Positions 1-64,000 of a stretch of 64,000 nt of DNA are shown piece by piece. The notes under the pieces are model-generated. The model did no database searches. It saw nothing but the letters and a program-made list of their open reading frames with translations, and was not told the DNA's origin. How positions within the stretch are numbered: position 1 is the first letter of the stretch; each line of letters opens with the position of its first letter. The stretch is from Dyadobacter fermentans (GTDB taxonomy: Bacteria; Bacteroidota; Bacteroidia; Cytophagales; Spirosomataceae). Made by a program: the position numbers and the translations under genes. The stretch is taken from positions 254,063 through 318,062 of the forward strand of contig NZ_JAHXBN010000017.1 in NCBI RefSeq assembly GCF_019924045.1. The letters are read 5' to 3'.

Positions 1-1662
1 GGTTTCATTGAGCAGCACAGCGGCAGAGTCGGAGGGGAATTTCGTAAGGTCCATATCGCGGCCCTGGATGAGTTGCAGTCCGGCGGTTTTAACGAGCCCC
101 TCATCTTCGGTGAAAATATCGAAATCAATTTTTTCAGCCATGTTTTTGCCATGCCATTCAATGCCCCATGTATCGGAAGAGACGCTGCTTAGTGGGGAAG
201 AGGTTTTGGTAACCGACGTGGCTATGCCCGCACTCAACAGCTCGCGTTTGATTTGTGTATATTGTTTACCCAAATCGCCGGTAATCCAGTGGTACACCAC
301 TTGTCCGCGGTCGTAACCCGCGTCGCGGTTCTGAGCGTGGCGGATCTGCTGTACCACGATGAGCGTGGAAATGATGAGGACGATGGCAAAGCTGAATTGT
401 ACAACCACCAGTACTTTCCGGGGACTGAATGCCGAATGTGTCCTTTTAAATGCTCCTTTGAGCACGCTGATCGGCTTGAACGACGAGAGGTAGAATGCCG
501 GATAGCTTCCTGCCACAACGCCTGTAAAAAGAATAAAGGCAAATGCCGCAGCCCAGAATGCCGGATTGGAAACCGGTACTTCCAGTTCTTTGCCGATCAG
601 CGTATTGAATGCGGGTAGGATAAGGTAAACCGCCAGCAGCGCAATGGTTCCTGCGATCATCGCGATCAGGATCGATTCACCGATGAACTGGCCTACCAAA
701 AGGCTTTTAGGGGCTCCCGCCGTTTTACGGATTCCCACTTCCTTGGCGCGTTTTTCGCTGCGCGCGGTGCTGAGGTTCATAAAGTTGATGCAGGCGATCA
801 GCAGAATGAAAGCCGCAATGATCCCGAACAGCCGCACAATGGCGATCCGCCCGCCAACAACTTTCCCGTTTTCAAAATTGGAATATAAATGCCACTGGCT
901 AATGGGGTGAAGGAACACTTCGTGCTCTTCGGTTTTGTTCGAATGGCGGATCGTGATATCCCGGATTTTTTCGGCAAATGCCTCCGGATTTGTGCCGGGT
1001 TTCAGTTGAACATAGGTGTGCACGGAGTTAAACACCCAGCCGTCGTCGGCCGAGCCGATCTTTTTCAAATACGCAATCGGAAGAATGTATTCAAACCTGA
1101 ATGCGGTGTTGGGCGGAAGGTTCCGCATAACACCGGTGATCGTAAAATTGTCTTTGTCGATCGATATGACTTTGCCCAATACATCCTCCGTACCGAACAT
1201 TTTGATAGCCATCTTCTGTGTAACGACCATCGAGCCGACCGAGTTAAGGGCCGTCTGAGCATTTCCCTGCAGGAGCGGGAAGTCGAACATGCTCAGGAAA
1301 GCGGGATCGGTTATGATGGCTTCGCTCGAAATCTTCTTGTCGCCTGCGCGCGTCACAAACCACCGGGAATAGTTACGTGAAATGTGGTCGACTTCGGGAT
1401 ATTCCGCTTTCAGGGCAGGGCCGAGTACTTGCGGAGTGGAATTCCAGCATTGCAGTTTGCCATCGAATGTCCCGCGGTTCCAGGCCTCGTAGAGGTAATC
1501 CTTGTTCTTGTGGAAGCGGTCGTAGCTGATTTCATTGTACATCCAAAACAGGATAAGCACGGCGCTCGCCATACCCACGGATAACCCCAGAATATTGATT
1601 GCCGAAAACGCCTTGTTTCGAAGCAGGTTCCTGAATGCGATTTTGAGATAGTTTTTTAGCAT
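1..1662 (-). CDS. FtsX/MacB-type ABC transporter permease, C-terminus cut by window edge
   Basis: A reading frame open from ATG at 1662 to base 1 (554 codons, no stop) encodes an inner-membrane permease of the MacB/FtsX family. Members usually have about 790-800 residues in Bacteroidetes, so roughly 70% is present. The N-terminus has the typical start (MLKNYLKIAFRNLLRNK) followed by a first membrane segment (about residues 20-42). A periplasmic MacB_PCD-like domain follows, then a three-helix FtsX block (about residues 280-410) containing SEKRAKEVGIRKTAGA, the signature that follows the first FtsX helix. A further helix near residue 425 begins the second half. No ATPase gene is visible; in these bacteria the permeases often stand alone and share a partner encoded elsewhere. 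The substrate cannot be read from sequence. A small inverted repeat overlaps the leader just upstream. Confidence 0.92.
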   Translation of the reverse strand, partial: MLKNYLKIAFRNLLRNKAFSAINILGLSVGMASAVLILFWMYNEISYDRFHKNKDYLYEAWNRGTFDGKLQCWNSTPQVLGPALKAEYPEVDHISRNYSRWFVTRAGDKKISSEAIITDPAFLSMFDFPLLQGNAQTALNSVGSMVVTQKMAIKMFGTEDVLGKVISIDKDNFTITGVMRNLPPNTAFRFEYILPIAYLKKIGSADDGWVFNSVHTYVQLKPGTNPEAFAEKIRDITIRHSNKTEEHEVFLHPISQWHLYSNFENGKVVGGRIAIVRLFGIIAAFILLIACINFMNLSTARSEKRAKEVGIRKTAGAPKSLLVGQFIGESILIAMIAGTIALLAVYLILPAFNTLIGKELEVPVSNPAFWAAAFAFILFTGVVAGSYPAFYLSSFKPISVLKGAFKRTHSAFSPRKVLVVVQFSFAIVLIISTLIVVQQIRHAQNRDAGYDRGQVVYHWITGDLGKQYTQIKRELLSAGIATSVTKTSSPLSSVSSDTWGIEWHGKNMAEKIDFDIFTEDEGLVKTAGLQLIQGRDMDLTKFPSDSAAVLLNET

Positions 1663-1672
1663 CTTTTTGTTC

Positions 1673-1690
1673 TTCCAGACAAATCTGGAA
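1673..1690. repeat. Perfect inverted repeat in the leader of the ABC permease gene
   Basis: TTCCAGA-CAAA-TCTGGAA, 7-bp arms with a 4-nt loop, sits 11 nt before the permease start codon. In the transcript the 3' arm contains GGAAGA, the only purine-rich stretch that could serve as ribosome binding site. It could therefore be an operator or a small hairpin covering the translation start. It is short enough to be chance. Confidence 0.45.
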
Positions 1691-1814
1691 TATTTTGAAT
1701 CAAATAGCCTGCCAAAAAAATAAATAATTGATAATCAACTATTTGAAAATATGAGATGAGCAGCTATTGTCCGGTAACGAACAATGCGCGTCCGCGCCGG
1801 GACGCTCCGCTGCT

Positions 1815-4316
1815 TTACCGGTAGAGTTCGAATTCAAGTATTCCCATTCCGCCGCCCACGTCGCCTTGTTTTTCAGGTTTGAATGACCTGACTTTGAAGA
1901 AACGCGCATCGATAGGATTGAATTTCAGCTCGATGACCCGGTCTGAATTGTTCTTTTTCTCTAACAGGGTAGTCCACGTTTTGTTGTCGGGGGAAGCCAT
2001 TACTTTGAATTCTGTCGAATAATTGGTTTTCGCAAAAGTAATTTTCGCTTGTTTGATGCCGGGTTCAACTTTCGAAAGGTCCACCAACAGTGTCCAGGGA
2101 TATAGGCCTCCGGCCAGCGCCATCGTGGAAAGATCGCCGTCGACTGCGTTTTCTGCAAAAAATATGTGACTTGACGGGCCGAGAGCAGCTTCATTGTTAG
2201 CCCGTAAATATGCTTGTTTACCCAGTGCCAGGTTAATTTTTGTACCGCTGACACTCATCTTTTCGTATTTCAAACTCAGAAGCTGACCTATCTTATCGTC
2301 CACAATAGGCCGCTTGGTGCCCTGCGGACTCAAAATATTGTAGTCGACAATTCGATAGTCCGGAAAAGAGGGGACATTCTTAAAATCCTCCGGCGCAAAT
2401 TTATCATCGGCATTTTCCTGAATACTGATGATATACGACTTCCCGGCTTCCAGCACGAGCGGGGGAATTGGCGCATATTGATAACCGTCATCTGCCACCG
2501 GGAGCAAAGCCGTATTTAACGACGCGGTCAGTATGGGGTGGTCGTCCGTGAAGCGTGTAATGATGATTGAATGCCGGCCATCATTGCCTTGGAGATATTT
2601 CCGGCCGACATCCGTGAGCCGGATAGATGTGGAGCCCACCGTAATACGCATTCCCCTGTAAAACCCTTTCGGTTCGGTTTTTCCGGCGACATCCGTGGCC
2701 GCCAGGGCGGGGGCCGGTGCGGCTGAACGGGCATTGGCAGCCAGCCTGTTGGAACGGGTCAAAACAGTAAATATCTGGTCGAAGACTTTACTGGCAGGTT
2801 TCCCCGGCTCAACTGAAATAGCCTGGACACGAGCGGTCTTATTGATGGGAATTGGCCCCTTGTAGAGCTTAGATGCGGTTGTTGGCCGGTTTCCGTCAAT
2901 GGTGTAGTATATTTTCGAACGCGGAGACGCCGTCAATACCAGCTTCTGTCCTTTGTCGTAATCAATCGTGTCGGACAGGGATGCACGGGGCGTTTCACTC
3001 CATCCCTGGTTCTTTTTGACAAAACTGGCGATCTGTTTCAGCTCTTCCTGGTAGATTTCCGGAAAAATGTCCCCATTTGCAGGCACTGGATAACTCAGAA
3101 TGTAAGTGGCGCCAACCTCCCAGTTTTTCTTGATGTTCCGGATCATCATATCCACCGGTTTCGGGGATCTGAGCTTAGGGTCTTCCCGCCATGACCACGT
3201 GTTGTCCAGCAAATTGTCGACCTCGATGGCCAGCTTTTTTTTGACGGTAGTCGGTTTCGCTACTTCCAGCGCTGTTTCGTGTGGCGACGTGCCACCTTCA
3301 TAAATAATGACGTCCGTGTTGGGGTATTGCAGCACCGTGCCGCCGTTGTACAGGCCGGTGTTGTTGGCAAATATCACTTTGGGGTTATTGGCCCGCATGA
3401 TCGGAATCATCTTGTCCCATGGAAACCAGTTATAGTCGAAACCCTGGTAAAGTTCTGTGGCAGAGGTCATGTCGATCCAGAAACCATCTACGCCCATCAG
3501 CACAAGTTCTTTGATTAACCCCAGGTTCAGCGTGCCATAGGTACCGTCGAGGCCCGTATCGACGATGTCCTTGTTCCAGCCCTTGTCGGGAGCGAAGTAG
3601 GCCACGAACTTGATCCCTTTTTTATGGCAGGCATCTATCAGCTCCTTCGCAATGTTCCGTTTTGTTTTCAATTCGAGCTTGCTCGGCGTCGTCGAAGGCC
3701 AGAGGCGCACCCCGTCACCCGTATTGATCGTAACCGTTAATACCTTTCCTCCCAGGTCGATAACCTGTTGTGCCCACTCGTCCGCATTAAACTTGGTAAT
3801 TCGTTTTTCAAACTGTGCGATGCCGTCCTTGCCCTTAAGCGACGGCGGTGTGAAGATTCCCCATTGTATGAATATGCCGAATTTGGCATCGGAAAACCAT
3901 TTGGACCTGAACGGGGCGGCTTCAAAAACGAGTGGCTTGGTAGCGGAAGCACCTTTCGAGTCGGTTACACGGGCAGTGAATGCATAGTTCCCCTCCTTGC
4001 TGGCCATACCCTGAATTTTTCCGGTCTTGTCCAATCGCAGCCCTTTCGGTAATTCGCCGTCGGCAAGGGCCCAGGTGTAAGGCGGCGTGCCGCCCTCTGC
4101 TGTCAGCTGAAAGAAGGGGGATGGCCCTGCCTCCGTCCACGACTGGTAGATGATGTTATCGACAAATGCGGGGTATATGGAAGTCTTGGGGCTTTTGTTG
4201 TACTCACTGGAAGATGTGGTTGTGATTCGAAGACCAGGATTTTGTCCTGAAACAGACAATGAAACCACCAGAACTGTAAACAAGATACCGCCCATCCATT
4301 CAGAAATCCTTTTCAT
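1815..4316 (-). CDS. Secreted GH29-like (alpha-L-fucosidase superfamily) multidomain glycoside hydrolase
   Basis: 833 residues. A signal peptide (about 1-24, cleavage near VSG-QN) is followed by a putative Ig/cadherin-like domain (about 60-133; PPYTWALADGELPKGL is typical of He_PIG repeats). A GH29-like TIM barrel follows (about 137-440), beginning KWFSDAKFGIFIQWG. Asp282 in VDGFWID is the likely nucleophile. The usual KHHDGF segment of GH29 is replaced by TVTINTGDGVRLW (about 195-207), so the family assignment is distant and substrate specificity is open. A chitobiase C-terminal-like domain (about 445-518, IYYTIDGNRPT) and a C-terminal F5/8 type C (discoidin) carbohydrate-binding domain (about 695-833) complete it. 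It acts outside the cytoplasm. It lies 120 bp downstream of the TonB receptor gene and behind that gene's terminator. Confidence 0.82.
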   Translation of the reverse strand: MKRISEWMGGILFTVLVVSLSVSGQNPGLRITTTSSSEYNKSPKTSIYPAFVDNIIYQSWTEAGPSPFFQLTAEGGTPPYTWALADGELPKGLRLDKTGKIQGMASKEGNYAFTARVTDSKGASATKPLVFEAAPFRSKWFSDAKFGIFIQWGIFTPPSLKGKDGIAQFEKRITKFNADEWAQQVIDLGGKVLTVTINTGDGVRLWPSTTPSKLELKTKRNIAKELIDACHKKGIKFVAYFAPDKGWNKDIVDTGLDGTYGTLNLGLIKELVLMGVDGFWIDMTSATELYQGFDYNWFPWDKMIPIMRANNPKVIFANNTGLYNGGTVLQYPNTDVIIYEGGTSPHETALEVAKPTTVKKKLAIEVDNLLDNTWSWREDPKLRSPKPVDMMIRNIKKNWEVGATYILSYPVPANGDIFPEIYQEELKQIASFVKKNQGWSETPRASLSDTIDYDKGQKLVLTASPRSKIYYTIDGNRPTTASKLYKGPIPINKTARVQAISVEPGKPASKVFDQIFTVLTRSNRLAANARSAAPAPALAATDVAGKTEPKGFYRGMRITVGSTSIRLTDVGRKYLQGNDGRHSIIITRFTDDHPILTASLNTALLPVADDGYQYAPIPPLVLEAGKSYIISIQENADDKFAPEDFKNVPSFPDYRIVDYNILSPQGTKRPIVDDKIGQLLSLKYEKMSVSGTKINLALGKQAYLRANNEAALGPSSHIFFAENAVDGDLSTMALAGGLYPWTLLVDLSKVEPGIKQAKITFAKTNYSTEFKVMASPDNKTWTTLLEKKNNSDRVIELKFNPIDARFFKVRSFKPEKQGDVGGGMGILEFELYR

Positions 4317-4375
4317 AGCATCAAGGTTGTTTTGGCAAATATGGTTAGAAATATTGTGCCAAAGTGCGGATAAAG

Positions 4376-4403
4376 AAAAAGTCGCCTCACGTAAGGCGAC
4401 TTT
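4376..4403 (-). terminator. Rho-independent terminator of the TonB receptor gene
   Basis: Arms AAAGTCGCCT (4378-4387) and AGGCGACTTT (4394-4403) with a 6-nt loop. Read on the minus strand the stem is followed by TTTTTCTTT. It lies 33 bp after the stop of the receptor gene and separates it from the GH29-like gene. Confidence 0.85.
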
Positions 4404-4436
4404 CGGTTACTCTTCGGTATGGCTCCCGGTCAAAAA

Positions 4437-6857
4437 TCAGAAAGTATAGGTGAAGTTAGCTAGAAATGACCGCGGCATCTGCGGGGCGATCGTAGACCAT
4501 CCTTTGTAATACTCCTTATCGAATGCATTGTTGAGTTTCAGCCCGATGCGGTAATGTGCGCCCTGGTAGAAGAGCGAGGCATTGGCAACGGTGTAAGCAG
4601 GCAGCATAAAGTCGCCCGTCGAGGCGTAGTTGATCGCGTACCGCTTGCTGGCGCCGTTGAACCCGGCACCAACGCCGAAGCCTTTTAATTTTCCTGCCGG
4701 TAGCTCGTAGTTAGCCCACATATTGTAGAGTGTCTTCGGGCCGGCTCCCAACGGACGCTTGTTCAGAATCTGCTCGTTATCGGATTTGGTCGTCTTGCTT
4801 TCATTGCTGCTGAATCCGGCACGGATATTGAACCCCTTCGCCGGATTGGCATTCAATTCTACTTCATATCCCCGGCTGTAAGCTTCTCCGCCCTGGATTT
4901 TGTTGAAAGGAGAGGCCGGATCGGTGATTACCTGGTCTTTCACCTTGATGTCGTAGTAGCTGACGGTCAGGTTCAGTTTGTTTTTGATGATATTGGTTTT
5001 AAAACCGAACTCGATCTGGTTTGCCTGTTCAGGGCGGAAAGATTTGATGGTCTGCGGGCCGTCCTCCGGGTTCCCGACGAGTTCAGGGGCCACGTTGGTG
5101 AAGCCGTTCTGATAGTTGGCGAAAACGGAAAGTTTGTCGATCAGTGGCTGGTACAGAATCCCGAACTTCGGCGAAAGGGTGGTTTGGTCGTAATCATCGT
5201 CGGAGCTGGATACGCTGCCTGCGTTGTTGAAATGGTCGAGGCGGAGACCCACCATTACCGATAATGCTTTGGTAATATTCAACACATCCGAAGCGTAGGC
5301 ACTGTAAATGTTGTATTTCGATTTGGCATTAGCCACCGGTTGTGAAGCCAGCACCGCGTCGACGGCCGCTGAGGAAAGCGGATAGGCGGTCGTTTCCACA
5401 CCGGGCGTAAATGGGTTGTCGCCGTTGGAACCGCCGTCGGGAGTAACATTTCCGTAAAACGCATAGCCGGTGCCGTTGCTGGTAGAAGTTGCCGTGAAAT
5501 AATCCAGACCTAACACGACGCGGTTTCTCAGCGAGCCCAGCTTAAAATCCCCGATGAAGTTCTGCTGGATGTCCGACGTTCCGGTGTATTCATTTTGTTT
5601 GTTCAGAAAGCGCGAGAATGTGTTGCCTTTCAGGATACCGTAATCGAAAAGATAGGTGTAATAGCCTTTGGTGGAGGTGGCGCTTTTGGAAACCAGTGTT
5701 TGCGACTGCCAGGTATCGGACAGTTTGTAATCCATTTCGACCCGGTAGTTCTGGGTCGGGTTCTGCAAGGTCAGGTCGTTGCTGGTGAAAGACAGTTTGT
5801 AGTTATATCCCAATTCCTTCATGTTTTTCGCGACCGACGGAGCACTCCGGTTCAGGAAAAGGAACATCGGGTTAGTCTGTTCGGCTTGGGTAATTTCGCC
5901 GTAAAATGAGAAGGATAACTTGTTATTAACCTTGTAGGAAAGGGAAGGTGCTACGAAAAACGACTTTCTGAAACCTGCATCCTGGAAGCTACGTTCGGTC
6001 GTATAAGAGGTGTTCAGGCGAAAGTAAAGATTCTTATCCTTATTCAGGGCTGTGTTGAAATCGCCGATAATCTGGTTTAGGCCGAAAGAGCCGGTGGTAA
6101 ACGACAATTCGCCACCCGTACCGATGTAAGGTTTTTTGGTAACCACATTGATAAGCCCGCCATAGGAACTCACCGCATTGCCAAACAGCGTCGCCGAAGG
6201 GCCTTTCAGCACCTCGATGCGCTCGATATTAGCCGGGTTAATGGTCCCGTTCGTTAGCCCTGGAAGGCCGTTCACGAGTTTTGGCTGAACGGAAAACCCG
6301 CGAAGCGAATAGTACCCGGCTCCGTCACCACCGCGGCCTGTGGAGGTCCAGAGGTTTTCGACCCCGGCCGCGTTTTTGAGCGCATCGTCAAAATTGGTAA
6401 CGATCTGCGATTTCAAAAGGTAGTTCGTGATTGTGCTGTATACCTGCGTATTTTCAAAATCCTTCAAAGGCAGCTTAGCGACGTACGCTGTGTTGCTGCG
6501 TGAGAATTTATCCTCTCTCTCGCCTTGCACGACTACTTCCCGCAAAATTTCATCACCCTCGTAAAGCATAATCGCCCCAAGTTCGACTTCATTCTGCGAA
6601 ATAGTCAGCGGTAATTCCCGGGTTTTAAATCCGACGGAGGAAATGGATAAAGTGTAACTGCCATCGCTGATATTGGATATTTCAAATGCGCCATTTCCGT
6701 CGGTGTGAGCGCCAAGGTTGCCACTTTTGATGACGATACTCACCCCAGGTAAGCCGTTTTGGGTATTGTCGACAATCTTTCCGCTTACTTTTCCCGTTTG
6801 AGCAAGCACCAATGAAGGTAAAAGCAGCCAAATGGATAGTGATAATAAATATTTCAT
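4437..6857 (-). CDS. TonB-dependent outer-membrane receptor, siderophore type
   Basis: 806 residues. The signal peptide ends at about residue 19 (LVLAQ). A carboxypeptidase-regulatory-like beta-sandwich (about 22-100, ISDGSYTLSISSVGFK) precedes the plug (about 125-250) with LRGFSVQP and INPANIERIEVLKGPSATLFGN, the standard TonB-receptor plug motif followed by GGLINVVTKKP. The rest is a 22-strand-type beta-barrel ending in an aromatic C-terminus (FTYTF), as required for outer-membrane insertion. The overall pattern, including length and plug motifs, fits ferrichrome/pyoverdine-type siderophore receptors rather than SusC. No siderophore biosynthesis or Fe-reductase gene is nearby, so the ligand is unknown. 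A consensus promoter lies just upstream and a terminator just downstream, so it is probably monocistronic. Confidence 0.93.
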   Translation of the reverse strand: MKYLLSLSIWLLLPSLVLAQTGKVSGKIVDNTQNGLPGVSIVIKSGNLGAHTDGNGAFEISNISDGSYTLSISSVGFKTRELPLTISQNEVELGAIMLYEGDEILREVVVQGEREDKFSRSNTAYVAKLPLKDFENTQVYSTITNYLLKSQIVTNFDDALKNAAGVENLWTSTGRGGDGAGYYSLRGFSVQPKLVNGLPGLTNGTINPANIERIEVLKGPSATLFGNAVSSYGGLINVVTKKPYIGTGGELSFTTGSFGLNQIIGDFNTALNKDKNLYFRLNTSYTTERSFQDAGFRKSFFVAPSLSYKVNNKLSFSFYGEITQAEQTNPMFLFLNRSAPSVAKNMKELGYNYKLSFTSNDLTLQNPTQNYRVEMDYKLSDTWQSQTLVSKSATSTKGYYTYLFDYGILKGNTFSRFLNKQNEYTGTSDIQQNFIGDFKLGSLRNRVVLGLDYFTATSTSNGTGYAFYGNVTPDGGSNGDNPFTPGVETTAYPLSSAAVDAVLASQPVANAKSKYNIYSAYASDVLNITKALSVMVGLRLDHFNNAGSVSSSDDDYDQTTLSPKFGILYQPLIDKLSVFANYQNGFTNVAPELVGNPEDGPQTIKSFRPEQANQIEFGFKTNIIKNKLNLTVSYYDIKVKDQVITDPASPFNKIQGGEAYSRGYEVELNANPAKGFNIRAGFSSNESKTTKSDNEQILNKRPLGAGPKTLYNMWANYELPAGKLKGFGVGAGFNGASKRYAINYASTGDFMLPAYTVANASLFYQGAHYRIGLKLNNAFDKEYYKGWSTIAPQMPRSFLANFTYTF

Positions 6858-6887
6858 TTATTTAGACTTAATATAATTTGAATGCCG

Positions 6888-6919
6888 CAAAAGTATTTCC
6901 TGAACGCAAGAGTTCCAAA
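6888..6919 (-). promoter_or_regulatory. Bacteroidetes-type promoter of the TonB receptor gene
   Basis: On the minus strand, TTTG (6919-6916), a 20-nt spacer, then TACTTTTG (6895-6888), matching the -33/-7 consensus TTTG-N19-21-TAnnTTTG. Transcription would start near 6881, giving a leader of about 24 nt. Confidence 0.7.
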
Positions 6920-7007
6920 GGTTTTTGTAATATTCCGGTAACATGAGAGCTGTGGGCGGGAGCCGACGAAGTAGCGAATGAAAAGGAAAAGATGCCGGTT
7001 AATGAAA

Positions 7008-7031
7008 TAATGTATATACATATGTACATAT
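7008..7031. promoter_or_regulatory. Candidate GntR/HutC operator, double palindrome
   Basis: The core ATGTATATACAT (7010-7021) is a perfect palindrome and matches ATATGT-N4-ACATAT at 10 of 12 fixed positions (7008-7023). It is immediately followed and overlapped by the perfect palindrome ATATGTACATAT (7020-7031). It lies 31 bp before the start of the propeller-like gene. TATATTTA at 7036-7043 may be that gene's -7 box, with one mismatch and no clear -33 box. The same motif recurs at 13817, 19351 and 19541. Confidence 0.6.
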
Positions 7032-7061
7032 AAGCTATATTTAGGGAAAATTGGGCAGCGG

Positions 7062-8258
7062 ATGAGAAACACTACTCTGATTTTGGGGATCACATTATCT
7101 TGTCTCGGGTACGCGTCCGGTCAAGGGCGGGCAGGCGTGCGCGAGCTGAGTGTAAACGAATTCACAGCCTCGCCGGCGCCTGAATGGTCGGACCTGTTCC
7201 TGAGAAAATCGGGCTGGTTGGGCGGCGACGGCATATTTGCGATCCCGTTTTCCGGCCGCGATGCGCAGAGAGAGGACAGCATCCTTTTTCTTTTCAGCGA
7301 TACCGTGCTGGGAGAAATTGATGAAGCTGCGTTGAAATCCGGGTTCTCGCTGGTGAACAATTCGGTGGCATTGTTGAATGGGAAATCACCCGATCCGGAC
7401 AAGGCCGCATTCAGGATTGCAAGCAGCGGCGAAGGCCATCGGGCCGTATTTGTCCCGAAGTCGGACAAGCCCGACAAGGATACCTATTTCTGGCTGGGCG
7501 ACGGTTTTGTGAACCCGGACGCAGGCAAAGACCTTTTCATTTTTGCTTACAAAATCACCAACACACACGATCATTCGGCATTCCCGTTTAAGGAAACCGG
7601 GAACGCGGTGATCAGGATACCGGCAGGCAGCCATTTTCCGTATGCGGATCACGAGCAGTTTACGCTGCCGTTCAATGACTACCATGCGGGCGGCGAGACC
7701 ATATCATTCGGTGCGGGCATTTATAACAACAGCCGGGCAGCGGGGGAAGCTTCGCCCGATGGTTTTGTTTACATTTATGGTACCAAAGGGCCAACCAAAA
7801 AGCTGGTTGCAGCCAGGGTTAAGCCGGACCGGCTCACGTCGTTTGATCAATGGGAATTCCGGGGGGAGCAGGGATGGTCGAAAAACGCGGGGGGCGTCGC
7901 TGCTTTAAGTGACTCGGTTTCGAATGAATTAAGTGTGAGTATGTTGGCGCCGGGTAAATATGCATTGGTGTATCAGCTGAGCAGCATTTTCCCTGAAATC
8001 TGCATGCAGGTGGGGCCAACGCCTTACGGGCCATTCGGACCGAGAATCATATTGTACAAAACGTCCGCGGATATCCGTGATCCCGACCTGTTTACCTACA
8101 ATGCCAAAGCGCACCCGGCATTGTCGGCGCCCGGCGAATTACTCATTTCCTATAATGTCAATACTTTCAAATTTCTGGAAGTTTTGCCCAAGCAACCCAA
8201 CCTTTATCGTCCGCGCTTTGTGCGGATCCAATTTAGCCAAAGCTCCAAATCAAAATAG
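7062..8258 (+). CDS. Secreted beta-propeller-like protein, DUF4185/DUF5005-like
   Basis: 398 residues with a signal peptide (about 1-20, cleaved near ASGQ). The mature part begins with SGWLGGDGIFAIPF and has ILFLFSDTVLG and VNNSVALL. That 'GGDG...SIP...LWLFGDT...NNS' pattern is typical of secreted five-bladed propellers related to DUF4185/DUF5005 and, more distantly, to GH43/GH32-type glycosidases. Later blades carry YFWLGDGF, GFVYIYGTKG and KYALVYQLSS. No catalytic triad can be assigned. It is the first gene of a run with only 2 bp to the next gene (mannose-6-phosphate isomerase), so it probably belongs to the same transcript. A glycosidase or glycan-binding role in mannoside use is inference from context. 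Just upstream is a palindromic operator candidate. Confidence 0.7.
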   Translation: MRNTTLILGITLSCLGYASGQGRAGVRELSVNEFTASPAPEWSDLFLRKSGWLGGDGIFAIPFSGRDAQREDSILFLFSDTVLGEIDEAALKSGFSLVNNSVALLNGKSPDPDKAAFRIASSGEGHRAVFVPKSDKPDKDTYFWLGDGFVNPDAGKDLFIFAYKITNTHDHSAFPFKETGNAVIRIPAGSHFPYADHEQFTLPFNDYHAGGETISFGAGIYNNSRAAGEASPDGFVYIYGTKGPTKKLVAARVKPDRLTSFDQWEFRGEQGWSKNAGGVAALSDSVSNELSVSMLAPGKYALVYQLSSIFPEICMQVGPTPYGPFGPRIILYKTSADIRDPDLFTYNAKAHPALSAPGELLISYNVNTFKFLEVLPKQPNLYRPRFVRIQFSQSSKSK

Positions 8259-8260
8259 AA

Positions 8261-10012
8261 ATGTCTTCGAATTACGATAAATACCCCTTTATAGAAGTAA
8301 GCAAATCATCCGACAAGTGCTTTGTGGGCTGGGCCGGTATTTTTGGGGAGATAGTGCGCTTTGTTCAGGAAACAGGTCAGCCGAAGTGCGTGGTTTGCAT
8401 GGATGTGTACCACGGGGTCGATACCGGCCCGGTGCGCGAAGCAATCGGGCGGTATGTGCCTGCGGCCACGGTGATCCATACCGGCGGTGCGCTTAAAAGC
8501 GTATCCGGGATCGGGGCAATGGTGTACCCGTTTGTGACCGATGACCAGGTCTTCGGGAAAATGAATGACCTGGAAATGGTCGATTTTTTTGATACGGACG
8601 AGCTGGAACGAGTGCGCGGGCAAATTCGCGCCATCGAGTCGGGTATAGTGATCGTTTATGGCGAGGGTGCTTCGCTTTTTGCGGATGCCGACCTGCTTGT
8701 TTACGCCGATCTGGCGCGCTGGGAAATCCAGAAAAGAATGAAGCGCGGCGTAGTCGGTAATTTCGGAATGGACAACGCCGATGATCAGTTTGCATTGAAA
8801 TACAAGCAAGGCTATTTCCTCGATTGGCGGGTTTTTGATCGGCATAAACTCCTTTTCTTTGATAAAATAGATTTCTTCATTGATGCCTGTCAGGAGCACG
8901 AACCCAAAATGGTGGATGCGCAGCTTTACCAAAAAGGGCTCGATGAGGCTGTCAGGAGGCCATTCAGGGTTGTGCCGTTTTTCGATCCGGGACCGTGGGG
9001 CGGGCAATGGCTGAAAGAAGTCGCAGACCTGGATCGCGGAGAGGTTAACTATGCCTGGGGATTCGACTGTGTTCCGGAAGAAAACAGCCTGCTTTTCAAG
9101 TTTGGCGAATGCATTTTTGAACTGCCTTCGATCAACCTGGTGCTTACCCGGCCACGGCAATTGCTTGGGAAGCATGTTTACGGCCTTTTTGGAGCCGAGT
9201 TTCCGATCCGTTTCGACTTCCTCGACACCATGGATGGCGGTAATCTGAGCTTGCAGGTACACCCTACGAGGCAGTACATCAAGGAGCATTTTGGAATGGA
9301 TTACACCCAGGACGAAAGCTACTATTTTCTGGAAGCCGACGAGGACGCGTGCGTATACCTGGGTACGCGCAGGGGCGTGAAAGCGGCAGATATGATCGCT
9401 GACCTCGAAAAAGCCCAGGGCGGATTGGGGGATTTCGATGCGGAAAAGTATGTCAATAAGCTGCCGGTCAAAAAGCATGACCACATTCTGATTCCCGCAG
9501 GCACTATCCACTGTTCCGGCAAGAATGCGGTTGTCCTCGAAATTTCGGCTACTCCCTACATTTTTACTTTCAAATTATGGGACTGGGGAAGGCTGGGCCT
9601 CGACGGAAAGCCGCGTCCGATTAATATCGAGCACGGTAAAAACGTGATCGACTGGGGCAGGGACGAGGATTGGGTGAAAGAGAACCTCTTTAACAACGTC
9701 GAGCAGATTTCGGTAAATGGCCACTCGATGGAAGAATCGACCGGGTTGTTCAATACCCAGTTTATAGAAACCAGGAGGCACTGGTTCGACAGCAAAGTGA
9801 CTCATTATACCAATGGAAACCTGAATGTGGTGAATCTCGTGGAAGGTGACGAAGCCGTGGTAGAAAGCCCCGACGGCCTTTTTGAGCCCTATGTGATCCA
9901 TTATGCGGAGACGTTCATCGTGCCGGCAGATGTGCCGTCGTACACAATTACGCCATCGGGCAGGAGCACAGGGAAGAAATGTGCCACACTGAAAGCCTAC
10001 GTGAGAAAATAG
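8261..10012 (+). CDS. manA: Class I mannose-6-phosphate isomerase with extra N-terminal domain
   Basis: 583 residues, cytoplasmic. The C-terminal two thirds (about 220-583) is a type I phosphomannose isomerase. LSLQVHP gives Gln332 and His334, ESYYFL gives Glu352 and AGTIHCSG gives His417, corresponding to the zinc ligands of this cupin family. It should interconvert mannose-6-phosphate and fructose-6-phosphate. The first ~200 residues are not part of standard ManA (about 310-390 residues). They contain DDQVFGKM, GIVIVYGEGASLF, then DADLLVYADLARWEIQKRMKRG, which looks like the lid/Asp-Arg region of uridine-kinase-like enzymes without a P-loop. A similar segment occurs at the C-terminus of the ROK kinase at 19580. 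The start 2 bp after the previous stop fits tight co-transcription. Confidence 0.88.
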   Translation: MSSNYDKYPFIEVSKSSDKCFVGWAGIFGEIVRFVQETGQPKCVVCMDVYHGVDTGPVREAIGRYVPAATVIHTGGALKSVSGIGAMVYPFVTDDQVFGKMNDLEMVDFFDTDELERVRGQIRAIESGIVIVYGEGASLFADADLLVYADLARWEIQKRMKRGVVGNFGMDNADDQFALKYKQGYFLDWRVFDRHKLLFFDKIDFFIDACQEHEPKMVDAQLYQKGLDEAVRRPFRVVPFFDPGPWGGQWLKEVADLDRGEVNYAWGFDCVPEENSLLFKFGECIFELPSINLVLTRPRQLLGKHVYGLFGAEFPIRFDFLDTMDGGNLSLQVHPTRQYIKEHFGMDYTQDESYYFLEADEDACVYLGTRRGVKAADMIADLEKAQGGLGDFDAEKYVNKLPVKKHDHILIPAGTIHCSGKNAVVLEISATPYIFTFKLWDWGRLGLDGKPRPINIEHGKNVIDWGRDEDWVKENLFNNVEQISVNGHSMEESTGLFNTQFIETRRHWFDSKVTHYTNGNLNVVNLVEGDEAVVESPDGLFEPYVIHYAETFIVPADVPSYTITPSGRSTGKKCATLKAYVRK

Positions 10013-10035
10013 GGATTGGAATTTCGATTATCCAA

Positions 10036-12699
10036 ATGTTACAAAGAGCAAAATTATTGTTTCTGATGGCGCTGGCTTTGCCGGCGTCGGCCCAGAAGAA
10101 TGCGGCTGAACATCCGCAGGTTACGGATATCTGGTTGGTTTTCAAGACCCATTTTGACCTCGGTTTCACTGATTTGCCGGAAAACGTGTTTCAAAGGTAC
10201 CGGGGTGAAATGATGGATGGGGCGATGAAAATCATTGACGATAATGCGCAACTCCCGCCTGAAAAGCGCTTTACCTGGACGGTGCCGGGCTGGCCGCTTA
10301 GCGAGCAGATTCTGGGGCCATTGCAAACGCCCGACCGTAAGCAGAAAATCGAAAAGGCGATCCGGGAAGGCGCGATCGCCGTGCATGCCTATCCGTTCAC
10401 GACCCATACCGAATCGCTCGACTACGAAGATCTGGTCCGTGGGTTGGGATTTTCTTCAAAAGTAGCCCGGGCCTACGGATTACCGTTGCCCATCAGCGCC
10501 AAGTTGACGGACGTGCCCAGCCATTCGTGGGTGTTGCCGACGCTGCTGAACCGAGCGGGCGTTAAATTTCTTCAAATGGGCTGCAACCCGGCGAGCCAGT
10601 ACCCGCGGGTGCCGCCGCTGTTCTGGTGGGAAGGCGCGGATGGATCGAGGATATTGTGTCAGTACACAGCGCTTTATGGGTCGGAGATTAAGCCCGGGGC
10701 CGATTGGCCGTGCCGTAATTACCTGGGTATGATCATGACCAACGATAATGAGGGGCCTCCGTCAAAAGAGCACCTGGATGCTATTCTTCAAAAAATTGCA
10801 ACCGATCTGCCCGGTGTAAGGGTGCATTTGGGGACGTTGGACGATTTCGCCCGCGCCGTTTTGAAAGAGAATCCGGAACTTCCTGTTATCAAAGGGGATA
10901 TGCCCGATACGTGGATACACGGGATTATGGCCAACCCAAAGGAAACCGGGGTGGCAAGGAGAGTCCGGCCGATGGCTCCTGCGCTGGAAGGTTTGAATAC
11001 ACAAATGAAAATATGGCAATTGCCTGTCGCGTCTATTTCGGGTCAATTGGCAAAAGCTTATGAGCAAAGCCTTTTGTACGCCGAGCACACGTGGGGAATG
11101 AATGCGGAATACGGGCCACGGTACAGCTATGGCGAAGATTGGAAAAAATGGATGCGCGAAGCGGAGGCTGAACCCGTACCCGCTAATGGTGACTATTCTC
11201 AATTAAAGAATAGCTCGGCCCGCCGCCCGGAGACGGGTAGCAAGCGAAAATGGCTGCATTCTTATGACGAGAAACGGCAGTACATGATGAATGCAGCGCA
11301 GATTGTGGATGGCGAGCTGGCCCGTCATCTCGAATTGCTGGCGAAGTCGGTCGGTATGGAAGGGAAGCGGATGGTCGTGTACAACCCGTTGCCGTGGAAG
11401 CGGTCGGGGATGGTAGAAATACCCTGGAAAAAGGGGGCGTACTTCCTGGCCCGCGACGTGCCGGCATCGGGTTATATATCATTTTCGGAAAAGGAGATCG
11501 GGCAGGCTGCCCGTACTACAAGCACAGTTTCCGCATTTGAAACGCCGCATTTTAGGGTCGTTTTTGATCTGCAAAAAGGGGGGATTTCGTCACTCGTTGA
11601 TAAAAGGAGTGGTAAGGAGCTGATAGACAGCAGCCAGGGATACGTAGCCGGCCAGTTTCTGCATGAGCGATTCAGCAGCAATGAGGTAGGTGCGTGGTTT
11701 AACCGATACAGCCGGATCAAGGATGGCTGGGGGCTGAATGACCTCGGTAAACCCGGTATGGCCAATGCGGCGCAGGTCCCGTACCTGGCGGTAACCCCGC
11801 AAAACTGGCATATCGATATCACCGGGTCCGATGCGGCCGACATCGCTACATTGATCCCCACCGACACCCGGGGCCTGGGCAAAGGCTACAAGATCGTTTT
11901 CACATTTCCAAAGCACGAAGGTTATGTAGATGTGGAATGGTCTGTGGACTCCAAAACGCCGGAAAAGCATCCCGAAGGAGGCTGGCTGTGTTTCCCGCTC
12001 GCGGTGAAAGAGCCGGTTTTCACGGTGGGAAGGCTCGGAGGAATAATTGATCCATCGAAGGATATCATTGCAGGCACCAACAGGTACCTCATGGCGGTTA
12101 GCTCAGGCGTGGCCGTTACCGGGTCGGACCAATCGGGTGTGGGTCTCTCGCCGATCGATTCTCCATTGATCAGCCTGGGTGAACCGGGCTTGTGGAAATA
12201 TTCGGAGAAGGATGGGCCCCGGAAGGCTGCCGTGTTCGTCAATATCTACAATAATATGTGGAACACCAATTTTCCGCTGTGGCAGGATGGTTCGTGGGGT
12301 GAAAAAGTGAGGATTTGGGGAATCGACGGAAAAACGGAGACGAACCAGGCACTCGTACGCAATGCGTGGGAGGCACGGCTGCCCTTGCTTACCGGCGCAG
12401 CCGACGGTCCCAAAGGCCAGCTTTCCACCCGGCAGGAGGGATTGACTGTTTCAAGAAAAGGCACGCTGGTAACCGCTTTCGGTGATAACCCGGATGGAGC
12501 CGGAACGGTGCTGCGCCTGTGGGAGCAAGCAGGTGAGGCCGGGGATGTAACGGTTTCTTTTCCCGAAAAGTCAAAGTTTACAAAAGCCACTCCGGTCAAC
12601 CTTCGTGGAGAGGTGGCGGGGAAACCTGTTTCCGTGACGCGCGGTAAGCTCCGTTTCTCCCTCGGCGCGTACCAGCCTGCCAGCTTTTTGCTGGAATAA
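10036..12699 (+). CDS. Secreted GH38-like (alpha-mannosidase superfamily, DUF5054-like) hydrolase
   Basis: 887 residues from ATG 10036. The frame stays open upstream to 9979, but only this ATG puts the signal peptide (MLQRAKLLFLMALALPASAQ) at the N-terminus. The mature N-terminus carries KTHFDLGFTD (His39, Asp41), the H-x-D-x-G-[FWY]-T signature near the metal site of GH38/GH57-like barrels. The middle (WGMNAEYG, about 350-360) and the beta-rich C-terminal half (from about 460: MVVYNPLPWKRSG, FRVVFDLQKGGISSLVDKRSGKEL) match the GH38 C-terminal domain pattern. A role as exo-alpha-mannosidase or related glycosidase is inferred from family and from its place 23 bp after manA. The DUF5054 subgroup lacks a firmly known substrate to my knowledge. 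Confidence 0.8.
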   Translation: MLQRAKLLFLMALALPASAQKNAAEHPQVTDIWLVFKTHFDLGFTDLPENVFQRYRGEMMDGAMKIIDDNAQLPPEKRFTWTVPGWPLSEQILGPLQTPDRKQKIEKAIREGAIAVHAYPFTTHTESLDYEDLVRGLGFSSKVARAYGLPLPISAKLTDVPSHSWVLPTLLNRAGVKFLQMGCNPASQYPRVPPLFWWEGADGSRILCQYTALYGSEIKPGADWPCRNYLGMIMTNDNEGPPSKEHLDAILQKIATDLPGVRVHLGTLDDFARAVLKENPELPVIKGDMPDTWIHGIMANPKETGVARRVRPMAPALEGLNTQMKIWQLPVASISGQLAKAYEQSLLYAEHTWGMNAEYGPRYSYGEDWKKWMREAEAEPVPANGDYSQLKNSSARRPETGSKRKWLHSYDEKRQYMMNAAQIVDGELARHLELLAKSVGMEGKRMVVYNPLPWKRSGMVEIPWKKGAYFLARDVPASGYISFSEKEIGQAARTTSTVSAFETPHFRVVFDLQKGGISSLVDKRSGKELIDSSQGYVAGQFLHERFSSNEVGAWFNRYSRIKDGWGLNDLGKPGMANAAQVPYLAVTPQNWHIDITGSDAADIATLIPTDTRGLGKGYKIVFTFPKHEGYVDVEWSVDSKTPEKHPEGGWLCFPLAVKEPVFTVGRLGGIIDPSKDIIAGTNRYLMAVSSGVAVTGSDQSGVGLSPIDSPLISLGEPGLWKYSEKDGPRKAAVFVNIYNNMWNTNFPLWQDGSWGEKVRIWGIDGKTETNQALVRNAWEARLPLLTGAADGPKGQLSTRQEGLTVSRKGTLVTAFGDNPDGAGTVLRLWEQAGEAGDVTVSFPEKSKFTKATPVNLRGEVAGKPVSVTRGKLRFSLGAYQPASFLLE

Positions 12700-12767
12700 T
12701 GCCCCGTTGGTTGCGGGACTTTGATGGGTTCGTTTTGCTTATTATTTCCGGGCGTGGTCAAAATTGC

Positions 12768-12775
12768 TATTTTTG
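12768..12775 (+). promoter_or_regulatory. Possible -7 box of the gntR gene
   Basis: TATTTTTG fits TAnnTTTG and would give a leader of about 20 nt to ATG 12802. No TTTG lies at the usual 19-21 nt spacing, so support is partial. Confidence 0.35.
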
Positions 12776-12801
12776 CTTTTGTCTATCTGCAATCCGTCAA
12801 T

Positions 12802-13533
12802 ATGAAATTTAGTATCGATCACAAGAGTCCTGTTCCTTTGCATATCCAGGCAGAGAACCTATTACGCAACATGATCAACTCTCCGGAGCACCTGGATGGG
12901 AAGTTCTTGCCGAATGAGGTGGAGCTGGCAAAACGGTTGGCCATTTCCCGGTCGACCTTGCGCCAGGCGCTCAACAAGCTGGTATATGAAGGGCTGCTTA
13001 TCCGGAAAAAGGGAGTCGGTACGAAAGTGACGGAGCCGGTAATTAGTTCAAAATCAAAAAACTGGCTGAGTTTTACGCAGGAGATGAATGCGCGCGGAAT
13101 TATCGTCAAGAATTTCGAGCTGCATGTAACCTGGGTGACGCCCGACGAGAAAATCGCCAATTTTTTTGACATCGGTACCGACAAAAAGGTCCTGAAATTG
13201 GAGCGGCTCCGGGGTAAAGCCGAAGGACCGTTTGTGTATTTTATCTCCTATTTCCACCCAAGAGTAGGGCTTACAGGCGAGGAGGATTTCAAACGCCCAT
13301 TGTACGACATTCTCGAAAAAGACCATATGGTGATCGCTACGCTTTCCAAGGAAGAGGTGAGCGCGATCGCCGCCGATAAGTTCACCGCCGCCAAGCTGGA
13401 AGTTGAACCCGGAAGTCCCATTCTTTTTAGAAAACGTTTCGTGTTCGACCAGGGCGAACGGCCTATCGAATATAATATTGGCTATTACCGCGCCGACAGT
13501 TTCGTGTATACAGTTGAAAGCGTAAGGGAATAG
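12802..13533 (+). CDS. GntR-family transcriptional regulator, HutC/UTRA subfamily
   Basis: 243 residues from ATG 12802; the frame is open to a TTG at 12721, but homologous sequence begins MKFSIDHKSPVPLHIQAE. The N-terminal winged helix-turn-helix (about 8-80) has FLPNEVELAKRLAISRSTLRQAL and the wing KKGVGTKV, the classic GntR signature. The C-terminal UTRA ligand-binding domain (about 95-240) contains KVLKLERLRGKAEGPFVYF, the SPILFRKR segment and PIEYNIGYYRAD. UTRA regulators usually sense phosphorylated sugars or amino sugars. Encoded between the mannosidase-like gene and susC, it most likely represses this locus and responds to a sugar phosphate such as mannose-6-P (inference). Palindromes resembling HutC/TreR operators lie at 7008, 13817, 19351 and 19541. 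A terminator follows. Confidence 0.93.
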   Translation: MKFSIDHKSPVPLHIQAENLLRNMINSPEHLDGKFLPNEVELAKRLAISRSTLRQALNKLVYEGLLIRKKGVGTKVTEPVISSKSKNWLSFTQEMNARGIIVKNFELHVTWVTPDEKIANFFDIGTDKKVLKLERLRGKAEGPFVYFISYFHPRVGLTGEEDFKRPLYDILEKDHMVIATLSKEEVSAIAADKFTAAKLEVEPGSPILFRKRFVFDQGERPIEYNIGYYRADSFVYTVESVRE

Positions 13534-13560
13534 CCGGACATAATCTTTAAACCTACTCGG

Positions 13561-13605
13561 GAGAGCCGCAGGTCCGTACATGATCGGATAGGCGGCTCTC
13601 TTTTT
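13561..13605 (+). terminator. Rho-independent terminator after gntR
   Basis: Arms GAGAGCCGC (13561-13569) and GCGGCTCTC (13592-13600) enclose a loop that can form a smaller TCCG/CGGA stem. TTTTT follows at 13601-13605. Confidence 0.88.
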
Positions 13606-13793
13606 GTTTATCCATATCATTTCGGCTGGGCAACGGGCTATCATAAAAGGTCAAACGAGTATTAACCAGTCACAGTAATTGTACATACATTTATCGCCCT
13701 TTTGCGTATAGCTCAATGGGTTTCTTGTTTTTGTAGAAGCGTGTATACTTATAAAATTCATACAAAATCAATGAATTATTATTGTTGATATTA

Positions 13794-13825
13794 TTTGTAT
13801 GTTCGAATATATGTTTATATGTTTG
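13794..13825 (+). promoter_or_regulatory. Promoter of the susC-susD unit
   Basis: TTTG (13794-13797), 20-nt spacer, TATGTTTG (13818-13825), an exact match to the Bacteroidetes -33/-7 consensus. Start of transcription near 13832 would leave a leader of about 280 nt before the susC ATG at 14114. Confidence 0.7.
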
Positions 13826-13832
13826 TACATAT
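13817..13832. promoter_or_regulatory. Candidate GntR operator over the susC -7 box
   Basis: ATATGTTTGTACATAT has perfect arms ATATGT and ACATAT around TTGT. It covers the -7 box of the susC promoter and the expected start of transcription, a standard position for repression. The flanks hold more partial copies (TTTGTATGTT at 13794; TTGTACATACAT near 13679). Confidence 0.62.
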
Positions 13833-14113
13833 TAAAGTGCGATTACCGATAATATCATAACCGAATAACGTGAGCCTCGCTCCGAAGGCTACTGCATTGC
13901 TTTTGTTTCGGAAAAGGGCAAAGCAAAAGGCCGATAGGACTGCCTGGTGGAGCAATTGCGGCGTAATGGCCGTGTGCAATCTGTGCAGAATGCAGCGACG
14001 TTTACCTATTACCGTTATACATATCATCAGCAAACCCGGAAGAATTGACGATCATAACCCAGCAGGCTTCCCGGCCGGCAGGGAGGGACTTTATTAATTA
14101 AATCTTGCCTTTT
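13833..14113 (+). other. Long untranslated leader of susC, no gene recognised
   Basis: About 280 bp between the predicted transcription start and the susC ATG. A 75-codon frame (13870-14097) spans most of it. It is rich in Arg, Cys and Ala in no recognisable order, has no family resemblance, and is not supported as a gene. The stretch is less AT-rich than the promoter region upstream, which fits a structured leader, but I could not assign a known riboswitch class. Confidence 0.4.
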
Positions 14114-17100
14114 ATGAAACCAAAACTACTGACTGAAAATGGGCACGGTGCGTCGTGTACCTTGTGGGGGATTGCGTTGATGGGGTTTCTCGCTCCTATG
14201 ACGTGGGCGAATGCCGGTCCGCTCAGTCGCGCCCCGGGCGGGCGTCTGCCAGGCGTACCAACGTCCGGCATTGCCACACATGTAGCACACCCAACCCGGG
14301 CCGAACGAGCCGTTTCCGGAAAGGTTACGGATGAAAACAATGCCGGAATTCCGGGCGTCAACATCCTGGAAAAGGGAACCAATAATGGTGTGGTATCCGA
14401 TCAGGATGGGAATTACTCCATCCGGGTGAAAGACGAAAACAGCGTGCTGGTTTTTTCCTACATCGGCTACACGAGCAAGGAAGTCAAGGTCGGCTCGCAG
14501 TCGGCGATCGCAGTGAAGCTGGATGTCTCGCCCCAGGAACTGAACGACGTGGTGGTGGTTGGCTACGGAACGCAGAAACGGTCGGAACTGACCAATGCCG
14601 TTGTGCAGACAACCGGTGCGGAGATCAAGAAATCCAATGCGGTGTCACTGTCCAACTCGCTCGCGGGCCGCATGGCCGGGGTGTATGTGACGCAACGGAG
14701 CGCTGCGCCGGGTTTCGACGATTCACAGATCCTCGTGCGGGGCGCCGGTACGTATCGCAATACTTCGGCGCTGATCGTAATCGACGGGGTGGCTAATGCC
14801 GATCCCGACGGCTTGAACCGCCTCGATCCCAATGATATCGAATCTATTTCCGTCTTGAAAGACGCTTCTGCGGCTATTTACGGCGCGCAATCGGCGGGAG
14901 GGGTTATTCTTGTTACTACCAAAAGAGGTACAACCGGAAAGCCTGCATTCGACTTTTCTACCACGCAATCATGGCAATCGCCGACGATGAAAGTGAAGTC
15001 GGCCGATGCATTCCAGTATATGAAGGTGCTGAACGACAGAAGAGCGCTGGAAGGAACGCCGCCGGACTTTCCCGATGCATTGGTAGAGGCATTCAGAACA
15101 GGCCAGCGCCGGCCGGAAAACTGGTGGAATGCCCTTATTGGCCCGCCGGTGCGGCAAACACGCTACTCGCTCACCATGCGGGGAGGTACCGACCGAGTGA
15201 GGTATTTCCTGTCGTTGGGTACGGCTTCGCAAGGCGGTATCCTGCGTGGTGATACCAAGTCGAAGCTGAGACAATACAACGTAAGGAGTAACATCGACGT
15301 AACGGTAACCAAAGATTTTGAGGTAGGTCTCGATCTTTCAGTTCGTGAAAAATATACCCAGACACCGCAGGGTGGCGCCGGTGGGGAAGTGGGTGCGCTT
15401 GCAAGCACAAGCCCGTTGCAGGAAGCCTATATCGGTGGGGATTACCGCTATCCCGGTGAAGGATGGTCGCATTTGAACCCGGCCGCGCGCCTGCAAAGCC
15501 CCGGCTACCGCAGATACAAGGCCGACGTGGCCAGCGGAACGCTGCGGGCCAAGTACAGCATTCCGTTCGTGAAAGGATTGGCGCTGGACGGTTACCTGTC
15601 GCTGGTTAAAACGGTGGATTACAATAAGCAGTTTAACTACGTATGGCCCTATTATGAGCGTGCTCCGGATGGATCGATTGTGAAAAAGCAATCGAGAACG
15701 GTGGAGGATATTGGTCTGCGGGAGGATTTTAAACAAAGCCTGCGTACCACCGGAAACGTGAAGCTCTCATATGCCACTACGTTTGCACGAGACCATAAAA
15801 TAAATGCATTTGTGGCCTATGAGCAGATGAGTTACAACGACAACCTGTTCTGGGCGCAGCGCCTCGGCTACGATTCGCCGCTCATCGACCAGCTTTTTGC
15901 CGGAAGTACCAACCGGGCGAACTGGAACAATGACGGAACAGCTACCGAATCGGGCCGCCAGAACTTTTTCGGACGCGTGAGCTACGACTTCAAGGAAAAA
16001 TACCTTTTTGGTTTCAGTGCGAGGTATGACGGTTCGCCGATTTTCCCGAAAGAAACCCGGTTTGGATTTTTCCCGCAAGTATCTGCCGGCTGGGTGATCA
16101 GTAATGAGGCCTTCATTCCGAAGAATATCATCAGTAATCTGAAACTGAGAGCATCCTGGGGGCGACTGGGTAACGACCGGGTAAATCCGTTCCAGTACAT
16201 CGCTGCCTATGGCTATGACGCCGGTTGGGTAGTGAATGGGGTGGATGCCCGCGGGATTGCCGTGAAGTCGACACCGAACCCGAATATCACGTGGGAAGTG
16301 AGCGAAAAGACCGATTTGGGTCTGGAAGCGGCATTTTTGAATAACCGCCTGACGTTCGAGGCCGATATTTTCAAAAACAAAACTTCCAATATTCTCGGCA
16401 GAAGGCAGGCTTCGATTCCCAGCTACACCGGTTTGATCCTGCCGGATGAGAACATTGGTAAGATGAACAGCCAGGGTATCGAATTGCAGGCGGGCTACCG
16501 GCACAACTTCTCGAATCTCACGCTGCGTATCAACGGAAATATCTCATATAACAAAAATGAGATTGTCTATTTCGATGAAACCCCTCAGGCCGAGCCTTAT
16601 CAAAAGCTGGAAGGGCAGCCGTTCGGCTCGCGCCTGGTTTACAAGGCCATCGGCATCTACCGGACGCAGCAGGATCTGGACAACAGCGTGAAATATCCGG
16701 GCGCGACTTTGGGCGGGCTGATTTTTGCCGACCTGAACAACGACGGTAAAATCGACAGCAACGACCGTTACATGTTCAATACCACTAATAATACCGATGC
16801 TACCACCGGGGTTACGACCATTTTCCCAAGTACACAATATGGTGTGAGCGTAGGATTGAACTACAAAGACTTCGATCTCACGATGTTGTTGCAAGGCCAA
16901 AGTGGCGCCAAGTTCCGTTTGAGCACAGGATTCAACTCCGGTGCGGGAGGTAATGGTCTGGAATACGTAGCGTTGAACAGCTATTCCAAGGAGAATGTAA
17001 ATGCGGAGTTGCCGATGATCGCTCCGACAGGTCTTGCCAATTCGGACAGCGACTTCTATTACCATAAGGCGACCTGGATGCGCATGAAAAACATGCAGCT

Positions 17101-17299
17101 GGGTTATACGCTTCCCAAAAGCCTGCTTTCGAAAGCAAGGATTACCGCTCTGCGGATCTACGTTTCAGGGGATAATGCATTCATGCTCTTCAATTCGCTT
17201 AAAAAGTATGGCAATGGTGACCCCGAATTCCTAAGCGGAAACGGTGGTGCGTATCCTAATATGAAGACCCTGAGCTTCGGCCTCAATCTTACTTTCTAA
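14114..17299 (+). CDS. SusC/RagA-family TonB-dependent outer-membrane glycan importer
   Basis: 1061 residues from ATG 14114 (a TTG three codons earlier is less likely). An N-terminal signal region (about 1-35) is followed by a carboxypeptidase-regulatory-like domain (about 65-145; AVSGKVTDENNAGIPGVNI). The SusC plug (about 150-270) opens with VVVVGYGTQKRSELTNAV and includes LNRLDPNDIESISVLKDASAAIYGAQSAGGVI. The barrel ends in LSFGLNLTF. SusC proteins form the outer-membrane channel beneath a SusD lid and import oligosaccharides using TonB energy. susD follows after 12 bp. Context (mannosidase-like enzyme, manA, sugar kinase) suggests mannosyl oligosaccharides as ligand, which is inference. 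The unit has a good promoter with an overlapping operator candidate. Confidence 0.95.
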   Translation: MKPKLLTENGHGASCTLWGIALMGFLAPMTWANAGPLSRAPGGRLPGVPTSGIATHVAHPTRAERAVSGKVTDENNAGIPGVNILEKGTNNGVVSDQDGNYSIRVKDENSVLVFSYIGYTSKEVKVGSQSAIAVKLDVSPQELNDVVVVGYGTQKRSELTNAVVQTTGAEIKKSNAVSLSNSLAGRMAGVYVTQRSAAPGFDDSQILVRGAGTYRNTSALIVIDGVANADPDGLNRLDPNDIESISVLKDASAAIYGAQSAGGVILVTTKRGTTGKPAFDFSTTQSWQSPTMKVKSADAFQYMKVLNDRRALEGTPPDFPDALVEAFRTGQRRPENWWNALIGPPVRQTRYSLTMRGGTDRVRYFLSLGTASQGGILRGDTKSKLRQYNVRSNIDVTVTKDFEVGLDLSVREKYTQTPQGGAGGEVGALASTSPLQEAYIGGDYRYPGEGWSHLNPAARLQSPGYRRYKADVASGTLRAKYSIPFVKGLALDGYLSLVKTVDYNKQFNYVWPYYERAPDGSIVKKQSRTVEDIGLREDFKQSLRTTGNVKLSYATTFARDHKINAFVAYEQMSYNDNLFWAQRLGYDSPLIDQLFAGSTNRANWNNDGTATESGRQNFFGRVSYDFKEKYLFGFSARYDGSPIFPKETRFGFFPQVSAGWVISNEAFIPKNIISNLKLRASWGRLGNDRVNPFQYIAAYGYDAGWVVNGVDARGIAVKSTPNPNITWEVSEKTDLGLEAAFLNNRLTFEADIFKNKTSNILGRRQASIPSYTGLILPDENIGKMNSQGIELQAGYRHNFSNLTLRINGNISYNKNEIVYFDETPQAEPYQKLEGQPFGSRLVYKAIGIYRTQQDLDNSVKYPGATLGGLIFADLNNDGKIDSNDRYMFNTTNNTDATTGVTTIFPSTQYGVSVGLNYKDFDLTMLLQGQSGAKFRLSTGFNSGAGGNGLEYVALNSYSKENVNAELPMIAPTGLANSDSDFYYHKATWMRMKNMQLGYTLPKSLLSKARITALRIYVSGDNAFMLFNSLKKYGNGDPEFLSGNGGAYPNMKTLSFGLNLTF

Positions 17300-17311
17300 T
17301 TCAGATAACCT

Positions 17312-19168
17312 ATGAAATATTTAGTTATAAAAAATCAGGTAATGAAGCGGGCATTAACGATGTCGGTCGTCGGCATCATTGCCGCGGCTACTTCCTGTAA
17401 CGTGCTCGACAAGAAGCCGCTGGACGCGATATCGGATGAGGCGGTATTTAATGATGCGGTTTTTCTTCAGAACTATGTGTACAATATCTATAACGGGATC
17501 AAGCCGCCCTGGGCGCCTGGTACCGGCGGCTATGATGCGCTGACGGACATTGCAGTGAACCAACCCGAAACCCATGAGCGCTCGGCAGGTATCCGCAACT
17601 ACATTGAAGGAAATATGACCGCGGACAATGTTTCGGATCTGGCCGCGATGCAAGATGGCACGCCGCTTTGGAATTATGAATACGGCTTTATCAGAAAGGC
17701 AAACGTATTTTTTGAGAATATCGAGAAATCGAGTATTCCCGCCGATAAACTGGATCCCATGAAGGGCGAAGTACATTTCCTGCGTGCGTGGATGTATTTC
17801 GAATTGATGCGAACATTTGGTGGCGTACCCATTATTACAAACAGTTTTCAGCTGAACTCGGAGAGTTTTGACGTACCCCGGAATACGTTCGATGAATGCG
17901 CGAAGTTTGTATTGGAAGAGTCGGATAAGGCTATCGGATTTTTGAATGGAGTGCCGGTCAATACCGGAAAGATCAGCAAAGCGGCAGCGATGGCGCTCAA
18001 GGCGAGGGTGCTGCTTTTTCTGGCAAGTCCGCTCAACAATCCTTCCAACGACATGGCCAAATGGAAAGCCGCCGAAACGGCTACCAAGGCTGTTCTCGAC
18101 CTGGGCTTTACGCTGCACCCGGAATATGCTGCGCTGTTTAAGAAGCCTTTGAAAACAGATGAAACCATCTTCGGGAAGTCGTTCACACCTGCTACCCGGA
18201 TACCCGGCTGGGGTTACAATTACGACTACTGGCCCAGCGGTTTCGATGCGCAGCAGCGGATCGTTCCGACGCAGAACTTCGTAAATATGTTCCAGATGAC
18301 CAACGGCGAATATCCCTACCTGGCCGACGGCGTGACGGTGAATGCGGCTTCGGGTTACGACCCACAGAAGCCGGAGAAAAACCGGGACCCAAGATTTTAT
18401 GACGCGGTGATTTATCCCGGTGCGGGACCGCTTAATATCGTAGACGGTTCGAAAAGTACCGAGCGCCTGTACGAATATTGGGAAGATGCCAATCCAAACC
18501 CAGACAATGCGCCTCCTTATATTAACCCTAACAAAGTAGACCCTAAAAACGGCCAGAACTTGTTTGACTTCGGCCGCGATTCGAAAACCTACTGGGTAAA
18601 AGGGCTCACGCCTTTCCACTGGCGGGTACAAACGGGTTACACTTTCAAAAAGACCGACGACTTTGTCGGCCCGCGCGCGAGCTTTGATTATGACTATAAC
18701 CAGGTGGTGGTGTTTATGAGGTTGACTGAGTTTTTCCTGAACTACGCCGAAATCGAAATGGCATTGGGCAACGAGGCAGTTGCAAGGGAATATATCAATA
18801 AGGTGAGAAAGCGGGCGTCGGTGCATATGCCCGATGTGAAAAGTACGGGTGCAGATCTGGTGCGGGTGTACCGGAACGAAAGGGCTATCGAGTTGCATTT
18901 GGAGGATTCCCGTTTCTTCGACCTTATGCGTTGGAAGGCGGCCCCCGGAAATGTGGATATAGCGGTGAGAGGGCTTACAAAAGTTACCATGGACTGGACA
19001 GGTGCTAAGCCGGGGGACGCTCTGGGAAAACTATCCTATACCTACGGCGTGATTCCCGAAGCCGAGGTACGGAAGCCCTGGAAGGGCGACCATTATTATC
19101 TTTTCCCAATCCCGAATACGGAGATCCGGAAAAGTAATGGCGCGCTTAAACAGAACCCGGGCTATTGA
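17312..19168 (+). CDS. SusD/RagB-family outer-membrane lipoprotein
   Basis: 618 residues. A lipoprotein signal ends in the lipobox ATSC (Cys29), so the protein is anchored by a lipid at that Cys. A second ATG at 17342 (MKRALTMSVVG...) would give a more usual signal length and may be the true start. SusD hallmarks are present: an N-terminal TPR-like segment, the DEAVFNDAVFLQNYVYNIYNGI stretch after the lipobox, KGEVHFLRAWMYFELMRTFGGVPI (about 150-172), and a C-terminal RNERAIELHLEDSRFFDLMRWK (about 515-536). It forms the lid of the preceding SusC channel and binds the glycan. A strong terminator lies 53 bp downstream, closing the susC-susD unit. Confidence 0.95.
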   Translation: MKYLVIKNQVMKRALTMSVVGIIAAATSCNVLDKKPLDAISDEAVFNDAVFLQNYVYNIYNGIKPPWAPGTGGYDALTDIAVNQPETHERSAGIRNYIEGNMTADNVSDLAAMQDGTPLWNYEYGFIRKANVFFENIEKSSIPADKLDPMKGEVHFLRAWMYFELMRTFGGVPIITNSFQLNSESFDVPRNTFDECAKFVLEESDKAIGFLNGVPVNTGKISKAAAMALKARVLLFLASPLNNPSNDMAKWKAAETATKAVLDLGFTLHPEYAALFKKPLKTDETIFGKSFTPATRIPGWGYNYDYWPSGFDAQQRIVPTQNFVNMFQMTNGEYPYLADGVTVNAASGYDPQKPEKNRDPRFYDAVIYPGAGPLNIVDGSKSTERLYEYWEDANPNPDNAPPYINPNKVDPKNGQNLFDFGRDSKTYWVKGLTPFHWRVQTGYTFKKTDDFVGPRASFDYDYNQVVVFMRLTEFFLNYAEIEMALGNEAVAREYINKVRKRASVHMPDVKSTGADLVRVYRNERAIELHLEDSRFFDLMRWKAAPGNVDIAVRGLTKVTMDWTGAKPGDALGKLSYTYGVIPEAEVRKPWKGDHYYLFPIPNTEIRKSNGALKQNPGY

Positions 19169-19220
19169 TCAGGCATAAATTCTCATAGAGTGAATTAGTA
19201 AATAGTTGAGGTATTTGGGA

Positions 19221-19251
19221 CCAATGGCGGGGTATACCCGCCATTGGCTTT
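19221..19251 (+). terminator. Rho-independent terminator after susD
   Basis: Arms CCAATGGCGGG (19221-19231) and CCCGCCATTGG (19237-19247), 5-nt loop, followed by CTTTTAT. Confidence 0.87.
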
Positions 19252-19349
19252 TATAGACGGTTCTCGTAAAAACTCCTGCTGGGCACCTGCGGAAAGGGGT
19301 CGCCAGCTGGCAGGAATGAGCCTTCCAGTATATGTATATTGTGAGTTTC

Positions 19350-19367
19350 GATATGTATATACATATC
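19350..19367. promoter_or_regulatory. 18-bp perfect palindrome, candidate GntR operator
   Basis: GATATGTATATACATATC is its own reverse complement; the core is ATATGT-ATAT-ACATAT. It lies about 160 bp before the ROK kinase promoter. A partial copy sits at 19330 (TATATGTATATTG). It may act with the site at 19541 through looping, or mark an unseen promoter. Apart from these sites, the terminator and the kinase promoter, the 411-bp gap 19169-19579 shows nothing else. Confidence 0.6.
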
Positions 19368-19526
19368 ATACATATTGGCTGAATTTCGACGAAAAATTTC
19401 TGTTTCTCTTAGAGCTTGTAGAACTAAAATACAAAACGATATCTGATGCAATTTTTGTAATTAATTTAAAATCAATTATTTATATTTATGATGGATTATT
19501 TTTGTATGTTGATTTAATGCAACTTT

Positions 19527-19557
19527 TTTGACTGTTAGTGATATGTTTGTATATTTG
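19527..19557 (+). promoter_or_regulatory. Promoter of the ROK kinase operon with overlapping operator
   Basis: TTTG (19527-19530), 19-nt spacer, TATATTTG (19550-19557), an exact -33/-7 match, with a leader of about 17 nt. An imperfect copy of the GntR operator (ATATGTTTGTATATTT, 19541-19556, 10 of 12 fixed positions) overlaps the spacer and the -7 box. A longer inverted repeat ATATGTT/AACATAT spans 19541-19564. Confidence 0.72.
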
Positions 19558-19579
19558 AACATATATTACAAAGTCCCTT

Positions 19580-20863
19580 ATGAAAGCGCCAAATGTAAGT
19601 CTGGGGTTGGATGTCGGAGGAAGTCATGTTACGGCCAGTGTCGTGGATATGTCTTTCACCGGAGAGCGGTCGCTTTCGATGGTGCGAAAGGAAATAGATA
19701 GCTTCGGCGCTGCCTCGGAGATTGTGGCTGCGATCGCCGATTGTATCACGGAGGCGCTCGCGGGCAGGGAGCCGGTTGCCGGAATCGGGATCGCATTCCC
19801 AGGGCCTTTCAATTATGCCAAAGGGGTTTGTACAGTCCTTCACGTAGGCGGGAAATTCGAGCGAATGTTCGGGCTTCACCTCGGGCAGGCGCTCAGAGAC
19901 GCTGCCGGTATGTCCGAAACCGCAATCCGGTTTTTCAATGATGCGCATTGCTTTGCCGTCGGTGCCTATATGCAAAACTCGCTGCAAAGTAAACGGACGG
20001 TTTTTCTCACACTCGGATCCGGCTTTGGATCGTCGTTCATGGAGAATGGCGAACTGTTAACACATCATATCACACTGCCCGCGTCGGGTGCATTCTACAA
20101 TGAGCCTTTTGGGGAATCCATTGCTGACGATTATTTCTCTACGCGCTGGTTTCACCAGGCCTATCAGCAGGCCACCGGGCAGAATATCCGAAATGTTCGT
20201 GAGCTGGCTGAAATGGATTCGGAAGTCTCGAAAAGCATATTCCATGAATTTGGTGTTAACCTGGGCGGGTTTCTGCTTCCATGGCTGAAAAACTTCGGGT
20301 GTGATGAGCTGGTGATTGGCGGGAATATCGCAAAAGCGGGCCATTTGTTTCTCAATGCATTAGAAAATGAATTGAAATCGCTTGATGGTAAAGTGCATGT
20401 GGTTTTTTGTGATGATACGGAAGCGTGTATCCTGACCGGCGCTGCCTGCCTGGGCAATCGGGAAGGGGAAGCCTCCGACGATGCTGCCGGGGCTCCGGTT
20501 CCTGCCTGTGACACCGATCTTTTGGTCGAACGGTTGCGTCATGAAAAAACGGCCGCGATCGATGGTTTGGAAGGGCATCCATGGGAAGTCGTCCGGCAGA
20601 AACTGCACGCCGCCCTGACGGCGGCGGGGCGGAAGGTACTTTGGTACGACATAGATGCCTGTCTTAAAAACCCGGCCGCCGATGAAAGACCAACCGGAAG
20701 CTTTGGAAACGTATTTTACGCATTAGATGATCAGAAAATGAGGGTGCTGCACCCTGATACTTCTGCTGACTTGTGTATTGTTTACGGCACCGGCGCTGCT
20801 TTGTGTGGTTGGGAGGGCGAGCTGGTGAACCTCGGTTCTGCCCTTGAAACGAAACCCGTTTGA
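19580..20863 (+). CDS. ROK-family sugar kinase with C-terminal extension
   Basis: 427 residues, cytoplasmic. The ROK fold occupies about residues 1-300: LGLDVGGSHVTASVVD is the ATP phosphate loop, GIGIAFPGPF the sugar region, FFNDAHCFAVGA supplies the likely catalytic Asp121, and TLGSGFGSSF the second glycine loop. The usual ROK zinc motif is not evident, as in several glucokinase-like members. The final ~115 residues are not part of a ROK kinase (usually about 300 residues). They read KTAAIDGLEGHPWEVVRQKL, later GSFGNVF and LCIVYGTGAALCGWEGELV, and resemble the N-terminal extra domain of the isomerase at 8261. It probably phosphorylates mannose or another hexose delivered by the next gene's permease. 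That assignment is inference from context. Confidence 0.85.
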   Translation: MKAPNVSLGLDVGGSHVTASVVDMSFTGERSLSMVRKEIDSFGAASEIVAAIADCITEALAGREPVAGIGIAFPGPFNYAKGVCTVLHVGGKFERMFGLHLGQALRDAAGMSETAIRFFNDAHCFAVGAYMQNSLQSKRTVFLTLGSGFGSSFMENGELLTHHITLPASGAFYNEPFGESIADDYFSTRWFHQAYQQATGQNIRNVRELAEMDSEVSKSIFHEFGVNLGGFLLPWLKNFGCDELVIGGNIAKAGHLFLNALENELKSLDGKVHVVFCDDTEACILTGAACLGNREGEASDDAAGAPVPACDTDLLVERLRHEKTAAIDGLEGHPWEVVRQKLHAALTAAGRKVLWYDIDACLKNPAADERPTGSFGNVFYALDDQKMRVLHPDTSADLCIVYGTGAALCGWEGELVNLGSALETKPV

Positions 20864-20909
20864 TGACCGAAAGCGGATCTTAGAAGAAAGCCCTTAACCA
20901 AAGAACACC

Positions 20910-22319
20910 TTGCAAACACAACACGTAAAACACTTTACATTTCTCATTACGCTCATCGCGGCGTTGGGAGGCTTTTTGTTCGGGTTCGATATGGCCGTTG
21001 TGAGCGGGATCATCGAGCCGGTCAGAACGCAATATGGCTTGTCGGCTGCGGAAGAGGGACTGTTTGTTTCGTTTGCTTTGCTGGGCTGCATTATCGGGGT
21101 TGCGTTCTCGGGTTACCTGGCCGATAAAATAGGCCGGAAAAAAGTCCTGTTTGTAGCGGCCTTGCTTTTTTGGGTCAGTGCAATAGGTTTTTCATTTTCA
21201 AGTACTTACACTATTCTCATTATATTTCGCATCATGGCTGGCGCGGGGGTGGGAGTGGCTTCCAATGTGTCGCCGCTGTACATTTCGGAAATAGCGCCTG
21301 CGCCGAAACGCGGCGGGCTGGTTACGTTCTACCAACTGGCTATCACCATAGGTGTGCTGGCGGCGTACATCAGCAACTTATTCCTGCACAGGTATTCGCT
21401 CGCCCATGCGGGCACGGGAAGCGGCGTTTTGCATTGGCTGTTTGTGGAAGAGGTATGGCGCGGGATGTTTTTTGTAAGCGTAATCCCGGCGGCAGTGTTT
21501 TGTGTATTGCTCCTGACGGTGCCGGAAAGCCCGCGCTGGTTGGCCAAACACAACAGAAACGAAGAGGCACTCGGGATACTGGTCAAAATAAATGGGGAGG
21601 ATGAGGCCCGTACGGAATTCGGGGCAATAAAGGAAGCCTTCACACAAAGAGAGGGAGGCGTAAAGGAGTTAATGCAATATCCCTTACGAGGCTTGCTGGT
21701 AATGACGATGGTCCTCACCGCCCTTTCGCAATTCAGCGGAATCAACGGCGTGGTATTCTACGGCCCGACGATTCTCCGGTCCGCCGGCATCGTGATCGGC
21801 GACGTGCTGTTGTACCAGGTAATGCTTGGCCTGGCCAGCATGGTGTTCACGCTGATAGCCATCTGGAAGGTCGATACGCTGGGACGGAGGTCGTTGTACC
21901 TGATAGGTTCAGCCGGGGCGGCGGTATCGCTCGCATTAACCGGCCTGTGTTTCGCCTACGGCATTAATGGCTGGGGGATGCTGGTGTGCATCATGCTATT
22001 CCTGCTTTTTTTCGCCTTCTCGCTCGGGCCGTTGAAGTTTGTCATTGCTACGGAAGTATTTCCAAATCATATCAGGGGAACCGCATTGTCTATCTGTATT
22101 ATGACGATGTGGGTGTCGGACTGGATCGTAAACCTGCTCTTCCCGCTCATGCGCGACGGGCTGGGAGTGGCTAATACATTTTTCGTTTTTTCCTTCTTCT
22201 GCGTGTGCTCGTATGTGTACGCGAAGCGGAACCTGTTTGAAACGAAAGGAAAGCGGCTGGAAGAAATAGAACAGTTCCTGAGTTCGGAGACTGTGAAAGG
22301 CGAAGTAAAGATTGGTTGA
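20910..22319 (+). CDS. MFS sugar porter (sugar:H+ symporter family)
   Basis: 469 residues, twelve predicted membrane helices. Sugar-porter signatures: GGFLFGFDMAVVSG in helix 1, DKIGRKKVLF after helix 2, PESPRWL before the central loop, QFSGINGVVFYGPTI in helix 7, and DTLGRRSLYLIG in the second half. It imports a monosaccharide across the inner membrane. It follows the ROK kinase by 46 bp, so the sugar should be that kinase's substrate. The start is TTG at 20910: the frame has a stop at 20895 and no ATG before helix 1. Confidence 0.92.
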   Translation: MQTQHVKHFTFLITLIAALGGFLFGFDMAVVSGIIEPVRTQYGLSAAEEGLFVSFALLGCIIGVAFSGYLADKIGRKKVLFVAALLFWVSAIGFSFSSTYTILIIFRIMAGAGVGVASNVSPLYISEIAPAPKRGGLVTFYQLAITIGVLAAYISNLFLHRYSLAHAGTGSGVLHWLFVEEVWRGMFFVSVIPAAVFCVLLLTVPESPRWLAKHNRNEEALGILVKINGEDEARTEFGAIKEAFTQREGGVKELMQYPLRGLLVMTMVLTALSQFSGINGVVFYGPTILRSAGIVIGDVLLYQVMLGLASMVFTLIAIWKVDTLGRRSLYLIGSAGAAVSLALTGLCFAYGINGWGMLVCIMLFLLFFAFSLGPLKFVIATEVFPNHIRGTALSICIMTMWVSDWIVNLLFPLMRDGLGVANTFFVFSFFCVCSYVYAKRNLFETKGKRLEEIEQFLSSETVKGEVKIG

Positions 22320-22337
22320 TTGTGTAAAAAAATGCAA

Positions 22338-24659
22338 ATGAAAAAGAAGTTCTTGTATCTGGGGGTACTATCCGGCGCCGTTGCTTTTCTGGCGGTTTCT
22401 TGTTTCAAAAAGAACGGCGTGTTACAGTCTCAGTCGGGTAGTGAAGCTGTGAGTTATAATTTCGATATCCGGCCGATTTTGTCCGATAAATGTTTCGCAT
22501 GTCATGGTCCCGATTCGAAAAAGCGGGAGGCTGGTCTAAGGCTCGACTTGGCCGAAAGCGCCTATGCCAAGCTGAAAGACGGAAAAGGTGTGGCGATCTT
22601 CCCGGGCAAGCCGGAGCAGTCGGAGGTGTACCGGAGGATAACTTCGGCGGACCCGTCTTACCAAATGCCGACACCCGAATCGCACCTGGGTTTGCTGAAT
22701 GAAAGTGAAATAGGGCTGGTGAAGAAATGGATCGAGGAAGGTGCCAAATACGAGCGGCACTGGGCATTCACCACGCCGGTATTGCCGGCAGTGCCCGAGG
22801 TTTCGAAAGAAGACTGGCCCAAAAACGAAATAGACAATTTTGTGCTGCGTAAAATGGAAGGCGCCGGACTGACACCGAACGACGAAGCCGCTAAAAGCTA
22901 TTTGTTGAAAAGGGTGGCGCTGGACCTTACGGGCCTGCCACCGACCGTGGAAATGCAAAAGCAGTTCGAAGCCGACAAAAGCGACAAGGCGTACGAAAAA
23001 GTAGTGGACCAACTGTTAGCGCAGAAAACCTATGGCGAGAAAATGGCCGTTCACTGGTTGGATGTGGCGCGATATGCCGACTCGTACGGTTACCAGGACG
23101 ATGAAGTGCGTACCCAATGGCCGTGGCGCGACTGGCTGATCAATGCGTTCAACAAGAATATGAAGTACGACCAGTTCCTGATGTGGCAGATCGCGGGTGA
23201 TATGCTGCCCAATGCCAACAAGGAGCAGATACTGGCCACGGCATTTTTCAGAAACCATAAATACACCGAAGAGGGCGGCGTAATACCGGAAGAATACCGG
23301 ATCGAGTACAATATCGATAAAACGAAAACTTTTAGTACCGGTGTGCTGGGGCTCACCGTCGAATGCGCGCAATGCCATGACCACAAGTATGACCCTATTT
23401 CGCAGGAGGATTACTACCGGATGTTCGCATTCTTCAATAACTCCAAAGAGCTTGGATTTGAGGGGGATATTTCGCAAACGAAACCTGCCAAGAACCCGAT
23501 CATGACCATTTCGGACGAGGAGGCGAAGACATTGCTGTCGTTCATCAACCGGCCGGATACGAGCCGTCTGATGGTATCGGTTCTGGGCGACCTGGATACG
23601 CTGCGCCCGACGCACATTCTCAATCGGGGATCGTACGATGCGCCGGGTAGGGTGGTTACCGCCTCGGCATTGCCTGCGGTAATGCGTTTTGATACCCTCA
23701 AACTACCGCAAAACCGGTTGGGACTAGCCAAATGGACGACCAGCAAGAGCAATCCGCTCACGGCCCGGGTTTTCATTAATCAGATATGGCAGGAGTTTTT
23801 CGGAAGGGGCATCGTGAAAAGTACCGGGGATTTTGGCATGCAGGGCGACTTGCCTACCAATCCCGCATTGCTCGACTGGCTTGCGGTCGACTTCATGAAC
23901 CACGGTTGGGACATTAAAAGGCTCGTGAAACAGATCGTCACTTCGGCGACCTACCGGCAATCTGCCAAGGTTACCGACGAAAAACTGAAAGCCGACCCCG
24001 AAAACATCTACCTCTCGCGCGGCCCCCGCTACCGTCTGCCTGCGGAGCTCGTGCGCGACATGGTGCTCTCGACCAGCGGTTTGCTGAATCCCAAAATAGG
24101 AGGCCCCAGCGTAAAACCCTACCAGCCGAAAGGCATGTGGGAGGCGGCTACTTCGGGACGCGGCACCCTGCGCACCTACCAGCAGGACAAAGGTGATGCA
24201 TTGTACCGCAGAGGGATGTACACGTTCATCAAGCTCACCGTGCCGCCGCCGTCGATGATCATTTTCGATGCCAGCAACCGCGACCACTGCGAGGTGAAAC
24301 GTTCCAAAACCAATACACCTTTGCAAGCGCTGGTGATGCTCAACGACCCGACCGTGCTCGAAGCCTCGCGCGTGTTCGCCGAGCGCCTGGTCGCGAAGTC
24401 GACCGACATCGAGAGTAATATCCGTTCGTCGTTCCAGGCGATCGTCTGCCGCCAGCCGACCGATAAGGAAGTAGAGCTGCTCAAAAAATATTACAATGAA
24501 GAAGCTACCATGTTCTCGAAACAAAAAGACAATGCCGCGAAAGTCTTGAATGTAGGTGAATTCCCCCACGAGGCCAAAGCCGACAAGGTACGTGCAGCAG
24601 CATTGATGCGCGTGATCAACACCCTGTATAACATGGAGGAGACGATTACGAAGAGTTGA
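22338..24659 (+). CDS. PSCyt1/DUF1549/DUF1553 cytochrome-type lipoprotein
   Basis: About 773 residues from ATG 22338 (ATG 22332 or TTG 22320 also possible). A lipoprotein signal ends in LAVSC. The planctomycete cytochrome C domain (PSCyt1) follows with a haem motif CFACH (Cys52, Cys55, His56), then DUF1549/PSCyt2 (about 150-350; LLKRVALDLTGLPPT) with a second CAQCH (Cys343, Cys346, His347), and DUF1553/PSD1 (about 460-740; VFINQIWQEFFGRGIVKSTGDFG, YRLPAELVRDMVL). These proteins are abundant in Planctomycetes and found in some Bacteroidetes beside DUF1501 genes; their biochemical role is not settled, though an extracytoplasmic redox or glycan-linked role is often suggested. Here it follows the sugar permease by 18 bp. 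Confidence 0.88.
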   Translation: MKKKFLYLGVLSGAVAFLAVSCFKKNGVLQSQSGSEAVSYNFDIRPILSDKCFACHGPDSKKREAGLRLDLAESAYAKLKDGKGVAIFPGKPEQSEVYRRITSADPSYQMPTPESHLGLLNESEIGLVKKWIEEGAKYERHWAFTTPVLPAVPEVSKEDWPKNEIDNFVLRKMEGAGLTPNDEAAKSYLLKRVALDLTGLPPTVEMQKQFEADKSDKAYEKVVDQLLAQKTYGEKMAVHWLDVARYADSYGYQDDEVRTQWPWRDWLINAFNKNMKYDQFLMWQIAGDMLPNANKEQILATAFFRNHKYTEEGGVIPEEYRIEYNIDKTKTFSTGVLGLTVECAQCHDHKYDPISQEDYYRMFAFFNNSKELGFEGDISQTKPAKNPIMTISDEEAKTLLSFINRPDTSRLMVSVLGDLDTLRPTHILNRGSYDAPGRVVTASALPAVMRFDTLKLPQNRLGLAKWTTSKSNPLTARVFINQIWQEFFGRGIVKSTGDFGMQGDLPTNPALLDWLAVDFMNHGWDIKRLVKQIVTSATYRQSAKVTDEKLKADPENIYLSRGPRYRLPAELVRDMVLSTSGLLNPKIGGPSVKPYQPKGMWEAATSGRGTLRTYQQDKGDALYRRGMYTFIKLTVPPPSMIIFDASNRDHCEVKRSKTNTPLQALVMLNDPTVLEASRVFAERLVAKSTDIESNIRSSFQAIVCRQPTDKEVELLKKYYNEEATMFSKQKDNAAKVLNVGEFPHEAKADKVRAAALMRVINTLYNMEETITKS

Positions 24660-24664
24660 AAAAT

Positions 24665-24836
24665 GGCTTTAGGCTATAAGCTATAAGCTATAAGCCTTAG
24701 GCTATAAGCTTATCTAGGCATACCACTTGCAGCCTAAAGCCTATTGCTTAAAGCCTACAGCCTATTGCCTAAGTCTACAATGAACAAAAAATCAAAACAA
24801 GAAGCTTACGGCCTAAGGCTTATAGCTTAAAGCAAT
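24665..24836. repeat. Intergenic array of 7-bp degenerate repeats
   Basis: About 170 bp made almost wholly of heptamers. GCTTTAG, GCTATAA (three in tandem), GCCTTAG, GCTATAA and GCTTATC fill the first third. AAGCCTA, TTGCTTA, AAGCCTA, CAGCCTA and TTGCCTA fill the middle. AAGCTTA, CGGCCTA, AGGCTTA, TAGCTTA and AAGC fill the end. The later units are close to reverse complements of the early ones, so the region can fold on itself. It fills the gap between the DUF1553 and DUF1501 genes and reaches within 6 bp of the next start codon. Confidence 0.85.
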
Positions 24837-24842
24837 AAAAAT

Positions 24843-26303
24843 ATGGAAAAGCCAATATTCGATTACGGAGTCAATACCACGCGGAGGCATTTTTTGTCCA
24901 AACTAAGCCTCGGCCTCGGCAGCGCGGCCCTGGGGTCGCTGCTCATACCGGACCTTTTCAAAGGCGGCGGCGGGGAGCCCGATGTGAACGAGCTGATGGC
25001 CGGCCTGCCGCATTTCGCTCCGAAAGCCAAGCGGGTAATCTATCTGTTCCAAAATGGTGCCCCCTCGCAGCTCGACCTGTTCGACTACAAGCCGATGCTC
25101 AACAAAATGCACGGGCAAGACCTGCCTGAGTCAATCCGGGGCGGGCAACGCCTGACGGGTATGACCGCCAACCAGGCCAAGTTTCCGCTGGCGGGCTCGA
25201 TTTTCAATTTCAAACAGCACGGAAAGAGCGGTGCCTGGATGAGCGAACTGCTGCCGCACATGGCCGGCATTGCGGACGATCTTTGTATTATCAAAACCCT
25301 TAATACCGAAGCCATTAACCACGACCCCGCGCTGACTTTCTTCCAGACGGGCGCGCAGGTAGGGAACAGGCCAAGCTTCGGTGCATGGCTGAGCTACGGA
25401 TTGGGCAGTGAAAACCAGAACCTACCTGGTTTCTGCGTACTGCTTTCGCGCGGGAAAGGTAATGGGCAGGGTGTTTATTCCAAACTCTGGACCAACGGCT
25501 TCCTGGATTCGGTGCACCAGGGCGTGCAGTTCAGCAGCGGCGAAAACCCCGTGTTGTATCTCAATGACCCCGATGGGATGGACCGCACCCAGCGCCGCAA
25601 AATGCTCGATAATCTGGCCGAACTGAACCAGGGCACATTCAACGACTTCGGCGATCCGGAAATCACGGCCAAAGTACAGCAATATGAAATGGCGTTCCGT
25701 ATGCAGACGGCCGTTCCGGAAATTACCGATATGAGCAAGGAACCGGAATCGATCGTGAAAATGTATGGTCCGGAATGCCTTGTGCCCGGTACTTATGCTG
25801 CGAACTGCCTTCTGGCGCGGAAACTTTCCGAGCAGGGTGTGCGGTTCGTGCAGCTTTATCACCAGGGATGGGACAGCCATGGCGGACTGCCGACGGAAAT
25901 CAAAGGGCAATGTATGGATGTGGATCAGGCGTCGGCCGCATTGGTTACCGATCTCAAACAACGCGGCTTGCTGGACGAGACGCTCGTGATCTGGGGCGGG
26001 GAGTTCGGGCGTACCAACTACTGTCAGGGAACGCTCACCAAAGACAACTACGGCCGTGATCACCACCCGAGGGCGTTCACCGTGTGGATGGCCGGCGGTG
26101 GTATCAAACCGGGCATGGTGTACGGCGAGACCGACGAGTTCGGATACAATATTGTGAAGGACCCTGTCCACGTCCACGATTTTCATGCGACCATCCTCAA
26201 CCAACTGGGACTGGATCATGAAAAATTGGTGTACAAGCATCAGGGCCGCCGCTATCGTCTTACGGACGTTGCCGGTAAGTTGGTGAAAGGAATTATTGCG
26301 TAA
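24843..26303 (+). CDS. DUF1501 (sulfatase-like) protein with Tat signal
   Basis: 486 residues. A twin-arginine signal TRRHFLSKLSLGLGSAALGSLL (Arg14, Arg15) predicts export of a folded, metal-loaded protein. The body is DUF1501, a distant relative of the alkaline phosphatase/sulfatase fold: KRVIYLFQNGAPSQLDLFD near residue 60, WDSHGG (about 350), WGGEFGRTNYCQG (about 383) and GRDHHPRAFTVWMAGGGIKPG (about 402) are the conserved stretches. Catalysis has not been proven for the family as far as I know. Pairing with a DUF1549/DUF1553 gene is the standard arrangement, and here it follows that gene after the heptamer array. Confidence 0.88.
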   Translation: MEKPIFDYGVNTTRRHFLSKLSLGLGSAALGSLLIPDLFKGGGGEPDVNELMAGLPHFAPKAKRVIYLFQNGAPSQLDLFDYKPMLNKMHGQDLPESIRGGQRLTGMTANQAKFPLAGSIFNFKQHGKSGAWMSELLPHMAGIADDLCIIKTLNTEAINHDPALTFFQTGAQVGNRPSFGAWLSYGLGSENQNLPGFCVLLSRGKGNGQGVYSKLWTNGFLDSVHQGVQFSSGENPVLYLNDPDGMDRTQRRKMLDNLAELNQGTFNDFGDPEITAKVQQYEMAFRMQTAVPEITDMSKEPESIVKMYGPECLVPGTYAANCLLARKLSEQGVRFVQLYHQGWDSHGGLPTEIKGQCMDVDQASAALVTDLKQRGLLDETLVIWGGEFGRTNYCQGTLTKDNYGRDHHPRAFTVWMAGGGIKPGMVYGETDEFGYNIVKDPVHVHDFHATILNQLGLDHEKLVYKHQGRRYRLTDVAGKLVKGIIA

Positions 26304-28485
26304 AGTACAAACCTCTAATACAGTGAGTAGAATTTTGTCGGATTGGAAAGGGTACGTCTACAATATTGCCTTTTTCCTGAATGGATTGCTCGTATTTCTG
26401 TTGTTCTTCGAAAGCCGGTTCGCCGTTCCGCAATGGATGCAGGCTTTGGGGAGAATGCACCCGCTCGTGCTGCACTTTCCGTTGGTTGTATTAATCCTTT
26501 ACAGCCTGTGGGTAATGATCGTGCGGAAGCCGGATTCTCATACCTGGAATGAAGGCCTGGCCGACAGCCTGCTGGTGATTGGTACATTCACTGCTGCGGT
26601 GGCTGCATTTTCCGGCTTTGTGCTGTCGCATGAGGAAGGTTACGAATCGGACACATTGCTTTGGCATAAATGGCTGGGTATCGCCATTTCCATTGCGGCG
26701 GTGGTTTGGTACGGGGCAAGAAAATCCCTGTTGCCGTGGACGACCGGTGCAAAAGTGGTTGCCGGGGCATTCCTGGTGTTGCTTTTTGTGGGCGGGCACC
26801 TGGGGGGAAATCTTACCCATGGCGAGGATTTCCTGATTTCGCCGCTGGGGCCGTCGGCCGAACCGGCGCAACACGTGGCGTTTGAGGAGGCCAAAGTATA
26901 CGAGCATCTGGTGAAACCGGTGATCGAGCAGAAATGCCTTTCCTGCCATAATGAAGAAAAATCGAAAGGAGGGCTGCAAATGCAGACAGAAGCCCTGCTT
27001 AAAAAAGGTGGAAAAGGCGGCATGCTCTGGGACACCACCAAGGCGGACCTGGGCTTGCTCATCAGCCGCCTGCATTTGCCGCTGGATGATAAAAAACATA
27101 TGCCGCCGCGCGGTAAAGTGCAGCTCACGGAAGAAGAAGTGGTATTGCTTGCGGCCTGGGTCAAAAGCGGTTCGCGCTTCGATCAGCTTGTGAGTTCGCT
27201 GTCGCCGCAGAGCCCCGTGTATTCCTACGCGCAGAATGTGCTGGGCGGGGATCGTACCGAGGAGCAATATGCATTTAGTGCCGCATCGGCCGACGAGGTG
27301 AAGAAGCTGAATACCAACTATCGCCTCATCAAGCCGTTATCGGCAGGCTCTCCGGCATTGTTCGTGAACTTTTACAACAGGGCTAATTTCAAGAGTCAGG
27401 ACATCGAGGGCTTGCTGCCTTTGAAAGACCAGATTGTTTCCATGGATTTGAGTAAAATGCCTGTGAAAGACGAGGATCTCAAAACACTGGCTAAATTTCC
27501 CGAACTTCGCAGGCTCATACTAAACTTCACGGACATTACGGGTAGCAACCTGACGGAACTGAAAAAGCTGGCCAATCTGCGGGAGCTTTCGTTGAGCGGT
27601 ACCGGCATTACCATGGCGCACGTCAAATCGCTCGAAGGTTTCCCGGCGCTTCGTCGAGTTTATCTTTGGAGTACGGGTATTGGCCCGCAAGATCTGGAAA
27701 CTTTGAAAAAAGGCCAGAAAATCGCATTTGAAACCGGTTTCCGAAGCGATACCCTGGTGATGGCGCTTAACCCGCCGGTAATCGTCAACGAAAAGCAGCT
27801 GATCAGCAAGGGGGAAACGGTTGCGATGAAGCACCAGATCGCGGGTACGGTCATCCGTTATACGCTGGATGGCTCCGAGCCCGACAGCGCCAGTTCGCCT
27901 GTTTACGACAAGCCGATTGCTATCAATGGAAACTTAAAGCTCAAAGCAAGGGCATTCAGGAAAGGATGGTACGGCAGTACGCAAGTGAGCAAATTGTTTT
28001 TCAAAGAAGGCTTCCACGTCGATAGTGCGCAGCTGATCACGCCGGTAGACCAGCGGTATCATGCAAAAGGTGCCGCGTCTATCTCGGACGGCAAGGTCGG
28101 CGACACCGAGCGGGTGAGTGGTACCTGGCTCGGGTATGTCGAGAACGATTTCCAGAGCTATCTGTTTTTCAAAAAGCCGGTGAAAGCCAGTGTGGTGACT
28201 GTGAGTACATTGCGGAGCTTCGGGAGCTTTATTTTTGAACCAACTAGGATTGAAGTATGGGGCGGTGCCGACCCGAAAACCTTGAAATTATTAAAAGTGA
28301 TCACCCCGGGAGTCCCGGCGAAAGACATTCCGGGTACGGAAAATATTGTGTATGAAGCCGGATTTGAGCCACAGCAACTGAGCTGCATCAAGCTCGTCGC
28401 GAAACCGCTTGCAAAAATACCTGCCTGGCATTCGGGTAAAGGCAATAAAGGTTGGCTGTTTGTCGACGAAGTAATCGTAAATTAA
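26296..28485 (+). CDS. Membrane protein: DUF2231 + cytochrome c + leucine-rich repeats + chitobiase-C-like domain
   Basis: 729 residues. About four helices form a DUF2231-like membrane domain (about 22-175; MHPLVLHFPLVVLILYSLW). A PSCyt1-type haem motif CLSCH follows (Cys214, Cys217, His218), with its distal Met likely in KKHMPPRGKV. A short leucine-rich segment (about 375-470; LKTLAKFPELRRLILNFTDI), a chitobiase C-terminal-like module (about 500-570; IRYTLDGSEPDSASSPVY) and a galactose-binding-like C-terminus follow. The start is either TTG 26296, overlapping the previous stop by 8 bp, or GTG 26323. It completes the DUF1553-DUF1501 set and ends the operon at a strong terminator. The mix of haem and glycan-binding modules suggests a membrane-held electron-transfer step tied to carbohydrate; that is inference. 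Confidence 0.85.
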   Translation: MRKVQTSNTVSRILSDWKGYVYNIAFFLNGLLVFLLFFESRFAVPQWMQALGRMHPLVLHFPLVVLILYSLWVMIVRKPDSHTWNEGLADSLLVIGTFTAAVAAFSGFVLSHEEGYESDTLLWHKWLGIAISIAAVVWYGARKSLLPWTTGAKVVAGAFLVLLFVGGHLGGNLTHGEDFLISPLGPSAEPAQHVAFEEAKVYEHLVKPVIEQKCLSCHNEEKSKGGLQMQTEALLKKGGKGGMLWDTTKADLGLLISRLHLPLDDKKHMPPRGKVQLTEEEVVLLAAWVKSGSRFDQLVSSLSPQSPVYSYAQNVLGGDRTEEQYAFSAASADEVKKLNTNYRLIKPLSAGSPALFVNFYNRANFKSQDIEGLLPLKDQIVSMDLSKMPVKDEDLKTLAKFPELRRLILNFTDITGSNLTELKKLANLRELSLSGTGITMAHVKSLEGFPALRRVYLWSTGIGPQDLETLKKGQKIAFETGFRSDTLVMALNPPVIVNEKQLISKGETVAMKHQIAGTVIRYTLDGSEPDSASSPVYDKPIAINGNLKLKARAFRKGWYGSTQVSKLFFKEGFHVDSAQLITPVDQRYHAKGAASISDGKVGDTERVSGTWLGYVENDFQSYLFFKKPVKASVVTVSTLRSFGSFIFEPTRIEVWGGADPKTLKLLKVITPGVPAKDIPGTENIVYEAGFEPQQLSCIKLVAKPLAKIPAWHSGKGNKGWLFVDEVIVN

Positions 28486-28540
28486 GGCTGTTATGGCATA
28501 ATTCATGCTATTTAGTCCATTAGGTTAATCGGTGATGCAT

Positions 28541-28573
28541 AAGCCCGTAGGTCTTTGACTTACGGGCTTTTAT
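28541..28573 (+). terminator. Terminator of the ROK-kinase/cytochrome operon
   Basis: Arms AAGCCCGTA (28541-28549) and TACGGGCTT (28561-28569), with an inner GTC/GAC extension, then TTTTAT. Confidence 0.85.
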
Positions 28574-28579
28574 AATGAA

Positions 28580-28607
28580 AAAGGCCCGTAGCTTTTGCCA
28601 CGGGCCT
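28580..28607 (-). terminator. Terminator of the convergent minus-strand gene
   Basis: Arms AGGCCCGT (28582-28589) and ACGGGCCT (28600-28607). On the minus strand the stem is followed by TTTTTCATT. Back-to-back with the plus-strand terminator. Confidence 0.83.
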
Positions 28608-28613
28608 GATTTG

Positions 28614-30896
28614 TTAATGTACCGATCGTTTGAGTGTGCAGAATGGCCTGCTGTTTTTACCGTCCAGGTCCGTTTGGAAGAGTTTCCAGGTATCCTTGTC
28701 GAGTTCTTCGAGATGGAACTGGTTTGCAGGATCGGCCAGCTGCTTTTTGACCCATCTTGGAAATGCGTTGGCAGCCCGTGCATTTTCCCACGTTCTGATG
28801 GCCTTGAAAATCGCATATTTTTCTGTGCAGGCTTCCACGTCCTTTTGGTTGATTTGGAGGCTGTAAGTAGAGCCAATGCCCACGGAAATCGCCTGAATAT
28901 GCTCATACTGCGCCACCGTGGAGCCCGCTTTGATCGGGAAGTTGCCGCCCATGCCGGACGGGAAGAAATTGGCGTAGGTCACATCGCGCAGGTCCTTACC
29001 CTGGCTGGTGCTGCTGCCCCATTCCCGCGTCTCCACATCGTAAAGGTTTTTGCCTCCGCCTACGTTCCAGATGCTCTGGTAGTGCCATGAGCCCTCCGAA
29101 AGTGTTGATCCCGTGAAGCGGATGTACGGTACGCCCAGGGTTTTGGCTTTATCGAACATATGGCGGAAAAAACGTTTCACGGAGTAGTAACCGTGGCCGT
29201 TGTTGAACAAAAATTCCTGGCCGTCGAAATCGTAATAGGCCAGACCGTTTACCTTGCAAAGGGTTGCGTAGTACTCCGCGATCTGGTCCTGCAACTGCAT
29301 ATTGGGGATCAGGCCGTCGTACCCGTAGTTGATCGTCACTTGCAGCTTGTAAATGGTATCGCCTGCTGCATGGCTGGCGGTAGCGGTGTTCCAGTAGCCG
29401 CGTTTCACGTTCAGCAGCCGGTAGGGCGCCTCTTTGGAAATGCCCAGATAGTGAATAAGTTCCTTGCCGATCTTTATCATGTTCAGGTCCTTGCAATGGC
29501 CCTCCCAACTGGCTATCTCATCCAGGTATCTGGGATCGTTGACGAATATCAGCGTGTCGGACGCCCCGATGCTCCTGGTCAGAATGCGCTTTTGCTGGTA
29601 GCAAAGGCTATCACTCGGAAATGGGCTGGCATCCTGTGTACCGGGCGCGAGGGCGGTGGTAATGGGCGTGCGGCCGATGATAATACCCAGCCGGGCTGCG
29701 ATTTCGGACAGTTCTTTGTGCGATTTGTTCCCCGCCGCCATCTTCAATGGCTTTTTCTCGAAATTCTTCCCGTCGATATATCCTCCGTTACCACGATCGG
29801 GGCGGATAAAACCCTGGTCGTAAAGGCTGATGGCCTTGAAGCCCAACTGATGCGTGTACGGTACAATGCTATCGTACACGTTGCCGCTTGTGAGCACGTC
29901 GGGCGTGTAGGCGGAAGGATCTTTGACCCATTTCCCATTGAAAGTAGGGTAGGGCAATCCTTCGGACAAGACGATATTTTGCACCACATCCAGCAGCGCT
30001 GTACTATCGGGACTGCCCCAGAATGCTACCGAGGAACCTACGTAGTCGATGCCCGGCAACGGTTGCACGTCGAGGTGGTTCGGGATGTTGGCTTCCATAT
30101 TGGGGATCAGCGAAAAGAGCACGGTCCGCTCGGGTGCCCTGTCCCTTGAATTGTAGGCAATGGATATCCTGCCTTGCGGGTCAATCTGCGCGGCGTTGCC
30201 GTATAAGATCCGGTAATAAGGTTCCTTGTGTGCATAGAACGCTACATCGCTGATACCGTCGCCGCCGATCGGAAACACCTGGCCTTCATGCAGGTGCGCG
30301 GGAAGCGGGAAGCGCTTTTTGTCCGGGCTATGGATAATGTACTGGAAAGGCGCCGCATCGGCCACAGTTTCGGACGTGCCGCCGAGGGTATTGTCGTTAA
30401 GCGCCAGCATTCCGATGGCGTAGTTGACCGCCTCGCTGGTATCCCGTGCCACGCCGATGATCTCCCCGAAAAGATTGGTGATATTGGTATGATATGCGCC
30501 CCATTGCACATTATCGATGCCGTTGCGGGGGTGCAGCGATTGCAGGGTCAGTTTGAAGTATTTTTTGTGGGGGACCAGCGAAACCGTGGCCACCGAACCA
30601 TTGGCATAATGCAATGTAAATGCCTGTTTGGTTTTATTAAAAATGGCTTTGGTCGGCTGGTAGTATTTGTTCTTTTGGCTGTCGAACAGGGATAGCAACG
30701 GCGACGGTTTTTCAGCGGGGCTGAACTCGCGCTGATTCGTTTTCCCTGTCACGTTCTTCATACTCGTGATCCATCCCTTGTTGTTGATATGGATTTTAAA
30801 ATAACTGGTGCTGAAATCGTGCTGGGCATGGGCTAAGGATGCCAGAAAAACGGCAACGAGGGTTAGAACAACTGTTTTGGGAATTTGAAATCGCAT
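28614..30896 (-). CDS. Large secreted protein of unknown family, glycosidase-like in outline
   Basis: 760 residues from ATG 30896 (the frame opens at 30920, but this ATG gives the signal peptide MRFQIPKTVVLTLVAVFLASLAHAQ). No family is confidently recognised. The N-terminal ~300 residues are beta-rich with alternating Val/Thr strands. The middle has IGRTPITTALAPGTQD and GFKAISLYDQGFIRPDRGNGG. A likely barrel segment contains GLAYYDFDGQEFLFNNGHGYY, in which Asp-Phe-Asp-Gly-Gln-Glu looks like an active-site strand end, and PYIRFTGSTLSEGSWHYQS. The layout (beta-sandwich then TIM barrel) recalls GH36/GH97-type enzymes. It lies downstream of the susD gene at 31011 but behind a terminator hairpin, so it may be expressed at a lower level or from its own promoter. 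Confidence 0.6.
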   Translation of the reverse strand: MRFQIPKTVVLTLVAVFLASLAHAQHDFSTSYFKIHINNKGWITSMKNVTGKTNQREFSPAEKPSPLLSLFDSQKNKYYQPTKAIFNKTKQAFTLHYANGSVATVSLVPHKKYFKLTLQSLHPRNGIDNVQWGAYHTNITNLFGEIIGVARDTSEAVNYAIGMLALNDNTLGGTSETVADAAPFQYIIHSPDKKRFPLPAHLHEGQVFPIGGDGISDVAFYAHKEPYYRILYGNAAQIDPQGRISIAYNSRDRAPERTVLFSLIPNMEANIPNHLDVQPLPGIDYVGSSVAFWGSPDSTALLDVVQNIVLSEGLPYPTFNGKWVKDPSAYTPDVLTSGNVYDSIVPYTHQLGFKAISLYDQGFIRPDRGNGGYIDGKNFEKKPLKMAAGNKSHKELSEIAARLGIIIGRTPITTALAPGTQDASPFPSDSLCYQQKRILTRSIGASDTLIFVNDPRYLDEIASWEGHCKDLNMIKIGKELIHYLGISKEAPYRLLNVKRGYWNTATASHAAGDTIYKLQVTINYGYDGLIPNMQLQDQIAEYYATLCKVNGLAYYDFDGQEFLFNNGHGYYSVKRFFRHMFDKAKTLGVPYIRFTGSTLSEGSWHYQSIWNVGGGKNLYDVETREWGSSTSQGKDLRDVTYANFFPSGMGGNFPIKAGSTVAQYEHIQAISVGIGSTYSLQINQKDVEACTEKYAIFKAIRTWENARAANAFPRWVKKQLADPANQFHLEELDKDTWKLFQTDLDGKNSRPFCTLKRSVH

Positions 30897-30946
30897 AGCT
30901 GGGTAATGATTAATAAACACATATTCTGATAGGTAGAAACCTTTAT

Positions 30947-30989
30947 AAAAAAGCGATGATGCCTATTCTCTCGAAGTAAGCATCATCGC
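30947..30989 (-). terminator. Terminator or attenuator between susD and the unknown secreted protein gene
   Basis: Perfect 10-bp arms GCGATGATGC (30953-30962) and GCATCATCGC (30980-30989), 17-nt loop, followed on the minus strand by TTTTTTAT (30952-30945). Confidence 0.85.
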
Positions 30990-31010
30990 CCCAAGGACCT
31001 ACTTTTATTG

Positions 31011-32810
31011 TTATTCTAACGGATTAAATGTGCCGCCCCATTCCGCATTTTGCTTCAACACGGAGCTGGCTTCCAGGTTCTTCTGGCTGATCGGATAAAA
31101 CCAATGGCTCGTATCAAGATTGAACTTGTATTGCGGATCGCCGTCGAGGTTTTCGATGAATACTGCCGTGAATTTCTTGCGGACAGCCGCATTTGAAATG
31201 TCATCCGTCCATTCAATCTTTTCTCCATCCTTCAAAACAAAATAAATACCCTGGCGGAACTTCGTTTGGTTGACCAGGTCAAACCGCTTCCATCTCCGCA
31301 GATCGCCCCAGCGCTTGTTCTCGAACGCGAATTCTACGAACCGCTCGCTGATATAGGCGTCCCTGATTTCGGCCTGAGAGGCAGCCGCGATCCCATATTT
31401 GCCCGCTGCACCCGGCGTGATGCCTGCCCGCGCGCGGATGTCCTTCAATACCTGCAATGCTTCATCGGCCTTGCCAACTTCATTAGCGGCTTCGCCATAG
31501 TTCATCAGCACTTCCGCGAACCGTATTTCCACCCAGTCGGTGGCTGCATTGCCGATGACCGTGCTGGTGAGCGTGTTGTCAAGTCCCTTGATCTCGAAGA
31601 AGCCTGATACACCCGAGCCGATCGTTACAGCTTTCTGGTCGCTGGCAAGCGATATGTATTTGAAACCACCGGGAGCGCTGGCGTCCGCCGCTTTTCTCCA
31701 CGCGCTCCAGTACCGCGTGCCGGTGGGAAGGTCGGGTGTAGGGTAAGGTGTTCCGCCGGTGAAGATGGTCGCGTAGAACCGGTCGTCGCGGTTGGTCACG
31801 AAATCGGTCATGTACTGCTCGTTGTAAGCAGGATCGCTCAGGAGTTTTGCCGGATCAAACTGCATGGGCGAGCCGTCCTTTTTGGGATATGCATGCAGCA
31901 ATGGCAGCAGTGGCTGGTTTCGGTTCGCATCTCCCTGCGTGAGCGGCTGCGGGCGGATACCAGCCTGGTTGAACGGGTGATCGGGGTAAGAAAATTGATT
32001 CACCATAATTACCTCCTTATTTCGCTCCTGTTTCCAAATTTGCCCGTAAGCACCAAGAAGGCCTTTTCCCTGCGCTTTCAGGAAGTCTACGGCCGCTTTG
32101 TTCGCTTCGTAAGCTTTCTGCCAGCGTGACTGATCGTTCGACGGGTTGAACATAGGGCTCGCGTACCAGAGCAGCACTTTGCCTTTGAGGGCCATGGCAG
32201 CACCCTTGTCAATGCGTCCGTAGTTGGCATTATCCCATTGATCGGGCAGGGAGGCGATGGCCGCATCCAGGTCCGCAATGATCTGCGTCACGCATTCCGA
32301 GGTTTTGTTACGGGGGATGAAGAGGCTTTCCTTGTTGGAAGGGTCCTGCGGATTCAAAATCAGGGGCACACCTCCGAAAGTAACGACTTTACCGAAGTAA
32401 TCCCATGCTCGCCAGAAAAGCGCCTGTCCGGTCATCTGCTTCTTTTTCTCCTCGGAAAGTACGGTGGGAGATACGGTAGGCAGCTTCGCGAGGAAAAAGT
32501 TGATCTTGTCGATATTGGTGTAAACCAGGTCCTGCCCATCGGAGGCGACGCTGATGATGCCCCTGAGGTAATTTCCCATCGAACCGGGTGCATTCATGGC
32601 TTCGTCGCTGCTGTTGCCATTCACCGGCCACGACGGGATCATACTGCCGTGAATGTCAGTCAGAAAAGCATTAATCAGCTTTTCGTCGTTCCAGACGTTG
32701 TCGGGGTTGATGGCACCGGTGTTGACGTAGTCGAGAGCGGGCGTGCAGGCCTGGGGAAGGGCACCCGCCGCCATGCAGAACAATGAGAGTCTTATAATAT
32801 GTTTACGCAT
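31011..32810 (-). CDS. SusD/RagB-family outer-membrane lipoprotein
   Basis: 599 residues. A lipoprotein signal ends in LPQAC (Cys22). SusD features: DNVWNDEKLINAFLTDIHGSM after the lipobox, GQALFWRAWDYFGKVVTFGGVPLI (about 127-150), and the C-terminal DAYISERFVEFAFENKRWGDLRRWKRFD (about 505-532). It caps the SusC channel encoded 20 bp upstream and binds the substrate at the surface. It is the fourth gene of the sigma/FecR/SusC/SusD run. The substrate is unknown. Confidence 0.94.
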   Translation of the reverse strand: MRKHIIRLSLFCMAAGALPQACTPALDYVNTGAINPDNVWNDEKLINAFLTDIHGSMIPSWPVNGNSSDEAMNAPGSMGNYLRGIISVASDGQDLVYTNIDKINFFLAKLPTVSPTVLSEEKKKQMTGQALFWRAWDYFGKVVTFGGVPLILNPQDPSNKESLFIPRNKTSECVTQIIADLDAAIASLPDQWDNANYGRIDKGAAMALKGKVLLWYASPMFNPSNDQSRWQKAYEANKAAVDFLKAQGKGLLGAYGQIWKQERNKEVIMVNQFSYPDHPFNQAGIRPQPLTQGDANRNQPLLPLLHAYPKKDGSPMQFDPAKLLSDPAYNEQYMTDFVTNRDDRFYATIFTGGTPYPTPDLPTGTRYWSAWRKAADASAPGGFKYISLASDQKAVTIGSGVSGFFEIKGLDNTLTSTVIGNAATDWVEIRFAEVLMNYGEAANEVGKADEALQVLKDIRARAGITPGAAGKYGIAAASQAEIRDAYISERFVEFAFENKRWGDLRRWKRFDLVNQTKFRQGIYFVLKDGEKIEWTDDISNAAVRKKFTAVFIENLDGDPQYKFNLDTSHWFYPISQKNLEASSVLKQNAEWGGTFNPLE

Positions 32811-32830
32811 GATGAAATCCTTTTGAAGTG

Positions 32831-35800
32831 TCAGAATGTGACATTGATACCAAAGTTGAAACTACGCATGACGGGATATGCAAATCCGTTTTCAATTTCA
32901 GGGTCGTAGTAAGAGAATTTGGTGAGGTTGAACAAATTGGTCCCCGAGAAGTAAAACTTCACACTTTCCAAAGCCTTGTTATAAAGCCGTGGGGGCACGG
33001 TATACCCGATGGTCAAAGATTTCAACCTGGCAAAGCCGGCGTTCCGGTACCAAAATGTCGACGCTGCATTGTAGGTATTAGACTGCGTTGCCGATATCGC
33101 TTTGGGCAAGGTTGCATTGGGGTTTTGCGCCGTCCAGCTGTCGCTATACCATCCCGAGTACAGGCGGTTCCACTCTACACCGCCCGCAAGATCCTGATAC
33201 GATTTTTGTTGTTTGAGATTCCCGTTGAACATCAGATCAACGCTGATGCCCTTCCAGCTTCCGCCCAGGTTCAACCCGTATACAATCGGAAAGTTGCTCT
33301 TTTTGAGAACCACGCGGTCGTAGGTGTCGATGATCCCGTCCGGGGTACCGGCCGGACCGCTCAGGTCTTTATACACCATCATACCTAATGCGGGCGTCAT
33401 TCCATTATGCTTGTAACCGCTATGCTCACTGTTGAACTGATCCAGCTCTGCTTGTGTGCGTATGATCTTGTCAAACTGATATCCGCGTATGACGGTCAGT
33501 GATCGGCCGGTCGGAATGTCTATTTGTTGTGCGTTTTGAGCATAATCCTGCTTAACGATCCGGTTCCAACCGTATGAAGCGGTCAAATTCCCGTAGTAGG
33601 AGAAGGCCTTCTTGGAGCTCGAATAACCCAGGCTGAAATCAAACCCCCTGGCTTTAATCACGCCGTAGTTTTCCGGTGGCAAGCTCAGGCTAAATGTTGG
33701 AGGAACGGAAACGACCCTCAGACCCAGAATATCATATGATTTGCGGTTCCAATATTCGAGGGTTGCTGTCCAGTGTTTCAAAAAGTTAATGTCGGCACCC
33801 GCATTATAGGTCAATGACTTTTCCCAGGTCAGATTAGGGTTCACGACAGATCCGTAAGTAACACCGGTAGCCGTTTTGGCATCCGTGCCAAAGTAGGCGG
33901 AAGTTCCTTGTTTGTAAGATTCCTGCCATTGCCAGCCAGTCACGATCGGATTGCCGTTCACATCATTCGCCACATCATTTCCGGTCAGACCGGCAGATAA
34001 CCGAAGTTTAAGATTATCAATTCCGGAAGCTTTGGGAAAGAAGTTCTCTTTCGAAACCACCCAGCCCAACGATCCTGCCGGAAAAACACCCCATCTTTTC
34101 TCAGGTCCAAAGTTCATAGAGCCATCTTTACGGAATGAAAAGGCTGCGAGGTATTTGCCGTCATAATCGTAGTTGAACTGGCCGATGTAAGAAGCCCGTC
34201 CAATCGTAAAATCGGTCTTTCCTCCTGCGTAATCATCGGCACGCGTGCCACTGGCAGCCCACCATTGATCCGTGGTATATACGGGGAATGTTTCACGTCC
34301 TGCAAAAATGCCGCTTCCGCTGGATTCCGCTTTTTCATAAACCAGCAGGCCCTGTACGTGATGAAGGTTGTTGAATGTATTCTCGTAGCTTAATTGCAGA
34401 TCGACCTGGTAATCCTGTCCCCAATCCACATTTGTACGCAGATAATCCTTTGGAATGTTTGTGGAAGCTTTGGTGCTCAAAATGTCCGCATCCTTTGTGG
34501 AGATAATATGCTTGTTGACCGGATCGCGCTTCATTACATTCATCAAATAACTCTTCTGGAAGATTTTCTCCCGCTTGTATTCGAAGTTTTTACTAAACGC
34601 TACCTTGGCGCTAAGGCCTTTGATCACGGGGATATTGTATGTCGCATTCAATACGATCTGCGGTTTAAGAAAGTTGATTTTATCGTACCCTCCATCTCCT
34701 TTAACCGTCGCTCCTACGTTGGCGATCCATCCGTAATCAATCGGTTTTCCACCGTCCGTAAAAACAGGCTGATCAGGCTGCCAAACGAGCAATTTTCTGT
34801 AAAGCGCCTCTGTGCCTTCCCAGGTTAAAACACCCTGCAGGTTATTGCTCAGTCCCAATCCTGCGAAGAACTGTAAATCCTTTGTCGCGTCGACTGTTGC
34901 ATTGAGACGGATGTTATATTTATCGTAGGTAAGCGGTTTGAGAAAGCCGTTCTGTTTCACGTAGGACGCACCGGCGAAGTATCTCACTTTTTCGTTGCCG
35001 CCATTTACGCTGAGGTTGTGTTGCGAGGTAGAAGGATTGCGCCAAACAGCTTCCAGCTGATCATATCCCCAGCCATTATCGATATTTTTATAATGGTCCA
35101 AATCCGCTTGTGTCCACGCCCAGCCTGCGGGGTCTGTCGTGCCGTTGATGCGGTTGTAAAGCTCGCCCGCCTCCACGGCACTGGTCCGCGATGCATTTTT
35201 GGTTCTGGTATCAAACCCGGTATTGAAGGAGTAGTTAAACGAAGGCTTGCCTACTTTCCCCCTCCTGGTGGTGATCAGGATGACGCCACCCGCAGAACGC
35301 GAACCATAGACGGCAGCCGAAGCCGCATCTTTCAATACAGTGATGGTCTCTATTTCGTTCGGACTCAGGTTGTTGAAGTCGGCTGATCCGCGTATCACCC
35401 CGTCAATCACATAGGTTACCGGTTGGTTATTAGGAGAAGAGCGGGTTCTGATGCTGATCTCCGGATTGGTGCCGGGTATCCCGTTGGGCGTTTTGATATT
35501 GACACCGGCGAGCCTTCCCGAAAGCAGGTTACCTGCCGATGTTGTGGGCATTGTCTGCATTTCCTCGGTCACATTCATGCTCACCACAGAGCCGGTCATC
35601 AACGATTTTTTCTGAGAGCTGTAACCGGTCACCACAAACTCTTCCAGTGATTTAACGTCCGACGCAAGCGTTACATCTATCCGGGTTTTGTTGCCCACAG
35701 TTTGTTCTTGCGACAAAAAGCCGACGAAAGAAAAGACGAGAATGGCGTCTTTGTCAACGACCTCCACGGAAAACTCACCGCGCTCATCCGTAATCGTTCC

Positions 35801-36343
35801 GCGCTGTGTACCCTTCACCACCACGCTTACGCCGGGTAATCCAGCGCCTTTTTCATCAGATACCTTGCCTTTGAGCACGATTTCGGCTGCTGCGCCGGTA
35901 GTTTGTCCGCCCGTCGAGGCGAATAAGGAAAATTGGCTTAGCGGGCTGTCGGCCGGCTGGTTGGAGGCATCCGATACCGGTGCCTGCTGGGTTTTCTTGT
36001 CACCTTTCAGCGGCTTTACCACAATATACCCGCCGGTTTTGGATTTCCGGTATTGCAAGCCCAGCGGTTTCAGGATCCGGGCAAGGGATTTTTCCGCATT
36101 GGCCTGAAAATCTAGCGCGTTCACCGGTACTTCGTAGCCTTGTACAACGCTATCGAAATAGAGGATATCGACTTTGTAGTGGATTTTGAAATCCTGCAAC
36201 ACTGATTTCAGGCTTCTGGTCGATTGCTGGGCCACGAACGGATGTTGCCGCTGCCCGATGGCGGCGAGCAGCTGTGCGTGGCCGGGGGAACCGGCACCAG
36301 CGGCAGCCAGCACGAATAGAAGGGATCGTAACGGTCTTTTCAT
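32831..36343 (-). CDS. SusC/RagA-family TonB-dependent transducer with N-terminal STN domain
   Basis: 1170 residues. After the signal peptide (about 1-24) comes an STN (secretin and TonB N-terminus) domain (about 40-115; SVLQDFKIHYKVDILYFDSV and ARILKPLGLQYRKSKTGGYIVV). Then a carboxypeptidase-regulatory-like domain (about 155-235), the plug (from about 240; FVVTGYSSQKKSLMTGSVV and LSPNEIETITVLKDAASAAVYGSRSAGGVI), and the barrel ending in NFGINVTF. STN domains of such transducers contact a FecR-type anti-sigma factor and signal substrate binding. The FecR and ECF sigma genes are directly upstream, so this receptor probably controls its own synthesis. Confidence 0.95.
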   Translation of the reverse strand: MKRPLRSLLFVLAAAGAGSPGHAQLLAAIGQRQHPFVAQQSTRSLKSVLQDFKIHYKVDILYFDSVVQGYEVPVNALDFQANAEKSLARILKPLGLQYRKSKTGGYIVVKPLKGDKKTQQAPVSDASNQPADSPLSQFSLFASTGGQTTGAAAEIVLKGKVSDEKGAGLPGVSVVVKGTQRGTITDERGEFSVEVVDKDAILVFSFVGFLSQEQTVGNKTRIDVTLASDVKSLEEFVVTGYSSQKKSLMTGSVVSMNVTEEMQTMPTTSAGNLLSGRLAGVNIKTPNGIPGTNPEISIRTRSSPNNQPVTYVIDGVIRGSADFNNLSPNEIETITVLKDAASAAVYGSRSAGGVILITTRRGKVGKPSFNYSFNTGFDTRTKNASRTSAVEAGELYNRINGTTDPAGWAWTQADLDHYKNIDNGWGYDQLEAVWRNPSTSQHNLSVNGGNEKVRYFAGASYVKQNGFLKPLTYDKYNIRLNATVDATKDLQFFAGLGLSNNLQGVLTWEGTEALYRKLLVWQPDQPVFTDGGKPIDYGWIANVGATVKGDGGYDKINFLKPQIVLNATYNIPVIKGLSAKVAFSKNFEYKREKIFQKSYLMNVMKRDPVNKHIISTKDADILSTKASTNIPKDYLRTNVDWGQDYQVDLQLSYENTFNNLHHVQGLLVYEKAESSGSGIFAGRETFPVYTTDQWWAASGTRADDYAGGKTDFTIGRASYIGQFNYDYDGKYLAAFSFRKDGSMNFGPEKRWGVFPAGSLGWVVSKENFFPKASGIDNLKLRLSAGLTGNDVANDVNGNPIVTGWQWQESYKQGTSAYFGTDAKTATGVTYGSVVNPNLTWEKSLTYNAGADINFLKHWTATLEYWNRKSYDILGLRVVSVPPTFSLSLPPENYGVIKARGFDFSLGYSSSKKAFSYYGNLTASYGWNRIVKQDYAQNAQQIDIPTGRSLTVIRGYQFDKIIRTQAELDQFNSEHSGYKHNGMTPALGMMVYKDLSGPAGTPDGIIDTYDRVVLKKSNFPIVYGLNLGGSWKGISVDLMFNGNLKQQKSYQDLAGGVEWNRLYSGWYSDSWTAQNPNATLPKAISATQSNTYNAASTFWYRNAGFARLKSLTIGYTVPPRLYNKALESVKFYFSGTNLFNLTKFSYYDPEIENGFAYPVMRSFNFGINVTF

Positions 36344-36416
36344 AGAAAATGGGTTTTAAGCAGGGTAAGAAAAGATTAAGGGGTTGGTATAGCAGTATAG
36401 GTTTAGATGAATGGCA

Positions 36417-37421
36417 TTAGTAATCGAGCGTGATGACTTTCCCATCCTCGGAGCGGGAATAGGATAGTCCGGAATCGTCGGCCAGTATTTCGAAGAGTTC
36501 TTCGGCATTTAATGCGGTGAACGAACCGGAGACTGTCTGAGCGGCGAGGGTAGAGTCAGGAATTCGGATTTTAAGCCCGAAATTGTCTTCAAACAGGTCG
36601 CATATTTCGCGCAGGCTTTCATTTTCAAATACAAAGCGATGGGCTTTCCAGGCGGAGTAGTTGGCAGGGTTGGTCGTTTTCCTCACGGATGCATGGCCGG
36701 GGGCGTCGAAAGTGACCAGGTCGCCGGGCCGCATCACGATCTGATCGGTTTCGGAGCCTTTCAGGTAATGCAGTTTTACCCTACCCTTGTTCAGTACCAC
36801 GCGCGAGCGCCGCGGTCGCGCATATACGTTGAACTCCGTACCCAGCACTTCCACATCGAAGTTCTTTTCCGTGTGCACGATGAATTTCTGATGGTCCTCT
36901 GTGTGGGTAATGGCGAAATCCGCCTCGCCGGTCATGTACACATCCCGCGTGGTTTTTCCAAAGCCGAACCGCGGGACCCGCAGCGTGGAGTTGGCGTTGA
37001 GCACAACTTTGCTGCCATCGGGCAATACGAGCCGCTCGATCTGGCCGAAACCAGTTGTGTAAATCTCATAACGCACGTGGTCGCGCGCGAGCCAGCCGCC
37101 CGAAAGCAGTAGCAACGTGACCGCGGCTGCCATGAGCCAGGATTTTCCCTGGGCCGGTAAACTCAGCCTGCGTTGTGCGGGGGCGGGCTCACCGACGGCT
37201 TCCACCGCCTGGTCTTCAATGCGCGAGAAATGGCGGGAAATCGCGCGGTCGATGTCGGCATTGTACTGAATGTTCTGATTTTCCCATTCCACCAGCCAGA
37301 TGAACAATTGCTCCCTGGCCTGCGGATCGGCGCTCCAGTGATCGATCAGGTCCTTTTCAAATGCCGTAGCGTTTCCTGAAAAGTAATTGAAAATAAGTTC
37401 TTTACTTATTGAATCTTTCAT
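36417..37421 (-). CDS. FecR-family anti-sigma factor
   Basis: 334 residues. The N-terminal cytoplasmic sigma-binding part (about 1-90) is followed by one membrane helix (about 93-111; WLMAAAVTLLLLSGGWLA). The periplasmic FecR domain comes next (about 120-225; IERLVLPDGSKVVLNANSTLRVP, VYMTGEADFAI, VLGTEFNVYA). A C-terminal DUF4974-type domain (about 262-334; RFVFENESLREICDLFEDNFGLKI) resembles STN. It should hold the sigma factor encoded 46 bp upstream until the STN-SusC downstream signals that substrate is bound. Confidence 0.95.
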   Translation of the reverse strand: MKDSISKELIFNYFSGNATAFEKDLIDHWSADPQAREQLFIWLVEWENQNIQYNADIDRAISRHFSRIEDQAVEAVGEPAPAQRRLSLPAQGKSWLMAAAVTLLLLSGGWLARDHVRYEIYTTGFGQIERLVLPDGSKVVLNANSTLRVPRFGFGKTTRDVYMTGEADFAITHTEDHQKFIVHTEKNFDVEVLGTEFNVYARPRRSRVVLNKGRVKLHYLKGSETDQIVMRPGDLVTFDAPGHASVRKTTNPANYSAWKAHRFVFENESLREICDLFEDNFGLKIRIPDSTLAAQTVSGSFTALNAEELFEILADDSGLSYSRSEDGKVITLDY

Positions 37422-37467
37422 GGTTAATTTTTGCGATAATGTGTTCCATGCCGCCTTGGGGCAGGGA

Positions 37468-38136
37468 TTAATTGAATAGAGCGAGCAGCGCGAAGAACCA
37501 TTTGGCTTTGATAATCCTCCTCAGTTCCTGCATCGCCGTGTACATCTGTGACTCCACCGTCCGGTAGGATACGCCCAGCTCCGTTGCGATCTCACTGTAT
37601 TTTTTACCTTCATACCGGTGCATGAGGTATACGCGGCGCTGCTTTTGCGGAAGCGTGTTGATGGCGTTCTGCACGTCGTTGTACAGATCTTCATATTGGG
37701 TAATGTGGTCGGGCTGTTGTTCCGGCTGGAGCGTTACATATTCGGCATGATCCAGCGAGGTATTCCGCTTCATTTCGAGCCGGGCGTAATCGAAGGCGCT
37801 ATACCGGACGGCCGAAAACAGGTAGTTGCGGAAAGATGTTTCCACAGTCGCGAAAACCTTGTCCTTGTGGAATTTGTAGAAGACTTCGGATACAATATCC
37901 TCGGCGATTTCCTTCGACGAGACATACCGCACCACGTGGCTGCACAATGGCCGGTAATACCAGCGGAAAAGCAGTTCTATTCCCGTATTGGTGTCCGATT
38001 CAAATGCCTTTTTCAGCAACATCTCCGATTCGGCCGGAAACTCGGGCCGGCGCGAAAGCCTGTCGGGGCCCTGGCCGGGAGGTGCGAGCTGGCCGGGACC
38101 ATTCTCGTGATGATCAGACAATTCCAAACTATCCAT
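37468..38136 (-). CDS. ECF RNA polymerase sigma factor
   Basis: 222 residues from ATG 38136 (a TTG at 38166 is an alternative). Region 2 (about 55-125) has ELLFRWYYRPLCSHVVRYV and EIAEDIVSEVFYKFHKD. Region 4 (about 150-210) has LPQKQRRVYLMHRYEGKKYSEIA and a helix-turn-helix LGVSYRTVESQMYTAMQELR. It belongs to the Bacteroidetes ECF group that pairs with FecR and STN-type SusC proteins. It should drive the susC-susD genes downstream and perhaps its own operon. TACATTTG (38260-38253, minus) fits a -7 box, but no -33 box lies at the expected distance. Confidence 0.93.
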   Translation of the reverse strand: MDSLELSDHHENGPGQLAPPGQGPDRLSRRPEFPAESEMLLKKAFESDTNTGIELLFRWYYRPLCSHVVRYVSSKEIAEDIVSEVFYKFHKDKVFATVETSFRNYLFSAVRYSAFDYARLEMKRNTSLDHAEYVTLQPEQQPDHITQYEDLYNDVQNAINTLPQKQRRVYLMHRYEGKKYSEIATELGVSYRTVESQMYTAMQELRRIIKAKWFFALLALFN

Positions 38137-38637
38137 GATTAGCGGGTTAAAAAGTACCGACAGCAAGCCGGTTCAGACGGCCTGTTATAGTAATGTCGAT
38201 CTCACCGCCCGAAACACTTAGAAGAAAAACAGATTTTTTATTAAATAATCTGCAAATGTATGAATGTTCGGACAAAGTTGCGCTCCGGGAAACGGCGTGC
38301 GGGGTGTGATTGGGGCAGATATAATCAGCAATCGGCAAATTAAATTGACCTAATGGCTTAATGCATTGATTATTAATATATGGGTAAAATTTTGGTTACA
38401 ACGACATTAGTTTCTAAATTTAGGGATAAGCACCTAATTAGTTTGCATTGCCGGATGAGCTCAGATGACAGTTCAGTAGCATTTTCTTCAAACTAAGACC
38501 ACAATGACCGCCCAGCGAGATCCGGGATAAGAAACGGGCCGTGATCATTATTTCAATCTAGTATTCATCAAAATAGAACTCAAAGGGACCCTCAGGTTCC
38601 CGATGGTTTGTGACCATTATAGATCAACGTTTTCGAT
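38137..38637. other. Intergenic region between divergent sigma factor and glycosyltransferase genes
   Basis: About 500 bp, AT-rich in its middle. Apart from the possible -7 box of the sigma gene and a small imperfect hairpin (GGGACC-CTCA-GGTTCCC near 38585-38601) just before the glycosyltransferase, nothing was recognised: no RNA gene, no repeat and no coding potential. Confidence 0.5.
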
Positions 38638-39660
38638 ATGAACAAAAGGGTAGATGTCAGCATCGCATTTTATGGTAAACCTTACCAGGCCATAGTCACC
38701 ATAAAGTCACTGATGAAACACAGTGGTGCGCACATTGACAAAATCTATTTTTCAAGGGAGAGAAAGCAGCCCCACAACGACTATGTCGGCATTTTCAAAG
38801 TCATCGACTACTTCCGGAATGATCCCGACGTGCGACTGGTCGTTCAATATCCCTACCATCATTTAGGCTTGGGCGTGATGGACATCGAGCGGGCGAAAAC
38901 CGACACACGCTGGCGGCAGAGCATCATGTACCAGTATGCGTTGGAAACTACGGACAAGCATTATCTGTGCATTATGCATAATGATATGCTCTACTCCAAA
39001 GATATGATCGGCGATATGCTCCGGGAGTTTGATACCGGTGCCTCCAACCTGGCCGGTGTCGGGTCAATCGGCCAATGCTGGTCTTGTCCTGCCGGTCCTG
39101 CGTGGGCGAATAAATGCAACTCGTATATGTATCAGGAATACGTTCCGTCTGTGGAGGAAGCGCTGGAAATAACGGCAGCCTACGCCACCCCGAGGCAAAA
39201 ACTCCAGATGGACATTATCGGGCGGGGCAGGATTCATATCATGCCGGAATGCCGGTTAAATGAGTATTGTGCACTTATCGATGTAGACAAATACCGGCTT
39301 GAAACCGTCCCGAACGGAAACATAGGCTGCTATGGCGGAAACTGGGGAGGGGTAGATACTGCCACTGTCTGGTCTCACGACATGTATAAGAAAGGGTATG
39401 TTTTCAAACATTTGTGTTTGGAAGACTATGCGCTGCACGCTCCATTCGATCGAACCGGGAGCGGCACCCAGGCCAATACCAGCCGGGATATTTACCAGAA
39501 TGCCGAAAGAAATGCCAAAGCGTACATCGAAGAACATTTCGGAGCAATCCGGGAGACCCCTTACGTGGGTCTGGCGAATTTGTATGACTCCATAAAAAGG
39601 AACGTATGGCTCGGAATTATCCATACGTATGGATTTTTGAAGCGGGTATTGGGTAAATAG
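38638..39660 (+). CDS. Putative GT-A-fold glycosyltransferase
   Basis: 340 residues, no signal peptide. The N-terminus (VDVSIAFYGKPYQAIVTIKSLMKH) has the first strand and helix of a GT2-like nucleotide-sugar domain. HYLCIMHNDMLYSKDMI (about 107-123) sits where the metal-binding D-x-D lies, with Asn-Asp in place of Asp-x-Asp. A Cys-rich stretch GQCWSCPAGPAWANKCNS follows (about 144-161), and NGNIGCYGGNWGGVDTATVW resembles the acceptor region. The donor and acceptor cannot be told. It stands alone between the sigma operon and katE, with no shared promoter visible. Confidence 0.65.
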   Translation: MNKRVDVSIAFYGKPYQAIVTIKSLMKHSGAHIDKIYFSRERKQPHNDYVGIFKVIDYFRNDPDVRLVVQYPYHHLGLGVMDIERAKTDTRWRQSIMYQYALETTDKHYLCIMHNDMLYSKDMIGDMLREFDTGASNLAGVGSIGQCWSCPAGPAWANKCNSYMYQEYVPSVEEALEITAAYATPRQKLQMDIIGRGRIHIMPECRLNEYCALIDVDKYRLETVPNGNIGCYGGNWGGVDTATVWSHDMYKKGYVFKHLCLEDYALHAPFDRTGSGTQANTSRDIYQNAERNAKAYIEEHFGAIRETPYVGLANLYDSIKRNVWLGIIHTYGFLKRVLGK

Positions 39661-39847
39661 TGTATTGCCGGCATGCCAGCGCCGTTGTAAATGAATTTCC
39701 ACACATTGCCATTCCTGTCGTGCTGCCACCCCCGTAAATCCGGTTCTGCCTGTTGGAACAGGAATTGCTTTCAGCCCTCAAATTTCGCGTCGGACAAACC
39801 CGGTAGTCGGGCGTTCTGCGGATTTGTAACAATCAAAAAGGGGCATC

Positions 39848-42040
39848 ATGGCAAAAAGAAAAGCACAACAGGACCCGGCAGTGGACCAGCCGGAGAACGA
39901 TAAGATCAGAGATCTTGAGCAATTCATGGAAGATTCGTCAGGAGCACTGATGAATACGAATACCGGGGTGAAGATCAACGATGATCAGAACTCGTTGAAA
40001 GCGGGCGAGCGCGGCGCATCATTGCTGGAAGATTTTATTCTGCGCGAAAAAATCACGCATTTTGATCACGAGCGCATTCCCGAACGCGTGGTACATGCCC
40101 GCGGATCGGGTGCGCACGGGGTTTTTAAACTCTATGAGCCGCTCCCGGAATACACCAAAGCGCAGTTTCTCAACGATACATCCATCGAAACGCCCGTTTT
40201 TGTGCGTTTTTCAACCGTGGCAGGGTCGCGCGGCTCCACCGATCTGGCGCGGGATGTGCGTGGGTTTGCGGTGAAATTTTATACACAGGAAGGCAATTTC
40301 GACCTGGTAGGGAACAACATGCCGGTCTTTTTCATCCAGGATGCGATGAAGTTTCCCGACCTGGTTCATGCCGTGAAGCCCGAGCCGGACAATGAGATAC
40401 CGCAGGCGGCATCGGCCCATGACACGTTTTGGGATTTCATTTCCGTCATGCCCGAATCGACACACATGATCATGTGGCTCATGAGTGATCGTGCCATTCC
40501 GCGCAGCTACCGCATGATGGAAGGTTTCGGCGTGCACACGTTCCGGCTGGTGAATGCGGAGGGCAAGAGCTGTTTTGTGAAATTTCACTGGAAACCCTTG
40601 TTGGGTGTGCATTCGGTAGCCTGGGACGAAGCGCAGAACATTTCAGGCAAAGACCCTGATTTCCACCGCCGCGACCTCTGGGATGCTATCGAAAGCGGTA
40701 ACTTCCCTGAATGGGAACTGGGGTTACAGATTGTTCCCGAAGAAGATGAATTTAAATTCGACTTCGACTTGCTCGATCCGACCAAAATTATTCCCGAAGA
40801 GCTCGTGCCGGTGCGGCGGGTAGGCAAGCTGACGCTGAACCGTAACCCTGAAAACTTTTTTGCGGAAACCGAGCAGGCAGCATTCCATATCGGGCATGTT
40901 GTCCCGGGTATCGACTTTACCAACGACCCGCTCCTGCAAGGACGACTTTTCTCTTATACCGATACGCAACTGATTCGTTTGGGTGGCCCCAACTTCCAGG
41001 AAATCCCGATTAACCGCCCTATTGTACCTGTACACAATAACCAGCGTGACGGGTTTATGAGGCAGACGATCAACCGTGGAAAGGTAAGTTACGGCCCTAA
41101 CTCCATCGGCGATAATTTCCCGGTGCAAGCGAAAGTTGCCGAAGGCGGGTTCGCTTCCTACCCCGAGCGTATCGACGCACGCAAGGTGCGGGCGCGGAGC
41201 AAGAGTTTCCTGGACCATTTCAGTCAGGCGAAACTGTTTTTCAACAGCCAGTCGGAACCTGAGCAAAACCATATGATTGATGCATTCAGTTTCGAACTGG
41301 GCAAAGTCCAATCCAATGCGGTGAGGCAACGGATGCTTGGGATATTGTCGCTGGTGGATGAAAGGCTGGCGGGCGAAGTGGGCTTTGCATTGCGCCTGGC
41401 CATACCGGAAAACCCTGAGCAGCCCATGAACAGAAGCATTCCGGCGGACGCCGACCCTGCCGACTATGAACCCGTGGTGAAAGAACCGTCCATTGCGGTG
41501 TCGCCTGCGCTGAGCATGGCAACGAGCCCGAAAAACAGTATTCAAACGCGTAAAATCGCATTTATCGCGGCTGATGGTGTCGATGGGAAATCTTTGAACA
41601 CCGTCAAAACCGCGCTGGAAAATGCCGGGGCCATTGTGGAAGTGATTGCGCCGCGGCAGAATTTCATTCTTTCCGAAACGGAGAAAGAAGTGCCGGTCAA
41701 TCACAGCCTCCTAACTGCGGCTTCGGTATTTTACGATGGTGTTTATGTGCCGGGTGGCGCCGACAGCGTCGCTACTATTGCCGCAGACGCGGATGCAGTG
41801 CATTTCCTGAACGAAGCATTCAAACACTGCAAAGCCATTGCGGCGGACTCCGCTGCGATGCCGGTGATCGAAGCCACTTATTTTGCAAAGCAGGTTCCTG
41901 CCGAATGTACCGACGAATCGGTGCTGCTGGACGGGATCGTTGTCGGGGACAAGCCCGCAACGCTCGCCGATCGGTTCATTCTGGCGCTGGCGCAGCATCG
42001 GTTCTGGGAGCGTGAGAAGCCCAGAAAAGTTCCCGCTTGA
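39848..42040 (+). CDS. katE: Large-subunit monofunctional catalase (HPII type)
   Basis: 730 residues, close to the ~750 of HPII. The haem catalase core has the distal His83 in RVVHARGSGAHGVF, the conserved Asn156/Asn157 in VGNNMPVFFIQD, and the proximal haem ligand Tyr370 in RLFSYTDTQ. The C-terminal ~150 residues form the DJ-1/PfpI (class I glutamine amidotransferase-like) domain specific to clade 2 large catalases (KIAFIAADGVDGKSLNTV, YDGVYVPGGADSVATI). It breaks down hydrogen peroxide in the cytoplasm. It converges on an ankyrin-repeat gene, with a shared bidirectional terminator between them. Confidence 0.97.
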   Translation: MAKRKAQQDPAVDQPENDKIRDLEQFMEDSSGALMNTNTGVKINDDQNSLKAGERGASLLEDFILREKITHFDHERIPERVVHARGSGAHGVFKLYEPLPEYTKAQFLNDTSIETPVFVRFSTVAGSRGSTDLARDVRGFAVKFYTQEGNFDLVGNNMPVFFIQDAMKFPDLVHAVKPEPDNEIPQAASAHDTFWDFISVMPESTHMIMWLMSDRAIPRSYRMMEGFGVHTFRLVNAEGKSCFVKFHWKPLLGVHSVAWDEAQNISGKDPDFHRRDLWDAIESGNFPEWELGLQIVPEEDEFKFDFDLLDPTKIIPEELVPVRRVGKLTLNRNPENFFAETEQAAFHIGHVVPGIDFTNDPLLQGRLFSYTDTQLIRLGGPNFQEIPINRPIVPVHNNQRDGFMRQTINRGKVSYGPNSIGDNFPVQAKVAEGGFASYPERIDARKVRARSKSFLDHFSQAKLFFNSQSEPEQNHMIDAFSFELGKVQSNAVRQRMLGILSLVDERLAGEVGFALRLAIPENPEQPMNRSIPADADPADYEPVVKEPSIAVSPALSMATSPKNSIQTRKIAFIAADGVDGKSLNTVKTALENAGAIVEVIAPRQNFILSETEKEVPVNHSLLTAASVFYDGVYVPGGADSVATIAADADAVHFLNEAFKHCKAIAADSAAMPVIEATYFAKQVPAECTDESVLLDGIVVGDKPATLADRFILALAQHRFWEREKPRKVPA

Positions 42041-42062
42041 TTGAGAATTCGAGTGTATTTAA

Positions 42063-42091
42063 AAAGCGGCTGCGTAACATGCAGCCGCTTT
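42063..42091. terminator. Bidirectional terminator between katE and the ankyrin gene
   Basis: Perfect 11-bp arms AAAGCGGCTGC (42063-42073) and GCAGCCGCTTT (42081-42091), 7-nt loop. T-rich tails lie on both sides (TTTCTTTAT on plus, TTTTTAAAT on minus). Confidence 0.9.
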
Positions 42092-42093
42092 CT

Positions 42094-42573
42094 TTATGCT
42101 TCCTGGCCCAGCAGAAAAGCTGCTTCCCGGTTGCCCTGCTGAATGGCGATGTCGTATGCAGTTAGTCCGCGTGAGTCCTGAATAAGTGGATCAGCACCGC
42201 TTTCGAGCAGCAGGCGCATTACCTCGTTTCGCCCGAAAAGCACCGAGAACATCAGTGCAGTCCCACCATTCCCATGCTGCCGGTCGAGGTCGGCACCGTG
42301 CATGAGGAGCAAGCGGGCAATATCGGCGTAGCCTTTGAAGGCGGCACCCATCAAGGCCGTATTTCCGCCGAAGTCGGCGGTATTGACGTCCGCGCCGTGA
42401 CGCAGCAATAATGCGGCTGCATCGTAACGATTGTTATAACATGCGATAATGAGCGGGGTGTAGCCTTTTTCGTCCTGGACATTCACGTCCGCCCCGCGGT
42501 CGATCAGTTCGGTCAGCACGGCCGTCTCTCCCAGACGCGCCGCGTGCAATGTAATTCCGACGACGTTCTCCAC
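42094..42573 (-). CDS. Ankyrin-repeat protein
   Basis: 159 residues of about five ankyrin repeats (roughly 1-33, 34-66, 67-99, 100-132, 133-159), with the usual G-x-TPL...A, LLL..GADVN pattern (DEKGYTPLIIACYNNRYDAAALLLRHGADVN is one complete unit). No signal peptide, so cytoplasmic. Small ankyrin proteins are found beside catalase genes in several bacteria; in Pseudomonas aeruginosa the ankB neighbour of katB supports catalase function. Here the gene converges on katE rather than sharing its transcript, so a similar role is inference. It lies 4 bp after the dehydrogenase gene, as one operon. Confidence 0.92.
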   Translation of the reverse strand: MENVVGITLHAARLGETAVLTELIDRGADVNVQDEKGYTPLIIACYNNRYDAAALLLRHGADVNTADFGGNTALMGAAFKGYADIARLLLMHGADLDRQHGNGGTALMFSVLFGRNEVMRLLLESGADPLIQDSRGLTAYDIAIQQGNREAAFLLGQEA

Positions 42574-42577
42574 GCGG

Positions 42578-43375
42578 TTATGGCTGCTCTACCGGCTTTT
42601 GTTGTTCGTTCATCTGATGTGCTACTACGCTGTCGGGCGTAAGATTGCTCACCGCGATCTGCACTTTGTTTTTCAGACCGGACACCACCTTGTCTTTCCC
42701 TTCCATCAAAGCCTCGTAACCGTCCCTGGCTACGTCGGCAGGATCGGCCAAATCGTCTTCGTCCTGAACGGCCTTACTGTCCTGCATATCGGCTTTGTTG
42801 AAAAAATCGGTGTCGGTAACGCCGGGCATCAGGGCGGTGAGCGTGACGCCGGTATCCTTCACTTCTTCCCGGACAGCCTCGGTAAAGGAAAGCACAAATG
42901 CCTTCGTGGCATGGTATACCGCCTGCCACGGACCCGGTAATTTGCTGGCAATGGATGCGAGATTCAGGATTTTACCTGACTTACGGGCGGTCATGTCCGT
43001 TAAAAAGCATTTGGTGAGGACCACGAGCGAGGCAATGTTCAGGTCGATGATGCCCAGCTCCCGGTCGATGTCTGTTTTATCAAATTTGCCATAAACCCCC
43101 TGGCCCGCATTGTTGACCAGCACGTCGATTTCAAGGCCGCGCTGTTTGATGTCGGCATAGAGCGCGAAAGCCTGTTCCCGATCAAAGAGATCTTTGGGAA
43201 TGGGTAGTACTTCCACGCCGAATGCCCGCAGCTGCGAGCTGGTTTCGTCCAGCTCGGCAATGTCGCGGGCTGTAATGACGAGGTTATAGCCGTCGCGAGC
43301 GAAAAGTTTGGCAAGTTCAAGTCCTATTCCACTGGTAGCCCCGGTGATCAGGGCATATTTTCCATTGTTTTCCAT
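42578..43375 (-). CDS. Short-chain dehydrogenase/reductase
   Basis: 265 residues from ATG 43375 (the open frame reaches 43420). Classical SDR: nucleotide motif TGATSGIG (about 10-17), NNAG (about 89-92), and the active site Ser with Y-x-x-x-K (YHATK, about 154-158). The NADP-preferring Arg after strand 2 (ITARD) suggests NADPH use. The substrate is unknown; it resembles the DltE/YqjQ-like group often labelled oxidoreductase. It is followed after 4 bp by the ankyrin gene. Confidence 0.92.
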   Translation of the reverse strand: MENNGKYALITGATSGIGLELAKLFARDGYNLVITARDIAELDETSSQLRAFGVEVLPIPKDLFDREQAFALYADIKQRGLEIDVLVNNAGQGVYGKFDKTDIDRELGIIDLNIASLVVLTKCFLTDMTARKSGKILNLASIASKLPGPWQAVYHATKAFVLSFTEAVREEVKDTGVTLTALMPGVTDTDFFNKADMQDSKAVQDEDDLADPADVARDGYEALMEGKDKVVSGLKNKVQIAVSNLTPDSVVAHQMNEQQKPVEQP

Positions 43376-43456
43376 GATATCGTGTATTTGAAATGAAAGG
43401 GTGTTTTGGATTAAAACCATGCCGGAAGCATGGGAAGCGGATTCCGCGATTCACTT

Positions 43457-44458
43457 TTAACCGGCGTAAACATGGCGTTCTTCCAGCAGCATCAGCATCG
43501 AGTTCAGCACCACATCGAAATCCTGGCAGGTGTTCCAGTTGATCGTCTTGTGCAAAGCTTTGTTCAAAGGGCCCCAGCGTTCGGGTTCTCCGTCCATGCT
43601 GATCACGATACTGGGCGTGCCGGTAGCCGCCGCAATATGCGATACGCCGGTGCAGTTGCTGATCAGCAATGCAGATTCCCGGATCAGCTGCGCGATCTCG
43701 CCCGGCCCTGTCCGACCCGTGAGGTCGATAGCCGGATAGTCCATCGCTTCAATAACCTGCCTGGTAACATCGGCTTCGCCGGCCGTACCGGTAACCACTA
43801 TCTGGTAATTCATTCCGGCGCATTCATCGGCAAGACACGCGAAATGCGAGGGCGGCCACTGGCGCCATGCGCCGCGCGAACCCGGATGCACACACACATA
43901 GCGTCCTTCTTCGAGCATTGGATTTTGGGCGTGAAAACGGGCTGCTTCTGCTTCGGTAACCGGATATTCGAGATGTGTGCCGATTGCCGGAATGCCAAGG
44001 TGCCTCATCAGCTGCAAATGCCGTTCTATTTCCGAAATGCCGGTCGGGTATTCGAGGAATCGGCCGGAATCACGATAATTCCCTTCGCTATGAAAGCCCG
44101 CCACAGGGCCGGCGCCCAGGTTTTCGAGCATTTCGTTAACGATGCTGCCGTTGCCTTGCATTTGCAAGATCAGGTCGAAGGGGTTCTCGTGCATGGTATG
44201 CCGGAATTGCTCCCATTTCTCGGGGTCAACCGCTTGCTCCGGGAGTCCTTCGTAACCGGGGAAATGAACAAAATCATCCAGGTACGCAGAAAAGCGTTCG
44301 CAGAAGGATTTGGCCCAGGGCAGGCCCAGTAGCGTAATTTCGGATTCGGGATAGGAGTGGCGTAATGCCCGCAACGCAGGTACGCAACAAAGCATATCGC
44401 CAAGTTGTAATGCCCGGAAAACGGCAATACGGTGTGTCGTTTGAGTTGGAAACGTCAT
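43457..44458 (-). CDS. GT9 heptosyltransferase-like glycosyltransferase
   Basis: 333 residues from ATG 44458; the start overlaps the previous stop as ATGA, and the longer open frame (to 44710) only reads across the neighbouring gene. GT9 features: RALQLGDMLCCVPALRALRHSYPES at the N-terminus, CVHPGSRGAWRQWPPSHFACLAD (about 180-202) for nucleotide-sugar binding, and LLISNCTGVSHIAAATGTPSIVI (about 262-284). It should transfer heptose or a related sugar from an ADP-sugar in the cytoplasm. A second GT9 is at 50236 in the divergent arm. Third gene of the carbamoyltransferase-GT2-GT9 operon. Confidence 0.9.
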   Translation of the reverse strand: MTFPTQTTHRIAVFRALQLGDMLCCVPALRALRHSYPESEITLLGLPWAKSFCERFSAYLDDFVHFPGYEGLPEQAVDPEKWEQFRHTMHENPFDLILQMQGNGSIVNEMLENLGAGPVAGFHSEGNYRDSGRFLEYPTGISEIERHLQLMRHLGIPAIGTHLEYPVTEAEAARFHAQNPMLEEGRYVCVHPGSRGAWRQWPPSHFACLADECAGMNYQIVVTGTAGEADVTRQVIEAMDYPAIDLTGRTGPGEIAQLIRESALLISNCTGVSHIAAATGTPSIVISMDGEPERWGPLNKALHKTINWNTCQDFDVVLNSMLMLLEERHVYAG

Positions 44459-45438
44459 AGGAAAAAGACTTTGTATCGCAGTGCCCCGCGAATGGTCCAG
44501 TAAACAGACAAGTAAGGAATGGCAATAGAGGTAACCATCATCTCCGTGCGATGCGAAAGCGAAGCGTCGGTCCCGTTGAGACGTTTGGCTATGAAATATA
44601 GCAGCGCACCGGCCCATACCAGCAGGGCTATTCCACCGACAGCCGGTGAACCCGCCACGAAACCGAGCGCGGCAACAATGCTCGCCAGGATGATCACATA
44701 GTAGTTCCATACCGGGCCCCGGGCAATTCTGCTCCGGTACAACTCCGGGTGTTTTTTGAAAAGCAGTGCATTGAACATGCTTTTACGCTGCTCGGCGATG
44801 CTTATACCCCACGAAGTCTTTCGGACGGGGTGACAAACCAGTGCGTCGGACACATGGTAGATCGGGATCTGCCCGGTCAGCAGCTTGAACTGTAAATCCG
44901 AATCCTCCCTCCAGGCCGTGGGAAATGCCTCGTCGAAACCGCCCGTCAGTTCAAGAGCGCCCCGGCTGCAAGCGCAATTGGCGGTAATGAACTCCGCAGT
45001 GGATAAATAGGCGACATTTTTCTCGTAGTCGGTCGGGCAATCGCGCACGGGCACCGTCACTTTGCCGGTAAGGGCAACGTACCGGCGGTCGTAGAAGCGA
45101 TAGGCACGCCAATAGGCGGCGAGCCAGCCGTTCTCGGGAATGCAGTCGTCATCGGTGAAAACCACCAGGTCGCCTGCCGTTCTGCGCCAGCCGTAGTTGC
45201 GCGCGGCGGCCGGACCCCGCCGGGTCGGTAAACTGTGGAATGTAATGCAGAAGTCGGGATATTCGCCGGCAAAAAACTGTACGATGGCTTCTGTCTGTGG
45301 ATCGGGACCATCCGACACGACCGCTACTTCAAAAAAACATCCCGGATAATCCTGCCTGTATAGCGCCGTCAGACACCTGTACAAAAGTTTAGGGCGTTTG
45401 AATGTCGGTATGATCACGCTTATGCTGGCTGTTATCAT
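44455..45438 (-). CDS. GT2-family glycosyltransferase with C-terminal membrane segments
   Basis: 327 residues from ATG 45438, which overlaps the upstream stop as ATGA. GT2 domain: ISVIIPTFKRPKLLYRCLTAL at the N-terminus, RGPAAARNYGWRRT (about 74-87), the D-x-D-type VVFTDDDCIPENGW (about 91-104) and the acceptor motif TAWREDSDLQFKL (about 174-186). Two to three hydrophobic segments after about residue 235 (VIILASIVAALGFVAGSP) would hold it at the inner membrane. Translational coupling on both sides ties it to the carbamoyltransferase and the GT9. Confidence 0.9.
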   Translation of the reverse strand: MITASISVIIPTFKRPKLLYRCLTALYRQDYPGCFFEVAVVSDGPDPQTEAIVQFFAGEYPDFCITFHSLPTRRGPAAARNYGWRRTAGDLVVFTDDDCIPENGWLAAYWRAYRFYDRRYVALTGKVTVPVRDCPTDYEKNVAYLSTAEFITANCACSRGALELTGGFDEAFPTAWREDSDLQFKLLTGQIPIYHVSDALVCHPVRKTSWGISIAEQRKSMFNALLFKKHPELYRSRIARGPVWNYYVIILASIVAALGFVAGSPAVGGIALLVWAGALLYFIAKRLNGTDASLSHRTEMMVTSIAIPYLSVYWTIRGALRYKVFFL

Positions 45439-47153
45439 AGCTTCTCGAGGATAAATGAGTTGATAATCAATGCGTCGAATGGCGATGTCCAGAAACACTC
45501 GATGGCGTCCCTGGGTGAGCACACGATCGGCTCACCGCGTGTGTTGAATGAGGTATTCACCAGCACCGGAACGCCGGTAAGGGCCTTAAATTCGCTGATC
45601 AGGTCATAGTAGAGCGGATGTTGGTCGCGGTTCACGGTTTGCACACGTGCGGTGCCGTCGGTATGGCGCACGGCGGGAATGCGGTCGGCTTTATCCTCTT
45701 TCACCGGGTAAACAAAAAGCATGAATGGCGATACCGCCGCCCCCTCGAACCACTCGTGGGCGTCGTCTTCGAGGACTACCGGGGCTACCGGCCTGAAATC
45801 CTCCCGATCTTTGATATCATTGAGCCGTGCCTGCATATCAGGGTGGATCGGGGAGGCGAGGATGGAGCGGGCGCCGAGCGACCGTGGACCGAACTCCATC
45901 CGCCCCTGGTACCAGGCAATGATTTTATCCTCGGACAGGATCGCCGCGGTTTCTTTTGCGATGTTTGTCAGGCGCTTGTACGGCATTTTAGCCCAAAGCA
46001 TGAATCGCTCGATTTCCTCATCGGAATAATCGGGTCCCCAGTACACATGCTCCATCGGCGCGGTGTAGCGCGGTCCTTCTTCGCGGGTGTTCAGGCGCAC
46101 ATCCAGCCATTGGGCAGCTCCCAATGCGGTGCCGGCATCCCCGGCGGCCGGTTGCACCCACACATGCTGAAACGGCCCCCGGTCCCGGATCACGGCATTC
46201 ATGACACAGTTGAGCGCAACGCCTCCCGCCATGCAAAGGTTTTGGGCGCCGGTTTGGTCATAGAGCCATTGGGCCAGCTTTAAAACCGTTTCTTCCAATG
46301 CCTTTTGCAGGGAATGCGCAATGTCGTAATGCAATTGTTCGAAAGGATCTTCTTTCCGGCGCCCTGCCCCCCACCATTGTCCAGGGTCGAAATCGTCGAT
46401 GGTGTACTGGCCGTCGTTCCCTACGTGGATCACCGACCGGAAATCTTCCAGGTATACCGGCCGCCCGTAGGACGCCAGCGCCATGACCTTGTATTCGTCG
46501 GACGAATGCAGGAAGCCCAGGTAAGTGGTTATTTTTTCGTACAACATCCCCAGCGAATGCGGCATATCCACTGAATCGATCTGAACCAGCGAATTGTCTT
46601 TGCCGATAAAATAGCCGGTGGTTGCCTGCTCGCCCCTGCCATCGAGTGTGAGCACCGCAGCTTCATTGAAGGGCGAAGGGAAAAATGCGCTGGCTGCATG
46701 GGCCACGTGGTGGTTGACATACTCCCATTTACTGATAATGTCGCCGCCGTTGGCCAGCCGTTTCTGCAAATGGTGCGGATAGCCGTCGCGGAGCTGCTCC
46801 GGCGCTTGGCGGATATAGTTCAGAAAAAGCGTATCCCAGTCCTGATACACATCCGGCACGGTCAGCACATCGGCTGCGTCGTCGAATGCGCTTTTATAGA
46901 CCGATGACTCGGCTACGCCCTCCGGATCAAAGGAATAGGCGATGCGGTCCACATCCTGCAAGGTTATGCCCGCGGTTTTCAGGCAATAGTCGATGGCGTG
47001 GAAAGGGAGTTCCCAGGTAGAGAATGGTATGGGGCGTTTGCCATGTTTGATATGGGTAAAACGCTCTTCTTCGGCGGCAGCGATGATTTTTCCGTCTTTC
47101 ACCAGCGCGGCGGCGGTATCGTGAAACGCTGCATTGATTCCAAGAATGTACAT
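45435..47153 (-). CDS. NodU/CmcH-family O-carbamoyltransferase
   Basis: 572 residues from ATG 47153 (the frame opens at 47201, but the conserved N-terminus is MYILGINAAFHDTAAALV). The Kae1-like domain carries HHVAHAASAFFPSPF with the metal-binding His residues, LTLDGRGEQATTG, AGGVALNCVMN and WYQGRMEFGPRSLGARSILASP. The YrdC-like C-terminal domain has NTSFNTRGEPIVCSPRDAI. Family members use carbamoyl phosphate and ATP to carbamoylate a hydroxyl on a sugar or antibiotic (NodU, TobZ, and WapO acting on heptose in Pseudomonas LPS). Adjacent GT9 and gmhB genes make a heptose the likely acceptor here (inference). Confidence 0.94.
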   Translation of the reverse strand: MYILGINAAFHDTAAALVKDGKIIAAAEEERFTHIKHGKRPIPFSTWELPFHAIDYCLKTAGITLQDVDRIAYSFDPEGVAESSVYKSAFDDAADVLTVPDVYQDWDTLFLNYIRQAPEQLRDGYPHHLQKRLANGGDIISKWEYVNHHVAHAASAFFPSPFNEAAVLTLDGRGEQATTGYFIGKDNSLVQIDSVDMPHSLGMLYEKITTYLGFLHSSDEYKVMALASYGRPVYLEDFRSVIHVGNDGQYTIDDFDPGQWWGAGRRKEDPFEQLHYDIAHSLQKALEETVLKLAQWLYDQTGAQNLCMAGGVALNCVMNAVIRDRGPFQHVWVQPAAGDAGTALGAAQWLDVRLNTREEGPRYTAPMEHVYWGPDYSDEEIERFMLWAKMPYKRLTNIAKETAAILSEDKIIAWYQGRMEFGPRSLGARSILASPIHPDMQARLNDIKDREDFRPVAPVVLEDDAHEWFEGAAVSPFMLFVYPVKEDKADRIPAVRHTDGTARVQTVNRDQHPLYYDLISEFKALTGVPVLVNTSFNTRGEPIVCSPRDAIECFWTSPFDALIINSFILEKL

Positions 47154-47391
47154 AGGCAGGTCTTTGGTTTGTGAATGTTGGCCGCTGGGCACAACTACCA
47201 TGCCAGTTCAAACTGTGGATATTCTTCCATGTCGCGGATTTCCGGGACCTCTTCATATACGTTGCGTTTGGAAGCGTTTCGCACGGTTTAAGCGCTTCTC
47301 ACCCGCCAAAGGCCTGATACACAAAAGTGCGCTTGTCGCCAATGGCATCGTTTTTGACAAGGCGCGGCCTGTTTCACATCAACGATTACAT

Positions 47392-48384
47392 ATGAACGGG
47401 AATAACGGCGGCCGGTTAAGGATTTTTACCTGGCACATTCATGGGAGTTATCTTTATTATCTTTCAAAGGGCAATTACGATATTTTTATTCCCGTCAACG
47501 GCACTCGCAGCGAAGGGTATTACGGGCGTGGCGAGACATTTCCTTTCGGTCCCAATGTGATCGAAGTGGACGCAGCGGACGTGCGTAACAGGGAGTTCGA
47601 TTGTATCCTGTTTCAGTCGGAGCGGAATTACCTGATTGATCAGCATGATATCCTTGCAGATTGGCAGAAGCGGCTTCCACGCCTCTACGTGGAGCATAAC
47701 ACGCCTGTGCAGCACCCCACCAACAGCCGGCACGTCATGACGGACCCGGCCGTGAAGATGGTGCATGTGACTCATTTCAACAAACTCATGTGGGACAATG
47801 GCGGTTCGCGCAATGTGTGTGTGATCGAGCATGGCGTATGCATTCCGGAAGTTTCCTACCGTGGGGATATTCCGCGCGGCATTGTGGTGATCAATCACAT
47901 CGAGCAGCGGGGACGGATCACCGGTTGGGATGTTTTCGATGAAGTCCGGAAGCACGTGCCCTTAGACCTGATCGGCATGGGCACCAGCGGCTCGGGCGGG
48001 CTGGGAGAGGTGCTCAATCCGCAGTTGCCGGAATTTATCAGCCGTTATCGCTTTTTCTTCAATCCGATCCGCTACACGAGTTTCGGCTTAGCCGTTTGCG
48101 AAGCCATGATGACTGGCATGCCCGTGGTCGCGTTGGCGACGACCGAGTATGTGACGGTGATCAAAGACCGTGAATGCGGATTGATAGATACCGATATCGA
48201 TCGCCTGATCGAAGGTATGAACGGCCTCATTGCCGACCCGGTTTGGGCGCGGCAGCTGGGCGAACACGCCGCGGAGGTAACCAAAAGTAAATTCAGCATT
48301 ACCCGGTTCGTGACGGATTGGGAAAGCACTTTCAGACAAACTATTCAACACAACTATGAAAAGGGAAATAGCATTTATCAGTGA
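47392..48384 (+). CDS. GT4-like glycosyltransferase
   Basis: 330 residues from ATG 47392; the frame stays open upstream to 47134, but that part overlaps the carbamoyltransferase and does not look like protein. The C-terminal GT-B nucleotide-sugar domain has YRFFFNPIRYTSFGLAVCEAMMTGMPVVAL (about 219-249), the E-x7-E region of GT4 retaining enzymes. The N-terminal half (FTWHIHGSYLYYLSKG, LYVEHNTPVQHP) is the acceptor domain. First gene of the plus arm; it overlaps the next gene by 29 bp. Confidence 0.85.
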   Translation: MNGNNGGRLRIFTWHIHGSYLYYLSKGNYDIFIPVNGTRSEGYYGRGETFPFGPNVIEVDAADVRNREFDCILFQSERNYLIDQHDILADWQKRLPRLYVEHNTPVQHPTNSRHVMTDPAVKMVHVTHFNKLMWDNGGSRNVCVIEHGVCIPEVSYRGDIPRGIVVINHIEQRGRITGWDVFDEVRKHVPLDLIGMGTSGSGGLGEVLNPQLPEFISRYRFFFNPIRYTSFGLAVCEAMMTGMPVVALATTEYVTVIKDRECGLIDTDIDRLIEGMNGLIADPVWARQLGEHAAEVTKSKFSITRFVTDWESTFRQTIQHNYEKGNSIYQ

Positions 48385-49687
48385 GCATGCCTCTCCGCTG
48401 GCGATATTAGGGGGAGTGGATAGCGGCGGGCAGAACGTCTACGTCGCCGAACTCTGCAAATCGCTCGCCAAACTGGGTTATAAGATCGACATTTTTACGA
48501 GAAAGGACTGCGCCGAGCTTCCCGAGATTGTTTCATGGCTGCCGGGCATCCGCGTGATACACATCGAGGCCGGCCCCGCTACGGACGTGCCGAAGGAGCA
48601 CCTGCTGGGTTTTATGGAAGAATTCGGCAGAAATATGATCGGTTTCATGAAGCGATTTCAAATAGAATATGAATTGGTACATGCCAATTTCTTTATGTCG
48701 GGCTTGGTGGCGTCCTACGTGAAACGGCGGCTGGGCATTCCCTATGTGATCACATTTCACGCATTGGGTAAAATCCGGAAACTGCATCAGAAAGAGCAGG
48801 ATGCATTCCCCGAGGAACGCCTCGGCATTGAACAGATGATCGTTGACGATGCCGACTATATCATTGCGGAATGTCCGCAGGACAAGCAGGACCTAGTGGA
48901 GCATTACCAGGCCGACCCGTCGAATATCACCGTTATACCGTGCGGCTTCAGTGGCGACGAGTTTCATCCGGTAGCCAAGTCGGTCGCACGCAGGCAACTG
49001 GGGCTGGAAAGGGACGAACTGGTATTGCTGCAACTGGGCAGGGTGGTACCCCGCAAAGGAATCGATAATGTGATCCGCTCGCTGCGCTACCTCCGCGACA
49101 TCCCCAAACTGCGATTGCTCGTGGTCGGGGGAGCGAAGGACGTCCCCGATTTCAAAAACGATCAGGAGTTTATCCGCCTTCGTGATATTGCGCGGGAAGA
49201 GGGGGTGTTGGCGCAGGTTGAATTTACCGGCCGCCGGAACCGGCAGCAACTTAAACAGTACTACCAGGCGGCAGATTTCTTTATTTCCACACCCTGGTAC
49301 GAGCCTTTCGGTATTACCCCATTAGAAGCAATGGCATGCGGCACGCCGGTTATCGGCTCTGCGGTGGGTGGAATCAAATATACGGTTAAAGACCAGGAAA
49401 CAGGTTTTCTGGTGCCGCCGCACGATCCACAGGCGCTGGCGCTGGCCGTACGTGAGGGCATTTCGTGTCCCGACAAATACCAGGCATTGTGCCGCAATGC
49501 ACTCAAACGCGTGAATGCATATTTTACCTGGGAACATGTTGCGCGGAAAGCCGACGATCTCTATCACCGGGTCAATCTGCGCACGGTTTCGCGGCCGGCT
49601 GCTTCCTTACTTTATATGCGGAATGCCGGCGTCATGCGGCAAGCCGATTACCGCAACAGCATAAGAGCCTATGCAATACCACGTTAA
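48356..49687 (+). CDS. GT4 glycosyltransferase, sucrose-phosphate-synthase-like
   Basis: 443 residues. The N-terminus ISEHASPLAILGGVDSGGQNVYVAEL is the G-G-x-x-V-x-x-L motif of GT4 acceptor domains. LLQLGRVVPRKGIDNVIRSL (about 222-241) binds the nucleotide sugar, and TPWYEPFGITPLEAMACGTPVIGSAVGG (about 312-339) contains the E-x7-E motif. No signal peptide or membrane helix. It overlaps the genes on both sides (29 bp and 17 bp), so translation is coupled. The product is a glycosidic link from an NDP-sugar; donor unknown. Confidence 0.92.
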   Translation: MKREIAFISEHASPLAILGGVDSGGQNVYVAELCKSLAKLGYKIDIFTRKDCAELPEIVSWLPGIRVIHIEAGPATDVPKEHLLGFMEEFGRNMIGFMKRFQIEYELVHANFFMSGLVASYVKRRLGIPYVITFHALGKIRKLHQKEQDAFPEERLGIEQMIVDDADYIIAECPQDKQDLVEHYQADPSNITVIPCGFSGDEFHPVAKSVARRQLGLERDELVLLQLGRVVPRKGIDNVIRSLRYLRDIPKLRLLVVGGAKDVPDFKNDQEFIRLRDIAREEGVLAQVEFTGRRNRQQLKQYYQAADFFISTPWYEPFGITPLEAMACGTPVIGSAVGGIKYTVKDQETGFLVPPHDPQALALAVREGISCPDKYQALCRNALKRVNAYFTWEHVARKADDLYHRVNLRTVSRPAASLLYMRNAGVMRQADYRNSIRAYAIPR

Positions 49688-50243
49688 CAAGGCGGTTTTT
49701 CTGGATAAAGACGGCACGCTGATTCGCGACGAACCCTATAATGTCGATCCCGCGAAAGTTGTCTTTGAAGCCGAGGTATTCGAAGGCCTGCGGACTTTGC
49801 AGGCCGACGGATACCGCCTGGTAGTGGTGTCGAATCAGCCGGGCCTGGCGATGGGCCTATTCTCTAAAATCGAGCTGGATGCACTGATAAGGTATTTCGA
49901 AGATGTTTTTGTAGAGAATGGGTTGGTACTCTCGGGGTTTTATTACTGCCCGCATTTACCTGCCTCCGCAGACAGGGCATGTGAATGTCGTAAGCCAGGG
50001 CCGGGCTTGCTGATACAGGCCGCGGCAGATCTGCACATTGATCTTCGACATTCATGGATGATCGGGGACATTCTCCATGATGTGGAAGCGGGTAACCGGG
50101 CGGGTTGTCACACAGTTCTGATCGACAATGGAAATGAGACGGAATGGATGGAAGGCCCGTACCGGGTCCCGCATTACACCACACGTTATTTCAAGGACGC
50201 CGCCGACTATATTACCACCCAAACCATTGCCGAGAATGATTGA
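49671..50243 (+). CDS. gmhB: D-glycero-manno-heptose 1,7-bisphosphate 7-phosphatase
   Basis: 190 residues, HAD subclass III. Motif I is FLDKDGTLIRD (nucleophile and acid Asp), motif II VVSNQ, and motif IV MIGDILHDVEAG. A zinc loop YCPHLPASADRACECRKP carries Cys-x-His and Cys-x-Cys, typical of GmhB/HisB-N. It removes the 7-phosphate of heptose bisphosphate on the way to ADP-heptose. The other pathway genes (gmhA, hldE) are not in the window. It overlaps the GT9 gene that follows by 8 bp. GmhB here supports heptose as a building block of this cluster's product. Confidence 0.9.
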   Translation: MQYHVNKAVFLDKDGTLIRDEPYNVDPAKVVFEAEVFEGLRTLQADGYRLVVVSNQPGLAMGLFSKIELDALIRYFEDVFVENGLVLSGFYYCPHLPASADRACECRKPGPGLLIQAAADLHIDLRHSWMIGDILHDVEAGNRAGCHTVLIDNGNETEWMEGPYRVPHYTTRYFKDAADYITTQTIAEND

Positions 50244-51345
50244 TAATAAGTGTCTGCGGCGCGTACTCTGCATCCGCGCCGACAATATGGGCGACGTTAT
50301 CATGTCGTCGCCGGCCATGCGCGCCCTGAAAGAAACCTTCGGAAGCCATATTACCTTACTCACTTCCAGGGCGGGGGCATTGGTAGTTCCTTATCTCGAC
50401 TGTGTTGACGGGCTCATCACAGCCGATTTACCGTGGGCGGGGCATGCCGGGTCCACAGATTATGACCTGCCTGCATTGGCGGGTGAAATCGCCTCCATGC
50501 ATTTCGACGCAGCTATCATTTTTACAGTTTACAGCCAAAGCGCGCTCCCCGCAGCGATGCTCGCGTATATGGCGGGCATTCCCGTACGCGTCGCCTACGC
50601 GAGGGAAAATCCTTATGCATTGCTTACTACCTGGCTTCCCGATAATGAACCTTATGAGCGGATCAGCCACCAGGTAGAGCGCGACTTGCATCTGGTTCGC
50701 AGCATTGGCGCCGACGTCGCCGATGACCGGCTTCTTTTGACCCCACATGCGCAAACACTGGAAGGGTTGAAGGACAAACTTTCTTCCATTTCTATTCATT
50801 ATAATACATCCTATTGGGTGCTGCATCCCGGTGTCTCGGAGGAGAAACGAAAATATCCGGCAGAATTCTGGATCGAAACCGGCAAGCTTTTGGCGGCAAA
50901 ATTTGGTTTGCCATTGTTAATATCCGGGTCGGCGTCCGAGAAGACGCTCGCAGATGCTATCGCTGCCGGTATTGGTAGCAGCGCACGGTCGGTAGCCGGG
51001 GTATTGTCGTTGGGTGAGTTCATCGCGTTGGTGGACAAAGCAGCCGGTGTAGTTTCCGTGAATACTTCCACCATTCATATTGCAGCAGCCGTGCAGACGC
51101 CCGTGGTTGTTTTATATGCACAAACCAATCCCCAGCATACGCCCTGGAAAAGTCTTCAGGAAGTATTGCCCTTTTCCGTTCCAGCCCATCTGCAAAGCCG
51201 GAATGCCGTTATCCGGCACGTTGCCCAAAGCCTGTATCATGAAGTAGTACCGTATCCGGCCCCGGTGGAGATTGTAGGGGCGGTGGAAAGACTGCTTAGT
51301 TCAAAGGCGGCCCCTCCGGGCCTTGTTGAACAGGAGCGTTACTGA
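50236..51345 (+). CDS. GT9 heptosyltransferase-like glycosyltransferase
   Basis: 369 residues from ATG 50236 (overlap with gmhB; the longer frame from 50128 is not protein-like). GT9 features: RVLCIRADNMGDVIMSSPAMRALKETFG, WVLHPGVSEEKRKYPAEFWIETGKLL (about 193-218), and GVVSVNTSTIHIAAAVQTPVVVLYAQTNP (about 272-300). It likely uses ADP-heptose made through the gmhB product. Its last 50 bp overlap the 3' end of the convergent MFS gene, so the two mRNAs are complementary there. Confidence 0.9.
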   Translation: MIDNKCLRRVLCIRADNMGDVIMSSPAMRALKETFGSHITLLTSRAGALVVPYLDCVDGLITADLPWAGHAGSTDYDLPALAGEIASMHFDAAIIFTVYSQSALPAAMLAYMAGIPVRVAYARENPYALLTTWLPDNEPYERISHQVERDLHLVRSIGADVADDRLLLTPHAQTLEGLKDKLSSISIHYNTSYWVLHPGVSEEKRKYPAEFWIETGKLLAAKFGLPLLISGSASEKTLADAIAAGIGSSARSVAGVLSLGEFIALVDKAAGVVSVNTSTIHIAAAVQTPVVVLYAQTNPQHTPWKSLQEVLPFSVPAHLQSRNAVIRHVAQSLYHEVVPYPAPVEIVGAVERLLSSKAAPPGLVEQERY

Positions 51346-52804
51346 CGCGTTTGCCTTTGAACAATGTATTCAATGACGATTGCCAGTTCAGGAGCACATC
51401 AATGATGAAGAAATCGCGGAGATTACTGCGAATACTCGTGCGCAGGATGCGCTTGACGATACTTTTGTGCACCTCGCCTTCCTCCCGAACACGTGGCAGC
51501 AGCTGAATAGCCACCACCGTGAGCACCGCCCCGATCAGGAAGAGGAAGTTCCATTCGTGCAAGAGCAACAACCTGAAACTTTTTTGCAGGGTCGGGCCGG
51601 TCCATTCGGCCATGATGCGTAGCTGGCGCAGTGTAAAGTAGTCGGCCAGGAAGCCGCCGATCATGGGCGCCAGGGAGGAAAACACAGCGGTAATGATGTT
51701 CTTGACAGAAAGGTAAACAATGGCTTCCCGCGAGGGGGCGAGTTTAAGCCCGATGTTGGTCAATGCGAGGTTGATGCCCGCATTGCTGGCCCCGCTCAGC
51801 ATATGAATGAACGCCAGCAGAACCATGTTTGAAACCAGGCTGTAATAAATGCCCACAAAACACCACGCGATCACGCAGAGGAGGTACAGTGGCGCGCAAA
51901 TGGCGATGATCGTTTTGTTGCTGTAACGGTCGGCAAAGACGCCCCATAATCCGATAGTGATAATGCTGCTCAGTTGGCTGAGGATCGTCAGCGGGACAAT
52001 GTAGAGCAACGTGAGGCCAAGGGTTTTCAGCATAAACACCGTAAAAAACGGCGTTGCAATATTGACTGCGAAAAGCCATGCTGAATTAAATACCAGCAGC
52101 TTTCGGAAGTTGAGGTCTTTCAGCGGGCGCACAAACATTCTGAGAATGTTGTCGCGGTCCAGAATCGACATTGGCTCCGGAACCGTAGAGAGCAGCCATG
52201 CTCCCGAGAGGCCGATGATACCAGCCAGCACGAACATGATTGAGTAGGTTGTCAGTTCAAACTGGGGATAATTTTTACGGATACTATCAACCGCAATCGC
52301 CAGGATAATGCTCAGGACTACGTTCAACATCTGTGCATACCGGCCACGTTTGGAGAAATATACACCCAGCATTTCGCCGGGGACAAGGTCTTTCATCCAT
52401 GCATTCCAGCTGGGCCCGGCAATGGAGCCGAACAGGTAAAAGAAGAAAAGAAAAAAAAGCAGCAGGTTCACCGGCGCTTCTTTCCCGAACACGAAAGGCA
52501 ACAAGCCGATCAACAGGAGCGGTACGCGCGCTAATATGGAGCATATGACCGACACGGCGCGACGGTTGTTGTACTTCCGGATCAGCCAGATAGACGTGAG
52601 CTGAAATACATTGGTTAACGTAGGCAGGGAGGCCAGTAACCCAATTTGAAAGTTATTGGCACCGAGCAGTAGTGCAAATGCAACCAGAAAGGTTCCACCG
52701 GTGAGGGTGGTCATGGCCTCGGTAGTCAGGCCTTCCTTCAGAATGGTATTCAATCCGCTGTGGACCTCCTGTTCGGAGAGTCGTTCCTTGGGTCTGAAAA
52801 TCAT
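51296..52804 (-). CDS. MFS transporter, function unknown
   Basis: 502 residues with about twelve hydrophobic segments. Typical MFS drug/sugar-exporter features are visible: LLASLPTLTNVFQLTSIWLI in the second helix region, NRRAVSVICSILARVPLLL, a central loop about residues 210-225, and VFADRYSNKTIIAICAP after helix 8 (a motif-A-like repeat). A C-terminal cytoplasmic tail (about 470-502) is basic. It points at the glycan cluster and overlaps it by 50 bp; export of that cluster's product is possible but not shown. No close family name is offered. Confidence 0.85.
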   Translation of the reverse strand: MIFRPKERLSEQEVHSGLNTILKEGLTTEAMTTLTGGTFLVAFALLLGANNFQIGLLASLPTLTNVFQLTSIWLIRKYNNRRAVSVICSILARVPLLLIGLLPFVFGKEAPVNLLLFFLFFFYLFGSIAGPSWNAWMKDLVPGEMLGVYFSKRGRYAQMLNVVLSIILAIAVDSIRKNYPQFELTTYSIMFVLAGIIGLSGAWLLSTVPEPMSILDRDNILRMFVRPLKDLNFRKLLVFNSAWLFAVNIATPFFTVFMLKTLGLTLLYIVPLTILSQLSSIITIGLWGVFADRYSNKTIIAICAPLYLLCVIAWCFVGIYYSLVSNMVLLAFIHMLSGASNAGINLALTNIGLKLAPSREAIVYLSVKNIITAVFSSLAPMIGGFLADYFTLRQLRIMAEWTGPTLQKSFRLLLLHEWNFLFLIGAVLTVVAIQLLPRVREEGEVHKSIVKRILRTSIRSNLRDFFIIDVLLNWQSSLNTLFKGKRVSNAPVQQGPEGPPLN

Positions 52805-52916
52805 AGGCGTGAATGGATTTCGACTCCTTACTCTCCCCGCGTTCGGGGCTTAGATCGGGCAAATCCGTAAATAAGCGTGCCACAGGATCCGGGCAAAGCG
52901 AAGGGCGATGAGGGGA

Positions 52917-53381
52917 TTAGGGCATGCCGGTGGGCGACTGCGATTCGGCCAGTTCCTTGATTATTTCGAGTGCTTTTGCCCAGCAATCCGATACTTCATT
53001 GTAGAAATCGTCTTCAACGGTCACCTCCACATGCATTCTAACCGAGTCATGGTCCGTCGTGAAAAGGTACTGTTCAAAAAACTCCCGGCTCTCTACTGCT
53101 TCGTCACTTTCACAATCCTCTACACCGTTTGTGATCATGCCTACGTTCTGCATGCGTATTTTTTCAAAAGGCCGGGCTACCCTGATCCGCGTAATCAAAC
53201 CGGTTTGATCATCATCGACAAAAACTGCTTTGCTTCCTTCCTGCCAGTCGGTTTGCGCGATTTTTCGTCTACCCAAAGCGGCAAGCCAGACAACGTTGTA
53301 CTGTGCTTCGGTAATAACCCGCCAAATTCTTTCGGCGGATGCGTTTATGGAAATCGACTTTTGAACGAGCTTGCGTGCCAT
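52917..53381 (-). CDS. SRPBCC (START/AHSA1-like) domain protein
   Basis: 154 residues. ISINASAERIWRVITEAQYNVVWLA is the N-terminal signature of Aha1/START-like proteins, and the C-terminal helix (DCWAKALEIIKELAE) closes the hydrophobic cavity. These bind small hydrophobic ligands or act on Hsp90-like partners. No signal peptide. Stands alone; the function is not known. Confidence 0.85.
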   Translation of the reverse strand: MARKLVQKSISINASAERIWRVITEAQYNVVWLAALGRRKIAQTDWQEGSKAVFVDDDQTGLITRIRVARPFEKIRMQNVGMITNGVEDCESDEAVESREFFEQYLFTTDHDSVRMHVEVTVEDDFYNEVSDCWAKALEIIKELAESQSPTGMP

Positions 53382-53570
53382 ACGTGCAAAGGTTTTGGGG
53401 TGGATGAGAAAAACCTTTGAGAAAAGAATGTGCCGGGGAGCATTAATTTGCTGAACAGGGAGAACCGTTAAAGATCCTTTCGGTTCGAGCCTCCCAATCT
53501 ATATTGAGTGGTTTGATTTGCTAAGTAAATTTCATTTAACTTACCAGGATTAAATTTAACCCACGTTATT

Positions 53571-56500
53571 TTGAACATTTTATTTGGCTTTCGCCGGGTA
53601 GTACTGGTAATTACCATATTATGTTATGCTCATTTTGCTACGGCTCAGGCTTTCAGGAATTTGGCTAGCCAGGAAGTCGGTTCCATGTCTAACGCCCGAG
53701 GGGTAGTCCAGGATAAGCAGGGCTTCATGTGGTTTGCCACCTACGCGGGCCTGTTCCGGTATGATTCTCACACGCTGAAAAAATACCTGCATAATTCTTC
53801 CGACCCGAGCTCTATTTCGTCCGACATGCTGAATACCGTTTTCTGCGACTCGAAAGGCGACCTTTGGGTGGGCGGAACGGGCGGGCTCGATCGGTACAAC
53901 CGGGAGACAGACAATTTTACGCACGTCGATCATAATCTGCCTAACACTAATCCCGAACACAACAACAATATCTATTTCATAGCGGAAGACCGTGATCACC
54001 GGTTATTGGTGGGAACACCTTTCGGCCTGAACAGTATCGCGGTTACAAAAGGTGGTATAAAGGTGACCTATATCCTTCACCGTACTTTTGAGGGACTCGA
54101 CAAGGACATTTTTTCGGTAAGCCAAACAAGGCAGGGTGATTTATGGGCGGGAAGCGATAATGGGTTGGTCTATGTGCCCGCCGACGGAAATCCTCCGCAA
54201 GTCTTTCGCTTCAACTCTGCCAATGAATCGCCGCTGATGAATGATTTCCGTACGCAGTACCTGGATGAACGGAACGTAATCTGGCTGGGGCCGAGCTCCG
54301 GCGGGATTGTTCATTTTGATATAGCGACGAAGACGTTCAATCCCATGAAAGATTTTGTCGATCCCGATGGGGCGGCACCTGTTGTAAGCTGCATCCTGCC
54401 CGACGGCAAGGGAAAACTTTGGATCTCGACGCATTCGGGGTTGGCTTTGTTCGATCCCGTTAGCCGAAAGACCTTCTGGTACAGAAACCAGCCGGGCAAT
54501 ATTTATAGTCTGGCCGATAACTACATTCAAACCATGTGTTTGGATCGGCAGGGGGGAGTGTGGCTTGGAACGTACTATTTTGGGATCAGTAATTTCTACC
54601 CGAATGCTCCCCGTTTCGTTTCATGGCCTTTTACAGTGAGCGGTATCTCCGATGTTCGGTATGCCAATTCATGGATGGGCAATAGCAGGGACGGTAAACT
54701 TTGGGTAATCGGGAAGGATCAGAAAAAGTTGCTCTTGTTTGACACCTCGGGTACGCAGACCGGATCGTTCGATCTGAAATTACGGCCCTCCTCCGACTAT
54801 TATCATTTTTACATTGACGGGAATAACACGCTTTGGGGGGCAGGGAATACGGTGCTGACAAGTTTCAACCTTAACTCGGGGAGCTATCGCCATTATCCCA
54901 CCGTAGTCAGCGGAAGTTATAAGGCAGTGGACGACGGGAGGGTGCACCAGATTCTGGAAGATTCGAAAGGCCGGTTTTGGCTGATAGGCACCTTCGGAGC
55001 ATTATTGTTTGACAAACATACGGGCCGGTTCACAAAATACAAGTCTGTCACCTACTCCCACAGTATACTGGAAGATTCGAAGGGAAATATATGGATAGGC
55101 GGTGGCGACGAGGCATTTGTACTTAAAAATGGCGCCGTCGATTTCGAAGAATTGGCCACGGACAAAAGCAGGGGAGCCGGGAATTTTGCCGCGGTATGGC
55201 GATTGGCGGAAGACGGGGCAGGCAAAATATGGGCAGTCACCCGGCAAGGCTTGCAGAGCTTCGACCCCTCTTCGGGCACATTCCGGCTTGACCCGAAAAT
55301 AACACTTTCAAAAATCGAAGATATCCAGGTAGACAAAAAAGGTTATTTCTGGCTTGCAACAGAAGCCGAGTTGACACGTTACCATCCCGAAAAGCGGACT
55401 CTTCAAACTTACGGTTACCAGGACGGTCTCCCTTTCAACGGAATTTCGCGGCCTGCATCGAGCGTGAAAAGTACGTCGGGCATGCTTTATTTTACGACCA
55501 ACAAAGGGATTTTCCAGTTCTCGCCCAGCCAGGTGACGGCAAGGAGCGGCGCTTCACAGTTAGTATTAACGCAGCTGAAATTATTGGACCGGGAAGTCAG
55601 GGCCGGTGATAATACGGGTTTGCTCGCGCAAAACCTCGATCAAACCCGGGAGTTGACCATGCATCATGACCAGAACATCTTTTCTGTCAGTTTTGCCCTG
55701 CTGAGCTTTCCAAGATCGGAACGAAACCGTTATGCTTACAAGCTGGAAGGGTTCGATAATACCTGGACTAACACGGTTAACCAGTCTGCAACTTATATGA
55801 ACCTGCCGCCGGGAGATTATGTGTTCACGGTACGGGCTGCGAACGGGGATGGTTACTGGAATCCTCAGCCGCTTCGCTTAAAAATCAATATACTGCCGCC
55901 CTGGTGGAAAACCTGGTATGCCTATCTGGCTTATATTTTGCTGATTGCTGCCACTGTGTACGCCGTTACCAGGTTTTTCTGGCTCCGCAGTTCTTTCCGA
56001 AAGGAAAATGCGCTGAACCAGGTCAAACTCGACTTCTTTACCAATGTTTCCCATGAAATAAGGACCCACCTTTCGTTGATTTCAGGGCCTATGCAAAAGG
56101 CTTTTCAACATGCATACGAAGGTAAAACAGTTGAGCATTATCTGGGATTTGCTAAAAACAGTTCTGACCGTTTGCTACTGCTGGTCAATGAGCTGCTCGA
56201 CTTCCGTAAAGTTCAGAGTGGCGGAGTGAGGCTGCAAGTCCGGGAATATGACGTGGTCAAAATCGTGAAAAGCGTTATTGCCGCGTTCGAGCATACTGCG
56301 AAGGAAAAGGACATTGAAACGATGTTCGTATGCCCGGAGACGCCGGTGCTGTTGTGGCTGGATATGGCTCAGATGCAAAAAGTGTTTTATAACCTGCTGA
56401 GCAATGCATATAAATTCACCTCCGAAGGCGGTAAGGTTTTGGTGCGCATCGTGGAAGTCAGCAATGAGGTGAGCATTGCCGTCCAGGACAACGGCAAAGG

Positions 56501-57578
56501 CATACCGGCAGAACATTTGCGGAAACTATTCACATATTACTACCAGGCCGATTCGGAAAAACCTGGTTACGGGATCGGACTGGCGCTTTCCAAGAGCATT
56601 GTGGAACAGCATCGCGGCTACATTACCGCCGAGAGCCGTCTTGAGACCGAAAATATGGCCGGTGGCACAACGTTGACGATCCGGTTGCTGCGTGAGAACC
56701 GGCATTTCTCTCCCGAACAAATTGCACCGAAAAACAGTGATTATGTGGGCAGCACGTTAACGGAAACGGTGGCAAAGTTGACTGCGGCGCACAACGGCGT
56801 CTCTGCAAAGAAAGCCAATACGATCCTGATTGTCGAGGATAACGACCAGTTACGCGTGTTTATCAGGGAGCTTTTTGAAAGCGAATTCAATACGTTGGAA
56901 GCCGAAAACGGGCTTCGCGGCCTGCAACTTGCCAACGAGCACCTTCCGGACATCGTCCTGTCGGACATCATGATGCCTGATATGAACGGGTTGCAGTTAT
57001 GCGGCCATTTGAAGGAGAATATCACGACTTCACATATACCAGTCGTGTTACTGACGGCAAGGGCACAAAACCAACAGATTATCGAGGGGCTCGCTTCGGG
57101 AGCTGACGATTATTTGGTTAAACCGTTCGATCCGAGGATTCTGGAATTAAAGGTGCGCAACCTGATCCGACTGCGAGACGATTTGAAAGATCGTTACCGT
57201 CAGTCTGTCATAACGGACCACCAGGAGAGCAGAGCCATTGCCCAGGACAAGAACCAGGAGTTCATCATGAAACTTGGCTCACTTGTTAAGGAGCATATTT
57301 CTGATCGTGACTTTGGCGTCAATGAGCTTGCTATGCAGATTGGCATGAGCGTATCTGCATTGTATCGAAAATTGAGATCGCTAACGGGAATGACGATCAA
57401 TGACTTCATGAAAACGATTCGATTCAATGAAGCGAAAAAACTGCTCGATTCGGGCGTTTACAACGTCAGCGAGGTGAGCATGATGATCGGTTTTGACGAC
57501 AGCAAGTATTTCAGTACAGAATTCAAAAAGATTTTTGGCCAAACGCCGACCGAGGCCAGAAAGGGCAGTGGTTTATGA
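53571..57578 (+). CDS. Hybrid two-component system sensor/regulator (HTCS), one-protein
   Basis: 1335 residues, TTG start at 53571 (the only start before the signal peptide ending FATAQ). A periplasmic sensor of two seven-bladed Reg_prop propellers (about 30-690; repeated DKQGFMWFATYAGL, DSKGDLWVGGTGGL) leads to a Y_Y_Y domain (about 695-775). A membrane helix follows (about 782-802), then HisKA with phospho-acceptor His828 in SHEIRTH, an ATPase (Asn941 N-box, GKGI, GYGIGLALSKS), a receiver (about 1085-1200; Asp1132 in LSDIMMPD) and an AraC-type DNA-binding domain (about 1235-1335). HTCS proteins sense oligosaccharides and switch on glycan-use loci. Residue 833, normally Pro after the phospho-acceptor His, is His. 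No susC/susD gene is adjacent. Confidence 0.94.
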   Translation: MNILFGFRRVVLVITILCYAHFATAQAFRNLASQEVGSMSNARGVVQDKQGFMWFATYAGLFRYDSHTLKKYLHNSSDPSSISSDMLNTVFCDSKGDLWVGGTGGLDRYNRETDNFTHVDHNLPNTNPEHNNNIYFIAEDRDHRLLVGTPFGLNSIAVTKGGIKVTYILHRTFEGLDKDIFSVSQTRQGDLWAGSDNGLVYVPADGNPPQVFRFNSANESPLMNDFRTQYLDERNVIWLGPSSGGIVHFDIATKTFNPMKDFVDPDGAAPVVSCILPDGKGKLWISTHSGLALFDPVSRKTFWYRNQPGNIYSLADNYIQTMCLDRQGGVWLGTYYFGISNFYPNAPRFVSWPFTVSGISDVRYANSWMGNSRDGKLWVIGKDQKKLLLFDTSGTQTGSFDLKLRPSSDYYHFYIDGNNTLWGAGNTVLTSFNLNSGSYRHYPTVVSGSYKAVDDGRVHQILEDSKGRFWLIGTFGALLFDKHTGRFTKYKSVTYSHSILEDSKGNIWIGGGDEAFVLKNGAVDFEELATDKSRGAGNFAAVWRLAEDGAGKIWAVTRQGLQSFDPSSGTFRLDPKITLSKIEDIQVDKKGYFWLATEAELTRYHPEKRTLQTYGYQDGLPFNGISRPASSVKSTSGMLYFTTNKGIFQFSPSQVTARSGASQLVLTQLKLLDREVRAGDNTGLLAQNLDQTRELTMHHDQNIFSVSFALLSFPRSERNRYAYKLEGFDNTWTNTVNQSATYMNLPPGDYVFTVRAANGDGYWNPQPLRLKINILPPWWKTWYAYLAYILLIAATVYAVTRFFWLRSSFRKENALNQVKLDFFTNVSHEIRTHLSLISGPMQKAFQHAYEGKTVEHYLGFAKNSSDRLLLLVNELLDFRKVQSGGVRLQVREYDVVKIVKSVIAAFEHTAKEKDIETMFVCPETPVLLWLDMAQMQKVFYNLLSNAYKFTSEGGKVLVRIVEVSNEVSIAVQDNGKGIPAEHLRKLFTYYYQADSEKPGYGIGLALSKSIVEQHRGYITAESRLETENMAGGTTLTIRLLRENRHFSPEQIAPKNSDYVGSTLTETVAKLTAAHNGVSAKKANTILIVEDNDQLRVFIRELFESEFNTLEAENGLRGLQLANEHLPDIVLSDIMMPDMNGLQLCGHLKENITTSHIPVVLLTARAQNQQIIEGLASGADDYLVKPFDPRILELKVRNLIRLRDDLKDRYRQSVITDHQESRAIAQDKNQEFIMKLGSLVKEHISDRDFGVNELAMQIGMSVSALYRKLRSLTGMTINDFMKTIRFNEAKKLLDSGVYNVSEVSMMIGFDDSKYFSTEFKKIFGQTPTEARKGSGL

Positions 57579-57627
57579 GCTGCCCTATTGCTTTTTCTCG
57601 CCGGTTATGGCGTAAACTTCTTTTCAG

Positions 57628-60600
57628 TTAGCTGGCATTCTGTCTTTTTATGTCTTTCGGTTTTTTACCGAAAACTTTGGTAAATTCTCTACTGAAATAT
57701 TTAACATCTTCGAACCCGATGAGCAAGGCCACTTCTCCCACCTGGTAAACACCTGATTCCAGCAGCTTTTTAGCTTCGTGGAAACGGATGGTTTTTACAA
57801 ATTCGTTGATGGTCATTCCCGTTAGCGACCGCATTTTTCGGTACAATACCGAAGTACTCATGCCTATTTGCATGGCCAGGTCATTGACGCCGAAATTGGG
57901 GTCGGAAATGTTCTCGATCAACAGAACTCTCAGTTTTGAAATAAAAGCCTCATTGACGTCCCTGGCAATATTATTGCCGGTTTCGGACTCTGCCACAACC
58001 ACCCGCGAGTAGCGCTCTTTCATATCGTCGCGCAGGCGGATCAGGTTATTGACTTTTAGTGAAATGATGCGCGGGTCGAAGGGCTTGATCAGATAATCGT
58101 CTGCGCCCGCTGCGAGTCCTTCGATAATTTGTTTGTTCTGCGTCCTGGCTGTCAGCAACACGATGGGAATGTGAGCGGTGCTGATATTGTTTTTCATGCT
58201 CCGGCATACTTCCAGACCGTTCATTTCCGGCATCATCACATCGCACAGGACGATGTCCGGAATGTGCTCACCCGCCAGTTCCAGGCCGCGGCGACCGTTT
58301 TCAGCCTCAATGGTGTTGAACTCACCTTCGAAAAGCTCCCGGATAAATGCGCGTAATTCGTCGTTATCCTCGATAATAAGGATCGTGTTGCGCAATTTTT
58401 CTCCGGTGTTGGGGGGCGTTGCCTGGTCGTCAACTTGTTCTGCGGATATACTCGTCATATAATCGATGCTTTTCGCAGCTATCTGTTCCGGCGAGAAATG
58501 TCGGTTACCGCTGAGTAAACGGATAGTCAGAGTGGTGCCGCCGGTCGTAGTTCCGGTGCTTAGCCGGCTCTCGGCATGGAGGTCGCCGTGATGCTGTTCC
58601 ACAATGCTCTTGGAAAGCGCCAGCCCGATCCCGTATCCTGGTTTTCCGGAATCGGCCTGGTAGTAGTAGGTAAATAGTTTTTTGAGGTGCTCGGGAGAAA
58701 TGCCCTTTCCGGTATCCGCTACCGATATTTGCACTTCATTGGACAGTTCAGTGATACGAACGGAGATATTTCCGCCTTCGGGTGTAAACTTATACGCATT
58801 GCTCAGCAGATTATAGAAAACCTTTTGCATCTGGGCAATATCAAACCACAAGAGCACGGGCGTGTCAGGACAAATGAGCGAGGTTTCGATCTGCTTCTCG
58901 CGACTGACGTGTTCGAACGCAGCGATGACGCTTTTAATAATCTTCACCACATTGTGCTCTCCAATCAGGAGTTGCGTGCCTCCGCTCTGGATTTTACGGA
59001 AATCGAGCAATTCATTCAAGAGCAGCATCAGCCGATCGGAGTTGCTTCTTGCGTAATTGAGGCTGTGCGCCGCATCTTCTCCATCTTGAAGCTGCGCGTG
59101 AGCCTTTTCCAACGGCCCGCTGATTAGCGAAAGGTGGGTTCGGATCTCGTGCGATACGTTGGTGAAAAAATCCAGTTTGATCTGATTCAGCGCATTTTCC
59201 TTTCGGAATGAGGTTCGCAGCCAGAAAAACCGGTTGACGGCATAAATGGCTCCTGCCATTAGCAACAGATAAAAGAGATAGGCATACCAGGTTTTCCACC
59301 AGGGTGGGAGGATGGTGATCCCGAGTTTTAGCGGCTCATTCATCCAGAATCCGTCGCCGTTGGCGGCTTTGACCTGGAAAGTATAAGTTCCTGAGGGAAG
59401 GTTTGTATAAGTAGCGGAGGGGATTTCGACGTAGTTCCAGTCGCGGTCTATGCCGTCGATTTTATACGCGTATTTTTTGTGTGAAGAGCGTATGTAACCC
59501 AGCAATGCGAAATCTATCGTAAAAATACTCTGGTCATGTCGGAATGTGATCTCTTTTGTTTTCCAAAGCGGTTCAGGCAGGAGTCCGGTACTATCACCGG
59601 TGGCAACTTCCTTGTTATATAGTCTCAAAGAAGTAAGCACGATAGGGGGGATATCATCATTGACTGCAATAGCAGCCGGATCAAGCGAAAACATTTCTTG
59701 ATTTGTCTCAAAATACAGATTACCGTTGGCATCAGTTACGGCGGAGCCTTGAATCAGTTGGCTATTTTGCGGCAGTCCATCGTCATAGCCATAGGATTGA
59801 AGCGTTCGGTTCTTGGGATGGTATCTAAACAGTTTCTGCGCGGAATTGAGCCACAAATAACCTTGATTATCCGGTACAACGTCTTTGATGTTCCCTCCGG
59901 GCACATCTGCATTTGGCTCAAACTTGTTACTTTTCGAATTGTAATGAAAGAGGGAGGTTGTGCCGGCAGCCCAGATATTACCCGACGGATCTTCGGCTAT
60001 TCGCCAGAAATAGTTGGTTATTTCCGGACCAACGGAAATCTTTTCTAGTGGTGGTGTCTTCAGGGTACCGTGTTCGGGATTGATGCGATAAATTTCATTT
60101 GCACCACCTATCCAGATATTTCGCCGGGAATCTTCGAAGATACTTCGGACACTGATGGTCGCGGGAGTTTGCTTTATGAATATGCCGCGCTTTTGATCGA
60201 ACAACAGCAACCCGTAGTAACCTCCAATCCAGAAGCGCCCGTTGCTATCTATAAAGATGGCAAAGGTTCGGGCATTTACTCGCGCAGATTGTCCCTGTAT
60301 GGTAAGCGGATAATGGTGATAACTTCCGGTGCGCAGACTAAAACTGGTTAAAATGGCATTGCCGGCCGCCCATAGCATATCATTTTCGTCTAGATAGAAA
60401 GAATAGTAGTCGGCCCCTTTCGAAAGTGTCAGATTGAAAGTCGACGGATTTTTACCATGGGCGTCAAACACGAGAAGCTTGTCCTGGTTTGCAGAAATGG
60501 CCCAGATTTGTCCTGCCTTGCCCTTGCCTACCCATGCATTTGAGAACGACCGGGCCCGCAAATCATCGGGTGCAAACGGCCAGGGTTTGAATCGGGGGGA

Positions 60601-61617
60601 GTCAAAATGCAGATAGCTGACGCCGGCGTAGAACGAGCCACACCAAAGGCCGCCTTGTCGGTCCATGTACAAGGAGAAAACAGCGGTGTTGCCCAGGCTG
60701 TTGGGGTCACCCGGGCGATTTACGTACCAATCAGCTTGCAGCGTATGCGGATCGAAGTGAGCAAGCCCTGAGGATGTTGCCAGCCAGTATCTTCCTTTGC
60801 CGTCCGGTAACATTTTAGAAGCTTTGGGAAGTTCGCCGCTGGGCGTTTTGAGTGCTTCAATTGATTTGAAATCTTCGGTAACCGGATTGAATTGATAAAC
60901 GCCTCCGTTGGTGCCTATCCATATGGTATCGTCCTTGTCGGTATAAACAAAAATGAGTTCGTTGAGCTGGACCTGCGTTTTTTGTGACGGAATTCGGTAT
61001 AGCCTGGGGTTACTGCCATCATTCCGGATTTTTACCAACCCATCACCCGTTGCCATCCAGATGTTGCCGGCTTTATCCTCCGCAAGCGACCTTATGAGCA
61101 TTGTCTGAAGGGGAAATTCAGTCTGTAAATGGCGCGTTATCCTGATTTTTCCTTTATCATTTATGATTCGGCACACGCCGCGCTGGGTACCTGCCCAAAT
61201 TTGTTTTTTTCGATCCATTATAACGCAATTGACAGAATTGTCGGGGATTGAATTCGCGTTTGCCGGATTGTGTTCGAAGTTGGTGAAAGTATCTGTGTCG
61301 GGCTGATAAAGATAGAGCCCTGACGTCATCGAAGCGACCCATACATTTCCTTGGGGATCTGTTAGAAGATCCCTGATAAATTTAGGATTGTTATGCTTAT
61401 CAGTGCGGTATAGGTTGAATGTTTGACCATTGTAGCGGTACAATCCGGCTTCGGCGCCAAACCACATGAAACCTTGATTGTCCTGGGTAATTCCCAATGT
61501 AGTAGATAAAGGAACCCCGTTTACTTCTCTGATATTTTTAAAAGCCTGCCCGTACCCCTCAACAAAAAATACTGAAATGCAGACCACCATGATCGTTATG
61601 CGCTGATAGACCGGCAT
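57628..61617 (-). CDS. Hybrid two-component system sensor/regulator (HTCS), paralogue of the convergent gene
   Basis: 1329 residues with the same layout: signal peptide to about residue 24, double Reg_prop sensor (about 28-685), Y_Y_Y, membrane helix (about 778-798), HisKA with His823 in SHEIRTH, ATPase, receiver with Asp1126 in LCDVMMPE, and AraC-type helix-turn-helix (MTINEFVKTIRFHEAKKLL). It differs from the convergent gene mainly in the sensor, so the two likely see different ligands. Parts of the kinase are almost identical at DNA level (a 34-bp identical run, 58590-58623 here and 56580-56613 in the other gene). Only 49 bp separate the two stops, and no terminator was seen there. Confidence 0.94.
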   Translation of the reverse strand: MPVYQRITIMVVCISVFFVEGYGQAFKNIREVNGVPLSTTLGITQDNQGFMWFGAEAGLYRYNGQTFNLYRTDKHNNPKFIRDLLTDPQGNVWVASMTSGLYLYQPDTDTFTNFEHNPANANSIPDNSVNCVIMDRKKQIWAGTQRGVCRIINDKGKIRITRHLQTEFPLQTMLIRSLAEDKAGNIWMATGDGLVKIRNDGSNPRLYRIPSQKTQVQLNELIFVYTDKDDTIWIGTNGGVYQFNPVTEDFKSIEALKTPSGELPKASKMLPDGKGRYWLATSSGLAHFDPHTLQADWYVNRPGDPNSLGNTAVFSLYMDRQGGLWCGSFYAGVSYLHFDSPRFKPWPFAPDDLRARSFSNAWVGKGKAGQIWAISANQDKLLVFDAHGKNPSTFNLTLSKGADYYSFYLDENDMLWAAGNAILTSFSLRTGSYHHYPLTIQGQSARVNARTFAIFIDSNGRFWIGGYYGLLLFDQKRGIFIKQTPATISVRSIFEDSRRNIWIGGANEIYRINPEHGTLKTPPLEKISVGPEITNYFWRIAEDPSGNIWAAGTTSLFHYNSKSNKFEPNADVPGGNIKDVVPDNQGYLWLNSAQKLFRYHPKNRTLQSYGYDDGLPQNSQLIQGSAVTDANGNLYFETNQEMFSLDPAAIAVNDDIPPIVLTSLRLYNKEVATGDSTGLLPEPLWKTKEITFRHDQSIFTIDFALLGYIRSSHKKYAYKIDGIDRDWNYVEIPSATYTNLPSGTYTFQVKAANGDGFWMNEPLKLGITILPPWWKTWYAYLFYLLLMAGAIYAVNRFFWLRTSFRKENALNQIKLDFFTNVSHEIRTHLSLISGPLEKAHAQLQDGEDAAHSLNYARSNSDRLMLLLNELLDFRKIQSGGTQLLIGEHNVVKIIKSVIAAFEHVSREKQIETSLICPDTPVLLWFDIAQMQKVFYNLLSNAYKFTPEGGNISVRITELSNEVQISVADTGKGISPEHLKKLFTYYYQADSGKPGYGIGLALSKSIVEQHHGDLHAESRLSTGTTTGGTTLTIRLLSGNRHFSPEQIAAKSIDYMTSISAEQVDDQATPPNTGEKLRNTILIIEDNDELRAFIRELFEGEFNTIEAENGRRGLELAGEHIPDIVLCDVMMPEMNGLEVCRSMKNNISTAHIPIVLLTARTQNKQIIEGLAAGADDYLIKPFDPRIISLKVNNLIRLRDDMKERYSRVVVAESETGNNIARDVNEAFISKLRVLLIENISDPNFGVNDLAMQIGMSTSVLYRKMRSLTGMTINEFVKTIRFHEAKKLLESGVYQVGEVALLIGFEDVKYFSREFTKVFGKKPKDIKRQNAS

Positions 61618-62261
61618 GTTAGAATAGCTTGGTAAAGGTGATGGTGTGATTACGTTCGATAAATGTACCTTTCACCTTTGTACACTGTCAATGGCCGTCG
61701 AAGATATTCGTAAATAAGACAAGATTGCCCACCATTTTGGCAAGATAACCTCCCATTCCGCGCTCAGATTCTACGCCTTGCTCGTGCCATTTGCAGACTT
61801 CTTGCATAGCCTATACCAATTTTCTCCCCGAATTACAGTGCATATACATCGATTCAGGTCCGCAGAATGCTGATACCTAATCGCTTTGGCAAATTATTCC
61901 CCATTAATGGACAAGTTTTTCAACCTTCCGGACGGTTGGAAAATAATAGCTTTACAAAATGAAAACTGCCAGTGAATAGTTTATGATTTTCTAACCTGGA
62001 ATCATGCGATGAAAGACTTATTTATTTAAATATATGGTAGCTGAAATTTTCGACAAGCATTATATATAAAATAACTTATAGCTATTATTGGGTCGTCTGT
62101 TAATCAATTTAAATGAATATAACTTCACTTATATAGACGGTTTTAGAATGACGATCCTTTTAATATGCCCGCGGAAATAATTGGTATATAGGATACTTCC
62201 ATTATTCACACACTTCGTAAATGTATCATGAAAAATAATTGAATTTAAACCTCCGTTTTTT
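61618..62261. other. AT-rich intergenic region
   Basis: 644 bp between divergent genes. It contains an inverted repeat AAAGGTGA (61634-61641)/TCACCTTT (61672-61679) about 17 bp before the HTCS start, which could be an operator. The stretch around 62020-62110 is very AT-rich. No consensus promoter, RNA gene or further open frame could be supported. Confidence 0.5.
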
Positions 62262-64000
62262 ATGTTAAATTTCTTCACAACACGTGCCATTCTTTTGTTA
62301 AGGTTTACGAGCTTTATTCTCGTCGCTATTTTTTTATGCATATCGTCATTTGCGAATGCCCAGTCATGTCCGGATCCCGGAGGAGGAACCAGGTGGTATT
62401 TTTTCGATGAAAGCGACGACGTGAATTTTTTCCCTGAGAATGTTCCGGCTGGAAAAACTGGAGACGGAAAGGCAACATCGGGTAAATTGACACTCTCCGA
62501 GACGATGAATGCCGTTTACCCTCTTCGTGCAGTTACAATTAATCCGGAGCTGTCCGACGGAACGACCGGCAAGGTTGTGCTTCGGTTTGATTTTCTGGAC
62601 ATGGCCCCCGCCGCGGTTATCAAGGTTTACCAGGGAACTTCTGCATCGGGGACACCGGCCGAGACCATAACATCGGCAAACGCTTCGGGTTACTTGCTGC
62701 AAACCCGTACCTATACAGGCTCCGTTACTGTGACATTTGAGAGCCCTGTCGCTTCAGGGGGCGGGGACTTCAAAATCTATATCCCCTACACAACCGGGGA
62801 TCAGACTGCAACATCGGGATTTGGCTTCCAGGTCGCCTATTGGAAGAAGTTTATTACTCCCAATTCATATACAGTGATGGACTCCTACCCCGAGGAGGCC
62901 GCGCCCATTGCTACTGCCTATTTTGATGCGAATAAGAACCTTGTTTCTTCGGAACTCTCTTTTTGTATAGACTACGGGAAACCCTCGCCTTCTATGGCGA
63001 ACAGTAATTATATAGGAGAGGTCGTGTTTTTTCCGCAGGCTCGCCCGGACCTGGATAAATCAGGAACTGCGGACGGGGTGGATCAATTAAAAGCGGCCCG
63101 CCTGGTCTATATTATGAAAAACATTGCCACACCGGCAACGACTTATCAAAACTTCATGGATGTTCAGGGAGCGGTGAATTCTACGCTCGGGCCTAATTAT
63201 ACGGTTCACTACGCTGGTCTTCATGGAGATGCGATCGACGCTGTTCCCAGCCTGCCAAGCCCGGCTGAGCCAGTGTTTTCAATTACTGGTCCGGCATCGG
63301 CAGTGCCGGCAGGGACACCTCAAAACTTTACTGTTAATCTGACAGACGACGGCGGACATCCGAGGATTTTTAAGTTAAAGCTCCCAACGGGCATTACCCT
63401 GAACTCGGCAACAGGGGCGACCTATAATCCAAGTGACAGTACCCTGACGTTTGCTTCGTCGCCCGCTTCCGCGACGGTGTCCGTTACCAGTGCTACCAGT
63501 ACCACTGCGACGTTACGGGTGGTATACAGTCAACCAGGTTTTTGGAATGTCAATAATCTCATTGTATATGAACCCTGCACGGGTCTGGACGATTTCCAGG
63601 GATTTATTGGGTTAAGCAAGGGCGATATTACTTATCCCTTCCGGGAAGCTTCCGCAACCTGGGCTGGTCAGCCGGCTTTCCCATGCTCGGAACTGAGCTA
63701 TGTGATCGGCAACCGGAACATCAGCGGTTCCAACGTTTCGGATGGTTATACGCTCGACCTTTCGAGTGGTGTTACAACCCTGGCTAAACAGACCTTGATC
63801 GAAGGTCCTAATGCTTTCATTAATGCTATTGGCTACAACACGGTCGATAACTACATCTGGGGTTTCCGTTATGGCACCAATCAGCTCGTCCGGATCGGCA
63901 GTGATTGGTCTGTGACATTCCATAATGTGACCGGCTTCCCGTCAACAGTCCCGGGTTTTGCAACCGGGGATGTAAGTCCGAACGGCATTCTGTACTTGTA
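62262..64000 (+). CDS. Large secreted surface protein with DUF6923-like domain, truncated by window edge
   Basis: The frame is open from ATG 62262 to the last base (579 codons). A signal peptide (about 1-36, SSFANAQ) is followed by SCPDPGGGTRWYFFDESDDVNFFPENV, then beta-rich stretches heavy in Thr, Ser and Ala (about 60-440) resembling adhesin or Ig-like surface modules. Near residues 535-579, INAIGYNTVDNYIWGFRYGTNQLVRIG and TGDVSPNGILYLY match the DUF6923 propeller-like domain seen in large gliding/adhesin proteins of Bacteroidetes. Such proteins usually continue with SprB- or CHU_C-type C-termini, which lie outside the window. Confidence 0.85.
   Translation, partial: MLNFFTTRAILLLRFTSFILVAIFLCISSFANAQSCPDPGGGTRWYFFDESDDVNFFPENVPAGKTGDGKATSGKLTLSETMNAVYPLRAVTINPELSDGTTGKVVLRFDFLDMAPAAVIKVYQGTSASGTPAETITSANASGYLLQTRTYTGSVTVTFESPVASGGGDFKIYIPYTTGDQTATSGFGFQVAYWKKFITPNSYTVMDSYPEEAAPIATAYFDANKNLVSSELSFCIDYGKPSPSMANSNYIGEVVFFPQARPDLDKSGTADGVDQLKAARLVYIMKNIATPATTYQNFMDVQGAVNSTLGPNYTVHYAGLHGDAIDAVPSLPSPAEPVFSITGPASAVPAGTPQNFTVNLTDDGGHPRIFKLKLPTGITLNSATGATYNPSDSTLTFASSPASATVSVTSATSTTATLRVVYSQPGFWNVNNLIVYEPCTGLDDFQGFIGLSKGDITYPFREASATWAGQPAFPCSELSYVIGNRNISGSNVSDGYTLDLSSGVTTLAKQTLIEGPNAFINAIGYNTVDNYIWGFRYGTNQLVRIGSDWSVTFHNVTGFPSTVPGFATGDVSPNGILYL

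Follow-up and report, generated by a model that had tools for sequence, protein, structure and literature searches.

Class I mannose-6-phosphate isomerases are known from solved structures such as 1qwr (Bacillus subtilis-type) and 1zx5. The Dyadobacter fermentans isomerase described here has a catalytic part which aligns with these enzymes, metal-site motifs included, but in contrast to them it carries an extra 240-residue pseudokinase in front. Its gene is located at 8261..10012 (+) in the window, that is, the whole stretch of 64,000 nucleotides that was analysed, and encodes 583 residues. About 240 of these precede the catalytic part (residues 244-583, 8990..10009, +), and the alignment with 1zx5 begins at residue 244. 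In the alignment with 1qwr (E 7.7e-11), QVHP, QDESYY and TIHCSG, which we take to be the metal-holding motifs of class I isomerases, stand opposite KVHP, KTECWY and TLHA. The protein scores 23.7 bits on TIGR00218, the manA equivalog, below the cut-off of 116.2, and is a member of a divergent subfamily outside this equivalog. Over residues 1-230 it is 95% identical to the isomerase of Dyadobacter sp. BE34.

The second enzyme of the locus is a ROK sugar kinase of 427 residues (19580..20863, +). Its ROK domain (residues 1-290, 19580..20449, +) matches PF00480 at residues 8-268, with 58.7 bits against a cut-off of 22.9. D11, G13, G14, N120 and D121 are invariant in the 66 aligned ROK domains; the DxGG is presumably the phosphate loop and the aspartate of the N-D pair the catalytic residue. 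The ROK kinases and repressors 5f7r, 3r8e, 3vgk and 3mcp leave the C-terminal tail of the kinase (residues 313-427, 20516..20860, +) unaligned. The window kinase differs from them in having this tail, a truncated form of the isomerase N-terminal domain, appended. Both genes lie where the initial annotation had placed them.

The presence nearby of a GntR/UTRA regulator (12799..13533, +), a SusD-like protein (17312..19168, +) and an MFS sugar transporter (20910..22319, +) fits a sugar utilisation locus, and the isomerase suggests that the sugar is mannose. A SusC-like receptor, named from its sequence, is encoded at 14105..17299 (+). The 906-residue protein at 9979-12699, whose first listed start overlaps the isomerase gene, has DUF5054 as its sole match and is presumably a GH38-like mannosidase. 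Directly behind the sugar locus, the interval 22320-28485 encodes a set of proteins named after planctomycetes (PSCyt1/PSCyt2/PSD1, DUF1501 and another PSCyt1-bearing protein). Elsewhere in the window, glycosyltransferases are clustered with a carbamoyltransferase (44455-48384), and three frames have no Pfam match at 1e-5: 28614-30920 (768 residues), 38638-39660 (340 residues) and 43430-44332 (300 residues).

The N-terminal domain of the isomerase (hereafter ND; residues 1-240, 8261..8980, +) is a P-loop nucleoside/pantothenate-kinase fold in which the Walker A loop has been erased, hence a pseudokinase. The pantothenate, nicotinamide riboside and uridine-cytidine kinases and phosphoribulokinase have a Walker A that ND lacks: GxxxxGK[ST] is matched in none of 249 NDs and none of 23 kinase tails, a count from which 104 of 353 sequences that could not be delimited were left out. 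ND is therefore classed by its fold and not as an active kinase. The first strand and the site of the lost P-loop correspond to residues 42-53 (CVVCMDVYHGVD, 8384..8419, +), the DDQVFG motif to 8540..8557 (+), the third strand, IVYGEGA, to residues 131-137 (8651..8671, +), and the fourth strand with a lid-like helix, YADLARWEIQKRMKR, to residues 148-162 (8702..8746, +). The third strand is common to ND and the kinase tail; the DDQVFG motif and the lid-like helix are absent from the tail. The initial annotation had reported that no P-loop is seen in either addition and that the isomerase has a stretch resembling nucleoside-kinase lids; both observations hold (D144, Y148, D150, R159 and R162 are present in the stretch), and the likeness to nucleoside kinases extends to the fold.

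Profile comparisons give little for ND. Against 22 PF00485-type sequences, hhalign returns E values of 0.1-0.54 (0.05-0.22 for reversed controls). Uridine-kinase-type profiles give no support, PRK09270 is matched in one of 46 NDs (E 0.07), and Pfam and NCBIfam scans of the same 46 return scattered weak matches (lowest E values 0.013 and 0.0066, neither seen in more than two members). The best E of the ND profile against PDB sequences is 0.53. The fold matches include 7eey, the N-terminal domain of fission-yeast Tad2, which is another enzyme with a kinase-like front domain.

ND is widespread. A search matched 377 proteins; several hundred isomerases bear the domain, which is complete in isomerases of many phyla. 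A protein search for ND outside isomerases gave 162 matches, of which 120 are listed, and these are mostly pieces of isomerases or fusions, judging from the 12 inspected. On two short contigs (P0191 and P0192), ND is joined to a GFO/IDH/MocA C-terminal domain; these may be assembly chimaeras or another fusion.

ND and the kinase tail are the same module by descent, as judged from sequence comparison. A BLASTP search of the two additions against each other finds IVYGxGAxL as the sole match (E 0.036). When 117 isomerase NDs and 23 kinase tails are compared profile to profile, the probability is 88% and the E is 3.2e-6 over 96 columns; ROK-domain controls give 0.14-0.32, and reversed profiles 0.11-0.22. 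This bears out the proposal that both enzymes carry one module. The link is far stronger through proteins described below in which a ROK kinase, ND and an isomerase are fused: the tail matches the fusion ND with an E of 6.8e-36 and the isomerase ND matches it with an E of 2.7e-51. When the tail is searched against 5.8 billion proteins, it has 18 matches. Of these, 16 are ROK kinases; the other two are the isomerase fragment P0138 and P0137, an isomerase of Pedobacter steynii (E 9.7e-15). P0137 is 39% identical to the tail and 38% to the window isomerase.

In the joint alignment, from which the fusions L014 and L016 were left out, the correspondences are the MDVYHG/IDGLEG strand, the WYDI strand, and IVYGxGA with the strand that follows. 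The tail IVYGTGA lies at kinase residues 400-406 (20777..20797, +), and the pattern [IV]VYGxGA is found in 23 of 23 tails. The motif order which had been proposed for both additions is thus confirmed for IVYGxGA and the strands but not for the FG segment. The isomerase DDxxFG stands opposite a gap in 23 of 23 tails, and the FG of the kinase (SFGNVF, residues 374-379, 20699..20716, +) occurs in only 4 of 17 aligned kinases, so that the resemblance is coincidental.

The tail is about half a domain, and not a second working copy of ND. Among 29 conserved ND positions that were audited, G134, G136 and A137 are kept in 23 of 23 tails and L146 and D150 in most, while the others are lost or missing. 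In the AlphaFold2 model of the kinase, the tail strands (324-328, 353-357, 398-403 and 414-417) follow the same order as in ND, and the pLDDT of these blocks is mostly 78-94, compared to 40-60 for residues 361-380. The best of the five models (mean pLDDT 83) stands well above the other four (68-71), and the predicted packing of the tail is therefore not to be trusted.

The four predicted strands are under purifying selection. In the three closest pairs of kinases (dS 0.5-0.9), the dN/dS of the tail is 0.17, 0.28 and 0.26, compared to 0.14, 0.17 and 0.10 for the ROK domain; in most other pairs dS is above 1 or undefined, which makes the ratio unreliable. The conserved blocks are IDG, WE, WYDI and DLCIVYGxGA, while residues 363-385 are, unlike the strands, loosely conserved. 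The conservation of these blocks goes far beyond what a neutral leftover would show, which leaves the tail room for a function.

The origin of the half-domain is indicated by proteins in which the two activities are fused. A first fusion, of 900 residues with the order ROK-ND-isomerase, was found in the same taxonomic order as the window. A scan of genome contigs gave 530 relatives, and the best 80 of these, a selection biased towards P0137, comprise 34 ROK-ND-isomerase proteins in one frame and 46 isomerases with no ROK domain in frame. A search of the phylum (29 of 395 genomes) added four more fusions among the 30 loci kept; the 901-residue frame L033 has no ROK match and was not counted. 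That the kinase and isomerase activities belong together, as the initial annotation had it, is borne out by their presence on one polypeptide in 34 of the best 80 loci. All 39 fusions retain D11, G13, G14, N120 and D121, and the 34 that were tested all retain the isomerase motifs, so both halves appear, from these residues, to be active. In the open-access literature, judged by titles and the beginning of abstracts, nothing was found on the fusions or on ND, which may be described elsewhere. In three of the best 80 loci, from Flammeovirga (L106, L114 and L116), ROK and ND-isomerase are encoded by two genes, with the ROK gene immediately upstream, an order which is possibly the arrangement that preceded fusion.

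The window kinase resembles the front of these proteins. Tail included, it aligns over its full length with the fusion of Pedobacter borealis (L085; 46% identity over 459 columns). The ROK domain and the tail are each matched in 34 of 34 fusions, with best identities of 57% and 44%, respectively. The Bacteroidota fusions, such as those of Pedobacter borealis, Flavobacterium and Chitinophaga, share with the window the ROK domain, the linker, the start of ND and the downstream MFS gene, but the window kinase lacks their isomerase part, DDxxFG motif, lid and C-terminal half of ND.

The neighbourhood is also conserved. An MFS relative (41-73% identity among the matches listed) lies on the same strand about 0.2 kb or less behind 32 of the 34 fusions, and a GntR relative is found within the fetched locus of 24. 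In Terrimonas pollutisoli (L054), the fusion is flanked by relatives of the regulator (71%), the MFS transporter (69%) and the product of the 9979-12699 gene (64%). The window isomerase is 39% identical to the isomerase part of the fusion and belongs to another clade. In the window, the cut directly follows the fourth strand, and there is a gap of 47 bases between the kinase stop and the MFS frame. As the protein ends at residue 427 and the MFS gene comes next, the window kinase is not itself a fusion but, very probably, a descendant of one.

In the tree of ROK domains, 17 kinases of the genus group (15 with the tail, two without) form one clade (100/99). It is nested in a 50-row clade (100/99) in which each of the remaining 33 rows is a fusion. 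This careful tree contains 54 of 66 rows, including 8 of 16 database kinases; seven of the eight distant standalone ROK proteins, two own-genome paralogues and three fusions were omitted. A quick tree of all 66 rows recovers the same 50-row clade with an SH-aLRT of 99. Several fusions sit on long branches. The branches nearest to the kinase group are weak (74/29 and 53/56), a lack of resolution which leaves some room for the reverse direction, in which the fusions would derive from an older ROK kinase with a short tail. The nesting of the kinases rests, however, on deeper branches (97/89 and 98/91) and on the AU test, which rejects a constraint keeping the 33 fusions apart from the kinase group (p 0.0108). 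Moreover, isomerases of many phyla have the complete domain of which the tail is a truncation, and the reverse direction is very improbable.

The tree of tails and NDs, based on residues other than those of the ROK tree, agrees with it: 13 of the 23 tails were used (L080 was left out), and they form one clade (100/99) within a group of 33 fusions and ten isomerases (100/97). The stem of the tail clade is long (0.7 changes per column), which is what a relaxation of constraint following the break of the fusion would produce. Because ND-bearing isomerase genes occur in the same locus, a ROK kinase of this genus might instead have captured a piece of its neighbour, with the likeness to the fusions arising by chance. 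Such an independent joining is hardly credible, as the separate trees place both the ROK domain and the tail inside the fusion group, the tail is closer to the fusion NDs than to the ND of the window isomerase, and the MFS gene downstream is the same as that of the fusions.

The ten isomerases in this group (L045-L049, L057, L062, L067, L068 and L070) have no ROK domain, and no ROK gene was found in their fetched flanks; they have lost the kinase half, the mirror image of the window. In the same tree L094 groups with Chitinophagaceae, although its contig bears the label Williamsia (Actinomycetota); it is probably mis-binned.

Thus, the position of the clade inside the fusions and the MFS gene shared with 32 of 34 of them identify the kinase as the front of a broken fusion. 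The window kinase very probably descends from a ROK-ND-isomerase protein that lost its isomerase end, the tail being the remnant.

This ROK kinase is present in 9 of 48 genomes of the genus, with the tail in seven. In the two others, the sister genomes G026 and G044, the ROK protein (72-73% identical) ends before the tail, the MFS gene is right behind, and no remnant of the tail was found in the frames read. Both are placed inside the tailed group, so the loss of the tail came later. The ND-bearing isomerase is found in 28 of the 48 genomes, including all nine with the kinase; in eight of these nine the two genes share a contig and lie about 17 kb or less apart. No complete fusion was found in any of the genus genomes, so the deletion itself has not been caught.

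These data also bear on the proposal of the initial annotation that the shared module is a docking or regulatory domain which brings the kinase and the isomerase together and passes on mannose-6-phosphate. Docking to the isomerase is the most interesting alternative and a possible one: the homology is real, 34 of the best 80 loci have both activities in a fusion, the core of the tail is under purifying selection, and the isomerase occurs in 9 of 9 genomes with the kinase compared to 19 of 39 without it, kinship being ignored in this comparison. However, the tail lacks most of the conserved ND residues and half of the fold, the two sister genomes retain the kinase and the isomerase without it, and the isomerase needs its ND whether or not such a kinase is present. 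A shared docking domain is consequently improbable, and the idea that the kinase carries an equivalent second regulatory domain is not supported. A related reading, which we consider improbable, is that the ND pseudokinase has retained the binding of a nucleotide or sugar phosphate and keeps the two enzymes together in one complex, and that the half-domain left after the fusion broke kept the old interface and pairs in trans with the isomerase ND, which preserves a split complex.

According to the preferred scenario, descent from a broken fusion, ND heads this class I isomerase subfamily, and in many Bacteroidota a ROK kinase is fused before it. The predicted activity of the fusion protein is phosphorylation of a sugar, probably mannose, followed by isomerisation of the product. 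A deletion in an ancestral member of the genus would have removed the isomerase end, so that what remained was the ROK domain followed by strands one to four of ND. As the genus has a separate isomerase from another clade, the fused one probably became redundant, a cause suggested by the ND-bearing isomerase in all nine genomes with the kinase and by the clade of the window isomerase. The tail today is most likely a folded structural remnant, on which the kinase came to depend for its stability or assembly in most of these species; it was later dropped in one branch.

The fusion and fission of bifunctional enzymes are known; an isomerase headed by a pseudokinase, and a kinase with half of one left as a relic, add a variant to this kind. 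An unannotated domain of several hundred isomerases gains a fold and a name, pseudokinase, and bifunctional kinase-isomerases are predicted in Bacteroidota. Gene fission has gone both ways, with the loss of the isomerase end in this genus and of the kinase end in the ten isomerases. This case is also a warning that a domain common to two enzymes of a pathway can be the relic of a fusion and not a docking device.
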